DNA of 32,737 nucleotides from Pseudomonadota bacterium (GTDB lineage: Bacteria; UBA10199; 2-02-FULL-44-16; JAAZCA01), in contig JAFGMW010000037.1 in NCBI GenBank assembly GCA_016927275.1, positions 1 through 32,737 of the forward strand, in the 5' to 3' direction. The translations under genes were made by a program, and so were the position numbers. The notes below the pieces were generated by a model, which did not search any database, was not told the DNA's origin, and saw nothing but the letters and a program-made list of their open reading frames with translations. This document shows, piece after piece, positions 1 through 32,737 of this stretch (positions are counted from its first letter, which is position 1; every line of letters starts with the position of its first letter).

Positions 1-2
1 GA

Positions 3-33
3 GGCCGGATTCAGCAGCCTATATGATCCGGCC
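3..33. repeat. inverted repeat downstream of tsaD
   Basis: Perfect 8-base arms, GGCCGGAT at 3-10 and ATCCGGCC at 26-33, enclose a 15-base loop about 80 bases past the tsaD stop. It could end the pal-cpoB-tsaD transcript, but the window edge hides whether a T run follows. The rest of 1-112 holds no convincing reading frame on either strand. Confidence 0.35.
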
Positions 34-112
34 GACGAAAGCCCCCGACGAGCCGGCGTCTGAGGCGAGGAGGGATAGCGAGAAGAGCACGCCGAAGCTC
101 CCCGTCTGCGGA

Positions 113-1126
113 CTACACTCCTATCTCCATATTCGCAACCGCGTTGAGCGAGAAATCGCTGCGGATGCCGGCGGAGAGCTTGCGCTCGCCCACGAAGGCG
201 ATCATCGCCGCGTTGTCGGTGCAGAGTTCGTGCGGCGGGATGAAGTGGGATATCCCCTCTCCGTCGCAGCGCGCGGCGAAGAGCTCGCGCAACCTTCTGT
301 TCGCCGCCACGCCGCCCGAGAGCACCGCCGCCTTCGCGCCCGAGCGGCGCGCCCCCTCGATCGTGCGTTCGACGAGGATGGATGCCACCGACTCCTGGAA
401 CGATGCGGCCATGTCGGCCACGAACCGTTCGGAGGCCCGGCCGTCGGCCGCCTCCTTCCTGTGCCTCAAGAGGCAGGCGGTCTTGATGCCGGAGAAGGAG
501 AAATCCATCGAATCGTCGTCCGCGAACTTCGGCCTCGTGAATCGGATGGCCGCTGGGTCGCCGCTCTCCGCCGCGCGCTCGATCGCCGGCCCTCCCGGGT
601 AGCCCAGCCCCAGGAGCTTGGCCACCTTGTCGAACGCCTCGCCGGCCGCGTCGTCGCGCGTGGCGCCGAGCAGCCCGACCTGGAAGCCCTCGCGCACCAG
701 GTAGAGGCTCGTGTGTCCGCCCGAAACTACGAGGCCGACGTGAGGCGTCGGTATGGGCCCGTATTCGAGGGCCGCGGCGGACAGGTGTCCCTCGAGGTGG
801 TTCACCCCGACGAACGGCAGCCCCCGCGAGTAGGCGATCGACTTCGCAGCCATGAGGCCCACGAGGAGGGATCCGACGAGCCCCGGGGCGAAGGTGGCGG
901 CGATGCCGTCGATGTCGTCGAGCGAGAGGTCGGCCCCGTCGAGTGCACCGCGGATCAGCGGCACGATGTTCTCCATGTGGCGCCTCGACGCGAGCTCCGG
1001 CACGACGCCACCGTAGCGCTCGTGCACGTCGTGCTGCGTGGCCACGAGGCTCGAGAGCGTCCGGCCGCCGCTCACCACCGCTGCGGCGGTCTCGTCGCAC
1101 GAGCTTTCTATGCCGAGTATCCTCAT
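113..1126 (-). CDS. tsaD: tRNA N6-adenosine threonylcarbamoyltransferase TsaD
   Basis: Transfers the threonylcarbamoyl group from threonylcarbamoyl-AMP to A37 of ANN-decoding tRNAs in the cytoplasm, working with TsaB, TsaE and TsaC/TsaC2 (family knowledge; none of those partners is in the window). The 337 residues match the usual bacterial length. Seen: the N-terminal ESSCDET signature of the ASKHA fold (residues 7-13), metal-binding H110 and H114 in the HLEGH motif, SGGHT at 135-139, the conserved GEAFDK and GYPGGP segments near 162-180, and TDNAAM close to the C-terminus carrying the third metal ligand. The start lies 4 bases after the cpoB stop and has no clear Shine-Dalgarno of its own, so translation is probably coupled to cpoB. 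Identification is firm. Confidence 0.96.
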   Translation of the reverse strand: MRILGIESSCDETAAAVVSGGRTLSSLVATQHDVHERYGGVVPELASRRHMENIVPLIRGALDGADLSLDDIDGIAATFAPGLVGSLLVGLMAAKSIAYSRGLPFVGVNHLEGHLSAAALEYGPIPTPHVGLVVSGGHTSLYLVREGFQVGLLGATRDDAAGEAFDKVAKLLGLGYPGGPAIERAAESGDPAAIRFTRPKFADDDSMDFSFSGIKTACLLRHRKEAADGRASERFVADMAASFQESVASILVERTIEGARRSGAKAAVLSGGVAANRRLRELFAARCDGEGISHFIPPHELCTDNAAMIAFVGERKLSAGIRSDFSLNAVANMEIGV

Positions 1127-1130
1127 CTGA

Positions 1131-2024
1131 TCAGAAATCGCCCGGGGGTTTTCTGTAGCTCTTCTGCTTCTCCGGGGCGAGGTCGGAGGGGGGAGCGCTG
1201 TTCCTGCGCATCTTCTGCTCCAGGGTCTGCTCCGGATAGGAGCCGAGCGAGGCGCCCGCAGGGGCCGCCTGTGCTTCTGTCTTGCGCCTCTGCATCCTGT
1301 CGATGCGCTCCCTGGCCTGCGCGGCGGCGGCGCTCTTCGGGTACGACGCCAGCACCTTGTCGTAGAACGCCCTCGACTCGTCGTACATGTTCAGGGCGTA
1401 GAACGAGTTGCCCTGCTTGAGTATCGCCTCAGGCACCTTGTCGCTTCGGCTGTATTTCTCCACGAAGGCCTGGAACTCCTTGATGGCCCTGCGGTGATCG
1501 CCGGCCGAGTAGTAGCAGTCCGCTATCCAGAACATTGCGCTCGGCACGAAGCTGCTCTTCGGGTACTTCTGCATGAACGAGCTGAAGGTGGATGCGGCCT
1601 CGAGGTAGTTGGCGGTCGAGACGAGGTCCAGCCCCTTCTGGTACATCTCCCCCTCGCCGGCAACCTCCGGCGCCAGCTTGGAGAGGGCCTTGGAGAGCTG
1701 GGTGGAGAAGAGGGCCAGCCTGTCCTCGATGGCCTGCAGCCTGTTCTCGAGGGACTGCATCTGCCTTGACAGCTCGTCGGAGCGGGAGTTGATGAAATAT
1801 TTGTTCGCATCGACATCGCCCTTGAGGCTTGCGAAGTCGTCCTGCATGGCGTTGAGCCTGGCCACGGAGGAGGCGACCTCCTGGTCGTTGGCCAGCCTCG
1901 TGTTCTGCATGGTGATGACCTTGTGCTCGAGCGCTGTGACCCTGTCCTCGACCTTGGCCGCGGCAGCGGACGACGAGGCCAGCGAAACCGCCGCGACGAG
2001 GAGTGCGATGAGTGCGTTTTTCAT
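1131..2024 (-). CDS. cpoB: CpoB/YbgF-like periplasmic coiled-coil TPR protein
   Basis: A 297-residue exported protein. A signal peptide (1 to about 23, MKNALIALLVAAVSLASSS followed by alanines) precedes a long coiled coil at about 25-115, the trimerisation segment of CpoB, then tetratricopeptide repeats at about 127-241 and a basic, proline-containing tail. In the known family CpoB links Tol-Pal outer-membrane constriction to peptidoglycan synthesis at the septum. Placement directly after pal supports this, although tolQRAB are not in the window. The ATG at 2024 was chosen because GAGGA sits about 7 bases upstream and the signal peptide begins there; an in-frame ATG 18 codons further up would run through the terminator-like hairpin. 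The C-terminal extension beyond the TPRs (about 242-297) is not recognised. Confidence 0.9.
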   Translation of the reverse strand: MKNALIALLVAAVSLASSSAAAAKVEDRVTALEHKVITMQNTRLANDQEVASSVARLNAMQDDFASLKGDVDANKYFINSRSDELSRQMQSLENRLQAIEDRLALFSTQLSKALSKLAPEVAGEGEMYQKGLDLVSTANYLEAASTFSSFMQKYPKSSFVPSAMFWIADCYYSAGDHRRAIKEFQAFVEKYSRSDKVPEAILKQGNSFYALNMYDESRAFYDKVLASYPKSAAAAQARERIDRMQRRKTEAQAAPAGASLGSYPEQTLEQKMRRNSAPPSDLAPEKQKSYRKPPGDF

Positions 2025-2036
2025 ATGTATATCCTC

Positions 2037-2073
2037 AAAAACACAGCGCGCCTCCCGCGAGAAGCGCGCTGTG
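2037..2073 (-). terminator. intergenic hairpin with T run between pal and cpoB
   Basis: On the minus strand a perfect 10-bp GC-rich stem (arms 2064-2073 and 2042-2051) with a 12-base loop is followed at once by five T residues (2041-2037). This is the layout of an intrinsic terminator, though with a short T run. The cpoB ribosome-binding site starts directly after the T run, so partial read-through would leave cpoB and tsaD expressed below pal. Confidence 0.65.
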
Positions 2074-2105
2074 CCCATTGCATGTTTTTTTCGCCTTGTC
2101 GACGC

Positions 2106-2528
2106 TTACTTCGCGGTGAAGTCGTCGCGGCGGTTCTGCCACCAGCAGCTCTCGTTGCTCTGGGTGCAGATCGGGCGCTCCTCGCCGTAGCTCACGGTCG
2201 AGAGCCTGCTCTCGGAGACCCCGAGGTTCGTCAGGTACCTCTTCGCCGACTTCGCGCGGCGGTCGCCGAGGGCGATGTTGTACTCGTTGGAGCCGCGCTC
2301 GTCGCAGTTGCCCTCGATCGTGACGTTGGTCTTGGCATGGTCGCGCATCCACTGGGCGTTGTCCCTGAGGACCGGCTCGTACTCAGGCTTGATGTTCGAC
2401 TTGTCGAAGTCGAAGTGGATCCTCTGCAGCCCGCCCTTCTTTGCGACCGGCTTCTTCTGGTTCTGGGCGCAGCCGGCGATCAGAGCGGTGCAGACCAGAG
2501 CGACCACCAAAAATGCAAATCTCTTCAT
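2106..2528 (-). CDS. pal: peptidoglycan-associated lipoprotein Pal
   Basis: A 140-residue outer-membrane lipoprotein. It has a lipobox LIAGC with the acylated cysteine at position 20, a short lysine-rich linker, and an OmpA/Pal peptidoglycan-binding domain from about 37 to 137. Conserved pieces seen are IHFDFDKSNIKP, GNCDERGSNEYN and LGDRRAKSAKRYL, which carry the aspartate and arginine that hold diaminopimelate in the family. The usual C-terminal NRRV[ED]F is NRRDDF here, and an unusual CWWQ segment (C128, W129, W130) precedes it. A strong ribosome-binding site (AAGGAGG) lies upstream. Pal is first in the pal-cpoB-tsaD group, with tolB and tolQRA absent upstream; the divergent neighbour is a pseudo-receiver gene. 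Confidence 0.96.
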   Translation of the reverse strand: MKRFAFLVVALVCTALIAGCAQNQKKPVAKKGGLQRIHFDFDKSNIKPEYEPVLRDNAQWMRDHAKTNVTIEGNCDERGSNEYNIALGDRRAKSAKRYLTNLGVSESRLSTVSYGEERPICTQSNESCWWQNRRDDFTAK

Positions 2529-2595
2529 ATCTCCCCCTCCTTAAAAAGGTTAAATTCGTGATTTTGTTGTAAAATGAACACGTCAGCTTTTTCGA

Positions 2596-2624
2596 AAGTT
2601 AGGGGAAGCCCCCCCAAAAGTCAA
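2596..2624 (-). promoter_or_regulatory. putative sigma-70-type promoter of pal
   Basis: On the minus strand, TTGACT (2624-2619) is separated by exactly 17 bases from TAACTT (2601-2596), about 68 bases before the pal start. The -35 box matches the consensus at 5 of 6 positions and the -10 box at only 3 of 6, so this is a candidate rather than a certain call. On the plus strand of the same AT-rich gap there is a TATAAT at 2643-2648 with no good -35 box. Confidence 0.4.
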
Positions 2625-2741
2625 GGGGCCATTATTTTTTTATATAATTGACCCATGCGCCGGGACCGCCCTCGTCTTCCGCCGGGTCGGGCCTCCTCCG
2701 CCGGCCTTGTCAGCGCGGGTCCTCTGGGTTATACGGCATCT

Positions 2742-3134
2742 ATGAAGAGGCCACCTGCGGTGCTGATAGCCGATCGATCCAGGCTCGCCGCCAATCTCTA
2801 CAGGCTCCTGCTGGCCCCGACGGGGCTCTCCCTCATGATAAGGCAGCGCGCCGGAGAGGCGCTGCTCGAGGTGAGGCGCGGCGCCAGGGTCGATCTCATG
2901 CTGCTGAACTCCAACTCGATAGGCAACGATGCGCAGGCGCTCGTTGAGGCCCTGGAATCGAGGCCCGACCTCAGGCGCATCCGCAAGATACTCATCGCGG
3001 GTCCGTCCCGGGCCGACCGTAGGGTCGTTGAGGCGCTCTCGGGCATCACCGGCCTCGCGGTCGTGGAGAGGCCTTTCCATCCGGAAGATCTCATGAGAGA
3101 GGTCCAATCCTGCCTTGGGAGGGGGAACCCATGA
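2742..3134 (+). CDS. degenerate response-regulator receiver (pseudo-receiver) protein
   Basis: A 130-residue stand-alone domain with the alternating pattern of a CheY-like receiver: beta-1 VLIADRSR, beta-3 VDLMLLNSNS, beta-4 KILIAGPSR and beta-5 LAVVERPFHPEDL. The residues needed for phosphorylation are changed: the acidic pair keeps only D11, the phospho-acceptor aspartate position after beta-3 is N56, and the conserved lysine before PF in beta-5 is R110. It is probably a phosphorylation-independent protein-interaction domain (inference). The stop overlaps the start of the PilZ gene in ATGA, so the two are likely coupled. The start is uncertain: an in-frame ATG at 2655 would add 29 arginine- and proline-rich residues that do not look like receiver sequence. 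Confidence 0.75.
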   Translation: MKRPPAVLIADRSRLAANLYRLLLAPTGLSLMIRQRAGEALLEVRRGARVDLMLLNSNSIGNDAQALVEALESRPDLRRIRKILIAGPSRADRRVVEALSGITGLAVVERPFHPEDLMREVQSCLGRGNP

Positions 3135-3454
3135 CCGGACCCGCTCATGAGAAGAGGCTTCACCCCAGGAAGCGGTGCAGGACCAGGGTGGTCTTCGAGG
3201 ACGAGTTCGGCGAGGGGCTGTTCTACGTCTACTCCAGGGACATAAGCCTGGGCGGGCTCTTCCTCGAGTCGGACATCCCGGTGAAGGTCGGCACCATGCT
3301 CTTTCTCTCCTTCGCCCTCCCGGGGAAGGTGAGGCTTATGGAGACCACCGGCGAGGTCGTGCGCGCCTCGGCGGGCGGGGCCGCTGGCGTCGGGATAAGG
3401 TTCGTGGGCCTGCCGGAAAAATCGCGCTTGGCTATCCAGAAATTTCTGGGCTAA
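3131..3454 (+). CDS. PilZ-domain protein, predicted c-di-GMP binding
   Basis: A single-domain PilZ protein of 107 residues. Both c-di-GMP contact motifs are present: RxxxR as R9-LHP-R13 and the DxSxxG motif as DISLGG (37-42). The beta-barrel continues through LFLSFALPG and GEVVRASAG to GVGIRFVGL. Proteins of this type change partner binding when c-di-GMP is high (family knowledge). The start overlaps the stop of the upstream pseudo-receiver gene by four bases, suggesting the two act together as a small signalling pair. The stop codon shares the four bases CTAA with the convergent gene on the other strand. Confidence 0.9.
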   Translation: MTGPAHEKRLHPRKRCRTRVVFEDEFGEGLFYVYSRDISLGGLFLESDIPVKVGTMLFLSFALPGKVRLMETTGEVVRASAGGAAGVGIRFVGLPEKSRLAIQKFLG

Positions 3455-4191
3455 TTTTCCTCGATCTCGAGGTCGCCGGCGTCCTGCCAGGGGTAGAAGT
3501 CGCCCTTGACCGGCGTCCAGAACGGCCTGCCCGCGCTCCTCCATATGTCGATGGCGAGCCCGGTCTCGAACGGCTGCCCTGCCGCCACGATGATGAGCGC
3601 GTTGTTCTCGCGGATACCCCCGGGCCACGCCTCTCCCCAGCGCATCTCGAAGTGCCGCCACGGGCGCTTTCGCAGCTCCCTGCGGATGTCGTTCACATAG
3701 TGATAGCAGTGCCCCTTCTTGCGCCTGCCCTTGTTGACCTCCCAGTTCCGAAACAGGGCGCTCACGGGGATCTGGTACTCCTGCGAGATGTCGTAGATCC
3801 GCTGCACCGCGGCCTTGGCGAACCCGTCCGCCTCTGCGCGGACGTCCGGGTCCTCCCTCCGCGGGTGCATGGCGAGCAGCTTCCCCTTGAGGTCGATGAC
3901 GTAGCCCCAGAATTCGTAGGCTTCCTTTGTCTCGTGGAATCTGTCGGCCGCTGCGCTCTGTCTCGGCGTCAGCCTCTTCTTGTAGTCCTTGCGCCTTGAA
4001 TCGGCGACCCCGAGCGGCAGATGCTGCCTGACGGAGGCCATGATGTCGTCGTATTCGCGGAAGGTCTCTTCCGCGGGGGCGTTCGATTGCGCGTCGCTCA
4101 TCCGGTAGGGGGGGAGCAGATATGCGTCCGCCGCCCCGGTTGTCGTGAGCATCAGCGCCAGGGAGGCTATGGCAGCGGCTGCGAACCTCAT
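3451..4191 (-). CDS. exported protein with possible papain/transglutaminase-like fold
   Basis: A 246-residue protein with a signal peptide (cleavage likely after ADA at 23). I do not recognise a named family. In the C-terminal half, GHCYHYV (C162), ENNALIIVAAG (195-205) and LAIDIW (D215) have the order and spacing of the Cys, His and Asp blocks of papain-like or transglutaminase-like folds. An asparagine (N196/N197) sits where the catalytic histidine would be, so activity is doubtful. The N-terminal half is charged and helical. The start overlaps the stop of the phaR-like gene in ATGA, making this the last gene of a four-gene minus-strand operon. Real gene with high confidence; the fold is an inference. 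Confidence 0.75.
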   Translation of the reverse strand: MRFAAAAIASLALMLTTTGAADAYLLPPYRMSDAQSNAPAEETFREYDDIMASVRQHLPLGVADSRRKDYKKRLTPRQSAAADRFHETKEAYEFWGYVIDLKGKLLAMHPRREDPDVRAEADGFAKAAVQRIYDISQEYQIPVSALFRNWEVNKGRRKKGHCYHYVNDIRRELRKRPWRHFEMRWGEAWPGGIRENNALIIVAAGQPFETGLAIDIWRSAGRPFWTPVKGDFYPWQDAGDLEIEEN

Positions 4192-4637
4192 CTGTGCCTT
4201 CGGTCGCGCTCCGCGAGCTTGCGTTCGATCGCGGCAATGCGCCTGTTGAGGGAATCGAGCTCCTCGCGGACCTGAGGGAGCTCGCTTATGCGGCTGACCG
4301 CAGGTATCACCTTGTCGTCCACGAACTCGCGCACCTTGCCGAACTCCTTGGCGCCGCTGGTGACCAGCTCGCGGAGCGCCTCGCCCCCGCCCTGGATGAT
4401 CTGGCGGAACGTCCCGAGCGGCAGCACGTTGGTCTTCCTCTTCTGCTCCTCGAAGATGATCTGGGCGAGCGTTACCGCGGTGAGGTCCTCCTTCGTGGTG
4501 TTGTCGATGATCTGGACCTCGTCGCCCTGCTTTATCATCTCGCTTATGTCCTCGAGGGTCACGTAGCAGGAGTCGGAGGTGTCGTAGAGCTTGCGGTTCT
4601 GGTATCTCTTTATGATCTTCGGGTGCCTCTGGGACAT
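4188..4637 (-). CDS. phaR: PhaR-type polyhydroxyalkanoate synthesis regulator
   Basis: 149 residues with the PhaR DNA-binding domain at about 6-70; the signature IIKRYQNRKLYDTSDSCYVT is almost textbook, followed by VTLAQIIFEEQK. In characterised relatives PhaR binds both phasin-gene promoters and PHA granules and so ties phasin expression to polymer storage. The region at about 75-149 has amphipathic segments and a terminal coiled coil (LNRRIAAIERKLAERDRR). A strong AAGGAGG lies 5 bases before the start. It overlaps the gene upstream by 28 bases and the exported-protein gene downstream by 4. No PHA synthase or depolymerase is in the window, so a PHA role is taken from the family only. Confidence 0.88.
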   Translation of the reverse strand: MSQRHPKIIKRYQNRKLYDTSDSCYVTLEDISEMIKQGDEVQIIDNTTKEDLTAVTLAQIIFEEQKRKTNVLPLGTFRQIIQGGGEALRELVTSGAKEFGKVREFVDDKVIPAVSRISELPQVREELDSLNRRIAAIERKLAERDRRHR

Positions 4638-5002
4638 GGGCGCCTCCTTTTCGCGGCCTTCTCCCTCTTCTCCTGCTCCTGCTGCTCCTTCATCTCGCGG
4701 CCGACCGCGTCGAAGAACTGGCCTGCCACGGTCTTAGCGGCGCCCGGGACTCGCGTCGCGCTGGCGAGCCCCCTAGAGAGCTCATCGGCCACGTCCATCG
4801 CCTTGGCGAAGAAGATCATGAGCTGGGAGCGCGACGGCTGGGATGCTGAGCCCTTCGCGTAGTCCCTGCAGAACGCGAGCGCCCCCCGGGCCGCCAGCAG
4901 AAGCTCGCGCCCGGCGGCGAGGACATGCGCCTTGGTCTCGTCCGCGTCGGGCCGGCGCCTGCGGGGGCCGTGGACAACGCCGCCTTGTGCCTTCCTTTTC
5001 AT
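4610..5002 (-). CDS. small basic protein of the phaR operon, possible phasin-like
   Basis: 130 residues, not recognised. It has a basic N-terminus (four arginines at 14-17), a helical middle (about 22-105) with alternating small hydrophobic residues and AKAMDVADELSRGLASA, and a highly charged KEQQEQEKREKAAKRRR tail. The composition recalls phasins and other granule-surface helical proteins, which would suit a neighbour of phaR, but no family motif is visible. The start at 5002 has an AAGAGG ribosome-binding site and overlaps the stop of the 41-residue gene upstream in ATGA. A longer form from 5053 would be out of step with that arrangement. The 3' end overlaps phaR by 28 bases. Confidence 0.65.
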   Translation of the reverse strand: MKRKAQGGVVHGPRRRRPDADETKAHVLAAGRELLLAARGALAFCRDYAKGSASQPSRSQLMIFFAKAMDVADELSRGLASATRVPGAAKTVAGQFFDAVGREMKEQQEQEKREKAAKRRRPCPRGTRRS

Positions 5003-5124
5003 CGCGACCTCTTCTTGAAGATGCGTCCCTGTTCCCTGCCCACGACGACGCACGCCAGGATGAAGAGCGTGAGGATGAGCTCCCCTGCGCCGAACCCGGC
5101 CATGAATTCGCTGATCGATGGCAT
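4999..5124 (-). CDS. 41-residue single-span membrane peptide, TatA-like N-terminus
   Basis: A short open frame supported by an AGGAG ribosome-binding site 6 bases before its ATG and by an ATGA overlap with the next gene. It reads a short amphipathic start (MPSISEFMAGFG), one hydrophobic helix at about residues 15-28 (ELILTLFILACVVVG), then a basic tail ending FKKRSR. The GELIL-hydrophobic-VG pattern resembles the transmembrane segment of TatA/TatE, but the following amphipathic helix and FGPKKLPE motif are missing, so it is at best a truncated relative. It may equally be an unrelated small membrane peptide. It is the first gene of the phaR operon. Confidence 0.6.
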   Translation of the reverse strand: MPSISEFMAGFGAGELILTLFILACVVVGREQGRIFKKRSR

Positions 5125-5232
5125 GCCCGTCTCCTATCAGCCTGCGTCATGCCTGTCCAGCCTAATCATCGTCATAGCTATATATATCAGGTAGTTATAA
5201 ACTTGCCGCGATCTTTGGTGCGTCAATAGAGC

Positions 5233-5256
5233 AGAGGCTGAGAAGCTGAGAGGCTT
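5233..5256. repeat. octanucleotide tandem repeat, left of the MITE-like element
   Basis: Three 8-base units, AGAGGCTG, AGAAGCTG and AGAGGCTT, in direct tandem. They end two bases before the AGGT direct repeat that borders the inverted-repeat element. A related array of opposite strand sense lies on the other side at 5445-5468. Confidence 0.6.
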
Positions 5257-5261
5257 TAGGT

Positions 5262-5427
5262 GGGCACCTCTAAAAACTCACTTTTGGGGTGGTGCCGGAC
5301 GGGGGACCCCCATTTTGCGCCAGCAGGCTTTTCGGTGATACGACTGTAATACATAGCTTAATAAGCCGATGCCGAAAATGGGGGTGGCCGGCGACAGGAC
5401 CCGAAAAGTGAGTTTTTAGAGGTGCCC
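5262..5427. mobile_element. MITE-like element with 24-bp terminal inverted repeats
   Basis: The 166-base stretch is bounded by a perfect 24-bp inverted repeat (5262-5285, beginning GGGCACCTCTAAAAACTC, and 5404-5427) and by a 4-base direct repeat AGGT at 5258-5261 and 5428-5431. A second inverted match, ACCCCCATTTT at 5306-5316 with AAAATGGGGGT at 5375-5385, extends the symmetry inward. No protein frame is present, so it would need a transposase supplied elsewhere. It fills most of the 308-base gap 5125-5432, ending five bases before the stop codon of the next gene. The whole element could fold into one long hairpin and so might also stop transcription from both sides (inference). Confidence 0.8.
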
Positions 5428-5432
5428 AGGTG

Positions 5433-5873
5433 TTATCTGAGCATCTTAGCTTCTTGGCTTCTTGAGAAGTAGTTCACCGGTGTGGGGTCCCGGTCCCTGA
5501 AATGGAAATAGATCAGTATCACATTCACGTGCGCGACCACCGCCAGGACGATGAGGAGCAGGACGAGGGGGGCGACGGACGGGGCCGTGGAGAGCCAAAG
5601 CCCCAGGATCGACATGGCGTAGCCGGTCGGCACCATCGCCTTCTTGAACTGCAGCTCTATGCCTGAGTATCTCGGAGCGTCCCTGTACCAGCGAATCGAG
5701 GCGCAGAGCCTGATGAATGCGTAGAGGAAAAGACAGATGGCCGGGAGGATGGCGCCTGCGACGCCGATCCCGCGCATGAAGAGCCTCACGGCGCCCGCGG
5801 CAAACAGCGCGACCCCTGCCGCCTCCGCCGCCATCACCGCCTTGCTGAACCTGTTGAAGAAGAACCTTATCAT
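5433..5873 (-). CDS. small four-span integral membrane protein
   Basis: 146 residues with four likely transmembrane helices at about 12-32, 35-57, 80-97 and 99-124. A charged loop RWYRDAPRY lies at 61-69 and the tail HFRDRDPTPVNYFSRSQ is polar. No family recognised. The start overlaps the stop of the phosphodiesterase gene in ATGA, so the two are almost certainly translated together; it may anchor or assist that exported enzyme (inference from position only). The last residues (SQEAKMLR) are encoded by the octanucleotide array at 5445-5468, so the C-terminus has probably been altered by repeat sequence. A longer form from 5915 would overlap the upstream gene extensively and is less likely. 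Confidence 0.75.
   Translation of the reverse strand: MIRFFFNRFSKAVMAAEAAGVALFAAGAVRLFMRGIGVAGAILPAICLFLYAFIRLCASIRWYRDAPRYSGIELQFKKAMVPTGYAMSILGLWLSTAPSVAPLVLLLIVLAVVAHVNVILIYFHFRDRDPTPVNYFSRSQEAKMLR
5445..5468. repeat. octanucleotide tandem repeat, right of the MITE-like element
   Basis: Units CTTAGCTT and CTTGGCTT followed by the partial unit CTTGAGAA. Read on the minus strand they are AAGCTAAG and AAGCCAAG, close to the AAGCTGAG phase of the left array on the plus strand. The two arrays are therefore inverted about the element. This array encodes the C-terminus of the membrane protein gene that ends at 5433. Confidence 0.55.
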
Positions 5874-7735
5874 CTTGCCAGCCTCTCCATCCTCTCGTGC
5901 GCGCCGCGCGCCCATGCCAGCGCCCTCTCCACGATCGCGATGTGGTCCGCCGCATAGGGGCTTTTTCTATCGCCCCTCTTCATGTCGCTGAGCAGCGCTG
6001 TGAGCCTCTCGACGAGCTGCATTCTTTTTGCGGCCTCCTGCCTTGCCAGGGGTTTGAGATCCCCGCTGACGCCTGCGCGTCCGCGTTCCTCCATGAGCTG
6101 CTCCGCTGCCGCCAGCCTCTCTATCCTGGCATCCTCTTTCTCATGCGGCCTGAACGGGTCCGTGCCGTCGTAATTCTTTTCAGGTACGTCGAGACCGAAC
6201 CACTCAAGCGTGAGGGGATAGAGGTCAACGGGCCTCGCCGTGTGGAATCTCCCCTTCGGCACGGTAGGCCCCGATATCATGAAAGGCGTGCGCATGTCTT
6301 CTTCCATGAGCCCGCCGTGGTTGCCCTCCTTGACCTTTCTGAATCCGTATCTGCCCTTGGTAGTGATGAATATGTCGCCGGCGCGGCCGTCGCGGAAGAT
6401 CTGCGAGAGGCCGATCACCGCGTCGGGGTACCGCTCCCCGCTCGAGGCGTGCTTCCAGGCCTCCGCCGAGTGGGGCCTGCCGTCGGCGAGCCGCTTCGTG
6501 GCCGGGGAGGTCGAGTAGCCGAGAGGATCGCCCCCGCGCGGCCTGTAGCTGCAGTAGTCCTCGCCTGCGATGGTGAAGCAGGAGAGTTCCGCAGAGGCGC
6601 CTTCGCTGTCGAAGATGCGCGCCTTCCGCTCGCCGGCCCTCACCGCCACTAACTCGGTCGCGTCGAGCCCCTGCAGGACCTTTATCAGATCTATCTCGGA
6701 GCCATCCCGGCCCTTCATGTGCCTCGGGATTTCGGGGTCTGTGATCGGCTCGAATCCCCTGTCGTGCCTTACATAGATGTGCGAGGAGGCGACGCCGCGG
6801 CTGGCCGCATAGATCCCGTATCTCCCCCTGCGCGACTCAGGGGTCTTCATCGTGAAGCCCGCGCGCGCCAGCGCGCCGTTGAGGTCGAAGAGCTCGCCCG
6901 ACTCGTGCATGCCGTGGTCCGCCGAGACCACGATGTAGGTCCTCTCCGCTATCCCGCGTCTCTCGATGAGCCTCAGGAAGTCCCTGAGGAACACGTCGAA
7001 CTGCCTGAGCACCTGTTGCACCTCTTCGCTGTGGGGGCCGTGCCTGTGGCCCATGATGTCCGACGAGTAGAGGCCGACCATCGTGTAGCGGGGGATCTTT
7101 TTCAGAGGTCTTCGGAAGATCTTCATCACCCGCTTCATGGCGAGAAAGTCCACGTTCTCCACGTCGTCCGAGACGTAGGTGGACCACAGCGCGCGCACCG
7201 GCGCCCTCTTCGGGTGGCGCCCGGTCGCCCCGCGCGAGAACGAGGAGTAGATCACCTCGGTGGGATGGCCGGCCAGAAGCTCGAAGATCGTGGTCTGCGG
7301 CTGGAGCTCGGCGACCTCTGGGTTCGTGAGCGCCCTCAGGTTTATGAGGTCGCTGTTTATCCGGTCGAACCCGGAAACGGTCAAATAGCCGATCACATCT
7401 TCCGTCTGCCGGTCCATGCGCTCCAGGTGCGGGATGCCCGCGTGTCCCGGGAGGAGACCGGTGACATATGACTGATAGACCGTGGTCGAGGTGGTGGGAA
7501 ACAATGACAGCCCGTGCGTGAACACCGCTCCGCCGTCGTAAAATGTCTTTTTCACGGTGGGGAGCCTGCCCTCGTTCACGGCCCGCTCGAAAGCTTTGAG
7601 GTTGGTACCGTCCACGACGAAGTGTATCGCGTAGACATCGTTGATCCCGGCGCGGCCCGCCGCCGATGCGGGGGTCGCTGCCGCCGTGAGGGCGAGGGCC
7701 AGCGCGATTGCAGCTGTGGACAGAGACCTCTTCAT
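5870..7735 (-). CDS. exported type I phosphodiesterase / alkaline-phosphatase-superfamily enzyme
   Basis: 621 residues after a signal peptide (1 to about 25, ending TPASA). Metal and nucleophile motifs of the nucleotide pyrophosphatase/phosphodiesterase branch are present in order: VDGTN (D42), the threonine-rich loop FPTTSTT (79-85) followed by VTGLLPGHAGIPH, DIMGHRHGP (D226, H230), SADHGM (D273, H274), and a late GNHGGLMEEDMRTPF carrying the last histidine. The substrate is unknown; periplasmic nucleotide, phospholipid or phosphonate esters are all possible. The ATG at 7735 is preferred for the signal peptide although no Shine-Dalgarno is visible; a TTG at 7774, abutting the previous stop, would add 13 residues. 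It lies between a radical SAM gene and a coupled membrane protein gene. Confidence 0.88.
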   Translation of the reverse strand: MKRSLSTAAIALALALTAAATPASAAGRAGINDVYAIHFVVDGTNLKAFERAVNEGRLPTVKKTFYDGGAVFTHGLSLFPTTSTTVYQSYVTGLLPGHAGIPHLERMDRQTEDVIGYLTVSGFDRINSDLINLRALTNPEVAELQPQTTIFELLAGHPTEVIYSSFSRGATGRHPKRAPVRALWSTYVSDDVENVDFLAMKRVMKIFRRPLKKIPRYTMVGLYSSDIMGHRHGPHSEEVQQVLRQFDVFLRDFLRLIERRGIAERTYIVVSADHGMHESGELFDLNGALARAGFTMKTPESRRGRYGIYAASRGVASSHIYVRHDRGFEPITDPEIPRHMKGRDGSEIDLIKVLQGLDATELVAVRAGERKARIFDSEGASAELSCFTIAGEDYCSYRPRGGDPLGYSTSPATKRLADGRPHSAEAWKHASSGERYPDAVIGLSQIFRDGRAGDIFITTKGRYGFRKVKEGNHGGLMEEDMRTPFMISGPTVPKGRFHTARPVDLYPLTLEWFGLDVPEKNYDGTDPFRPHEKEDARIERLAAAEQLMEERGRAGVSGDLKPLARQEAAKRMQLVERLTALLSDMKRGDRKSPYAADHIAIVERALAWARGAHERMERLAR

Positions 7736-7774
7736 GGGAGGTGCAGCACTAGCATCGGGGTGGTCGGCAGTCAA

Positions 7775-9229
7775 TCAGCCCCGCATGGCGGCCCGGGCCG
7801 ATCTTTCCCTCGATTCCTCCAGGAACCGAACTGCCTCGGGGCCCGAGTTGGCGAGCCTGTGCTCGATCGCGGCCTGGAGGGCGGAGTCGGTGCGCATCGC
7901 GACCCCCGGTTCCCGGGAGAGCGTCGCCTTGAGAGCGCGGAACCTGCGCTTGATCTCCGCCTCGCCTGCGAACGGCCTGCCGGCGAACGGGGTGTCCGGT
8001 TTGGGCACGAACGGGGTGACGGTGAGATCGACCGCGGTAGCCCTGCTCGAGCGGGGGGCGGCGGCGCGCATCAGATCGCGAATCCTGAGAGCAATCGACG
8101 CGATGGCCGCCACGTCCGCGTCGGTTTCGCCGGGGAGCCCTGTCATGAAATAGAGCCTCAGCCTCGTGATCCCGCACACCGCCAGCGCCTCGACAGACTC
8201 GAGTATGCGGCGGTCGGAGAGCCCCTTGCCGAGCGTGCGGCGCAGCGCTTCGCTCCCCGCCTCGATGCCGAGCGCGAGCGAGCGGTGGCCCGCCCTGCGG
8301 AGCAGCTCTGCCTTGCGCGCGTCCATCGCGTCGACGCGCACCGAAGACGGAGAGAACGACCCCCCGCGATCGAGGATCCCCTCCGCGATCTCCTCGAAAT
8401 CGGGGTGGGAGAGGATGTCGGCCCCGATCAGCCCGAACTTCCTGCGGTGTGCGAGCCCCTCATCCACCATGCGGAGCACCGCGGATGCGCTCCGCCGCCT
8501 GGGCTCCCCGTAGATCGCGGGCGTAGCGCAGAAGCGGCATCTGTGCCGGCAGCCGCGCTCCACTTCGATGAGATGCATGTCGCCGAACTCCGCCTCCCTC
8601 GAGTAGATCGCGGTCTGGGTCTTGAAAGAATCGAGGTCCCCTGCGCGCATCCTCTCCGCAGGGGCGCCTGGGGCCCCCACGATCACCCCGGGCACCTTGC
8701 CCAGCTCGACGAGCGCCTCGCGCCCCGGCAGCCCCTCCTCCAGTATCGGCGCCACCCTGTCCGCGAACGCCTCGAACTCGCCCGGGAGTATCGCGTCGGC
8801 GACCAGGGCCAGCGGCAGGGGGTTGAGGGTGGGGGCCGCGCCCCCTGCGATCACGAGCGGCTGATCCGGCCTGCGGTCCGCGGCGCGCAGGGGTATCTTC
8901 GAGAGGCCGAAGATCTCCGGCAGGTTCAGGTAATCGTTTTCAAACGAGAGGCTCAGCGCCACGACGTCGAACTCCGCCAGCGGCCTCTGCGACTCGACGG
9001 AGAGCACGGGGGTGCGCGAGAGGATGTGCTCCCGGAGCTCGGAGGGATGCGGCATGAAGGCCCGCTCGCACACGACGGCGGACCTCGCGTTGAGGATCGA
9101 GTAGATGGAGTGGACCGCGAGGTTCCCCATGCCCACGCGGTAGGTGTTGGGAAATACGAGCGCGATGGATGCCTTGCCGCCCCAATCCTTTTTCAGGGCC
9201 CCCACCTCGCGCGAGGCGAGGCCCCGCAT
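7775..9229 (-). CDS. radical SAM protein with N-terminal B12-binding-like domain
   Basis: About 484 residues. The N-terminal part (SIALVFPNTYRVGMGNLAVHSIY, then GGAAPTLNPLPLA) matches the N-terminal region of the B12-binding radical SAM family that begins near FPDxYExGM. Then comes the 4Fe-4S site ERGCRHRCRFCATP (C227, C231, C234, CxxxCxxC), and a TIM-barrel with GLIGADILSHPDFEEI and GIEAGSEALRRTLGKG. No cobalamin DxHxxG motif is visible, so cobalamin binding is uncertain. Reaction unknown. The start is ambiguous: the ATG at 9229 has AAGGA four bases upstream and leaves room for divergent promoters, while in-frame ATGs at 9253 and 9271 have none. It stops just before the phosphodiesterase gene and may be co-transcribed with it. 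Confidence 0.85.
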   Translation of the reverse strand: MRGLASREVGALKKDWGGKASIALVFPNTYRVGMGNLAVHSIYSILNARSAVVCERAFMPHPSELREHILSRTPVLSVESQRPLAEFDVVALSLSFENDYLNLPEIFGLSKIPLRAADRRPDQPLVIAGGAAPTLNPLPLALVADAILPGEFEAFADRVAPILEEGLPGREALVELGKVPGVIVGAPGAPAERMRAGDLDSFKTQTAIYSREAEFGDMHLIEVERGCRHRCRFCATPAIYGEPRRRSASAVLRMVDEGLAHRRKFGLIGADILSHPDFEEIAEGILDRGGSFSPSSVRVDAMDARKAELLRRAGHRSLALGIEAGSEALRRTLGKGLSDRRILESVEALAVCGITRLRLYFMTGLPGETDADVAAIASIALRIRDLMRAAAPRSSRATAVDLTVTPFVPKPDTPFAGRPFAGEAEIKRRFRALKATLSREPGVAMRTDSALQAAIEHRLANSGPEAVRFLEESRERSARAAMRG

Positions 9230-9287
9230 CTTTTCCTTTGCCCGCCATGCCATGAGGGCTTTGAAGCACATCAGAATCGGCCTTGCA

Positions 9288-9824
9288 ATGCCGCAGGGGC
9301 CCTACTATGGGTTGCCTCCCATGGCGGTCATGGAATGGATCCACAGGCGCGAGGCGGTGAAGAGGGCCCAGGAGCTCCTCGCGGAGTGCTGCGAGCGGCT
9401 GTCCCTAGGCAGGAAGGTCCTGGGCAAGAGCGGCAAGGACTGGGTCGCGAGGAGGCGCTGGGGGGACGATCCGCAGGAGATGCGCCGGGCGGTCTACTAC
9501 GCAGCGCTCGCGGCGTCGAACGGCACGGTCGAGGCGGGACATTTCCCGCCGCGCTGCGCCCGCGACCACGAGGCGTACGCCAAAGCCGCGTTCGAGCAGC
9601 TCTCGCTCGAGCACGTCGTGGGACACAAGGTCGCCCATTTCTTTGAGAGGCTCGGCGGCCACGACGTGAGCTCGGTCCACAGCGCGGTGATCGAGCAGGT
9701 CGAGAGGCCGCTCATCCAGCGCTGCCTCGCGTGGGCGGGCGGCAACCAGCTCAAGGCGGCCCGCGCCCTTGGGATCAACCGGAATACCCTGCGGAAGAAG
9801 ATGAGGGACCTGGGCATAGGATGA
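9288..9824 (+). CDS. Fis-family DNA-binding regulator, NtrC-like C-terminus without ATPase
   Basis: About 178 residues. The C-terminus is a full Fis-type domain: VIEQVERPLIQRCLAWAGG then NQLKAARALGINRNTLRKKM (helix-turn-helix at about 152-173). Just before it, WGDDPQEMRRAVYYAALAASNG with EAGHFPPR (about 58-89) has the spacing of the sensor-II segment of sigma-54 activators (WPGNVRELxNVIxxA...LP), but the central AAA+ ATPase is absent and the first ~50 residues are unlike it. It may be a shortened NtrC-family descendant or a Fis fusion. The start is uncertain (ATGs at 9288, 9321 and 9330; none has a clear ribosome-binding site). Its stop overlaps thiE in ATGA, so it could control, or be carried with, thiamine synthesis. 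Confidence 0.78.
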   Translation: MPQGPYYGLPPMAVMEWIHRREAVKRAQELLAECCERLSLGRKVLGKSGKDWVARRRWGDDPQEMRRAVYYAALAASNGTVEAGHFPPRCARDHEAYAKAAFEQLSLEHVVGHKVAHFFERLGGHDVSSVHSAVIEQVERPLIQRCLAWAGGNQLKAARALGINRNTLRKKMRDLGIG

Positions 9825-10477
9825 CGATGGCGGTCACGAATTGCAGGATCAAAGGGCTCTACGCGATCGCGGACAGCTCCTCACGTCCGGCCGCATCGCT
9901 GCCCGCGCTGGCGCGCTCGTTCCTCGAGGGCGGATGCGGGATTGTGCAGCTGAGGATGAAGGATGCCGGGACCCGGATGATGAAGGCGGTTGCTGTAGAG
10001 ATCATGAAACTGAAGGCTGAGTATGATTTCACGTTCATCGTGAACGACCATGTGGACCTCGCGCTGGAGATCGGCGCCGACGGCGTGCACGTGGGGGAGA
10101 ACGACGAGCCGGTGGAGTCGATAAAAAGACGCGCGCCCGATCTCACGGTCGGCTACTCCTCCCACTCGAAGGATGAGGCGATTGCGGCGGCAGCGGCAGG
10201 CGCCGACTACATGGCCTTCGGCGCGATCTACCCCACGGCGACAAAGGGCCCGGGCCACCCGGTGCAGGGCACGGGCCGGCTCAGGGAGCTCGTGCAGTCG
10301 GCCGGCGCGCCGGTGGTCGCCATAGGCGGGATCGGCCGCGCGAACGTCGACGACGTCCTCTCGACCGGCGTCGCCTCGGTCGCGATGATCGGCGCGCTCG
10401 CGAACGCGGCCGACGTGGCCGCTGAAACGAGATGGTTTGTCCGAAAGATTCGTGCGGCTCCTCCCGCCACAATTTGA
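9821..10477 (+). CDS. thiE: thiamine-phosphate synthase ThiE
   Basis: Joins HMP-pyrophosphate and thiazole phosphate to give thiamine phosphate in the cytoplasm. The 218 residues form the expected TIM barrel: GLYAIADSS, VQLRMKD (43-48), FIVNDHVDLALEIGADGVHVG (72-92, with N75-D76 binding Mg/pyrophosphate), AIYPTATKGPGHP (135-147), and the phosphate-binding AIGGI (167-171). The usual GQxD after GVHVG is GEND here. ATG 9821 overlaps the regulator's stop; an alternative ATG at 9827 has AGGA five bases upstream. The stop codon lies inside the left arm of a long inverted repeat that separates thiE from thiD. No thiC, thiG or TPP riboswitch is seen nearby. Confidence 0.93.
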   Translation: MTMAVTNCRIKGLYAIADSSSRPAASLPALARSFLEGGCGIVQLRMKDAGTRMMKAVAVEIMKLKAEYDFTFIVNDHVDLALEIGADGVHVGENDEPVESIKRRAPDLTVGYSSHSKDEAIAAAAAGADYMAFGAIYPTATKGPGHPVQGTGRLRELVQSAGAPVVAIGGIGRANVDDVLSTGVASVAMIGALANAADVAAETRWFVRKIRAAPPATI

Positions 10478-10519
10478 GGACCCTTTTTCCGATGACGCTG
10501 TAAAAAGGGGCCTCAAATT
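10471..10519. repeat. 18-bp inverted repeat between thiE and thiD
   Basis: Arms 10471-10488 and 10502-10519 pair over 18 positions with a single A/G mismatch (10480 against 10510) and leave a 13-base loop. The left arm contains the thiE stop codon at 10475-10477. No T run follows on the plus strand, so it is not a standard intrinsic terminator. It may protect the thiE message or weaken read-through into thiD. The remaining gap to 10610 has only small imperfect hairpins. Confidence 0.6.
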
Positions 10520-10610
10520 CTGGCTCGCGTCGCCGAGAATGAGGCATACAACTTAGGGGGGCGAAGGGTGTCGGTTTTACAGAGAGTGCCACGACCCTCT
10601 CGGAAAGATT

Positions 10611-11384
10611 ATGAGCGGTAAGCGCACAGTACTTGCAATAGGAGGCTCGGACCCATCTGGCGGCGCCGGCGTCCAGGCCGATCTGCGCACCCTGGCCGAC
10701 ATGGGGATCGACGCCATCTCCGCGATCACCGCCATCACCGCCCAGGACGAGGAGAGGGTGCTCTCCATCCACCCGACCCCCGCGGACGTGCTCACTCAGC
10801 AGCTGGCCACCGCGTGCGCCGGCCGCGATATCGCGGCGATCAAGATCGGGATGGTCGCGACCAAGTCGAACGTGCGCGCGATCGCCTGGTTCCTCAGGGG
10901 CGTGGATGCCGACAACATCGTGCTCGATCCGGTGCTCCACTCCTCGTCCGGCGCTTCGCTGCTCGACGCGGACGCGCTCCCGCTGTTCCGCCAGCAGCTC
11001 ATGCCGCTGGCCACCGTGATAACGCCCAACATCCCGGAAGCATCGGCCCTCGCCGGGATGCAGGTGGCCGGCCTGGACACCATGCGCAGGGCTGCGGAGA
11101 CGATCCACCGCGACGTGATGAAGATGCGCGACAGGATCGTCAAGCCGCTGGCCGTGATAGTGAAGGGTGGGCATCTCTCGGGGGACGCGGTTGACGTGCT
11201 GTTCGACGGGGAGAAGTACCACTCGTTCTCCGCCCAGCGCATAGAGGGGAAATCTCCGAGGGGCACCGGCTGCCGATTCGCCTCGGCGATCGCCTCGCAC
11301 CTCGCCAGGGGCGAGAGCGTCTCCGCCGCGGTCAGCCGCGCAAAGGAGTATATGGCGTGGTACATCGAGAAGGCGGCCGGCTGA
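10611..11384 (+). CDS. thiD: hydroxymethylpyrimidine (phosphate) kinase ThiD
   Basis: Phosphorylates HMP and HMP-phosphate to the pyrophosphate that ThiE uses, which makes it the pathway partner of the gene upstream. 257 residues of the ribokinase-like fold: AIGGSDPSGGAGVQAD near the N-terminus (substrate site), ITAITAQ, IKIGMV, VLDPVLHSSSGASLLD, TPNIPEAS, VKGGHLSG, and the anion-hole segment KSPRGTGCRFASAIA with the catalytic cysteine of GTGC. GGAAAG before the ATG gives a modest ribosome-binding site. It lies 133 bases after thiE, behind a long inverted repeat, so it may have its own promoter. Its TGA abuts the convergent gene's stop in TGATCA. Confidence 0.94.
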   Translation: MSGKRTVLAIGGSDPSGGAGVQADLRTLADMGIDAISAITAITAQDEERVLSIHPTPADVLTQQLATACAGRDIAAIKIGMVATKSNVRAIAWFLRGVDADNIVLDPVLHSSSGASLLDADALPLFRQQLMPLATVITPNIPEASALAGMQVAGLDTMRRAAETIHRDVMKMRDRIVKPLAVIVKGGHLSGDAVDVLFDGEKYHSFSAQRIEGKSPRGTGCRFASAIASHLARGESVSAAVSRAKEYMAWYIEKAAG

Positions 11385-13475
11385 TCACTCCTTCCTGCCG
11401 AACACGATTGTCCAGTATATCGGGTTATGATATCCGATATTGTCTTTAATATCCTGAGGCACATCGGTCCCGTAGAAGTAAGCCGCACCGATTTCCTTGA
11501 ATTCCGGTGTCATGATGTTCTTGCAATGGGGCGGGCTCTTGAGCCAAGCCTCCACCGCGTTCTGGACCGAGGTCTGGCCCAGCGCGATGTTCTCGCCCAC
11601 GTGCCTCCATCGGTATCCGGCCGCCGTGACCCGGTCCGATACTCTCCTCCCGTCTTTCCCCTTATGATCCCAGTAGACCTTGGTTGCCATATCGACGGAG
11701 TGCTCCAGCGCCGCCTTCGCCAGAGTTTCGTTCCAGGCTACGGCCGGAGCGGCCCGGAAGTATCCCTCGTCTCCGCATCGTCTCCCCTCGGAGCGGGCCT
11801 GGTTCAAGAGACTGAGCATCTCGTCGGCCTCCTCCTTCGACAATCCGGTTTTTGCGGAGTCGGGCGTGGGGGGCGGTTTGACAGCGGGGCGAGTCTCATT
11901 CAGAGGCGCCGGGATGTCCGATGAGGGGTCTATCTTCTTTATCGCGTCCCATGCGGCCTTTCGCTCCTTGTATTCGCCCTTCCCGTTGACGATCCGGGAG
12001 AGGGCCGGCAAGGAAGAGGCCGCCGCCTTTCCCATCTTTCCCAGCAGGAAGACAGCGGCCGCCCTGGCGTCGCGGTTCCCGCCGCTTGCCTTTGCGGCGA
12101 GGGATGGAACCGCGACCTGGGCTTTCTCCCCCATCTTGAGAAGCGCATCGACTGCGCCGAGCCTGACCGCAAAACCTGCATGTTCCAGAAGAGCCACGAG
12201 ATCCTCGGCCTGGTCGGGATGAGGTGCCCCTATGTTGCGCAGCGCACTCTGGGCGCTGTTGACGAGCTGTTTATCGGGGTCTTCCAGGCGCCCGACAAGG
12301 GCAGGCACTGCAGGCGCGCTCACGGCCCCCATCTTTCCCAGGAGGAAAGCCGCGTTCCTTGCCTCCGACGCGCCCCGTGTGACGAATATGTCGACGAGCA
12401 GCGGGACCGCATCCTTCGCCTTGGGCCCCAGCGCGATGAGGGCCCCCGTCGCCTCGATTCTCGTGCCCAGATCAGGGTCCGAAAATATCATTCGGGCGAT
12501 TTTGACTGCAGAGGCCGATTCTCCGACTCTGCCCAGCGCCTTGGCGGCCGCGATCCTCACCTTGGGCGAATCGTCGTCGAGCAGGCCGAGGAGCTTTTTC
12601 CGGGCTTTTTTGTCGCCGGTCATCGCCCTGCCCAGTTCTTCGGCAGCTTTCGCTCGCACCGACGGGTCGTGATGCGCAAGGCAGCGCAGCAGCTCCTTTT
12701 CAAGACGGCCCGATTTCATCAGGCTGAGCTCGCTGCGCGCGGAGAGCCTCACGCCCTGGTCCGAATGCGAGAGGGCAGAGAGGAGAGCGGGCACGCCGTG
12801 GTCGCCCAGCGGGTCCTGCGCCGCCGAGGGCTTTGGTTGAGCCGGGGCGGGGGTCGGGGGCTGGGCAGGGGTCGATTCGACCTCGCCAGCCTCTATCCTC
12901 TTGAGCGCCAGGATCGCCGCGGCCTTTACGTCAGGGTCCTTTCCCCTCTTCAGGGCGCCTAGCTTGCGAAGGGTCTCCTTGTCTTTTGCGAAGATCCTGC
13001 CCAGGGAATCGATGCATTCGAGCTTGGTCTCCTTGTAGCTTCGGTCTATCAGATCAAGCAGTATCTTGACCACCTGGCCGGCCTCGTCCCTGGCCTCGGC
13101 CCCCATCTCGCCCAGCTCCCTGATCGCGTCGATGTCCGAAAAAAAGGAGGCCATCTCAGCCACGTTTGCTCGACGGACGCGGAAGGCGCTCATCCCGTCG
13201 GGCCCGGCCAATGTCGCGCGAAAGTAATCGGCCAACCCCATGGCCTTGAGCCTGCCATTCTCCTCGGGCGTGACTATCGCTGAGAGGCCCTTGCCCAGCG
13301 CGCCCCTCAGCGCCGAGCACTGCCCCTTTGAGACGTACACGTCAGGGAGGACCCCCTTTTCAAGGTCCGCGCATTCCTCATCGCTTATGCCCTCGCCGGT
13401 CGCGTTTGCCTCCATGACCTTTCTGGCGAGCGCTATCTGGTAGTCGTTTGTCGCGACCTTGCCCGGACCGGCCAT
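11385..13475 (-). CDS. HEAT-repeat protein fused to a C-terminal CAP (SCP/PR-1) domain
   Basis: 696 residues without a signal peptide. Order: an N-terminal helical region (1-200) including an EF-hand-like or Ca-free helix-loop with ISDEECADLEKG; a proline-rich linker at about 200-222 (TPAQPPTPAPAQPKP); roughly eight HEAT/PBS-type repeats at about 226-515 (for example VRLSARSEL, VRAKAAEELGRA, VRIAAAKALGRVG, RNAAFLLGKMG, RAAAVFLLGKMG); a second proline-rich linker; and a CAP domain at about 544-696 with H592, GENIALG (E628) and PPHCKNIM (H650). CAP domains are usually secreted, so the lack of an export signal is odd. The start at 13475 has AGGAG 7 bases upstream and is preferred to the longer form from 13532. 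Function unknown; HEAT repeats imply a scaffold or binding role. Confidence 0.88.
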   Translation of the reverse strand: MAGPGKVATNDYQIALARKVMEANATGEGISDEECADLEKGVLPDVYVSKGQCSALRGALGKGLSAIVTPEENGRLKAMGLADYFRATLAGPDGMSAFRVRRANVAEMASFFSDIDAIRELGEMGAEARDEAGQVVKILLDLIDRSYKETKLECIDSLGRIFAKDKETLRKLGALKRGKDPDVKAAAILALKRIEAGEVESTPAQPPTPAPAQPKPSAAQDPLGDHGVPALLSALSHSDQGVRLSARSELSLMKSGRLEKELLRCLAHHDPSVRAKAAEELGRAMTGDKKARKKLLGLLDDDSPKVRIAAAKALGRVGESASAVKIARMIFSDPDLGTRIEATGALIALGPKAKDAVPLLVDIFVTRGASEARNAAFLLGKMGAVSAPAVPALVGRLEDPDKQLVNSAQSALRNIGAPHPDQAEDLVALLEHAGFAVRLGAVDALLKMGEKAQVAVPSLAAKASGGNRDARAAAVFLLGKMGKAAASSLPALSRIVNGKGEYKERKAAWDAIKKIDPSSDIPAPLNETRPAVKPPPTPDSAKTGLSKEEADEMLSLLNQARSEGRRCGDEGYFRAAPAVAWNETLAKAALEHSVDMATKVYWDHKGKDGRRVSDRVTAAGYRWRHVGENIALGQTSVQNAVEAWLKSPPHCKNIMTPEFKEIGAAYFYGTDVPQDIKDNIGYHNPIYWTIVFGRKE

Positions 13476-13578
13476 CGTCTCTCCTCTATTCCCTGCACGC
13501 ACTGCCTGTAACACCTTATCGCCATTTGGCAATATAAGTTGCTATGATAAACGGCCAATTTCGCACAATACAACTAAT

Positions 13579-13596
13579 TGATATTATTCAATATCA
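13579..13596. promoter_or_regulatory. palindromic site upstream of the sigma-54 promoter
   Basis: TGATATT (13579-13585) and AATATCA (13590-13596) are perfect 7-bp arms around a 4-base spacer in an AT-rich stretch. The centre lies about 148 bases before the predicted sigma-54 start site, within the usual range of enhancer-type activator sites. It is also about 110 bases upstream of the divergent HEAT-CAP gene. Confidence 0.5.
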
Positions 13597-13709
13597 TGAA
13601 AAGACGAAATAATTTATGCCGCATGTGTCAGAGCCCTGACGCGATTATCAAAAAGAAAGGGGCAAGGGCAATCCATTCCCTTATATCGCCCGAGCAGGCC
13701 TGTTTTCGC

Positions 13710-13725
13710 TGGCACGCATATTGCT
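13710..13725 (+). promoter_or_regulatory. sigma-54 (RpoN) promoter
   Basis: TGGCACG at 13710-13716, four bases, then TTGCT at 13721-13725. The GG (13711-13712) and GC (13723-13724) are 12 bases apart, exactly as the -24/-12 consensus requires, and every core base matches. Predicted start of transcription is near 13736, about 25 bases before the ATG at 13761. Confidence 0.85.
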
Positions 13726-13760
13726 TGATAATGGCCTTAGTGAAATCGGAAGGAGGGGGG

Positions 13761-14144
13761 ATGAAGATAGAGAGCATAAGGAGGGAGGTCGGCGACACCG
13801 ACACCACCGTGGTCATGCACAGGCATCTGGCCGGAGGTGAGCTCACCGTATCGGTGGGGCCGGAGGCTGTCGACATGACCCTGTCGGTCCCTGACGGAGG
13901 CTCGGAGGTGATCATCCACCGCGGGGCGGACGGCCTCGCGGAGGCCATGGTGAGCCGCCCGGACGGCGAGATGCGCTACTACAGGCTCGACGAGGCGCTC
14001 AATCCCCGGCCCTCGGAGTGCGGCTCCCGCGAGGACGCCGTCATGATCCGGAGCGCGGCCGCCGTGTTCGCAGGCGCGCTGGATTCCATGGAAGGCCTGG
14101 AAGGGTTCGAGAGATTCAATCCGTTTGAAGATGAGCCCGGCTGA
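13761..14144 (+). CDS. small protein of unknown function under sigma-54 control
   Basis: 127 residues, not recognised. It is acidic, rich in beta-prone segments (DTTVVMHRHLAGGELTVSV, VDMTLSVPDGGSEVIIHRG) and ends in a phenylalanine-rich acidic tail (EGFERFNPFEDEPG). A very strong ribosome-binding site (AAGGAGG) lies just upstream, and a near-perfect sigma-54 promoter lies 36-51 bases before the start, so expression should be high when an activator is engaged. The frame stays open upstream to 13578, but that part is AT-rich, lacks a ribosome-binding site and contains the promoter, so it is not counted as coding. Its last 29 bases overlap the 3' end of the convergent chorismate-binding gene. 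Confidence 0.72.
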   Translation: MKIESIRREVGDTDTTVVMHRHLAGGELTVSVGPEAVDMTLSVPDGGSEVIIHRGADGLAEAMVSRPDGEMRYYRLDEALNPRPSECGSREDAVMIRSAAAVFAGALDSMEGLEGFERFNPFEDEPG

Positions 14145-15399
14145 TAAGGGCGTCGAACTGCCCCACGACAGAGTCCTCGTCCGAATCCTCGGTGAGGTCG
14201 ACCCCCACCGTGGTGCCCAGCGTTCCGTCCGCAGCGGTGGCGATCCCCTGGACCGTGAAGAAGCGGGTCCTCAGCGGGTCCATGGTGCCGAAGGCGCCGC
14301 CGTAGAGGCTGCGGTGGATGTCCTCGCTGGAGTCGATGAATTCAAGCGCGCGATCGTGCGGCGCGCCGGTCAGGCAGTTGGAGGGGATCAGGCCGGCCAG
14401 CGCGTCCACCGGGGAGACCTCCCGCGATAGCGTCCCTTCAAATACGGTGCGGTCCGGAGTCGATCCGGTCGCGGAGCGCATGTGCATCGGCGCCTCGCAC
14501 AGGCGCCGGATCTGCCTCTCGATCTCCTCAATCACAAGGCGGCGCACCCTAGGGCTCGAATCGGCGTCCGGGCTCGAAGCCAGGGTCGATTTCAGCGCCC
14601 TCCCATCGATGGAGAGGAGCGAGTCCCACGATGAGACCATGTAGGACGATCCCTCGTGCGTGAAAAAGGCCCGCACGGCTTGGGCCTCGGGGCGGTCGAG
14701 GAAGATGCGCAGCGCCTCGTCCTCGGCAAGAGGGCGCTGCCCGTGGCGCACGATGTGCACGTGGTTCAACGCCTCGGAGCGGAGCCAGTGGCGGGCGTCG
14801 TTGAGTATCCTGCGGAGCGAGCGTTCGTCCGGGGAGAGCCTGAGCCCCATGTCCTCTGTCGGCCGGGGCGCGTGCGGCGCAGCCGAAGCGGTGCGCAACT
14901 CGAGCGCCTCGAGGAAGGCGTCGGCTTTCCCCTGCGCCTCGGACCGGCTCTCGCCGCCCAGCACGAGGCCGGCCGTCCCCTCGGAGTGATCGAAGATCAT
15001 GGCTGCGGCATAGAGGCCGAGCCGGCACTGCGAATGCCTCGAGAAGCCCCGCGCGGGATCGAGGCCCCTGATCGCCCGCGCCCCCTCGAAACCTATGTAG
15101 CCGGCGATCCCGCCGCTGAACGGAAGATACGGGTCGCAGGGCATGGCGGCCGCGAGGCCGGCGAATCGCGAGAGGGCCTCGCGGGGGCTGTCTATCGTGG
15201 TGTGGCCGTCCACGGTGATGAACGCGCCCGCCATGGAGAACGTGTTCGACGGGAGGGCGGAGACTATTGAGAATCGACCCTGGGAAGGGTGGGATCTCCT
15301 CGCGTCGATGCAGAAGAACCCCGGCATGCCGGCGAGCGCGCTCGCCGCTCGCTCGAACGAGACGCCGTCCAGGGGCAGGACCATCGGCATCTGTACCAT
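14116..15399 (-). CDS. divergent chorismate-binding (PabB/TrpE/MenF-like) protein
   Basis: 427 residues. The N-terminal part (IPLDG-like PLDGVSFERA, then FSGGIAGYIGFEGARAI) and the C-terminal part (LAGLIPSNCLTGAPHDRALEFI, SLYGGAFG) place it in the anthranilate/aminodeoxychorismate/isochorismate synthase superfamily. Key features are altered: the TGAPK lysine is histidine, the PIKGT or ALAGT segment reads TLASS, the IRT strand is FFTVQGI, and the GAGIV/E pattern near the end is TVGVDLTEDS. It may have lost chorismate chemistry or act on a different substrate. No amidotransferase or other aromatic gene is adjacent. The ATG at 15399 lacks a clear ribosome-binding site; 15390 and 15384 are alternatives. 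Confidence 0.78.
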   Translation of the reverse strand: MVQMPMVLPLDGVSFERAASALAGMPGFFCIDARRSHPSQGRFSIVSALPSNTFSMAGAFITVDGHTTIDSPREALSRFAGLAAAMPCDPYLPFSGGIAGYIGFEGARAIRGLDPARGFSRHSQCRLGLYAAAMIFDHSEGTAGLVLGGESRSEAQGKADAFLEALELRTASAAPHAPRPTEDMGLRLSPDERSLRRILNDARHWLRSEALNHVHIVRHGQRPLAEDEALRIFLDRPEAQAVRAFFTHEGSSYMVSSWDSLLSIDGRALKSTLASSPDADSSPRVRRLVIEEIERQIRRLCEAPMHMRSATGSTPDRTVFEGTLSREVSPVDALAGLIPSNCLTGAPHDRALEFIDSSEDIHRSLYGGAFGTMDPLRTRFFTVQGIATAADGTLGTTVGVDLTEDSDEDSVVGQFDALISRAHLQTD

Positions 15400-15535
15400 G
15401 ATTCGAGTAGACCACACGGGGCGAAGGGTAGTCAATCGCAACTTGCGGGCAGACGGGCCGCTGCGGTCTATGGCTTTACAGCCCCCGGGGTTGGTGATAA
15501 GCCAGGGTCCTCTAAAAAAATCGGGGAGGCGGAAA

Positions 15536-16792
15536 ATGACAGGCGATACGCACAATCCGTTCAAGATGGCGCAGCAGCAGCTGGACGAGGCGGCCAAGAT
15601 CCTGGGCCTGGACGCGGGCACGCACGCGGCCCTCCGCGAGCCGATGAGGGAGATGCATGTCTCCCTGCCGGTGCGCATGGACAACGGCCAGGTGCGCGTA
15701 TTCAAGGGCTTCCGGGTGCAGTACAACGACGCGCGCGGCCCCACGAAAGGGGGCATACGCTTCCACCCGGACGAGAACATAGACACGGTGCGCGCGCTCG
15801 CCGCATGGATGACGTGGAAGACCTCGGTGGTCGACGTGCCGCTGGGCGGCGGCAAGGGCGGGATAATCTGCAATCCAAAGGAGATGAGCGCCGGTGAGAT
15901 CGAGAGGCTCTCGAGGCAGTACATAAGGCAGATCGGCCACATCATCGGCCTGGAGAAGGACTGCCCCGCGCCGGACGTCTACACCACGCCGCAGATCATG
16001 GCCTGGATGATGGACGAGTACTACTGGCAGAAGGGGTACAACTCGCCGGGCGTGATCACCGGGAAACCGATCCCGATCGGAGGCTCGAAGGGGCGCGCCG
16101 ACGCGACCTCGCGCGGCGGCGTCTACATACTGCGCGATGCGGCCCGGGAGATGGGTTTCGATCCGGCGCAGGCCAGATATGCGATACAGGGGCTGGGCAA
16201 CGTGGGCGGCAACGCGGCCAGGATCATAGACGAGGAGCTCAAGGGCAGGATCGTCGCCGTGGGCGAGATCGACGGCTCCATCCACAACCCGTCGGGGCTG
16301 GACATCCGCGCCCTGATGGAGCACTTCCAGAGCCACGGCGGGCTGAAGGGCTTCAAGGGCGGCGAGTGGTCGGCCGACTCCAAGGACTGCCTCTTCACCG
16401 CATGCGACGTGATCATCCCTGCCGCGATGGAGGGCCAGATCACGGCCGCCAACGCGGAGCGCGTTCAGGCGAAGCTCGTGCTCGAGCTGGCCAACGGCCC
16501 CACGACGCCGGAGGCGGACGTCATCCTGGACAAGAAGGGGGTGCAGGTCGTCCCGGACTTTCTGGCCAACGCCGGCGGCGTGACCGTCTCCTACTTCGAG
16601 ATGGTGCAGAACGCCTACAACTTCTACTGGGAGCTGCCCGAGGTGCACCAGCGCCTGGACGAGAAGATGACCTCCGCATTCCGCGCCGTGAGCGAGATGC
16701 GCAAATCCCGCAAGGTCCGCTACCGCCTCGCCGCTTACCTCGTCGCCGTCAATCGCGTGGCAGAGGCGATGAAATTGAGGGGATGGGTATAG
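15536..16792 (+). CDS. gdhA: glutamate dehydrogenase (Glu/Leu/Phe/Val family)
   Basis: Interconverts glutamate and 2-oxoglutarate plus ammonia with NAD(P). The 418 residues match the hexameric 45-kDa class. Seen: RVQYNDARGPTKGGIRFHP, the catalytic lysine stretch PLGGGKGGI, DCPAPDVYT with the catalytic aspartate, TGKPIPIGGSKGR, the Rossmann GLGNVGGNAA, and LANGPTTPEAD then NAGGVTVSYFEMVQN. GGAGG lies about 6 bases before the ATG at 15536. An upstream extension of the frame overlaps the divergent gene and is rejected. The 136-base gap to that gene should hold both promoters, but I see no clear consensus. Glutamate versus leucine or another amino acid cannot be settled from motifs alone, though glutamate is most likely. 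Confidence 0.93.
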   Translation: MTGDTHNPFKMAQQQLDEAAKILGLDAGTHAALREPMREMHVSLPVRMDNGQVRVFKGFRVQYNDARGPTKGGIRFHPDENIDTVRALAAWMTWKTSVVDVPLGGGKGGIICNPKEMSAGEIERLSRQYIRQIGHIIGLEKDCPAPDVYTTPQIMAWMMDEYYWQKGYNSPGVITGKPIPIGGSKGRADATSRGGVYILRDAAREMGFDPAQARYAIQGLGNVGGNAARIIDEELKGRIVAVGEIDGSIHNPSGLDIRALMEHFQSHGGLKGFKGGEWSADSKDCLFTACDVIIPAAMEGQITAANAERVQAKLVLELANGPTTPEADVILDKKGVQVVPDFLANAGGVTVSYFEMVQNAYNFYWELPEVHQRLDEKMTSAFRAVSEMRKSRKVRYRLAAYLVAVNRVAEAMKLRGWV

Positions 16793-16797
16793 AGGCC

Positions 16798-16818
16798 GTG
16801 ACTGGTGACTGGTGACTG
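16798..16818. repeat. heptanucleotide repeat between gdhA and hemW
   Basis: Three perfect tandem copies of GTGACTG begin five bases after the dehydrogenase stop codon. The third copy supplies the GTG start codon of hemW at 16812. The only purine-rich ribosome-binding candidate (AGAGG, 16791-16795) lies before the array, 16 bases from that GTG. Confidence 0.85.
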
Positions 16819-18107
16819 GCGTGTTTGGAATCTATATCCACATACCGTTCTGCCTTCGCAAGTGCGACTACTGCGACTTCTATTCCGAGCCGATCGGCCG
16901 CGAGCCGCCTCCGCATGTTGATTACCTGAGGGCGGTGCTGGCGCAGCTCGATGCCGATGCGCCCCTCTTCGCGGGGCGACGGGTCGCAAGCGTCTATTTC
17001 GGCGGCGGCACCCCCTCGCTCATGCCGCCTGCGTTCTTCAAGTCGGTGCTGGCCGCAGTCGCGGGCCGCTTCGCTGTGGAGGACGGGGCGGAGATCAGCT
17101 GCGAGGTCAACCCGGCCACCGCGGATCTCGGCTGGTTCCGATGCGCCCGCTCCGCAGGCGTCACTCGAATTTCCATCGGAGTCCAGTCGTTCCAGGAGAG
17201 ATTGCTCAAGGGGCTGGGGCGCGCGCACACCGCCGGGGATGCTATGAGGGCGATCGCCGAGGCGCAGGACTCGGGCTTCGGCTCGGTCGGCCTCGACCTC
17301 ATGTACGGGATCCCGGGCGAGGGGGTCCCCGATCTTGAGGACGACCTGCGCGTCGCCATGACCTTTCAGCCGCAGCACGTCTCGGCATACGCGCTGACCA
17401 TCGAGGAAGGCACGCCGCTCCAAAAGCGCTTGTCGGGACTCGGGACTCGGGACTCGGGACTCGGAATCCGGGTGGCTGCCTTGCCGAGTTCCGAATCCCG
17501 AATCCCGTATCCCGAGGCCTTGCCGTGCGACGACGAGCAGCTCAGGCAGATGCGAGTCGCGGCGCGCATGCTGGGTCGGGGCGGATGGCGGCGCTACGAG
17601 ATATCCAACTTCGCACGCGAGGGCTTCGAATGCCGCCACAACCTCGATTGCTGGCGCTACGGGGAGTATCTCGGTCTCGGCGCCGGGGCCGCCTCCTTCT
17701 TTAAATCGGGATCCGGGATCCGGGATCCGGGATCCGAAAAAGATGAAGAGGGATTTCCCGGTTCCGGGTCCCGGGTTCCGGGTTACGGGTTTGCAAGACG
17801 GTGGATCCAGTCACGCGACGTGCGCGCGTACATGGCCGGCGGGGCGGAGACGGAGGCGGCCGAGGACGAGCCGATAGACAGGCGAACCGCGATGGCCGAG
17901 TACTGTTTTCTCGGGTTGAGAAAGGCGGAGGGGATATCGATCGCGGACTTCGAGGCTGCGTTCGGCGTCGAGTTCGAGAAGGCCTTCCCGTCCGCCGCTG
18001 CTCGCCTGGCGGAAGAGGGGCTGGCGGAGCGCCGCGGCGGACGCCTCCGGCTGACCGGGCGCGGCATCGAGCTCTCAAGCACCGTCTCCGAATCGTTTCT
18101 CCCGTGA
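16812..18107 (+). CDS. hemW: HemW-type radical SAM protein carrying two repeat-derived insertions
   Basis: 431 residues of the HemN/HemW family (heme chaperone-like radical SAM). The 4Fe-4S site IPFCLRKCDYCDF has C14, C18, C21; YFGGGTPSL, EVNPATAD, GVQSFQERLLKGLGRAHT and GLDLMYGIPG follow, and the C-terminal HemW domain is present (FECRHNLDCWRYGEYLGLGAGAASF). Two segments are foreign to the family: residues about 208-235, between GTPLQKR and the LPCDDEQ segment, and about 299-327, between AASFFKS and FARRWIQSR. Both are encoded by heptanucleotide arrays (17434-17517 and 17707-17791) that keep the frame. The start is GTG 16812 within another heptad array, with GTG 16821 as the alternative; the conserved protein begins at residue 5. 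Confidence 0.9.
   Translation: MTGVFGIYIHIPFCLRKCDYCDFYSEPIGREPPPHVDYLRAVLAQLDADAPLFAGRRVASVYFGGGTPSLMPPAFFKSVLAAVAGRFAVEDGAEISCEVNPATADLGWFRCARSAGVTRISIGVQSFQERLLKGLGRAHTAGDAMRAIAEAQDSGFGSVGLDLMYGIPGEGVPDLEDDLRVAMTFQPQHVSAYALTIEEGTPLQKRLSGLGTRDSGLGIRVAALPSSESRIPYPEALPCDDEQLRQMRVAARMLGRGGWRRYEISNFAREGFECRHNLDCWRYGEYLGLGAGAASFFKSGSGIRDPGSEKDEEGFPGSGSRVPGYGFARRWIQSRDVRAYMAGGAETEAAEDEPIDRRTAMAEYCFLGLRKAEGISIADFEAAFGVEFEKAFPSAAARLAEEGLAERRGGRLRLTGRGIELSSTVSESFLP
17434..17517. repeat. paired inverted heptanucleotide arrays inside hemW (first)
   Basis: Four tandem CGGGACT units (17434-17461) run into CGGAATC. After a short spacer, an opposite-strand array (17484-17517) reads CGGGATA, CGGGATT, CGGGATT on the minus strand. 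The two halves can pair as an imperfect hairpin. The segment encodes about 28 residues rich in Ser, Gly and Arg, and the hemW frame is intact across it. Confidence 0.85.
17707..17791. repeat. paired heptanucleotide arrays inside hemW (second)
   Basis: Four perfect tandem CGGGATC units (17707-17734), each junction making a GGATCC palindrome, are followed after about 30 bases by CCGGGTC, CCGGGTT, CCGGGTT and ACGGGTT (17764-17791). It encodes a Gly, Ser, Pro and Arg-rich insertion of about 28 residues in frame. The unit differs from the first hemW array in its last bases. Confidence 0.85.
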
Positions 18108-18124
18108 GAGGGCGCTCCTTTCTG

Positions 18125-18153
18125 TTGCGTTTCACCGATCGAACGCTTAATAT
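18125..18153 (+). promoter_or_regulatory. putative promoter of the beta-CASP gene
   Basis: TTGCGT (18125-18130), a 17-base spacer and TAATAT (18148-18153) lie 36 bases before the GTG start. Matches to consensus are 3 of 6 and 4 of 6, in a locally AT-rich stretch. Confidence 0.35.
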
Positions 18154-18189
18154 CTTTCGAATTGATCCCGAAGGGAGAGCCGCGGCCAC

Positions 18190-19569
18190 GTGAGACTTCA
18201 ATTCCTGGGCGCCACCCAGACGGTAACCGGTTCCAAGTTCTGCCTGACGGACGGCCACACGCACTGGCTCGTCGACTGCGGTCTCTATCAGGGCCTCAAG
18301 GAGCTGAGGCTCCGCAACTGGCAGCCGCTCGCCGTCGATCCCAAGAGAATCGACTCCATAGTCCTGACTCATGCGCACATAGACCACTCGGGGTACCTGC
18401 CGCTGATCGTGAAGAACGGGTTCTCGGGCCCGATCCTCGCGTCGGAGCCGACCGTGGAGCTGTGCAAGATACTGCTCCCCGACGCGGGCTACATACAGGA
18501 GGAAGACGCGAAATTCGCGGCAAAGCACGGCTTCTCGAAGCACCGCGACCCGCTGCCGCTGTACACCTACGACGACGCGGTCCGCTGCCTCGGCCAGCTC
18601 GAGGCGGTCCCGGACAGGGAGTGGTACGAGCTCTCCCCCGATGTGAGGATGATGCCGAGGCCCGCGGGCCACATACTCGGCTCGAGGGTGATAAACGTCT
18701 CGGTCAAAAAGGCCCATCACAAGTTCAACATCATGTTCGCCGGCGACATAGGCACCTACGACGCCCTGATCGCCGTGGACCCGGGCCCGGTCAAATCGGT
18801 CACCTACCTCGTGCTCGAGTCCACGTACGGCGATCGGCTCCACACCGAGGAGGACGTGCTCTCGCGCTTCGAGGGGATAATAAAGAGGACCGTGGAGCGG
18901 GAGGGGAAGGTCATAATACCCTCGTTCGCCGTCGGCCGCACGCAGGAGGTCCTCTACGTGCTCAAGAAGCTCGAGGAGCACGGCAGGCTGCCGGACATCC
19001 CGGTGTTCCTCAACAGCCCGCTCGCCATAGACGCCACTCAGATCTACATAAAGTACGCCAGCGAGCATAACTTCTTCGAGAACGGCTCCGAGCCGACCAG
19101 GGCGTTCAGCCCCACGAGGCTCATTCGCGTCCACGACCCCGAGGAGTCCAAGCAGCTCAATTCGCTCAGGGAACCGGCGATAATAATCTCGTCCTCCGGC
19201 ATGATGACGGGCGGCCGCATCCTCCACCACCTCAAGGCCTACCTGCCCGACCACAACTCCACGCTGGTGATCACCGGGTTTCAGGCTGCGGGCACGCGCG
19301 GCAGGGCGATACTCGACGGCGCCAAGGCGGTCAAGATCCACGGCATGCCGGTCACGATCAATGCGGAGGTGGAGTTCATGGACTCGCTCTCCGCGCACGG
19401 CGACTACAACGACATCATGCGCTGGCTGCGCGGGTTCAAGCAGCCGCCCAAGACCACGTTCCTCGTCCACGGCGAGCCGAAGGCGGCCGAGGCCCTCAAG
19501 GCGCGCATCGCAAAGGAACTCGGATGGGCCGTCACCATCCCGAAGTACCTGCAGAAGTTCGACCTCTAA
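18190..19569 (+). CDS. beta-CASP metallo-beta-lactamase-fold RNA hydrolase
   Basis: 459 residues of the MBL/beta-CASP nuclease family (RNA-processing exonucleases, CPSF73-like). All zinc-binding motifs are present: HAHIDH (H61, H63, D65, H66), the H161 of PAGHILGS, D186 in FAGDIG, and the beta-CASP motifs A (LVLESTYGDR, E210), B (FAVGRTQEVLYVLKKL and NSPLAID region) and C (LSAHGDY, H403), ending with LVHGEP (H427). It is therefore expected to be active. No extra KH domain, as found in archaeal CPSF homologues, is present. The start is GTG 18190, with AGGGAGAG about ten bases upstream; no better start is seen, and the fold begins at residue 1 (MRLQFLGATQTVTGS). It lies alone between hemW and the transpeptidase gene. 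Confidence 0.92.
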   Translation: MRLQFLGATQTVTGSKFCLTDGHTHWLVDCGLYQGLKELRLRNWQPLAVDPKRIDSIVLTHAHIDHSGYLPLIVKNGFSGPILASEPTVELCKILLPDAGYIQEEDAKFAAKHGFSKHRDPLPLYTYDDAVRCLGQLEAVPDREWYELSPDVRMMPRPAGHILGSRVINVSVKKAHHKFNIMFAGDIGTYDALIAVDPGPVKSVTYLVLESTYGDRLHTEEDVLSRFEGIIKRTVEREGKVIIPSFAVGRTQEVLYVLKKLEEHGRLPDIPVFLNSPLAIDATQIYIKYASEHNFFENGSEPTRAFSPTRLIRVHDPEESKQLNSLREPAIIISSSGMMTGGRILHHLKAYLPDHNSTLVITGFQAAGTRGRAILDGAKAVKIHGMPVTINAEVEFMDSLSAHGDYNDIMRWLRGFKQPPKTTFLVHGEPKAAEALKARIAKELGWAVTIPKYLQKFDL

Positions 19570-19650
19570 CAAACCCTTGATGAATCCCGAAAGTTTTCGT
19601 ACATCCTCCCAGCCGCGGTCGTCTTTCCGGCCGCGCACAGGGGGTGTGTG

Positions 19651-21309
19651 ATGCAGGTTGTCGCGGCAGCGCTGGTCCTCTTTCTGACCGTCCTCTCCTC
19701 GCCGTCAGCGGGCAATGCGGAGGAGGCGAAGGCGGCCCTCTCACCGGCAGCGGCAGGCATAGAGCAGCTCGTACGCTCCCGCGGCGACGAGGCCGGGGAG
19801 CCGCTCGAGTTGAGGGCCCAGCTCGAGCGCTTCTACTCCGCGAGGTCGTTCGAGCCGGCGTTCGGCTCGGAGCGCGACTCCAGGGCGCTCATCGAGGCGA
19901 TCAAGGGCGCGGGCGAGCACGGCCTCAGGCCCGAGCGGTACCACCTCAACTCCATAGAGCGGCTCGAAAGCGGGCCTGCGCGCGACGTCCTCATGACCGA
20001 CGCATTCCTCACCCTGGCCTCGCACCTCGACGCAGGCATCGAGAACCCCTACTTCTCACGGGCCAACCAGCAGAGGCCGCAATCGGGGACCGACCTCGTG
20101 GCGGCGCTCGCCGCCGCCCTGGAGAGGCGCGACGTGAAGGGCGCCCTGGAGAGGCTCGCCCCTCAGACCGAAGAGTACCGCCGCCTCATGGCGGCGATGA
20201 AGAGGGCCGATGAGATGGCGGCCTCCGAGTCATGGCCCAGAGTCCCGGAGGGGGGCGCCCGGAAGATAGAGCCGGGCAAGCGCGATCCCCGCATACCCGC
20301 GATCCGCGCGAGGCTCGCAGCGGAGGGGTTCGTGCAGGGCCCGAGCCGGTCCGCGGAGAGGAACAGGTCGGAGATAAACGGACACATGGCCGCGAGCTCC
20401 GCCGCCCTGCCAGAGGACCTCTACGACGAGGAGCTGGTGCAGGCGGTCATGAGCTTCCAGGAGAAGTACGGCCTCGGAGTGGACGGGGTGATAGGGAGGG
20501 CCACGCTGGCCAACCTCAACTACGACCCCGCGTTCCGCGCCTGCCAGGTGAGGGTCAACCTCGACAGGCTCCGGGGCCTCAGGCACGTCATCGTCACCGA
20601 CCGCTACGCCCTGGTCAACATCCCCGAGTTCTCGCTCACCATCTATGAGAACGGCGCCCCGATAAAGGAGATGAAGGTCATCGCCGGCATGGTCGACCGC
20701 AAGTCGCCGCTGATGTCGGACAACATCCGGTTCATCGTCTTCTCCCCGAAGTGGCACGTCCCGCGCTCCATCGCGGTCAAGGACAAGCTTCCCAAGATAA
20801 AGAAGGACCCCTCCTACATACGCAGGCAGGGGATGAAGGTCTACACCGTCGGCGAGACCGGGATCGAGGAGGTGGAGCCGGAGTCCATCGACTGGGAGGA
20901 GGTCGACGCCTCCAACTTCGCCTACCGGATCGTGCAGGACGCGCGCGACGACAACGCCCTCGGCAGGGTCAAGTTCATGTTCCCGAACCGCCACGACGTC
21001 TATCTGCACGACACGCCCACCAAGTCGCTGTTCAACTCCGGCACGCGCACGTTCAGCTCCGGCTGCATACGCATCTCCGACCCGATCTGGTTCGCCGAGT
21101 ACCTCCTCAGGGATACCGGCGCCTGGGACCGGGGCCGCATCGACGGCGCCATGAAGCGCGCGAGCCCGCTCGTGGTGGATTTGCCCGAGAAGATGCCGAT
21201 CCACATCCTCTACATCTCGGCGCGCGGCGACGAGAGGGGTGAGCCCGTGTTCAGGCACGACGTCTACGGGTTCGACCGCGCCCTCTCGAAGAGGCTGTGC
21301 GGTCAGTGA
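19651..21309 (+). CDS. L,D-transpeptidase, YcbB/LdtD type
   Basis: 552 residues. A signal peptide at 1 to about 23 (ending in the SAGNA region) leads into a scaffold region, then a peptidoglycan-binding-like segment (DEELVQAVMSFQEKYGLGVDGVIGRATLANLN, about 251-282) and a YkuD catalytic domain. The active-site block is complete: HDTPTKSLFNS, then FSSGCIRI with the nucleophile C472. Members of this class make 3-3 peptidoglycan cross-links or anchor outer-membrane lipoproteins to the wall, which would suit the Pal and OmpA-type lipoproteins elsewhere in the window. ATG 19651 follows a GGGGGTG ribosome-binding site; GTG 19648 is directly adjacent. The final ~35 residues (YISARGDERGE to the end) extend past the domain, as in LdtD relatives. 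Confidence 0.92.
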   Translation: MQVVAAALVLFLTVLSSPSAGNAEEAKAALSPAAAGIEQLVRSRGDEAGEPLELRAQLERFYSARSFEPAFGSERDSRALIEAIKGAGEHGLRPERYHLNSIERLESGPARDVLMTDAFLTLASHLDAGIENPYFSRANQQRPQSGTDLVAALAAALERRDVKGALERLAPQTEEYRRLMAAMKRADEMAASESWPRVPEGGARKIEPGKRDPRIPAIRARLAAEGFVQGPSRSAERNRSEINGHMAASSAALPEDLYDEELVQAVMSFQEKYGLGVDGVIGRATLANLNYDPAFRACQVRVNLDRLRGLRHVIVTDRYALVNIPEFSLTIYENGAPIKEMKVIAGMVDRKSPLMSDNIRFIVFSPKWHVPRSIAVKDKLPKIKKDPSYIRRQGMKVYTVGETGIEEVEPESIDWEEVDASNFAYRIVQDARDDNALGRVKFMFPNRHDVYLHDTPTKSLFNSGTRTFSSGCIRISDPIWFAEYLLRDTGAWDRGRIDGAMKRASPLVVDLPEKMPIHILYISARGDERGEPVFRHDVYGFDRALSKRLCGQ

Positions 21310-21343
21310 CCGGACATCTTTCCCCCTTTGCCCCGTGTCATAT

Positions 21344-21357
21344 AACAAGTGCTTGTT
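21344..21357. promoter_or_regulatory. inverted repeat upstream of the ATPase operon
   Basis: AACAAG and CTTGTT flank two central bases, about 75 bases before the first gene of the ParA/MinD operon. It overlaps a weak promoter-like TTGTTT with TAAATA 17 bases on. It could be an operator, but nothing confirms it. Confidence 0.3.
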
Positions 21358-21430
21358 TCATGGGCCGCGAAGTGGTAAATAAGGGAAAAGTTTGACGTTA
21401 ACGGCGTTCCGATGTGTGCGGGGGAGACCG

Positions 21431-22420
21431 ATGGCACAAGCAAACCGCCGTGTCCTTGCCAGGTCGCTCAAAGATATAACCGATGTGAATCCGGACCAGC
21501 TCAGGGGGGACCGCCCCAGGCCGGTGCTCGTCTCCGCGCCCGCGGCGGAGCCGGTTCCGGAGGGCGACGACGGGCGCTCCGCCTGCCAGGTGATATGCGT
21601 GGCCAGCGGCAAGGGCGGCACCGGCAAGACCGTGGTCACCACCAACCTCGCCGTGTCGCTCGTCCAGCAGGGGCTCGACGTGCTGCTGTTCGACGCGGAC
21701 CTGGGGCTGGCCAACGCCCACGTGCTGCTCGGGGTGAGCCCGCCCTACGACATCTCGCAGGTTGTCTCGGGCGAGCGCAGGCTCGACGAGGTGGTCGTGG
21801 AGTGCCACGCCGGGGTGAAGCTCATAAGCGGCGGCTCCGGGTTCTCGGACCTGGCCGAGCTCAAGGACTGGCAGGTGCGCAACATCGCCGACCAGCTCAA
21901 GGTCTACGAGGACCACGCCGACGTGATCCTCGTCGATCTCTCGGCCGGGATCAGCCCGCAGGTGATGCGCTTTCTGAACACCGCGCACGACGTGATCGTC
22001 GTGACCACCCCAGACGTCACCGCGCTGCTCGACGCCTACGCCACGGTCAAGTCCATGTCGAGGGGTAGGGCCGGCCTCGAGGTGAAGGTCGTCGTCAACC
22101 GCGCCAGGAACGAGGGGGAGGCGAGGGCGGCCTTCGAGAAGATGCAGAGCGTGGTCTCGAGGCACCTCGAGGGCGTGACCCTCAGCATGTTCGAGTGGAT
22201 ACCGTTCAACTGGTACGTGCAGAACTCGGTCAACATGCGCCAGCCGGTGGTGCTGCTCCACCCGAAGAGCTTCGTGACGAGGACCTTCAGCGACATGGCC
22301 TCGCGGCTCAAGGGCGAGAACGCCAGGTGGAAAGAGCGGGCGCGCTCGGAGCAGGCCGACAGGCACGAGGGGGGTGCGCTCTCCTTCGCCAGGAGGCTGG
22401 CGAGGATGGTCTTCAAATAG
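21431..22420 (+). CDS. MinD/FlhG-like ParA-superfamily ATPase
   Basis: 329 residues. The deviant Walker A is ASGKGGTGKT (about 58-67), followed by LLFDADLGLANAHVLLG (switch I, typical of MinD and FlhG), then VILVDLSAGISPQVMRFL (Walker B), and VVVNRARNEGEA. The C-terminal FARRLARMVFK can form a short basic amphipathic helix like the membrane-targeting sequence of MinD. The N-terminal ~55 residues are a proline- and arginine-rich extension. It is likely to dimerise on ATP and bind membrane. FlhG-type proteins set flagellar number, but no flagellar gene is in the window, so the target is unknown. ATG 21431 has GGGGGAG 5 bases upstream. First gene of a four-gene operon. Confidence 0.9.
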   Translation: MAQANRRVLARSLKDITDVNPDQLRGDRPRPVLVSAPAAEPVPEGDDGRSACQVICVASGKGGTGKTVVTTNLAVSLVQQGLDVLLFDADLGLANAHVLLGVSPPYDISQVVSGERRLDEVVVECHAGVKLISGGSGFSDLAELKDWQVRNIADQLKVYEDHADVILVDLSAGISPQVMRFLNTAHDVIVVTTPDVTALLDAYATVKSMSRGRAGLEVKVVVNRARNEGEARAAFEKMQSVVSRHLEGVTLSMFEWIPFNWYVQNSVNMRQPVVLLHPKSFVTRTFSDMASRLKGENARWKERARSEQADRHEGGALSFARRLARMVFK

Positions 22421-22426
22421 GCGGGG

Positions 22427-23104
22427 ATGAAGCTGATAAACATAAAGGGGATGACCCCCAAACAGGAGAGATCGTACCGGCTCTGCGTCGCGGGGCAGCG
22501 GATCGCCTTCGACAGGGAGGAGGCGATCGAGGCGCTGCAGGGGCAGATCGCCTCGGTGGAGCCGGAGTCGAAGGTCCTCGGCAGGGGGCTGGCGGTGCCG
22601 GAGCTCGGGCGCATAGACCTCGTCGCGGTGGACGGCGAGGGCAGGCTCCTCGCCGCCTCGGTCTGCGACGAGCTCACGCCCGAGGACGTGGCCCTGGCCA
22701 TCATGCGGTGCAAGTGGGCCACCGACAACATCGATATGCTCCAGCACATCTACTCCCGCCGCTTCAGGGCCGGCGACGCCAGGGCCTGGGTGCTGGCCCG
22801 CTCGATAGCGCCCTCGGCCGCGGCCATCACGGCCCGGATGGGGACGCCGCTTGAGATATTCACCATGGAGATGCTCGATCTGGCCGGCGATGCGTGGATG
22901 GTGCTCAGAAGGCATGCGGGCGGGGTCTCGGCCCCGGCCGCGCCGGCGGCGGAGCCGTGCGTCGCGGAGGAGGGGCCGGCCGCGGGAAGGGGCGTCGTGG
23001 GGATCAGGTCCGTGCTGACCCGCGAGGAGATCGACGACTTCTTCGCCCCGGCAGGGGACGGGGAGGAGATAACAAACAGCGGTTCCGTGTTCAGGGACCT
23101 CTAG
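22427..23104 (+). CDS. unknown protein with NucS/PD-(D/E)XK-like core, between two ATPases
   Basis: 225 residues, no certain family. Residues about 58-110 (LGRIDLVAVDGEGRLLAASVCDELTPEDVALAIMRCKWATDNIDML) follow the layout of NucS/RecB-type endonuclease cores (GxIDLLAxDxxGxxVVIELK), but the catalytic ExK strand reads SVC, so it is probably inactive and used for binding. A linker rich in Ala, Pro and Glu follows, then a short conserved-looking peptide SVLTREEIDDFFAP near 199-212 that resembles the LSQEEIDALL motif at the FliM N-terminus. It begins 6 bases after the MinD-like gene and ends 11 before the ParA gene, so it should work with them. Function unknown. Confidence 0.7.
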   Translation: MKLINIKGMTPKQERSYRLCVAGQRIAFDREEAIEALQGQIASVEPESKVLGRGLAVPELGRIDLVAVDGEGRLLAASVCDELTPEDVALAIMRCKWATDNIDMLQHIYSRRFRAGDARAWVLARSIAPSAAAITARMGTPLEIFTMEMLDLAGDAWMVLRRHAGGVSAPAAPAAEPCVAEEGPAAGRGVVGIRSVLTREEIDDFFAPAGDGEEITNSGSVFRDL

Positions 23105-23115
23105 GGGGAGGGCTC

Positions 23116-23943
23116 ATGTTCGTCATATCCGTGGCAAATCAGAAGGGCGGTTCGGGAAAGACGACCACTGCCGTCAACCTCGCGGCATGCCTCGCGATGA
23201 AGGGGTGCCGCACGCTGCTGGTGGACCTGGACCCGCAGGCGCAGGCCTCGGCCTTTCTCCGGATCGAGGACCGCAGCCCGAAGGCCACGGTCTTCGACGG
23301 CATCCTGGAGACGCGGACGCAGGGCGTGAACGCCGACGACCTCTACGTCCCCATCACGCAGAGGCTCACGCTCATGCCCTCGGAGGGGATAACCGCCGAC
23401 GACGAGGCCAGGCTCGTGGCTCAGCCCAACCGGGAGAACCGGCTCAACGATCTGCTCGCCGGCGCGAAGGGGAAATACGACTTCGTGGTCGTCGACTGCC
23501 CGCCCACGCTCGGGATGCTCACCCGCAACGCCCTCATGGCCTCGAACGCCGTGCTGCTCACGGTTGAGACGAGCTTCCTCGCGCTCCACGGCATGGGCCG
23601 CATGCTCAACCTCGTGCAGGAGGTTCGAAACCACAAGGCGCTCAGGGTCTACGCGTTGGCCACGATGTTCGACGGCCGCACCTCTTTCTCCCGCGAGGTC
23701 CTCGAGGACATGCGCGGCTTCTTCGAGGAGATGATGCTCGACACGGTGATCCGCCAGAACGTGCGCCTCAAGGAGGCAGCGAGCCACGGCGAGCCCATAT
23801 TCACCTACTCGCGCAGCTCGCGCGGCGCCGAGGACTACAGGGCGATGACCGACGAGCTGCTCGGAAGGATCATCACCGACATAGAGGATTTCAAGAGCCT
23901 GGTGCCCGAGTACGGCCCCGACAACTCGGCCACTGACCACTGA
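23116..23943 (+). CDS. ParA/Soj-type ATPase
   Basis: 275 residues with the classic ParA layout: VANQKGGSGKTTTAVNLAA (deviant Walker A with the signature lysine, 6-24), LLVDLDPQAQAS (A' motif), VVVDCPPTLGMLTRNALMAS (Walker B) and TVETSFLALHGM. The C-terminus (AASHGEPIFTYSRSSRGAEDY) has the usual ParA ending. No ParB or parS-like gene is adjacent, so it is probably an orphan ParA that positions a cargo protein, perhaps the nuclease-like neighbour (inference). GGGGGAGGG precedes the ATG at 23116; a longer frame from 22894 overlaps the upstream gene and is rejected. The last residues (SATDH) and the TGA stop lie inside a heptanucleotide repeat. Confidence 0.93.
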   Translation: MFVISVANQKGGSGKTTTAVNLAACLAMKGCRTLLVDLDPQAQASAFLRIEDRSPKATVFDGILETRTQGVNADDLYVPITQRLTLMPSEGITADDEARLVAQPNRENRLNDLLAGAKGKYDFVVVDCPPTLGMLTRNALMASNAVLLTVETSFLALHGMGRMLNLVQEVRNHKALRVYALATMFDGRTSFSREVLEDMRGFFEEMMLDTVIRQNVRLKEAASHGEPIFTYSRSSRGAEDYRAMTDELLGRIITDIEDFKSLVPEYGPDNSATDH

Positions 23944-23978
23944 CCACAGATCACAGATCACTGATCACTGATCACTAA
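23930..23978. repeat. heptanucleotide repeat across the ParA stop codon
   Basis: Seven 7-base units: CCACTGA, CCACTGA, CCACAGA, TCACAGA, TCACTGA, TCACTGA, TCACTAA. The second unit contains the ParA stop (23941-23943). The array ends 18 bases before the next gene and leaves its GGAGGAG ribosome-binding site intact. Confidence 0.9.
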
Positions 23979-23996
23979 CAGAGGAGGAGACAGGAT

Positions 23997-24263
23997 ATGG
24001 TTCTCGAGAGGGTGACATCCAAGTTCACGCGGAGGAAGATATCGAAGTGCGGCGAGGTGCCGCTCCGGCGCAACGACGCCGCTGCGCTGAGAAAGGACCT
24101 CGACGCATGGCTCACGGACAGGACCTGCTGGAACCACGAGGACTGGACGAACCTGCTGGGTGATCTGCGCCAGAAGGGCTACAGCGACCTGATAGACACG
24201 CCCAAGGGCCAGGAGCTCATCGGGCTGTACCTCGAGAACAACAAAAAGACCGCCAGCTGCTGA
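23997..24263 (+). CDS. small charged protein at the end of the ATPase operon
   Basis: 88 residues, not recognised. Basic N-terminus (TSKFTRRKISK), then a helical, tryptophan-containing core (DLDAWLTDRTCWNHEDWTNLL) with YSDLIDTPKGQELIGLYLENNKK. No signal peptide or membrane helix. A strong GGAGGAG precedes the ATG, and it follows the ParA gene by 53 bases of mostly heptad repeat, so it is likely the fourth member of the operon. Its TGA abuts the glycogen phosphorylase stop in TGATCA. It could be a partner or regulator of one of the ATPases; that is a guess from position. Confidence 0.7.
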   Translation: MVLERVTSKFTRRKISKCGEVPLRRNDAAALRKDLDAWLTDRTCWNHEDWTNLLGDLRQKGYSDLIDTPKGQELIGLYLENNKKTASC

Positions 24264-26738
24264 TCAGTACTCCTCGGGATTCGTGCCCCAGACCTTCGAG
24301 GAGTACTCCGCCACAGTGCGATCGCTCGAGAAGCGGCCCATCCTCGCTGCGGTGAGGATGGCCCGCTTCGTCCATTCGCGCTTGTCGTTGAAGAGCTTTG
24401 CCGCCTCCCGCTGCTTCTCGGCGTAGGAGCCGAAGTCGGCGAGCACGAAGAAGCGGTCGCCCCCGCGCAGGAGCGAATCCACGATCGGCTGGAATATGCC
24501 CGGCTCGCGCCAGTTGAAGTGGTCCTCGGCGATCATCTGCACCGCCCTGCGCAGGCGCTCGTCCTTCTCGAGGCAGCTCATGGGGAAGTATCCCTGGCGC
24601 CTCTGCTGCTCTATCTCCTCCTCGGTGTAGCCGAAGACGAAGAGGTTCTCGCGGCCCACGGTCTCGGCGATCTCGATGTTCGCGCCGTCCATGGTCCCTA
24701 TGGTCAGCGCGCCGTTGAGCGCGAGCTTCATGTTGCCGGTGCCGGAGGCCTCGGTGCCCGCGGTCGATATCTGCTCGGAGAGGTCGGCGGCCGGGATGAT
24801 CCTCTCAGCCAGCGACACCGAGTAGTTCCTGAGGAAAACGACCTTGAGCACGTCCTTCGTCGCCGGGTCCAGGTTGATCGTGCCGGCCACCGAGTTTATG
24901 AGCTTTATGATGAGCTTGGCCATCCTGTAGCCCGGGGCCGCCTTGCCCGCGAAGATCACGGTCCTGGGCGTGAACTCCGCGTTCGGGTTGTCCTTGATCT
25001 CGTTGTAGAGCGCGATCGCGTGCAGGATGTTGAGCAGCTGCCTCTTGTACTCGTGTATCCTCTTTATCTGCACGTCGAACATGGAGTTCACGTCCACGTC
25101 GATCCCCATCGTGTCGCCTATGTACTGCGCCAGCGAGTTCTTGTTGGACCACTTCGCGCTCTGCCACGCCTCGGAGAACTCCTCGTCCGACGCGAAATCC
25201 TCCAGCCTCCTGAGCTCGTTGAGGTCCAGCGCCCAGCCGTCGCCGATGCGCGAATCTATCACCTCGGAGAGGATCGGGTTGGCCTTCTGCAGCCAGCGGC
25301 GCTGCGTGATTCCGTTTGTGATGTTGATGAACTTGTTGGGATAGAACTCGTTGAAGTCGGGGAAGATGCGCTCCTTCAGTATCCTCGTGTGCAGCTCCGC
25401 CACGCCGTTGACCGCGAAGCTGCCCACTATGGCCAGGTTGGCCATCCTCACCCTCTTCTCCGCGCCCTCCTCGATGATCGACATCCTGCGCAGCCTGTCC
25501 ACGTCGCCCGGGTAGACCTTGCCCACCTCGTCCATGAACCGGCGATTGATCTCGTAGACGATGTCCATGTGCCTGGGGAGCAGCGACTGCATGATGGACA
25601 CCGGCCATCTCTCGAGCGCCTCGGCCATGATGGTGTGGTTGGTGTACGCGAACGTGCGGCGCACGATGTCCCATGACAGCTCCCAGGGCATCCGCTCCTC
25701 GTCGAGCAGTATCCTCATGAGCTCCGCGATGGCTATCGACGGGTGCGTGTCGTTGAGCTGGATCGCGATCTTCTCGTGGAAGTCGGAGAGGTCCTTGTGC
25801 TGCCGCTTGTGGATCCTGATTATGTCCTGCAGCGTGGCCGAGACGAAGAAGTACTGCTGCTTGAGGCGGAGCACCTTGCCCGAGTAGTTGTCGTCGTTCG
25901 GGTAGAGGAACTTGGAGATCGCCTCCTGGCCGCTCTTGCGCCGCACCGCCTGCAGGTAGTCGCCGGTCTGGAAGAGGGTGAAGTCCACGTCCTGGGTGGA
26001 CTTGGCCTGCCACAGCCGCAGGTTGTTCACCACGTTGTTGCCGTAGCCGGGCACCGGTATGTCGTACGCGACCGCCATCACGTCGTCGGTGTCGACCCAG
26101 GTGTGTATGGTCTCGCCGGAGCGGAGATGGGCCTTCTGGACGTTGCCGCCGAATCGTATCCTGTAGGTGAGCTCGGGGCGGATCACCTCCCACGGGTTGC
26201 GGTAGGTGAGCCAGTTGTCCGGCACCTCGACCTGATAGCCGTTCTCGATCTTCTGATCGAAGATGCCGTACTCGTAGCGCAGGCCGTAGGCGTATGCGGG
26301 CAGCCTCTGCGTGGCCATGGAGTCGAGGAAGCACGCGGCGAGCCTTCCCAGGCCGCCGTTGCCGAGCCCCATGTCGTGCTCGATCTCGCGGATCTCGTCG
26401 AGCTTGTAGCCCAGGTCGTCGAGTATCTGGGCGCACTCCTCGTAGTACCGCAGGTTGTTGAGCGCGTTGCCGAGCAGGCGGCCCATGAGGTACTCGAGCG
26501 AGAGGTAGTAGACGCGCTTGGCGTCGTGCTCGCGATATTGCCGCTGCGTGCGCAGCCAGCGGCGGATCAGCCTGTCGCGGATCGACATGGCCAGCGCGTT
26601 GTAGGCGTCCTCCTTGGTGACCGTGCTCTTGTCCTTGACCAGCGACAGCTCGATGTGCTCGGCGAACTGGTTGGCCAGCGAGTAGGTGTCCGCGGTCTTG
26701 TGGTCCGTGAAGAAGACTGTGTAGTCCGGTTTGCTCAT
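24264..26738 (-). CDS. glgP: glycogen/alpha-glucan phosphorylase
   Basis: Releases glucose 1-phosphate from glycogen or maltodextrins using pyridoxal phosphate. 824 residues, standard for the family. Seen: LEYLMGRLLGNALNNL and the LGNGGLGRLAACFLDSMAT signature, QLNDTHPSIAIAELMR, FTNHT-like YTNHTIMAEALE, and the PLP site EASGTGNMKLALNGA with the Schiff-base lysine K671, then GTMDGANIEI. The start ATG has no Shine-Dalgarno; a weak GTGACA with TAATCT 17 bases on ends only about 8 bases before the ATG, so a leaderless or very short leader transcript is possible. It lies 46 bases after the M32 carboxypeptidase gene and may be co-transcribed. No other glycogen gene is in the window. Confidence 0.97.
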   Translation of the reverse strand: MSKPDYTVFFTDHKTADTYSLANQFAEHIELSLVKDKSTVTKEDAYNALAMSIRDRLIRRWLRTQRQYREHDAKRVYYLSLEYLMGRLLGNALNNLRYYEECAQILDDLGYKLDEIREIEHDMGLGNGGLGRLAACFLDSMATQRLPAYAYGLRYEYGIFDQKIENGYQVEVPDNWLTYRNPWEVIRPELTYRIRFGGNVQKAHLRSGETIHTWVDTDDVMAVAYDIPVPGYGNNVVNNLRLWQAKSTQDVDFTLFQTGDYLQAVRRKSGQEAISKFLYPNDDNYSGKVLRLKQQYFFVSATLQDIIRIHKRQHKDLSDFHEKIAIQLNDTHPSIAIAELMRILLDEERMPWELSWDIVRRTFAYTNHTIMAEALERWPVSIMQSLLPRHMDIVYEINRRFMDEVGKVYPGDVDRLRRMSIIEEGAEKRVRMANLAIVGSFAVNGVAELHTRILKERIFPDFNEFYPNKFINITNGITQRRWLQKANPILSEVIDSRIGDGWALDLNELRRLEDFASDEEFSEAWQSAKWSNKNSLAQYIGDTMGIDVDVNSMFDVQIKRIHEYKRQLLNILHAIALYNEIKDNPNAEFTPRTVIFAGKAAPGYRMAKLIIKLINSVAGTINLDPATKDVLKVVFLRNYSVSLAERIIPAADLSEQISTAGTEASGTGNMKLALNGALTIGTMDGANIEIAETVGRENLFVFGYTEEEIEQQRRQGYFPMSCLEKDERLRRAVQMIAEDHFNWREPGIFQPIVDSLLRGGDRFFVLADFGSYAEKQREAAKLFNDKREWTKRAILTAARMGRFSSDRTVAEYSSKVWGTNPEEY

Positions 26739-26784
26739 GGCACGAAAGATTACAACATATGCGGGGCGCTGTCACCCCCCACGC

Positions 26785-28296
26785 TCACGCACCTCTGTCC
26801 ATGCCGTAGATCGAGCCGTACTTCGACTCTACGTAATCCAGGAAGTGCCGCTGGTCGAGCGGCTCGCCCGTGGCCCTCTCGAGGAGCTCCGAGGTCCGGT
26901 AGCGCCTGCCGTGCCGGTGGATCCTTTCCCTCAGCCAGCCGAGGATCGGCTCGAGTCTCCCGCGGGCGATCATCGCCTCGGCGCGCGGGATGTCTCGGCG
27001 CATCCGCGCCCAGAGCTGGGCCGCTGCGAGGTTGCCGATGAGGTAGGTGGGGAAGTATCCGATGAGCCCGTCGGACCAGTGCGTGTCCTGCAGCACCCCC
27101 TGCGCGTCGTCTCCGGGCGTTATGCCGAGCAGGCTCGCCATTCCCTCGTTCCAGAGCCCCGGCAGATCGTCCACCCCGATCTCGCCCGCGATGAGGTCCT
27201 TCTCGAGACCGTAACGCAGGACTATGTGGAGGTTGTAGGTGACCTCGTCCGACTCCACGCGGATCGGCGTCGACTTCACCCGGCACAGCGCCCTGTAAAA
27301 CTCCTCGGGAGATGCCTTCGCCATCTGCCTCGGGAACCGTTTGCGCAGCATCGGGACGATGAGCCTCGCGAACGGGAGGCTGCGTCCGACCACGTTCTCC
27401 CAGAACCGCGACTGCGACTCGTGGATGCCCAGCGACACCGCCTCGGCCAGCGGCGTGCCGAGATGCTTGGCCGGCAGCCCCTGCTCGTAGAGGGCGTGCC
27501 CCGATTCGTGGATCACGCCGTAGAGCGCCGCCGGGAGCCACCGCTCGTCGTATCGCGTGGTTATGCGAACGTCGGTGGGCGCGATCCCGCAGCAGAACGG
27601 GTGCACCGAGCGGTCCATGCGCGAGGCCTCGGCGTCCACCCCCAGCATCTCCATGACGTCGCGGCAGAGCGCCTCCTGCTCCCTCTCGGGGTAGCCCCTC
27701 TTGAGTATCGAGTTGTCCGGATGGTTTTTCGACGCCAGGAGCCGCTTCGCGATCGGCGCGAGCCCCTCCGCGAGCCCCCGGACGATCGGGTCGAGCTTCT
27801 CCACCGTCATGCCCGGTTCGTACTGGTCGAGCAGCGCGTCGTATGGGTGGCCCTTGTATCCCACGCACTCCGCCTCGCGCCTTATGAGGGCGACCACCTT
27901 CCTGAGCCACGGCGAGAACGCCTTGAAGTCGCGCGCCCTGCGGGCCTTGATCCAGGCCTGGTGGGCGAGCGTGGTCACGCGCGCCAGCTCCTGCACCAGC
28001 TCCCTGGGCACCTTGGCCGCCCGGGTGTGGTCGCGCAGCCACTCCCGCACGCAGACCCGCCGGTCCGGGCTGAGGCGCCCTGGCCTCCTCGCGAGCCCCT
28101 TGAGCAGCCTGCCGATCCTCTTGTCCACGATCTTGTCGTGGATCACCCCTGCGAGGGCTGCCGACTGCTCCGCCCGGGAGCCGGCCGCCTTCGGCGGCAT
28201 CATGGTCTCCTGGTCCCAGCCGAGGAGCCCGGCTGCCGAGCCGATCGCGGAGGCCTCCTTCATGTGCCGCTCTATCTCGAGGTAATCCCTGTTCAT
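26785..28296 (-). CDS. M32-family metallocarboxypeptidase
   Basis: 503 residues of the thermostable carboxypeptidase 1 (M32) family, cytoplasmic zinc or cobalt enzymes that remove C-terminal residues from peptides. Seen: WDQETMMPPKA near the N-terminus, the DxRxT signature DVRIT (242-246), the zinc site HESGH (H263, E264, H267) followed by ALYEQGLP, GIHESQSRFWENVVGRS, and the C-terminal HWSDGLIGYFPTYLIGNL (HWxxGxxGYFPTYxxGN), all family hallmarks. The ATG at 28296 fits the usual N-terminus; a start at 28332 would add 12 glycine-rich residues. It follows the OmpA-type lipoprotein gene by 64 bases that contain a heptanucleotide array. Confidence 0.96.
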   Translation of the reverse strand: MNRDYLEIERHMKEASAIGSAAGLLGWDQETMMPPKAAGSRAEQSAALAGVIHDKIVDKRIGRLLKGLARRPGRLSPDRRVCVREWLRDHTRAAKVPRELVQELARVTTLAHQAWIKARRARDFKAFSPWLRKVVALIRREAECVGYKGHPYDALLDQYEPGMTVEKLDPIVRGLAEGLAPIAKRLLASKNHPDNSILKRGYPEREQEALCRDVMEMLGVDAEASRMDRSVHPFCCGIAPTDVRITTRYDERWLPAALYGVIHESGHALYEQGLPAKHLGTPLAEAVSLGIHESQSRFWENVVGRSLPFARLIVPMLRKRFPRQMAKASPEEFYRALCRVKSTPIRVESDEVTYNLHIVLRYGLEKDLIAGEIGVDDLPGLWNEGMASLLGITPGDDAQGVLQDTHWSDGLIGYFPTYLIGNLAAAQLWARMRRDIPRAEAMIARGRLEPILGWLRERIHRHGRRYRTSELLERATGEPLDQRHFLDYVESKYGSIYGMDRGA

Positions 28297-28334
28297 CTCT
28301 TTGATCCCCCCGCCTTGGTTTCCCCCCGCCATTC

Positions 28335-28362
28335 CCGAGTCACGAGTTACGAGTCACGAGTC
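28335..28362. repeat. heptanucleotide repeat at the end of the OmpA-type lipoprotein gene
   Basis: Four 7-base units: CCGAGTC, ACGAGTT, ACGAGTC, ACGAGTC. On the minus strand the array starts at the TGA stop of the lipoprotein gene (stop codon 28363-28361) and continues toward the carboxypeptidase start. Confidence 0.85.
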
Positions 28363-28810
28363 ACGGCCTTGCCTTTATGATGTGTATCTCCACCCTGCGG
28401 TTCTTCGCCCTGTTCGCGGGGCTGTCGTTGGGCAGAAGCGGCTTCGTCCTCCCGTAGCCCACGGTCCTCATGCGGCCGGCGTCGATCCCGTTTTTGAGCA
28501 GGTAGTCGTAGACCGCCCGCGCCCGCCGCTCGGAGAGCTGCTGGTTGTAGAGGTCCGAGCCCACGATGTCGCAGTGGCCCTCGATCGACAGATCGAGCGA
28601 TCTGTTCTGTTTTGCGAGCTTTATGTCCTCGTCCAGCACCCTCTTGCCCTCGGGCTTGAGCGCTGCCCTGTCGAAGTCGAAGTGCACCGACCCGAGGGTC
28701 GTGACCTTCACGGTCTTGCCGCAGTCCTTGCATCGGGCCGCGCAGCCGGCGGCAGCTATCGCCGCCAGGGCGGCCAGCACCAATGCGCTGCACATGAGTC
28801 TCTTTGACAT
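28361..28810 (-). CDS. OmpA-family peptidoglycan-binding lipoprotein
   Basis: 149 residues. A lipoprotein signal peptide with an AAGC lipobox (acylated C23) is followed by a short CKDC-containing stretch and an OmpA C-terminal-like domain from about 42 to 145: VHFDFDRAALKPEG, IEGHCDIVGSDLYNQQLSERRARAVYDYL, GYGRTKPL and NRRVEIHI. It resembles Pal but is a second, divergent copy without the Pal-type DERG motif (DIVG here). It would tie the outer membrane to the wall. GAGGAGG lies about 8 bases before the ATG. The two cysteines after the lipidated one (C27 and C30) are unusual for the family and could form a disulphide. The last few residues border a heptad repeat. Confidence 0.9.
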   Translation of the reverse strand: MSKRLMCSALVLAALAAIAAAGCAARCKDCGKTVKVTTLGSVHFDFDRAALKPEGKRVLDEDIKLAKQNRSLDLSIEGHCDIVGSDLYNQQLSERRARAVYDYLLKNGIDAGRMRTVGYGRTKPLLPNDSPANRAKNRRVEIHIIKARP

Positions 28811-28850
28811 GACGATATCCTCCTCTTTGCCCCTTGCTAGAGCCTCGCGA

Positions 28851-28896
28851 CCCCCAAATCAAGGGCAAAAATCCCTGAATTGCCTTGATTTCGGGG
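28851..28896. repeat. inverted repeat between two divergent genes
   Basis: Arms of 14 bases (28851-28864 and 28883-28896) pair except at one position. They contain CCCC, AAATCAAGG and the complement, around an 18-base loop. It lies between the divergent starts of the OmpA-type lipoprotein and M49-like genes, so it is not a terminator; a two-sided operator or promoter structure is possible. Confidence 0.55.
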
Positions 28897-28933
28897 TTTC
28901 CCTGGTGCATCTCGCTTCAGAGCGGAGGTCGCA

Positions 28934-30580
28934 ATGAAGAGAGAGTTGCTGTGCTTTGCCGCCCTCGCGGCCCTTCTGGCCGGCCAGGCGCAGGCATCCG
29001 CGGAGGGTGACATGACAATCAAGCGACAGCTGGCGAAGTTCGCGCCCGTGAAGATCGAGGTGGAGGGGGGTCTCCTCGATGCGAGACAGAAAAAGCTTGT
29101 GGCCGAGCTGGTGAAGGCGGCGCGATTCATGGACGAGATCTTCCTGCGCCAGGTCTACTCGGGCAACGCGAAGCTCCGCGAGCGCCTCGAGGCGCGGGCC
29201 GCGAGGAGCCCCGAGATCTACGAGTACTTCCTCGTCAACTACGGCCCCTTCGACAGGTTGGACCACGACCGTCCGTTCGTGGCCGGGGTGGGAGTCAAGC
29301 CCGCGGGCGCGAACTACTATCCCGAGGACATGACGAAGAGGGAGTTCGCCTCCTGGATCAAAAAGCGCCCCGCGGACCGCGAGCCGTTCGAGAGCAACTT
29401 CACCGCCGTCAGGCGCAGCGGACAGTCGCTCGTCGCGGTGCCCTACTCCGAGGAGTACCGGGAGTTTTTGGTCCCCGCGGCCGCGAGCCTCCGAAAGGCG
29501 TCGAGGCTCGCCTCCAATGCCTCGCTGAAGAGGTATCTCGCCGGCCGGGCCGACGCGTTCTTCTCCAACGACTACTTCCCGAGCGACGTGGACTGGGTGC
29601 GCATGAAGGGCCACGACATCGAGGTGGCCATCGGCCCCTACGAGGTCTACGAGGACCGCCTCTTCGGATACAAGGCCGCCTTCGAGGCGTTCGTCACCCG
29701 CGTGGACCCGAAGGAGAGCAGGCGGCTGGCGAAGGTCGTCCGCTACCTCGACGAGCTGGAGGCGAACCTCCCCATAGAGGACCGCCACAAGGGCAGGGGC
29801 CGCAGCCTCTCCTCGCCGATCGTCGTGGCGCAGCTCATCTACTCCGCGGGCGACACCAGGGCGGGCGTGCAGACGCTGGCATTCAACCTCCCGAACGACG
29901 AGCGCGTGCGCAGGCAGGAGGGCTCGAAGAAGGTGATGCTCAAGAACGTGCAGAGGGCCAAGTACGAAAAGATCCTGCTCCCGATAGCCGGGCGCGTGAT
30001 GAGCGGCCGGGACGCGGCGGGCGTGGACTTCGAGGCGTTCTTCGCGCACACCCTCCTGCACGAGGTCTCGCACGGCATCGGCCCCGGCGAGATAGAGATC
30101 GCCGGGGAGAAGACCACTGTCAACAAGGCGCTCTCCGACCTCTACTCGCTGATCGAGGAGTGCAAGGCGGACACGCTAGGCCTCTACAACGCGATCTACC
30201 TCGCTGCAAAGGGGCTCTACCCCGAGGGGTTCATCGACTCGGTCTGGCCCACCTATCTCGCGGGGATCTTCCGCTCCGTGCGCTTCGGGATAGGCGAGGC
30301 CCACGGTGGCGCGAACGCCATGCAGTTCAACTACCTCGTGTCGAAGGGGGCGATACGGCACGACAGAAGGAGCGGTCTCTTCTCCATCGACCGCTCGAAG
30401 ATCGAATCCGCGGTCCGGGACCTCGCCTCGGAGCTCCTCGTCATCGAGGCCACCGGCGATTACGCGGCAGCGAAGAAGTTCGTGGACAGGCACCGGCGCA
30501 TGCCCGCCGAAATGAGGGCTGCGATAGCCCGGCTGTCCGACGTGCCGGTCGACATCCGTCCCCGCTACGCCTTCGACTGA
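28934..30580 (+). CDS. exported M49-like (dipeptidyl-peptidase III-related) zinc peptidase
   Basis: 548 residues with a signal peptide (1 to about 21, ending AQASA). Segments typical of the M49/MutT-associated peptidase family are present: GPYEVYEDRLFGYKAAFEAFV, AFNLPNDERVR, GSKKVMLKNVQ, then HEVSHGIGPG (H376, E377, H380) and EECKADTLGLYN (E408, E409) as the zinc ligands. The zinc motif is HExxH rather than the HExxGH of eukaryotic DPP III, as in other bacterial relatives. It should cleave short peptides in the periplasm. GGAGG lies 6 bases before the ATG. It diverges from the OmpA-type lipoprotein gene and is followed by a degenerate heptad array. Confidence 0.88.
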   Translation: MKRELLCFAALAALLAGQAQASAEGDMTIKRQLAKFAPVKIEVEGGLLDARQKKLVAELVKAARFMDEIFLRQVYSGNAKLRERLEARAARSPEIYEYFLVNYGPFDRLDHDRPFVAGVGVKPAGANYYPEDMTKREFASWIKKRPADREPFESNFTAVRRSGQSLVAVPYSEEYREFLVPAAASLRKASRLASNASLKRYLAGRADAFFSNDYFPSDVDWVRMKGHDIEVAIGPYEVYEDRLFGYKAAFEAFVTRVDPKESRRLAKVVRYLDELEANLPIEDRHKGRGRSLSSPIVVAQLIYSAGDTRAGVQTLAFNLPNDERVRRQEGSKKVMLKNVQRAKYEKILLPIAGRVMSGRDAAGVDFEAFFAHTLLHEVSHGIGPGEIEIAGEKTTVNKALSDLYSLIEECKADTLGLYNAIYLAAKGLYPEGFIDSVWPTYLAGIFRSVRFGIGEAHGGANAMQFNYLVSKGAIRHDRRSGLFSIDRSKIESAVRDLASELLVIEATGDYAAAKKFVDRHRRMPAEMRAAIARLSDVPVDIRPRYAFD

Positions 30581-30584
30581 CCTC

Positions 30585-30619
30585 CCCGACTACCGGTTCC
30601 CGGATCCCGAGTCCCGTTA
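30585..30619. repeat. degenerate heptanucleotide repeat after the M49-like gene
   Basis: Five diverged 7-base units, CCCGACT, ACCGGTT, CCCGGAT, CCCGAGT and CCCGTTA, start four bases after the stop codon. They share the CCCG core and length of the other arrays, with more substitutions. Confidence 0.65.
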
Positions 30620-30634
30620 TTAATGCATTGCGTC

Positions 30635-30663
30635 TTGATAAATCTCGGCCCCTTTCATATCTA
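30635..30663 (+). promoter_or_regulatory. putative promoter of the unknown 314-residue gene
   Basis: TTGATA (30635-30640), a 17-base spacer and TATCTA (30658-30663) lie about 40 bases before the ATG at 30705. The -35 box matches 5 of 6 consensus bases and the -10 box only 3 of 6. Confidence 0.35.
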
Positions 30664-30704
30664 AGCCGAAATCCGGGGGGTCCCGGGCATAGGAGAACGG
30701 CAGG

Positions 30705-31649
30705 ATGACGGTCCCGCGGGTTTCCATATCCGACAGCGGCTGTTCCATAGCGGAGGGCGATCTCAAGGCGATCCGCAGGGACGCCTCCAGGGCCATCGCC
30801 CGAGGGATCGCGCTGGGCTTCGGCGAGTTCCCGATCGACAGGGCCTCTTACGGCAGGGGCGCGCTCGGTCTCTTTAAAGAGAGGCATCTGTGCTCGGTCA
30901 TCACCGCCGACTCCGGCGCGACATCCGCAAACCACAACGCGCTCAGGAAGAGATACAGGGCAGAAGCCCTCACCGAGGCCGAGGCGCAAAGGAGGGGAGT
31001 CGTGGCGCGGCAGATCCCCGTGAGGCGGTCGTGCCCGCCCGACTTCGACTGGTGCGAGTCCATGGCGTACAACGACGTGACCGACTGCCGCGAGGTCCTC
31101 GAGGAGATAGACGGCTTCGGCATGCCCACCGTGCTGTATGCGGTGGACGGCGACGCCGCCGAGGCGCAGGGCTACGTCAACGACCTTTCGACCGCGCCCC
31201 TCTACACAAAGTACTCGAACGCGGGACCGAGGGCGTGCGCCTCGGGCCGCGACGAAGCGGGCCGCCGCTACACTGAATCGTACCACTCGCTGGCCGTGCT
31301 CTTCACGAGCGTGCGCTTCGCAATGCGCATATTCTCCGGCCGTGGGTGGACCGCATGGACCTTGAGGCGCTCGTGCGACGGGCCGAACGGCAGGACCCTC
31401 GCCGCCGACGACCTCATGTTCAACTTCGGCATGCGCGTGTTCGTGCCCGTGGAGGTGGACGACGGGGGCGACGTCTCGCGGCGCGCTCTAGTCATGACCG
31501 CGTCGGCCGCGGCGGCGAACGGCGGCCTCGCCTCGCTCGTCCCGGGGCCGCTCCTGCGGAAGACAGGCTACGAGCGCTTCGTGGGCGCGGAATACGCGAA
31601 GAAAATCCTGCTCGATTCCTTCGCCAGGGGCTGGGAGATAGCGGACTAG
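30705..31649 (+). CDS. protein of unknown function, 314 residues
   Basis: No family recognised. No signal peptide or membrane helix. The middle has several cysteines (RSCPPDFDWCESM and DVTDCREV), and a later stretch reads SVRFAMRIFSGRGWTAWTLRRSC. The C-terminus (KILLDSFARGWEIAD) is amphipathic. AGGAGAA before the ATG gives a good ribosome-binding site. It is flanked by the M49-like peptidase and a transglutaminase-like gene, so an enzyme or partner acting on peptides or protein is conceivable, but nothing in the sequence shows it. GC-rich codon use matches the neighbours, so the reading frame is sound. Confidence 0.7.
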   Translation: MTVPRVSISDSGCSIAEGDLKAIRRDASRAIARGIALGFGEFPIDRASYGRGALGLFKERHLCSVITADSGATSANHNALRKRYRAEALTEAEAQRRGVVARQIPVRRSCPPDFDWCESMAYNDVTDCREVLEEIDGFGMPTVLYAVDGDAAEAQGYVNDLSTAPLYTKYSNAGPRACASGRDEAGRRYTESYHSLAVLFTSVRFAMRIFSGRGWTAWTLRRSCDGPNGRTLAADDLMFNFGMRVFVPVEVDDGGDVSRRALVMTASAAAANGGLASLVPGPLLRKTGYERFVGAEYAKKILLDSFARGWEIAD

Positions 31650-31763
31650 CCGGCATTTTTTCGATCCCCCCACCGTTTTTATTCCCTTGAAATCACGCCC
31701 GATCCCTGCAAACCTCCCCGGAAAGTCATGATCAGTCACAATCTTACGGCAGCGAGGTGAGCG

Positions 31764-32737
31764 ATGGCCATGAAGACCGATTTCAAGAAAGGATCCCGCA
31801 CCTGGGCGCTCTGGAACGACATGATCGCCCTGGCAAAGGAGGAGGGGGTCCCGGCGAACAGGCTCGAGAGGGCGGTCGACGGCGGATTTCACACCGGTTT
31901 TTCCCTGATCAACCCCGAGATCACGAATAAGAAGGGCGTGATCGAGCGCTCCGAGGTCTTCCAGCACGCCTACGGGGACAAGAGGTACTACCCGCTGCTT
32001 GCCAGGCACCGCTTCCCCGTCCCGTTCGCCATGGACGACTTCGCGGGCGAGGGCGGCTTCGACGACGGGGTCAGGGCCGACATCGCTGCCGAGATCGAGC
32101 GGATGGGCAAGGCGATCGCCGCCGGGGAGGACGCACCCGCGCCGGGCAGCGACGCCCACAGGCGCGCGATGGCCCTGGGCCTTTGCGAGTATCTGCGCCC
32201 CATGTTCAGGCGCGCGAGGGACTGCAAGTTCGAGCGCGTGGACTGGGACGCGATCAAGGGGCGCTGCGGCATGTGCACCGAGCTCGGCTTCGCGTCCTTC
32301 TACGCATTCAGGGAGGCTGGCCTCGATCCCCGATTCCTCTTTGTCAACGATTTCGATCCAACGCTGGGCGCGCTGGGCGCGATGTTCTCGAACGAAGATA
32401 ACGGCACCTTTCACATCCTCGTCGGCGTCCCCATGTCCGACGGCTCCATGTTGCAGATCGATCCGCAGGTCGCCGGCTTCGAGGTCCGCTACGCACATGC
32501 TAAGGAGGGGCCCGCCTGGTTCGGCGCCCTGGCCTACCTGAGCAACTACGGCAATTCGGATGTGAGCGAAAAGAGGCGGAAGGAGGCCGTCGACGCCGCC
32601 GCGGAGATGGCCCCCCGCGAGTGGATATTCGACGAGATGCGCCTGCGGGCTATGGTGCGGGACATCAGCTCGGCCGATTTGAAGGCCGAGCTCGATGCGA
32701 TGCGCAGGCGAAATCCGAAAAGCCCCGAGATCGACGC
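31764..32737 (+). CDS. transglutaminase/papain-like-fold protein, 3' end outside window
   Basis: Open to the end of the window, at least 324 residues. Mid-protein blocks have the Cys, His and Asp order of the transglutaminase-like fold: GRCGMCTELGFASFYAFREAGLD (C168, C171), FHILVGVPM (H217) and LQIDPQ (D233). All three are present, so a working active site is possible, unlike the similar but altered exported protein at 3451. No signal peptide is seen. GAGGTG lies 4 bases before the ATG, with a second in-frame ATG two codons later. The N-terminal and C-terminal parts are charged and not recognised. The 114-base gap before it holds no clear promoter. Confidence 0.75.
   Translation, partial: MAMKTDFKKGSRTWALWNDMIALAKEEGVPANRLERAVDGGFHTGFSLINPEITNKKGVIERSEVFQHAYGDKRYYPLLARHRFPVPFAMDDFAGEGGFDDGVRADIAAEIERMGKAIAAGEDAPAPGSDAHRRAMALGLCEYLRPMFRRARDCKFERVDWDAIKGRCGMCTELGFASFYAFREAGLDPRFLFVNDFDPTLGALGAMFSNEDNGTFHILVGVPMSDGSMLQIDPQVAGFEVRYAHAKEGPAWFGALAYLSNYGNSDVSEKRRKEAVDAAAEMAPREWIFDEMRLRAMVRDISSADLKAELDAMRRRNPKSPEID

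Follow-up and report, generated by a model that had tools for sequence, protein, structure and literature searches.

Heptamer repeats at gene borders have long been reported in bacteria, without a mechanism, and the STRR or long SSRs of the heptanucleotide class are plain tandem arrays found in many phyla. The 32,737-nt stretch of DNA analysed here (the window) raises the question of whether the heptamer arrays that it carries are plain repeats of this kind or parts of a larger element. The original prediction listed six loci with a strict 7-base period. Five of them were confirmed at period 7 by TRF: a GTGACTG array at 16798-16819 (3.1 copies, 100%), two arrays inside hemW at 17433-17464 (4.6 copies, 100%) and 17707-17736 (4.3 copies, 100%), and two further arrays at 23931-23976 (6.6 copies, 92%) and 28336-28365 (4.3 copies, 91%). 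The right arms in hemW (17491-17515 and 17755-17791) were also of period 7 by TRF. The sixth locus, a CCCGNNT-like tract on the plus strand at 30585..30619, just past the stop (30580) of an M49-like gene, reads CCCGACT ACCGGTT CCCGGAT CCCGAGT CCCG by eye; its units are degenerate and its score does not reach the 30 required by TRF, so it was not confirmed as a strict repeat. The window holds four exact period-7 runs (at least 12 matches), where a first-order Markov model predicts 0.01; no exact run of at least 12 matches was found there at periods 2-6 or 8-13. A search of the window gave no Rfam match and no tRNA gene.

Three of the arrays lie between genes as single arms, as judged from TRF, the sequence and its gene context. 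The array at 16798..16819 (+), GTGACTG x3.1, is of the GTRACTN family described below and fills the junction where hemW, with its GTG start codon at 16821, follows a Glu/Leu dehydrogenase gene that stops at 16792. The array at 23930..23976 (+), CACTGAT/CCACTGA x6.6, provides the stop codon of a ParA-like gene (23116-23943) and is followed after 20 nt by an ORF at 23997; the orthologous junction of the sister genus carries no array. The array at 28336..28365 (-), CGTGACT/CGTAACT x4.3, provides the stop of an OmpA-like gene (28361-28810, -), and 3 nt lie between the end of the array and the start of an M32 peptidase gene (26785-28332, -).

Period 7 is preferred and most units belong to one family

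The survey covered 703 kb of the 1.81-Mb genome, a draft in 119 contigs; hits played no part in choosing the 41-contig and 574-kb sets but did guide the choice of the last ten stretches of the 703 kb. Arrays with a score of at least 14 numbered 84 at period 7 in the 703 kb, against 0, 9, 4 and 3 at periods 5, 6, 8 and 9, respectively. In the 41-contig sample (479 kb) the corresponding counts were 38 against 0, 6, 2 and 2, and shuffles gave 0. The six loci are thus not the only ones, period 7 is commoner than its neighbours, and 7-nt tandem copies occur far over chance, as in heptameric SSRs (LSSR/STRR). The proposal that each locus has its own sequence was not supported, since most units belong to one family, (C)GTRACTN / NAGTYAC(G): among 65 arrays in the 479 kb, 35 were of the GTRACTN family, and a CGGGAYT-like class accounted for 10. 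The window overstates the diversity of units because hemW alone holds four arrays of this rarer class. Units are nevertheless alike within a locus, as would follow from the local expansion originally suggested: neighbouring units in an arm share the variable base in 76.5% of cases, against 46.6% expected (within-arm permutation, p 0.001).

Paired arms, cores and borders

About half of the GTRACTN-family arrays have an inverted partner. A clear partner was present in only 15 of the 32 arrays with three exact units, so that many arrays appear to be solo or decayed; the unpaired arrays, including the three intergenic ones of the window, may be such arms. In 30 paired elements the core between the arms was 20 nt long in 8 and 41 nt in 11, with the remainder scattered. 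Thirteen oriented 41-nt cores aligned without gaps (85% mean identity, 69 columns including the arms), and an iterative profile search of the 703 kb returned these 13 cores and one partial match, all with heptamers on both sides. An element model gave 77 matches in this genome, on both strands of about 40 places, and of 45 further genomes from the phylum 9 had matches, at most 26 in any one. The outer arm ends carry an AAANCC-like border (C at -1 in 45/60, A at -4 in 39/60), which holds also at ends distant from genes. Simple tandem arrays have no other shared sequence, and here the 20- and 41-nt cores and the borders are common to loci. The original prediction had seen inverted partners, but the pairing of arms around cores of fixed length was not recognised there.

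The inverted arms with their symmetrical AAANCC border constitute terminal inverted repeats as in MITEs, and a short palindromic core is present in many intergenic copies, as in REP sequences. No target-site duplication of the kind associated with MITEs was detected, flanking direct repeats of at least 5 being present in 4 of 30 cases against 4.05 expected. No compensatory base changes were observed in core and stem, which gives no sign of selection on RNA structure. Y1 transposase was considered as a candidate mobiliser, to which its distribution gives no support: this genome has four Y1_Tnp genes, but such genes are also present in most element-free genomes of the phylum, and their distribution does not track the elements.

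Position relative to genes

The location of the arrays at gene borders, proposed from the window, extends to the genome, where all 36 GTRACTN-family clusters were intergenic. Twenty-eight of these lie between codirectional genes, 4 between convergent and 1 between divergent genes, with 3 at contig edges, and divergent spacers are avoided (P 0.0004). The arm ends frequently lie 1-9 nt away from a start or stop codon, and in 19 of the 28 clusters the end falls 1-9 nt ahead of the start codon of the downstream gene. There is also a polarity, GTGACTN following stops and NAGTCAC preceding starts, and, read in one direction, the sense arm of the GTRACTN family has a stop codon in each of the three frames. 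A Shine-Dalgarno-like motif was found in 2 of 33 genes with an array at most 12 nt upstream and in 281 of 575 others (p 3e-7), a deficit that is in part built in, since the motif would lie where the array is; it was not seen in the sister genus (5/12 vs 348/911). The elements may plausibly affect how the gene downstream is translated. At some elements only, the hairpin may bridge the distance between a Shine-Dalgarno site further upstream and the start codon.

Coding inserts in hemW and other genes

The hemW gene (16821..18107, +; Radical_SAM and HemN_C by Pfam and alignment) hosts two stop-free inserts in frame, and the inverted partners noticed at 17434 and 17707 proved to be real by TRF and RNA folding. 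Insert 1 (17431..17517, +), read in frame as LSGLGTRDSGLGIRVAALPSSESRIPYPEALP, has a left arm of TCGGGAC x4.6 (17433-17464) and a CCGAATC-like right arm (17491-17514), and its RNA (17431-17517) folds at -56.7 kcal/mol (z -6.6). Insert 2 (17703..17795, +) has a left arm of CGGGATC x4.3 (17707-17736) and a TTCCGGG-like right arm (17755-17791), with a folding energy of -52.9 kcal/mol for 17703-17793 (z -4.0). In an alignment of hemW orthologues insert 1 is missing or replaced, and the site of insert 2 in the sister genus also holds a CGGGAYT hairpin. In-frame insertion into coding genes, the mark of Rickettsia palindromic elements, is therefore found twice in hemW, with orthologues that have no insert or other palindromes. 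The structure model of HemW has a mean pLDDT of 88.2, falling below 50 at residues 209-227 in insert 1 and at residues 298-305 and 313-321 in insert 2; the model thus suggests that the stop-free CGGGAYT-like class, in frame in genes, forms disordered loops. The frames of uvrA- and xseA-like genes are open through hairpins too, so that several housekeeping proteins (HemW; UvrA- and XseA-like) carry such inserts in frame.

Sister genus and other lineages

Junctions were compared between genera, this genome (G000) against one of the sister genus (G001). At 103 orthologous junctions an element was present only in G000 at 11, only in G001 at 7 and in both at 3, and sharing of the same junctions (3/103) was not significant (p 0.13). 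The intergenic gap was 2, 11 and -4 bp at empty junctions, compared with 91, 120 and 86 bp at their occupied counterparts. The hairpin elements of G001 are built from other heptamers and also from octamer arms, GTACGTTR, a pattern with 159 hits in G001 and 0 in G000; another genome, G045, has an element of the form (GACCAGT)n-GACCTAAAGCTTTTAGTC-(CCTGGTC)n. The proposed fixed unit length therefore stands for G000 and fails for the lineage, period 7 being a property of a family and not a fixed rule. Similar elements with other units, including one of eight bases, in sister genera indicate a lineage-specific form of a known bacterial repeat. In other phyla the GTRACTN-type heptamer is nearly always unpaired (partner in 3/105), so heptamer arrays can also arise without such elements.

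Origin of the arrays

These results indicate that the arrays are probably the arms of palindromic elements that are small, scattered and non-autonomous, have a REP/MITE-like anatomy and moved into junctions. Each element would consist of an AAANCC-like border, n heptamers, a 20- or 41-nt core, n inverted heptamers and the inverted border. Cores common to the family, borders that mirror each other and orthologous sites that are empty suggest that copies were put into gene junctions, where the arms would lengthen or shorten in whole-unit steps by slipped-strand mispairing, as the likeness of neighbouring units suggests. Selection would then determine where copies survive: GTRACTN copies, with stops in all three frames of the sense arm, would be kept between genes, and stop-free CGGGAYT-like copies would be kept in frame as disordered protein loops. 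Each genus may maintain a separate family that differs in its unit, its core and even the period of its arms.

It is somewhat unlikely that the arrays are instead plain heptameric SSRs, formed by slippage in place from a chance seed, with hairpin pairing and border position as by-products of selection against coding insertions. A slippage bias at 7 nt has been proposed and heptamers are over-represented in many bacteria (cited in PMC4679880 and PMC4692102), and neighbour likeness, the unpaired heptamer of many phyla and the lack of target-site duplication all accord with slippage; it leaves unexplained, however, why different loci share cores of precisely 20 or 41 nt together with symmetrical borders, why junctions empty in the relative gain 80-120 bp in one block, and why octamer elements of like design exist in the sister genus. 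Improbable, in our judgement, is translational or mRNA control, in which arms are selected at starts and stops as protein-binding sites or as intercistronic hairpins through which adjacent genes are coupled or insulated. The ends 1-9 nt before starts and beside or over stops, the one-directional stops, the Shine-Dalgarno deficit, which recalls that of Beggiatoaceae (PMC4679880), and a sense polarity like that of Xanthomonas (PMC4692102) would suit it, but that deficit is partly built in and absent from G001, the junctions are not conserved between genera, covariation is lacking, and the simplest neutral reading is that junctions are the sole landing sites in compact genomes. An artefact of assembly or binning, to which repeats in a draft of 119 contigs are prone, is scarcely credible: the frames are open through both hemW inserts, the elements lie at about 40 places in varied contexts, and G001, in about 20 long contigs, has a like design and carries a hairpin at the corresponding position in hemW.

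A broader, rather unlikely extension is that tandem-repeat-armed palindromes form a recurrent, self-renewing class in the phylum, in which the unit, the core and a period of 7 or 8 would be specific to the genus. This would come about because arms whose period is not a multiple of 3 place stops in every frame, whichever side is entered, and act as translation insulators at operon junctions, and stop-free variants would enter genes.

Comparison with known systems

Like STRR, the arrays are short tandem heptamers; unlike STRR, they belong to a composite palindrome. They resemble REP/BIME and other MITEs in being short, dispersed, palindromic and intergenic, with a family-wide core and many copies, and differ from them in arms that are tandem repeats of variable number and in having no target-site duplication. 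According to PMC4692102, each Xanthomonas genome has over 180 arrays of GGGAATC heptamers, most of them between genes, with about 70 inverted pairs per genome and few arrays in genes or between divergent genes. Period 7, intergenic bias, start/stop polarity, inverted pairs and scarcity inside genes and between divergent genes are thus shared with that system, whereas the unit here is mainly GTRACTN. Loci here also share fixed-length cores and borders, features not seen in the consulted passages of that report. There, 83% of junctions are common to two Xanthomonas species, unlike most orthologous junctions here, the Xanthomonas pair being the closer comparison. The TAACTGA repeats of Beggiatoaceae, cyanobacteria and Bacteroidetes (PMC4679880) likewise place a few heptamers right before start codons, replacing the Shine-Dalgarno site, but 169 direct sets and only one indirect repeat were reported for them; in the present genome inverted pairs that enclose a core make up about half. 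Rickettsia palindromic elements (reviewed in PMC10969869) are also palindromes in frame in unrelated housekeeping genes; the insert here is of about 90 bp with heptamer arms. The abstract of PMC4596501 likewise describes a tandem repeat within an inverted-repeat element, a Porphyromonas gingivalis MITE with an internal minisatellite.

Border heptamers, inverted pairing, Shine-Dalgarno loss and in-frame palindromes have thus each been published singly (PMC4679880, PMC10969869 and PMC4692102), so that the suggested "different kind of system" is only partly right; the new details are the combination of features, the fixed cores and the lineage turnover. In one lineage border heptamers are the arms of dispersed palindromes with fixed cores, and a sister genus uses the same design with an eight-base unit, which allows two questions that have been mixed, the spread of elements and the expansion of their arm repeats, to be separated.

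Abundance and Sequence of the Heptamer Arrays

The fragmented assembly that contains the window (G000; 1.81 Mb in 119 contigs) was sampled over 703 kb; the last batch of stretches was partly picked for hits, and rates are quoted from unbiased sets. With a score of at least 14, 84 arrays of period 7 were found in the 703 kb, versus 0, 9, 4 and 3 at periods 5, 6, 8 and 9. A 41-contig sample (479 kb) gave 38 versus 0, 6, 2 and 2 at the same periods, and none in shuffled sequence. The excess of period 7 expected in the original prediction is thus real, and the six loci described there are not the only ones. The units had also been considered locus-specific, which was not borne out: most arrays belong to one family, because GTRACTN (reverse complement NAGTYAC; family A) accounted for 35 of the 65 arrays classified in the 479 kb (G-rich CGGGAYT-like, 10; others, 20), and a three-unit GTGACTN pattern with 2 mismatches matched 348 times in the whole genome, versus 27 for the reversed control. 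The window is atypical, since its hemW gene carries four arrays of the minor class.

Other repeats were noted as well. At L051:3329-3382, seven units of another heptamer, AAAGCTG, sit beside AGAAGCTG units that are octamer-like; it looks as though the period had slipped between 7 and 8. A distinct repeat, ATTTGGAATTTGGGATTTGGTGCTT, lies close to the beginning of several contigs (L043, L085 and L087), where it may break the assembly.

The period-7 arrays of the window are far above chance. TRF found them where they had been predicted, with five loci solid, but the tract at 30585, the sixth, is degenerate and under the TRF threshold. The array at 16798 occupies the spacer that separates hemW from a gene for a glutamate/leucine-type dehydrogenase, and those at 17431-17517 and 17703-17795 are both within hemW. 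A ParA-like gene takes its stop codon from the array at 23930, and an OmpA-like gene from the one at 28336, whose end is 3 nt upstream of the start of an M32 peptidase gene. The inverted partners anticipated for the arrays at 17434 and 17707 are present, and RNA folding gave a strong hairpin at each (17433 and 17707). Elsewhere in the window, at 5233-5463, two 24-bp inverted repeats, GGGCACCTCTAAAAACTCACTTTT ... AAAAGTGAGTTTTTAGAGGTGCCC, lie within about 168 bp (5261-5428) and resemble what is left of a MITE or IS; they are flanked on the outside by inverted arrays of the AGAAGCTG type, with period 8.

Anatomy of the Proposed Element

An inverted partner was located within 130 nt of 15 of the 32 arrays that have three exact units. 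The distance between the two arms falls into classes, so that 8 of the 30 paired elements have a 20-nt core (ACTRGCGKG...CGCYAGT) and 11 have a 41-nt core. Once oriented, 13 cores in the 41-nt class, taken with two units per side, gave a gapless alignment with a mean column identity of 85%. Iterative profile searching of the 703 kb returned these 13 cores and one partial match, in every case with heptamers on both flanks. At the outer ends a weak AAANCC border adjoins the first heptamer on both sides, also far from genes. A covariance model of this proposed element (border, arm, core, inverted arm, inverted border) had 77 matches in G000, which represent about 40 places matched on both strands. 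Of 45 other genomes of the phylum, 9 had weaker matches. The stem pairs are conserved, but no compensatory changes were seen in them, and hence they do not establish selection for an RNA structure.

The free base of adjacent units within an arm was identical in 76.5% of 179 pairs, versus a pool expectation of 46.6%, and the agreement between neighbours exceeded that of within-arm permutation (p 0.001). This agrees with the local expansion originally proposed, and supports the growth of arms by duplication of neighbouring units.

Placement Relative to Genes

In an unbiased 574-kb sample of G000 with a coding fraction of 88%, all 36 family-A clusters were intergenic. The neighbouring genes were codirectional for 28 clusters, convergent for 4 and divergent for 1; the other 3 clusters were at contig edges. 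Divergent positions were too few given the intergenic bases on offer (P 0.0004). Because gene calling relied on a home-made hexamer predictor, individual start codons may be off; with these predicted starts, the array ended 1-9 nt upstream of the downstream gene in 19 of the 28 codirectional cases. In 17 of the 28 it overlapped the upstream stop or began no more than 7 nt from it. The gene-border position that had been predicted was therefore supported. A Shine-Dalgarno-like motif preceded 2 of the 33 genes with an array at most 12 nt from the start, versus 281 of 575 others; this deficit arises partly by construction, because the array occupies the place of the motif, and was not seen in the sister genus (G001).

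GTGACTN contains TGA and, since a period of 7 shifts the frame from unit to unit, its arrays carry stops in the three frames of that strand. No stops occur in CGGGACT, CGGGATC, CGGGATT or their complements in either direction. The GTRACTN class was never found within genes and the CGGGAYT-like class was mostly within genes, a split that fits their stop-codon content; the distribution would then reflect selection on where copies survive.

Arrays with a period of 7 or 8 were compared at the junctions of 103 adjacent gene pairs orthologous between G000 and G001: 11 junctions had arrays in G000 alone, 7 in G001 alone, 3 in both genomes and 82 in neither. The gap at the empty junction was often 2, 11 or -4 bp, versus 91, 120 and 86 bp when occupied. 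Together with the anatomy of the element, these empty sites suggest that copies were inserted into gene junctions; no target-site duplication was detected at the elements.

Inserts in hemW and Other Genes

The frame and both Pfam domains of hemW are intact despite the two inserts, which an alignment of 27 orthologues placed in two variable loops. In an AlphaFold model of the window HemW (mean pLDDT 88), these array-encoded loops were the only segments with pLDDT below 50. Synteny between G001 and the window extends over positions 14116 to 28332; at site 1 the hemW of G001 has an unrelated palindrome of the CCCCTCCTT...AAGGAGGGG type, and at site 2 a heptamer hairpin with CGGGAYT units. Site 1 holds other sequences in two further genomes (G005 and G034), and most relatives have nothing there. 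Other, unrelated repeat-like inserts were observed in the hemW loops of other genera (L071:10119-11432, which is the G001 gene, L005, L009 and L025), as if the two loops were a repeatedly used landing site. In-frame heptamer hairpins in open frames were also found in uvrA-like and xseA-like genes of G000 (L246:454-3309 and L255:90-1535), and G001 has arrays inside mnmE-, miaB- and proS-like genes, all named by sequence resemblance only.

Comparison with Other Lineages and Known Repeats

The genomes compared with G000 all belong to other genera. The commonest arrays in G001 are of period 8, with GTACGTTR arms in inverted pairs, which made up 19 of its 27 clusters of at least two arrays; this pattern had 159 matches in G001, 6 in G033 and 0 in the other 44 genomes, including G000. 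Long octamer arrays of about 13 to 16 GTACGTTR units were noted at C6:75816-75942 and C15:67907-68009 of G001. In G045, from a distant family of the same class, the hairpin is (GACCAGT)n-GACC-TAAAGCTTTTA-GTC-(CCTGGTC)n, and stretches L269-L276 of that genome have heptamer hairpins that share the conserved TAAAGCTTTTA core. In G003, GTGACTN arrays are within a different, larger repeat. Outside the phylum, four exact GTGACTN units were present in more than 80 contigs of many phyla among the matches listed; among these matches, 3 of 105 arrays had a partner and the G000 core was never found next to them. The heptamer sequence is thus widespread and the palindromic element lineage-specific, because the outside arrays are nearly all unpaired and lack the core.

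In the literature covered, which was partial and is no proof of absence, we found no report of fixed-length cores with heptamer arms, or of the same arm-core-arm design with octamers. Many bacteria have an excess of heptamers, and a link between slippage and a 7-nt footprint of the polymerase has been proposed (both as cited in PMC4692102 and PMC4679880). The palindromic elements of Rickettsia are inserted into genes in frame (PMC10969869), and the Beggiatoaceae TAACTGA repeats take the place of Shine-Dalgarno sites (PMC4679880). According to PMC4692102, the GGGAATC repeats of Xanthomonas form inverted pairs, occupy few divergent positions and have the same polarity at gene ends as the arrays of G000.

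Follow-up and report, generated by a model that had tools for sequence, protein, structure and literature searches.

Paired heptad repeats in frame in two loops of a bacterial HemW, at sites that hold unrelated repeats in related genomes

Two loops of a HemW from an uncultured bacterium are encoded by paired arrays of seven-base repeats, and the main finding of this work is that such sites recur and the repeats in them do not. The window analysed is the whole 32,737-nucleotide stretch of contig C37 of genome G000 (1.81 Mb, 119 contigs). The same phenomenon is found beyond HemW in ValRS, UvrA and QueG and, more weakly, in ProRS. Unrelated repeats lie in the same ValRS, UvrA, HemW and QueG loops of different genera, which suggests that it is the place that recurs, not the element. 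We consider it probable that dispersed heptad elements were inserted in frame and survived in tolerant loops. HemW and other essential enzymes apparently serve as landing places for selfish DNA, and the insertion of such non-coding DNA may be a route by which essential proteins are lengthened.

Paired heptad arrays within hemW

The hemW gene (16812–18107, plus strand) encodes a radical SAM heme chaperone whose ORF of 431 residues is open throughout. The product matches TIGR00539 at 250.5 bits (cut-off 205.4) and carries the Pfam domains Radical_SAM and HemN_C. Its AlphaFold model, built with 28 sequences (mean pLDDT 87.6), aligns with E. coli HemN (1olt) with a Z of 34.2 and an rmsd of 3.1 over 373 residues, the next entry scoring 16.7; the protein is a HemW by both the equivalog model and its radical SAM fold. 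Translation could begin at GTG 16812 or, as we guess more likely, at GTG 16821. An array of GTGACTG × 3.1 (16798–16819, plus strand, by TRF) fills the space from the glutamate dehydrogenase stop (16792) to the start of hemW, so the 5′ region of hemW is made of repeat, and one GTG inside the array could even be the start codon. This array, which contains TGA, is of a common intergenic type in the genome.

A preliminary description of this DNA had placed period-7 arrays in frame at HemW residues of about 208–235 and 299–327. Both are recovered by TRF, and the reading frame is kept through them, in an ORF that matches TIGR00539. At site 1 (plus strand) the first arm, TCGGGAC × 4.6 (17433–17464; GGGACTC in another phase), is G-rich on the sense strand, with a GGG tract every 7 bases, four in all, from 17435. 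It is followed by a degenerate end of the arm and a loop (17465–17490, from sequence, fold and inverted-repeat search) and by a second arm, CCGAATC × 3.6 (17491–17515), that pairs with the first. Site 2 (plus strand) comprises CGGGATC × 4.3 (17707–17736), a spacer that is mostly the loop of the predicted fold (17737–17754) and TTCCGGG × 5.3 with 86% matches (17755–17791). The elements span about 85–87 bases (17433–17519 and 17707–17791). The four arrays encode residues 208–218 and 227–235 at site 1 and 299–309 and 315–327 at site 2, and the predicted insert sequences include SGLGTRDSGLGIR and SGSGIRDPGSEK. Sense-strand runs of the pattern G3N4 × 4 begin at 17435, 17708 and 17766. The site 1 units GGGACTC and GGGATTC fit GGGANTN, the site 2 unit GGGATCC does not, and GGGAATC is absent from both strands of hemW.

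Each site had also been described as a hairpin-forming pair of a plus-sense array and a partly complementary one. The predicted folds bear this out at both sites: site 1 reaches −57.3 kcal/mol (z −5.65), equalled by none of 200 shuffles, and site 2 −53.1 kcal/mol (z −4.33), equalled by one of 200. For site 2 the description holds less neatly. An ungapped inverted-repeat search returned arms at site 1 only (17436–17471 and 17484–17519, 36 bases each, 81% complementary), and the second array of site 2 resembles the first slightly more in direct (0.75) than in inverted orientation (0.71), because GGGATCC is nearly self-complementary.

We compared HemW across 123 aligned rows, namely the window, 42 of 58 other matching genomes and the best 80 of 339 named-record loci; two rows are a single gene of genome G001 (L010 and L039), and another two (L013 and L040) appear identical over the displayed blocks. 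The site 1 stretch is 42 residues long in G000 vs 19 in two genomes of the same family (G002 and G003), and the site 2 stretch 46 vs 23 in both, so that each site is about 23 residues longer in G000; filled and empty sites are compared here between genomes of one family, a comparison that shows neither an insertion event nor a duplicated target. Measured between chosen anchors, the median loop lengths are 18 and 7 residues, and those of G000 are 42 and 36. The repeat boundaries coincide with the alignment gaps, as the preliminary description had anticipated, and no close relative among the 123 rows carries the segments as ordinary conserved protein.

In the AlphaFold model, pLDDT falls below 50 only at residues 211–231, 299–302 and 316–321 (numbered from GTG 16821). 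The model of HemW from G001, the nearest relative found, does so only at 211–217, 219–229 and 300–324. Both inserts are thus predicted to be disordered, and are probably floppy loops.

The same loops in related genomes

Nine repeat-bearing sites in five G000 proteins were compared with their counterparts: HemW 1–2, ValRS 1–3, UvrA, ProRS and QueG 1–2. G001 carries a repeat at seven of the nine (none at ValRS 1 or ValRS 3): four of these hold heptads, two an 80-bp palindrome and one an octad hairpin. The palindrome occupies HemW 1 and QueG 1, and the octad hairpin ValRS 2. Heptads lie at HemW 2 (as a hairpin), at UvrA, at QueG 2 (CGAGTCA) and at ProRS, where they are C-rich and those of G000 are G-rich. 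ProRS is the weakest of the seven, the loops of other relatives being nearly as long. By eye, G002 has no repeat at any of the nine sites, and G003 may carry another repeat at QueG 1. The HemW segments had been said to have no counterpart in the family layout. This stands for G002 and G003, which lack both inserts, and fails for G001, with its heptad hairpin at site 2 and its palindrome at site 1.

At HemW 2 and UvrA, G000 and G001 have the site and the paired heptad layout in common, but not the unit. We read this as an old insertion followed by turnover of the unit; repeated insertion would look alike.

HemW site 1 holds heptads in G000, the 80-bp palindrome in G001, an IPASAGMT palindrome in G005 and a fourth palindrome in G034. 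These four repeats fold with z of −4.6 to −6.3, and all four kinds recur in their own genomes. The UvrA site of G005 holds a copy of the same genome's HemW 1 palindrome (77% over 66 bases). HemW 2 of G005 (L011, residues 296–329) carries a different palindrome, which recurs in opposite orientation near residue 101 of the same protein (93% over 29 bases). All six HemW palindromes tested have further copies in their own genomes. Searched as one joined query, with at most 40 first-look candidates scored per genome, they gave at least 70 matches in G001, 43 in G005, 32 in G034, 28 in G019, 23 in G016 and 16 in G000, counts that include the query places, the two orientations of a single copy and, for G019, numerous short fragments. 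Many of the peptides coded by such palindromes presumably resemble ones in other bacterial genomes.

At HemW site 1, the four distinct loops longer than 25 residues are the four hairpins above. At site 2, the window, G001 and G005 pass z −4, a palindrome of G019 scores −2.9 and an ordinary-looking loop of G029 scores −3.5. Length alone does not mark a repeat there, because several long loops (G037, G032, G018, G022, G044 and G041) have no unusual structure by fold z. Away from the sites, 4 of 242 windows in ten hemW genes fall below z −4: palindromes in G005 and G016, one G003 window probably before the start codon and an ordinary one in G019. Among 122 HemW rows, leaving aside arrays before residue 2, the five period-7 arrays all lie at the two sites; period-8 arrays occur at residues 107 and 268, and one of period 6 at 431. 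The off-site palindrome of G016 (L022) lies in frame near HemW residue 52, reading GGGGCGAAT..ATCGCCCC, at a position without a repeat in the other genomes viewed.

A fold scan of the five proteins in 30 genes placed 14 of 196 site windows below z −4, vs 1 of 1546 others, and 10 vs 1 once the four hits of G000 itself are set aside. Only three of the nine G000 sites pass this threshold (HemW 1, ValRS 2 and QueG 1), and neither the octad hairpin in ValRS of G001 nor the UvrA palindrome of G005 reaches it. All six ungapped inverted repeats with a score of at least 13 lie at sites, and shuffles gave none.

UvrA was surveyed in 30 of 39 matching genomes of the class and ValRS in 30 of 41. Repeats account for four of the five longest UvrA loops: G000 and G001 carry heptads there, G005 a palindrome and G011 a palindrome of the SPLPQG type. 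The fifth loop, in G017, is ambiguous. The tandem arrays of ValRS number 17, of which 12 have period 7 and 5 have period 8. None has a period of 2–6 or 9–12, even when the filter on 1–3-base units is lifted, and shuffles gave no arrays of periods 4–12. Site 1 arrays occur in G000, G021, G025, G026 and G017, where the units are unrelated (CGGGACT, GGACCAT, GTGGATG, AGAGGTC and TCAAAAA, the last in G017) and several stand as single arrays. Site 2 is filled in G000, G001, G021, G010, G004 and G025, and site 3 in G000 and G023; off-site arrays lie at residues 642 and 755, in G036 and G017. With G000 left out, 12 of 14 arrays are at its three sites (p 1e-8 if positions are independent). The fold scan separates the sites less sharply in ValRS (9 of 387 windows at the sites vs 6 of 2126 others). 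Palindromes were seen by eye at site 1 in G023, G029, G024, G030 and G036, only that of G023 passing z −4 there.

The 80-bp palindrome of G001 also lies in frame between two domains of a PBP1C-like protein (L311, 283–2421, minus strand), and a table of Rickettsia elements lists a penicillin-binding protein 1C with RPE-6 and RPE-4 (PMC3767692). Of 20 further copies of the palindrome in G001, 14 have no ORF of at least 100 residues across them, and one of the remaining six is the copy in this PBP1C-like gene. The longest G000 matches to the PBP1C-like gene are only 30–34% identical, and on sequence grounds we take them for paralogs. The reciprocal comparison, of palindrome-bearing G001 genes with heptads in G000, is uninformative because no G000 ortholog was found.

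Heptad arrays across the host genome

The G000 sample comprised 21 stretches, the window and 20 others (272,745 bases, about 15% of the genome), of which the window and C116 were chosen for holding hits. It contains 32 period-7 arrays vs 1 in a Markov shuffle, and one of period 8. Across the whole genome the pattern GTGACTN × 3 gave 144 partly overlapping matches and its reversed control none, and plus/minus pairs stand close together among the matches listed. G3N4 × 4 has 51 matches in G000, overlaps counted, and 29 in G001, 16 of these in one poly-G run; genome searches of G002, G003, G005, G006 and G007 gave none. The pattern mirrors itself, so that a reversed control is meaningless for it.

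Array pairs 7–33 bases apart number seven among 20 G000 stretches. With fetched loci added to the sample, 13 of 20 pairs are more alike inverted and 7 more alike direct, so some pairs are not clean hairpins. In all 20 pairs the units resemble each other more inside an array than across the two arrays, a weak and biased test because the arrays were picked for internal likeness. A sample of G001 (L139–L158, 385 kb) holds 12 period-8 and 6 period-7 arrays, set against 32 period-7 arrays and a single period-8 array in 273 kb of G000, and the preferred unit length seems to differ between these related genera.

Beyond HemW, in-frame heptad arrays occur in ValRS (three), UvrA (unit GGGACCG), QueG (two), ProRS and a Fer2/Fer2_2 protein. 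The repeat-coded residues sit in alignment gaps in ValRS (against 1gax), UvrA (2r6f) and QueG (5d08). The insert in ProRS is small, at 3 residues more than 5ucm, and other relatives have loops nearly as long. UvrD, with an element near its C-terminus, and an ABC-ATPase ORF with two arrays are less secure: the UvrD gap is not demonstrable because the alignment to PcrA does not extend to the element, and both ABC-ATPase arrays precede the sole matched domain. The arrays of XseA, RuvX, ThyX and PurH precede the first domain and are probably upstream of the genuine start codon, and these genes are not counted.

All ten arrays lying wholly in genes in the sample are stop-free on the sense strand. 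Seven of the ten are so on both strands, compared with 2 of 18 intergenic arrays (p 0.003; four arrays overlapping gene ends left out), a test that is partly circular because seven of the ten come from the hit-chosen stretches and the gene caller ends genes at stops. The arithmetic is free of this circularity. Because 7 and 3 are coprime, each frame presents the same seven triplets, so that a heptad unit has a stop either in every frame or in no frame; an inverted pair shows each unit in both orientations.

Five of the 18 intergenic arrays start 4–5 bases past the upstream stop (L125 4533 and 5853, L126 6644, L131 17628 and window 16798), positions that rest on rough gene calls, as if insertion or survival favoured the spot beside a stop codon. 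By similarly rough calls, two further window arrays, CACTGAT × 6.6 (23930–23976) and CGAGTCA × 4.3 (28336–28365), extend into the ends of adjoining genes.

Origin of the inserts and comparison with known repeats

In the reading that we favour, the HemW segments would be copies of a dispersed G000 heptad element whose paired form runs from a G-rich heptad array through a short loop to a C-rich heptad array, roughly the complement of the first, and could fold as a hairpin. Copies would have inserted in frame into two exposed HemW loops and would be translated as floppy loops of about 23 extra residues each. Insertion would not be aimed at hemW. Selection would filter the copies, survival needing a net length that is a multiple of three, stop-free heptads and a loop tolerant of added length. 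After insertion, slippage would keep each array homogeneous, so that a site outlasts any one unit sequence in it. That elements arrive whole is suggested by the presence in ValRS of periods 7 and 8 only, and by the frequent inverted second arm, where slippage should favour threes. The original proposal, that a hairpin-forming unit entered HemW loops as palindromic elements enter Rickettsia proteins, is sustained by the absence of the insert from G002 and G003, by the coincidence of repeats with alignment gaps and by the predicted disorder.

The strongest alternative, to which we give a real but clearly minor chance, is that a short seed in a loop tolerant of length change expanded in place by slippage and that nothing moved. 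It would account for units that vary from genome to genome and even from one array of a pair to the other, for the unrelated and in several cases single heptad arrays at ValRS site 1, and for the family loop of G003, which reads LSG where the array begins LSG. Coding slippage should, however, favour periods of 3n, and ValRS has only 7 and 8; in-place growth also leaves the inverted second arm without explanation, and identical loops hold non-tandem palindromes that are dispersed repeats.

The preliminary description had left open whether two insertions in one gene reflect tolerance of surface loops or preferential targeting. The insertion reading leans to tolerance, because unrelated repeat families fill identical loops in other genomes. 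True targeting, in which a common insertion process prefers certain places for a reason related to DNA, RNA or transcription, is consistent with repeats at seven of nine G000 sites in G001 and with 12 of 14 ValRS arrays from other genomes at three loops. We nevertheless think it unlikely, since different genomes share loops and not repeats, and the disordered HemW loops would be expected to tolerate length. Protein-level selection is enough for the loops to recur. The wider claim that unrelated mobile hairpin repeats and arrays of heptads or octads dock repeatedly, across the class, at ValRS ~222–231 and ~440–470, UvrA ~248–268, HemW ~208–235 and ~299–327 and the QueG loops, through a common insertion mechanism with real site preference, is improbable as a whole. 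If it were true, 7- and 8-base arrays with arbitrary units would arise repeatedly, and coding DNA would grow by sevens and eights, not by codons. The loops offer natural replicates in which tolerance and targeting can be set against each other.

Retention for a function of the mRNA, through a hairpin or G-quadruplex that causes pausing or regulation, is decidedly unlikely. The sense-strand G3N4 × 4 runs of hemW would suit it, and GGGAATC repeats form quadruplexes in vitro (PMC4692102). Against it, G002 and G003 do without the insert, and the TCAAAAA array of G017 occupies the same ValRS loop with no G-tracts and is incapable of forming a quadruplex. Phase variation, in which gain or loss of one heptad would shift the frame and switch hemW off or on, fits a 7-base unit present in four perfect copies, yet arrays of the same kind lie in ValRS, ProRS and UvrA, whose silencing should be costly or lethal, and we hold it to be very improbable. 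Least credible of all is that the ribosome bypasses the segments or that they are cut from the RNA, leaving a protein without the extra residues: coding palindromes of Magnusiomyces mitochondria are bypassed, as cited in a nematomorph study (PMC6649704), but bypassing needs neither frame nor open codons, whereas all ten in-gene arrays are stop-free on the sense strand and the HemW, ValRS, UvrA, ProRS and QueG ORFs read through theirs.

Two further possibilities were set aside. Hairpin-templated correction between arms is disfavoured, since in all 20 pairs units match better inside an array than across the two arrays, and an assembly artefact is unlikely because independent genomes bear repeats at the same sites.

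Among known systems, in-frame palindromes of bacteria are described chiefly from Rickettsia and Wolbachia in the portions consulted of two reports (PMC3767692; PMC10969869). Rickettsia palindromic elements (RPEs) are given as 100–150 bp, with a range of 68–192 bp in Table 1 (PMC3767692, in part). In the same accounts they lie in frame in conserved genes, in solvent-exposed positions, at the same sites in orthologs and with different RPE groups at one site (PMC3767692; PMC10969869). The HemW repeats resemble them as hairpin repeats inside an ORF whose frame is kept. They differ from the RPE sequence families in being tandem heptads with a varying unit. Their length of about 85 bp lies below 100–150 bp and inside the Table 1 range, and by sequence they are unlikely to belong to a conserved RPE family. 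For RPEs, the authors consider hot spots or common origin and lean to a common origin of RPE-4, -6 and -7 in the text at hand (PMC3767692); here, by contrast, the heptads, octads and palindromes at one site are plainly unrelated.

The closest heptads are those of Xanthomonas and Nostoc (GGGAATC or GGGGA(C/T)T), reported in the text available to form quadruplexes, often in four units, to stand as convergent pairs of a plus and a minus array (70 such cases in one Xanthomonas genome and 75 in another) and to be 89–93% intergenic in these two genomes (PMC4692102). The G000 arrays share the G3N4 heptads and the convergent pairing, with the reservation that 7 of 20 pairs are more alike direct. Those of hemW fall outside the GGGAATC-type class, defined as (GGGANTN)n with at least one GGGAATC, and that text, so far as it is available, does not describe the Xanthomonas heptads as in-frame protein inserts; its main text never uses the term in-frame. 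Geobacter metallireducens has 49 elements with four GGGACCG heptads, also within genes and predicted to act as regulatory RNA (PMC2700814); the unit is that of the G000 UvrA insert, and the available part of the report does not discuss an effect on protein. The TAACTGA heptads of marine Beggiatoaceae are dispersed, and their stop content limits placement in ORFs; in the part of that paper at hand they are almost all direct, mostly intergenic or at ORF ends, and no two-arm element is described (PMC4679880). Nematomorph mitochondria have inverted repeats in conserved coding genes, which differ from those of HemW in their long perfect arms and mitochondrial setting, the available passages making no mention of heptads (PMC6649704). 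In the open-licence literature we found no report of heptad hairpins as in-frame protein inserts or of unrelated repeat families at the same protein sites. Odd loops in proteins from MAGs may, in short, be repeat DNA.

Matches to PF01797 (Y1 transposase) number four in G000, G001 and G005, three in G002 and G034 and two in G003, with none in G019; the counts, which include G002 and G003, both without a G3N4 × 4 match, say nothing of a transposase acting in trans on a MITE, an element with terminal inverted repeats and a target-site duplication. On contig C80 of G000 (27228–27855 and 24005–24367), at least five closely spaced places resemble an arm of a G034 palindrome, and the genome's strongest match to the Y1 transposase lies some 3 kb away.

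Follow-up and report, generated by a model that had tools for sequence, protein, structure and literature searches.

ATPases of the ParA/MinD family are known to position plasmids, chromosomes, carboxysomes, chemotaxis arrays, flagella and the divisome. In the McdAB system, a ParA-type ATPase positions carboxysomes via a partner protein whose N-terminus bears a charged peptide (PMC6328274, PMC10241942), while PomXYZ of Myxococcus combines a ParA/MinD ATPase with modular activators that also bear N-terminal peptides (PMC7993993). N-terminal peptides of this kind activate ParA/MinD ATPases (PMC12462528, PMC7993993, PMC10241942). Furthermore, FlhG binds the N-terminus of FliM (PMC12826062).

The locus compared here with these systems lies within a window of 32,737 nucleotides (i.e., the whole stretch of DNA that was analysed; GCA_016927275.1, JAFGMW010000037.1:1-32737) from a Pseudomonadota bacterium (genome referred to as G000; 1.81 Mb, 119 contigs, assembly 96% complete). 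It comprises four co-directional genes on the + strand, separated by intergenic gaps of 6, 11 and 53 nt: gene A (positions 21431–22420), called from its ORF, family matches, alignment and tree as a MinD-like ATPase of the FlhG lineage; gene B (22427–23104), encoding a degenerate PD-(D/E)xK protein of 225 aa with a flexible C-terminal tail; gene C (23116–23943), encoding an orphan ParA ATPase without a carbohydrate-binding domain; and gene D (23997–24263), encoding a small protein of 88 aa. The glgP gene (24264–26738, – strand; PF00343, 1099.6 bits), encoding a glycogen/alpha-glucan phosphorylase, is convergent with D and abuts it. An earlier note on this DNA had proposed these four genes as an operon without any ParB, Min or flagellar gene, and both the ORFs and the family scans agree with this description. 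Pfam and NCBIfam scans found no ParB-domain protein among A, B and D and no minC or minE product among the four operon proteins, FlhA (PF00771) had no match in the 96% complete assembly of G000, and no flagellar genes adjoined the operon either in G000 or in G001, a genome from another genus of the same family. No carboxysome genes were seen among the window genes scanned, and a search for known defence systems (PADLOC) yielded only weak P-loop matches and one weak match of B (PDC-S11, E 0.0018).

The locus resembles McdAB in having an orphan ParA-type ATPase, which would position a non-DNA cargo, and a presumed partner with a candidate N-terminal peptide. Unlike in McdAB, however, the presumed partner belongs to the MinD family of ATPases, in intact or (in related loci) decayed form, a third, predicted dead-nuclease protein is present, and the cargo would not be a carboxysome. 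It differs from PomXYZ in having two ATPases, and no protein-family match ties B or D to PomX or PomY.

The assignment of A to the MinD/FlhG type, as made in the earlier note, was upheld. Its deviant Walker A motif is intact (ASGKGGTGKT), and it scored 133.8 bits against TIGR01969 (under the cut-off of 201.75). It shares 34–42% identity with FlhG-like proteins, several of which stem from flagellar operons, and FlhGs from such operons are among its closest relatives beyond the phylum. A degenerate-pattern scan of genome contigs with A likewise returned mostly FlhG-like proteins. Within a tree, on the other hand, A clustered with the A proteins of its own phylum, apart from flagellar FlhG (support 85/82). 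The phylum is taken here as a comparison group of ca. 46 genomes, since the next relatives listed have only the domain in common. A flagellar remnant was ruled out, with FlhA being absent from G000 and A branching apart from flagellar FlhG. A second FlhG-like gene, 39% identical to A, is located elsewhere in G000 (G000:C14). The C-terminus of A contains an amphipathic stretch (FARRLARMVFK; positions 22385–22417, + strand) that had been described as membrane-targeting-like. Its hydrophobic moment indeed ranked in the top 1% of the tails of 404 proteins, but the same comparison found no high moment in the tails of the relatives of A, which weakens the membrane-targeting claim.

B alone yielded no Pfam or NCBIfam match, and nothing was found when genome contigs were scanned with its degenerate pattern. 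Nevertheless, an AF2 model built from 16 sequences was confident for residues 30–150 (pLDDT mostly >90), and NucS/EndoMS structures came out clearly ahead of all other solved folds, with the C-terminal nuclease domain of 2vld (Z 13.7 over 107 residues) at the top, next to 5gke (Z 13.5; Foldseek E 1.3e-5) and 5gkj (Z 12.4). Among PDB sequences, the B family profile again matched NucS best, albeit weakly (E 0.16), and in this weak alignment VVLELKRR of NucS lies opposite LAASVCDE of B, so that ExK becomes SxC. Within the region of this fold (residues 29–158; positions 22511–22900, + strand), Asp64 is kept, Glu-x-Lys is replaced by Ser78-Val-Cys80, and the catalytic Glu of ExK is absent from every aligned B relative. 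Since ExK is replaced by Ser-Val-Cys and its Glu is gone family-wide, B is, as judged from alignment and model, predicted to be a catalytically dead nuclease fold, in keeping with the NucS-like protein lacking ExK that had been claimed at first reading. B thus has the nuclease-domain fold of NucS/EndoMS, but lacks the N-terminal domain of NucS and has a peptide tail joined to it.

This tail carries the peptide LTREEIDDFF (residues 197–206; positions 23015–23044, + strand), noted before as resembling the N-terminus of FliM, which proved to be the best conserved stretch of the B family. The relatives share only 13–35% identity with B, and Glu201 of the peptide is the sole residue besides the start Met that is invariant in the 16 relatives. 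The corresponding DNA pattern had a single match in the entire genome, against none for the reversed control, and a regular expression for the C-terminal motif matched 9 of 394 proteins, all of them B family members. The A–B pair resembles FlhG with FliM/FliY (N-terminal EIDAL peptide) in that A is an FlhG relative and B ends in a peptide similar to the bound FliM region. In contrast to the flagellar pair, G000 has no FlhA or flagellum, the peptide is C-terminal on a NucS-fold protein, and A lies off the flagellar FlhG branch. By analogy, the tail of B may use the FliM site of the FlhG-type A, and we consider it slightly more likely than not that B binds A by this tail. AF2 modelling of an A–B read-through fusion gave a pLDDT of ca. 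76 for the motif, compared to 70 for B alone, and no clear docking of the tail.

Within the phylum, A–B pairs were found in 9 of 46 genomes. The complete set recurs in G001, where A-B-C-D is situated between an L,D-transpeptidase gene and glgP as in G000, with glgP again abutting D, and with an M32 peptidase and HemN likewise kept near the operon. In seven genomes (G004, G012, G011, G018, G022, G027, and G044), A and B are adjacent with no neighbouring ParA and with differing surroundings, e.g., glmU/glmS or an epimerase-like gene (ORFs read by eye), while in two genomes of family f5 (G010 and G021) a ParA gene comes right after a MinD-like gene, without any B. In two further genomes of the family of G000 (G002 and G003), A, B and D all remained without a match, and all four genes are present in two of the four genomes of this family. 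Neither outcome that the earlier note would have taken as refuting occurred: the genes co-occur elsewhere, and no flagellar cluster adjoins them. With A–B recurring among unrelated neighbours, the set is no remnant of a flagellar or chemotaxis locus, and we regard the gene set, with high confidence, as a conserved functional module. It is very unlikely that an orphan ParA, an FlhG paralogue and two hypothetical proteins are merely ordinary neighbours with a shared promoter and no shared function. While the presence of the complete set in only half of the family genomes would fit such a neighbourhood, A–B and ParA/MinD-like/B sets recur with conserved peptides across families and phyla.

The occurrence of A–B without C, together with the FlhG lineage of A, would also suit an FlhG-FliM-like regulatory pair, in which B takes the place of FliM/FlrA on A and signals to transcription or to an FlhA-like secretion system, while C and D form a separate orphan ParA unit that became joined to it in one family. 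FlhA-family proteins are indeed present in nearly all class members, and FlhG also represses FlrA (PMC12826062). G000 lacks FlhA, however, A–B does not follow the FlhA-like system, and a ParA is linked independently to a MinD-like/B pair outside the phylum (see below), which makes a purely regulatory pair improbable. The neighbours of the FlhA-family gene of G001 are, by eye, FHA-, SecA- and phosphatase-like, with no flagellar genes recognised among them.

With the B profile, a single genome beyond the phylum was picked up (G137, E 2.5e-10). Its contig shows the order ParA – decayed MinD – B, with an AMPK1_CBM glycogen-recognition domain (PF16561; 43.5 bits, cut-off 26.8) at the end of the ParA. 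A search with this ParA revealed CBM-fused ParAs in 19 genomes from 12 families (our own count, based on match coverage and tails), and AMPK1_CBM scored above its curated cut-off in all six CBM-bearing ParAs that were scanned (35.8–55.9 bits). NCBIfam moreover indicated a GlgB-like segment in the CBM part of those ParAs. Of the positions that we take, by comparison with AMPK beta, to contact glucan, the Trp was present in every CBM tail read, and the next Lys/Arg and Trp in nearly all of them. Spread of ParA-CBM by plasmids was considered and rejected: no PLSDB record covers 80% of this protein, and the listed matches stop before the CBM part.

A B-like gene follows the CBM-fused ParA module in families f113, f157, f155, f90, f120, and f214, although the middle gene of f214 was not cleanly called and the divergent B genes of f90 and f155 were recognised from their position and local similarity. 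Most of the encoded B-like proteins carry, at the C-terminus, the LSxEE-type peptide or a related form. A B homologue with a C-terminal L[ST].EE peptide is shared by the window set and the outside module, with the gene order permuted (A-B-C in the window vs. C-A-B elsewhere). In families f213, f179, f107 (with a ParA lacking the CBM), f45, and f46, a gene with the N-terminal peptide was present and no B was recognised, and at two loci (L220 and L221) no partner gene was seen. The MinD-like partners range from proteins with a readable P-loop region (L219) to proteins with none (L178), and f45 has the peptide only. The N-termini of these partners read LGRGL.DISH.FLS, in strict or relaxed form, and the first half of this motif equals the ParA-binding peptide of ParB; ParBs at 12 of 14 canonical ParA loci begin with LG[RK]GL..LI. 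Apart from its ParA (i.e., C), this LGRGL motif of the related MinD-like proteins is what likens the system to ParABS, from which it differs in that no ParB domain was found in the operon and in that C falls outside the canonical clade.

In the window, residues 8–22 of A (VLARSLKDITDVNPD; positions 21452–21496, + strand) weakly match LGRGL.DISH.FLS and constitute a candidate ParA-binding peptide, the counterpart of which in the A protein of G001 is FLGRSLRDMTEVAPD. At the same place, window A reads VLARSLKDITDV and G001 reads FLGRSLRDMTEV. With a matrix derived from other loci, for which sites were picked by eye, the window A peptide ranked in the top 2.2% of 880 protein N-termini and that of G001, a related sequence, in the top 5.5%, with background scores for those A proteins that have no ParA next to them. 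This suggests, without proving it, that the N-terminus of window A carries a weak form of the ParB-like peptide that binds ParA. An LGRGL string also occurs inside window B (residues 51–55), but is not conserved in its relatives and was taken as chance.

C matched AAA_31 at 1.2e-45 and is an intact ParA that, with no ParB domain in the operon, is indeed the orphan ParA it had been taken for. It is located outside the canonical chromosomal ParA clade (support 100/99) as well as outside the ParA-CBM clade (support 94/90), with the orphan ParAs of G013 and G028 as its nearest rows in the tree. A second ParA elsewhere in G000 (G000:C98) is 38% identical to C. AMPK1_CBM was found neither in C nor anywhere in G000 or G001, and the same search ruled out a separate partner CBM protein elsewhere in G000. 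Since C lies outside both clades, the window set is a relative of the CBM-type module rather than a strict member of it, and in this lineage the glycogen-binding domain of related ParAs would have been lost from the ParA or would never have been part of it.

Taken as a working model, A-B-C-D may constitute a non-flagellar spatial organiser of the ParA/MinD family in which A links the ParA to B and alpha-glucan is the likeliest cargo, a reading that we put forward as a serious possibility rather than as a probable one. The analysis shows what the genes encode, how the proteins fold, what is conserved, that the gene set recurs, that ParA is fused to a CBM in relatives and that D lies next to glycogen genes, whereas the binding steps, the activation and the cargo are what we infer. 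C-ATP dimers would cover the nucleoid, with C acting as the nucleoid-binding ATPase, and A would contact C via its N-terminal peptide and stimulate hydrolysis by C. B would dock on the MinD fold of A by its LTREEIDDFF peptide, like FliM on FlhG, and present its folded dead NucS domain to a cargo of alpha-glucan or alpha-glucan enzymes, while the connection to glucan would come, in this lineage, from D together with the adjacent GlgP. The order ParA – A – B is the more likely one because the N-terminus of A was the sole ParA-directed element found and because B travels with A. The chance that A activates C is, in our estimate, slightly short of even. The earlier note had suggested a new positioning system in which both ATPases would use B as an adaptor or as cargo, of which the former part stands in so far as the unit recurs and is non-flagellar, and the latter does not, with B accompanying A in the seven genomes without an adjacent ParA; B seems to serve as a client of A, not as an adaptor for both ATPases. 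If correct, the model would describe a dedicated ParA/MinD system for a storage polymer in which one family member activates another and a dead DNA-repair fold is the third partner. It would thereby add a new kind of cargo to those known for these ATPases, and it would make the sharing of storage carbon at division directly testable. Moreover, the series from intact MinD over decayed MinD to peptide only would show a ParA activator evolving from a ParA-family ATPase.

Regarding the cargo, alpha-glucan, i.e., glycogen particles or their enzymes, is proposed tentatively and with some doubt, drawing on two independent but indirect supports: the ParA-CBM fusion and the location of D beside alpha-glucan genes. 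The earlier note had not anticipated this link to glycogen. The broader idea, in which a widespread ParA/MinD system places glycogen particles and shares them out, with ParA-CBM48 or D/GlgP binding the glucan, the MinD-like protein serving as a ParB-like activator and the dead NucS fold as a client-presenting third part, is somewhat unlikely as a whole. No such system was found in literature on ParA with glycogen or CBM48, a survey that most subscription papers fell outside of, and a broad paper on ParA/MinD is silent on glycogen; in the sense that no published description was found, the glycogen-cargo idea is new.

The same relay might instead serve a cargo other than glycogen (a protein cluster, an envelope machine or another organelle), with CBM48 acting as a protein-interaction E-set domain and with glgP and D being neighbours by descent. 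Window C has no AMPK1_CBM, A–B pairs lack consistent neighbours, and AMPK1_CBM is also fused to non-glycogen proteins in the phylum of G000, e.g., ECF anti-sigma factors of family f12. In addition, ParA-CBM loci as a rule lie away from glycogen genes, and glycogen synthase, which is common everywhere, shows hardly any enrichment among ParA-CBM genomes (18 of 19, vs. 173 of 222; own count). The conserved glucan-binding Trp/Lys positions in ParA-CBM and the adjoining of D to alpha-glucan genes in three families weigh against such an alternative cargo, which we deem somewhat unlikely.

D itself has no Pfam or NCBIfam match above cut-off, and homologues with strong scores were limited to five genomes. 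In two of these, each from another family (G045 and G028), the D homologue is located at most ca. 1 kb from an alpha-glucan cluster comprising an amylo-1,6-glucosidase (Pfam-confirmed in G045), a GT5-like synthase, a GH57 protein and an alpha-glucan phosphorylase. By family, f17 and f21 are those with D homologues beside GDE/GT5/GH57/phosphorylase clusters, and glgP is adjacent in f1. The D homologue of G043 is situated at the very end of a 3 kb contig.

Two genomes of family f5 carry a MinD-like gene with an adjoining gene for a divergent ParA but without gene B, the dead NucS fold of the four-gene operon (L062, 4407–6028; L063, 5830–7445). The tail of this divergent ParA reads VDLNEFD(E/S)MMK, perhaps a tail peptide in place of B. 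Beyond the family of the window, the closest tree neighbours of its own orphan ParA (gene C) were the orphan ParAs of genomes G013 and G028 (L070, 1495–2643; L071, 1501–2586), which bear a long C-terminal extension. In the window, the gap between C and the small gene D is filled by degenerate head-to-tail copies of an ACTGATC/ACAGATC-like heptamer (23930–23980), and the corresponding gap in G001, from another genus of the same family, spans only ca. 24 bases. Directly upstream of the operon, on the same strand, lies an L,D-transpeptidase (19648–21306) with YkuD, Scaffold and peptidoglycan-binding domains, the position of which is retained in G001.

An FlhA-family protein was found in nearly every relative of G000 (the genome of the window) within the class, mostly scoring ca. 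790 bits, and some members carry an extra copy scoring >850 bits; none was found in G000 itself. The G001 gene has non-flagellar neighbours, and a non-flagellar type III-like system is possible across the whole class. Both G000 and G001 also encode an additional FlhG-like paralogue (L057, 5548–6510; L056, 5595–6563), followed at its 3′ side by genes conserved between the two genomes, one of which encodes a small hydrophobic protein.

The glycogen-recognition domain AMPK1_CBM, fused to ParA in related modules outside the phylum, also occurs outside ParA: in family f12 and G007, an ECF sigma factor gene is followed by that of an anti-sigma-like membrane protein with a C-terminal AMPK1_CBM domain (L232–L237). 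Elsewhere in the window, a HEAT-repeat protein (11388–13532) bears a C-terminal CAP (cysteine-rich secretory) domain, a combination that is, to our knowledge, new.
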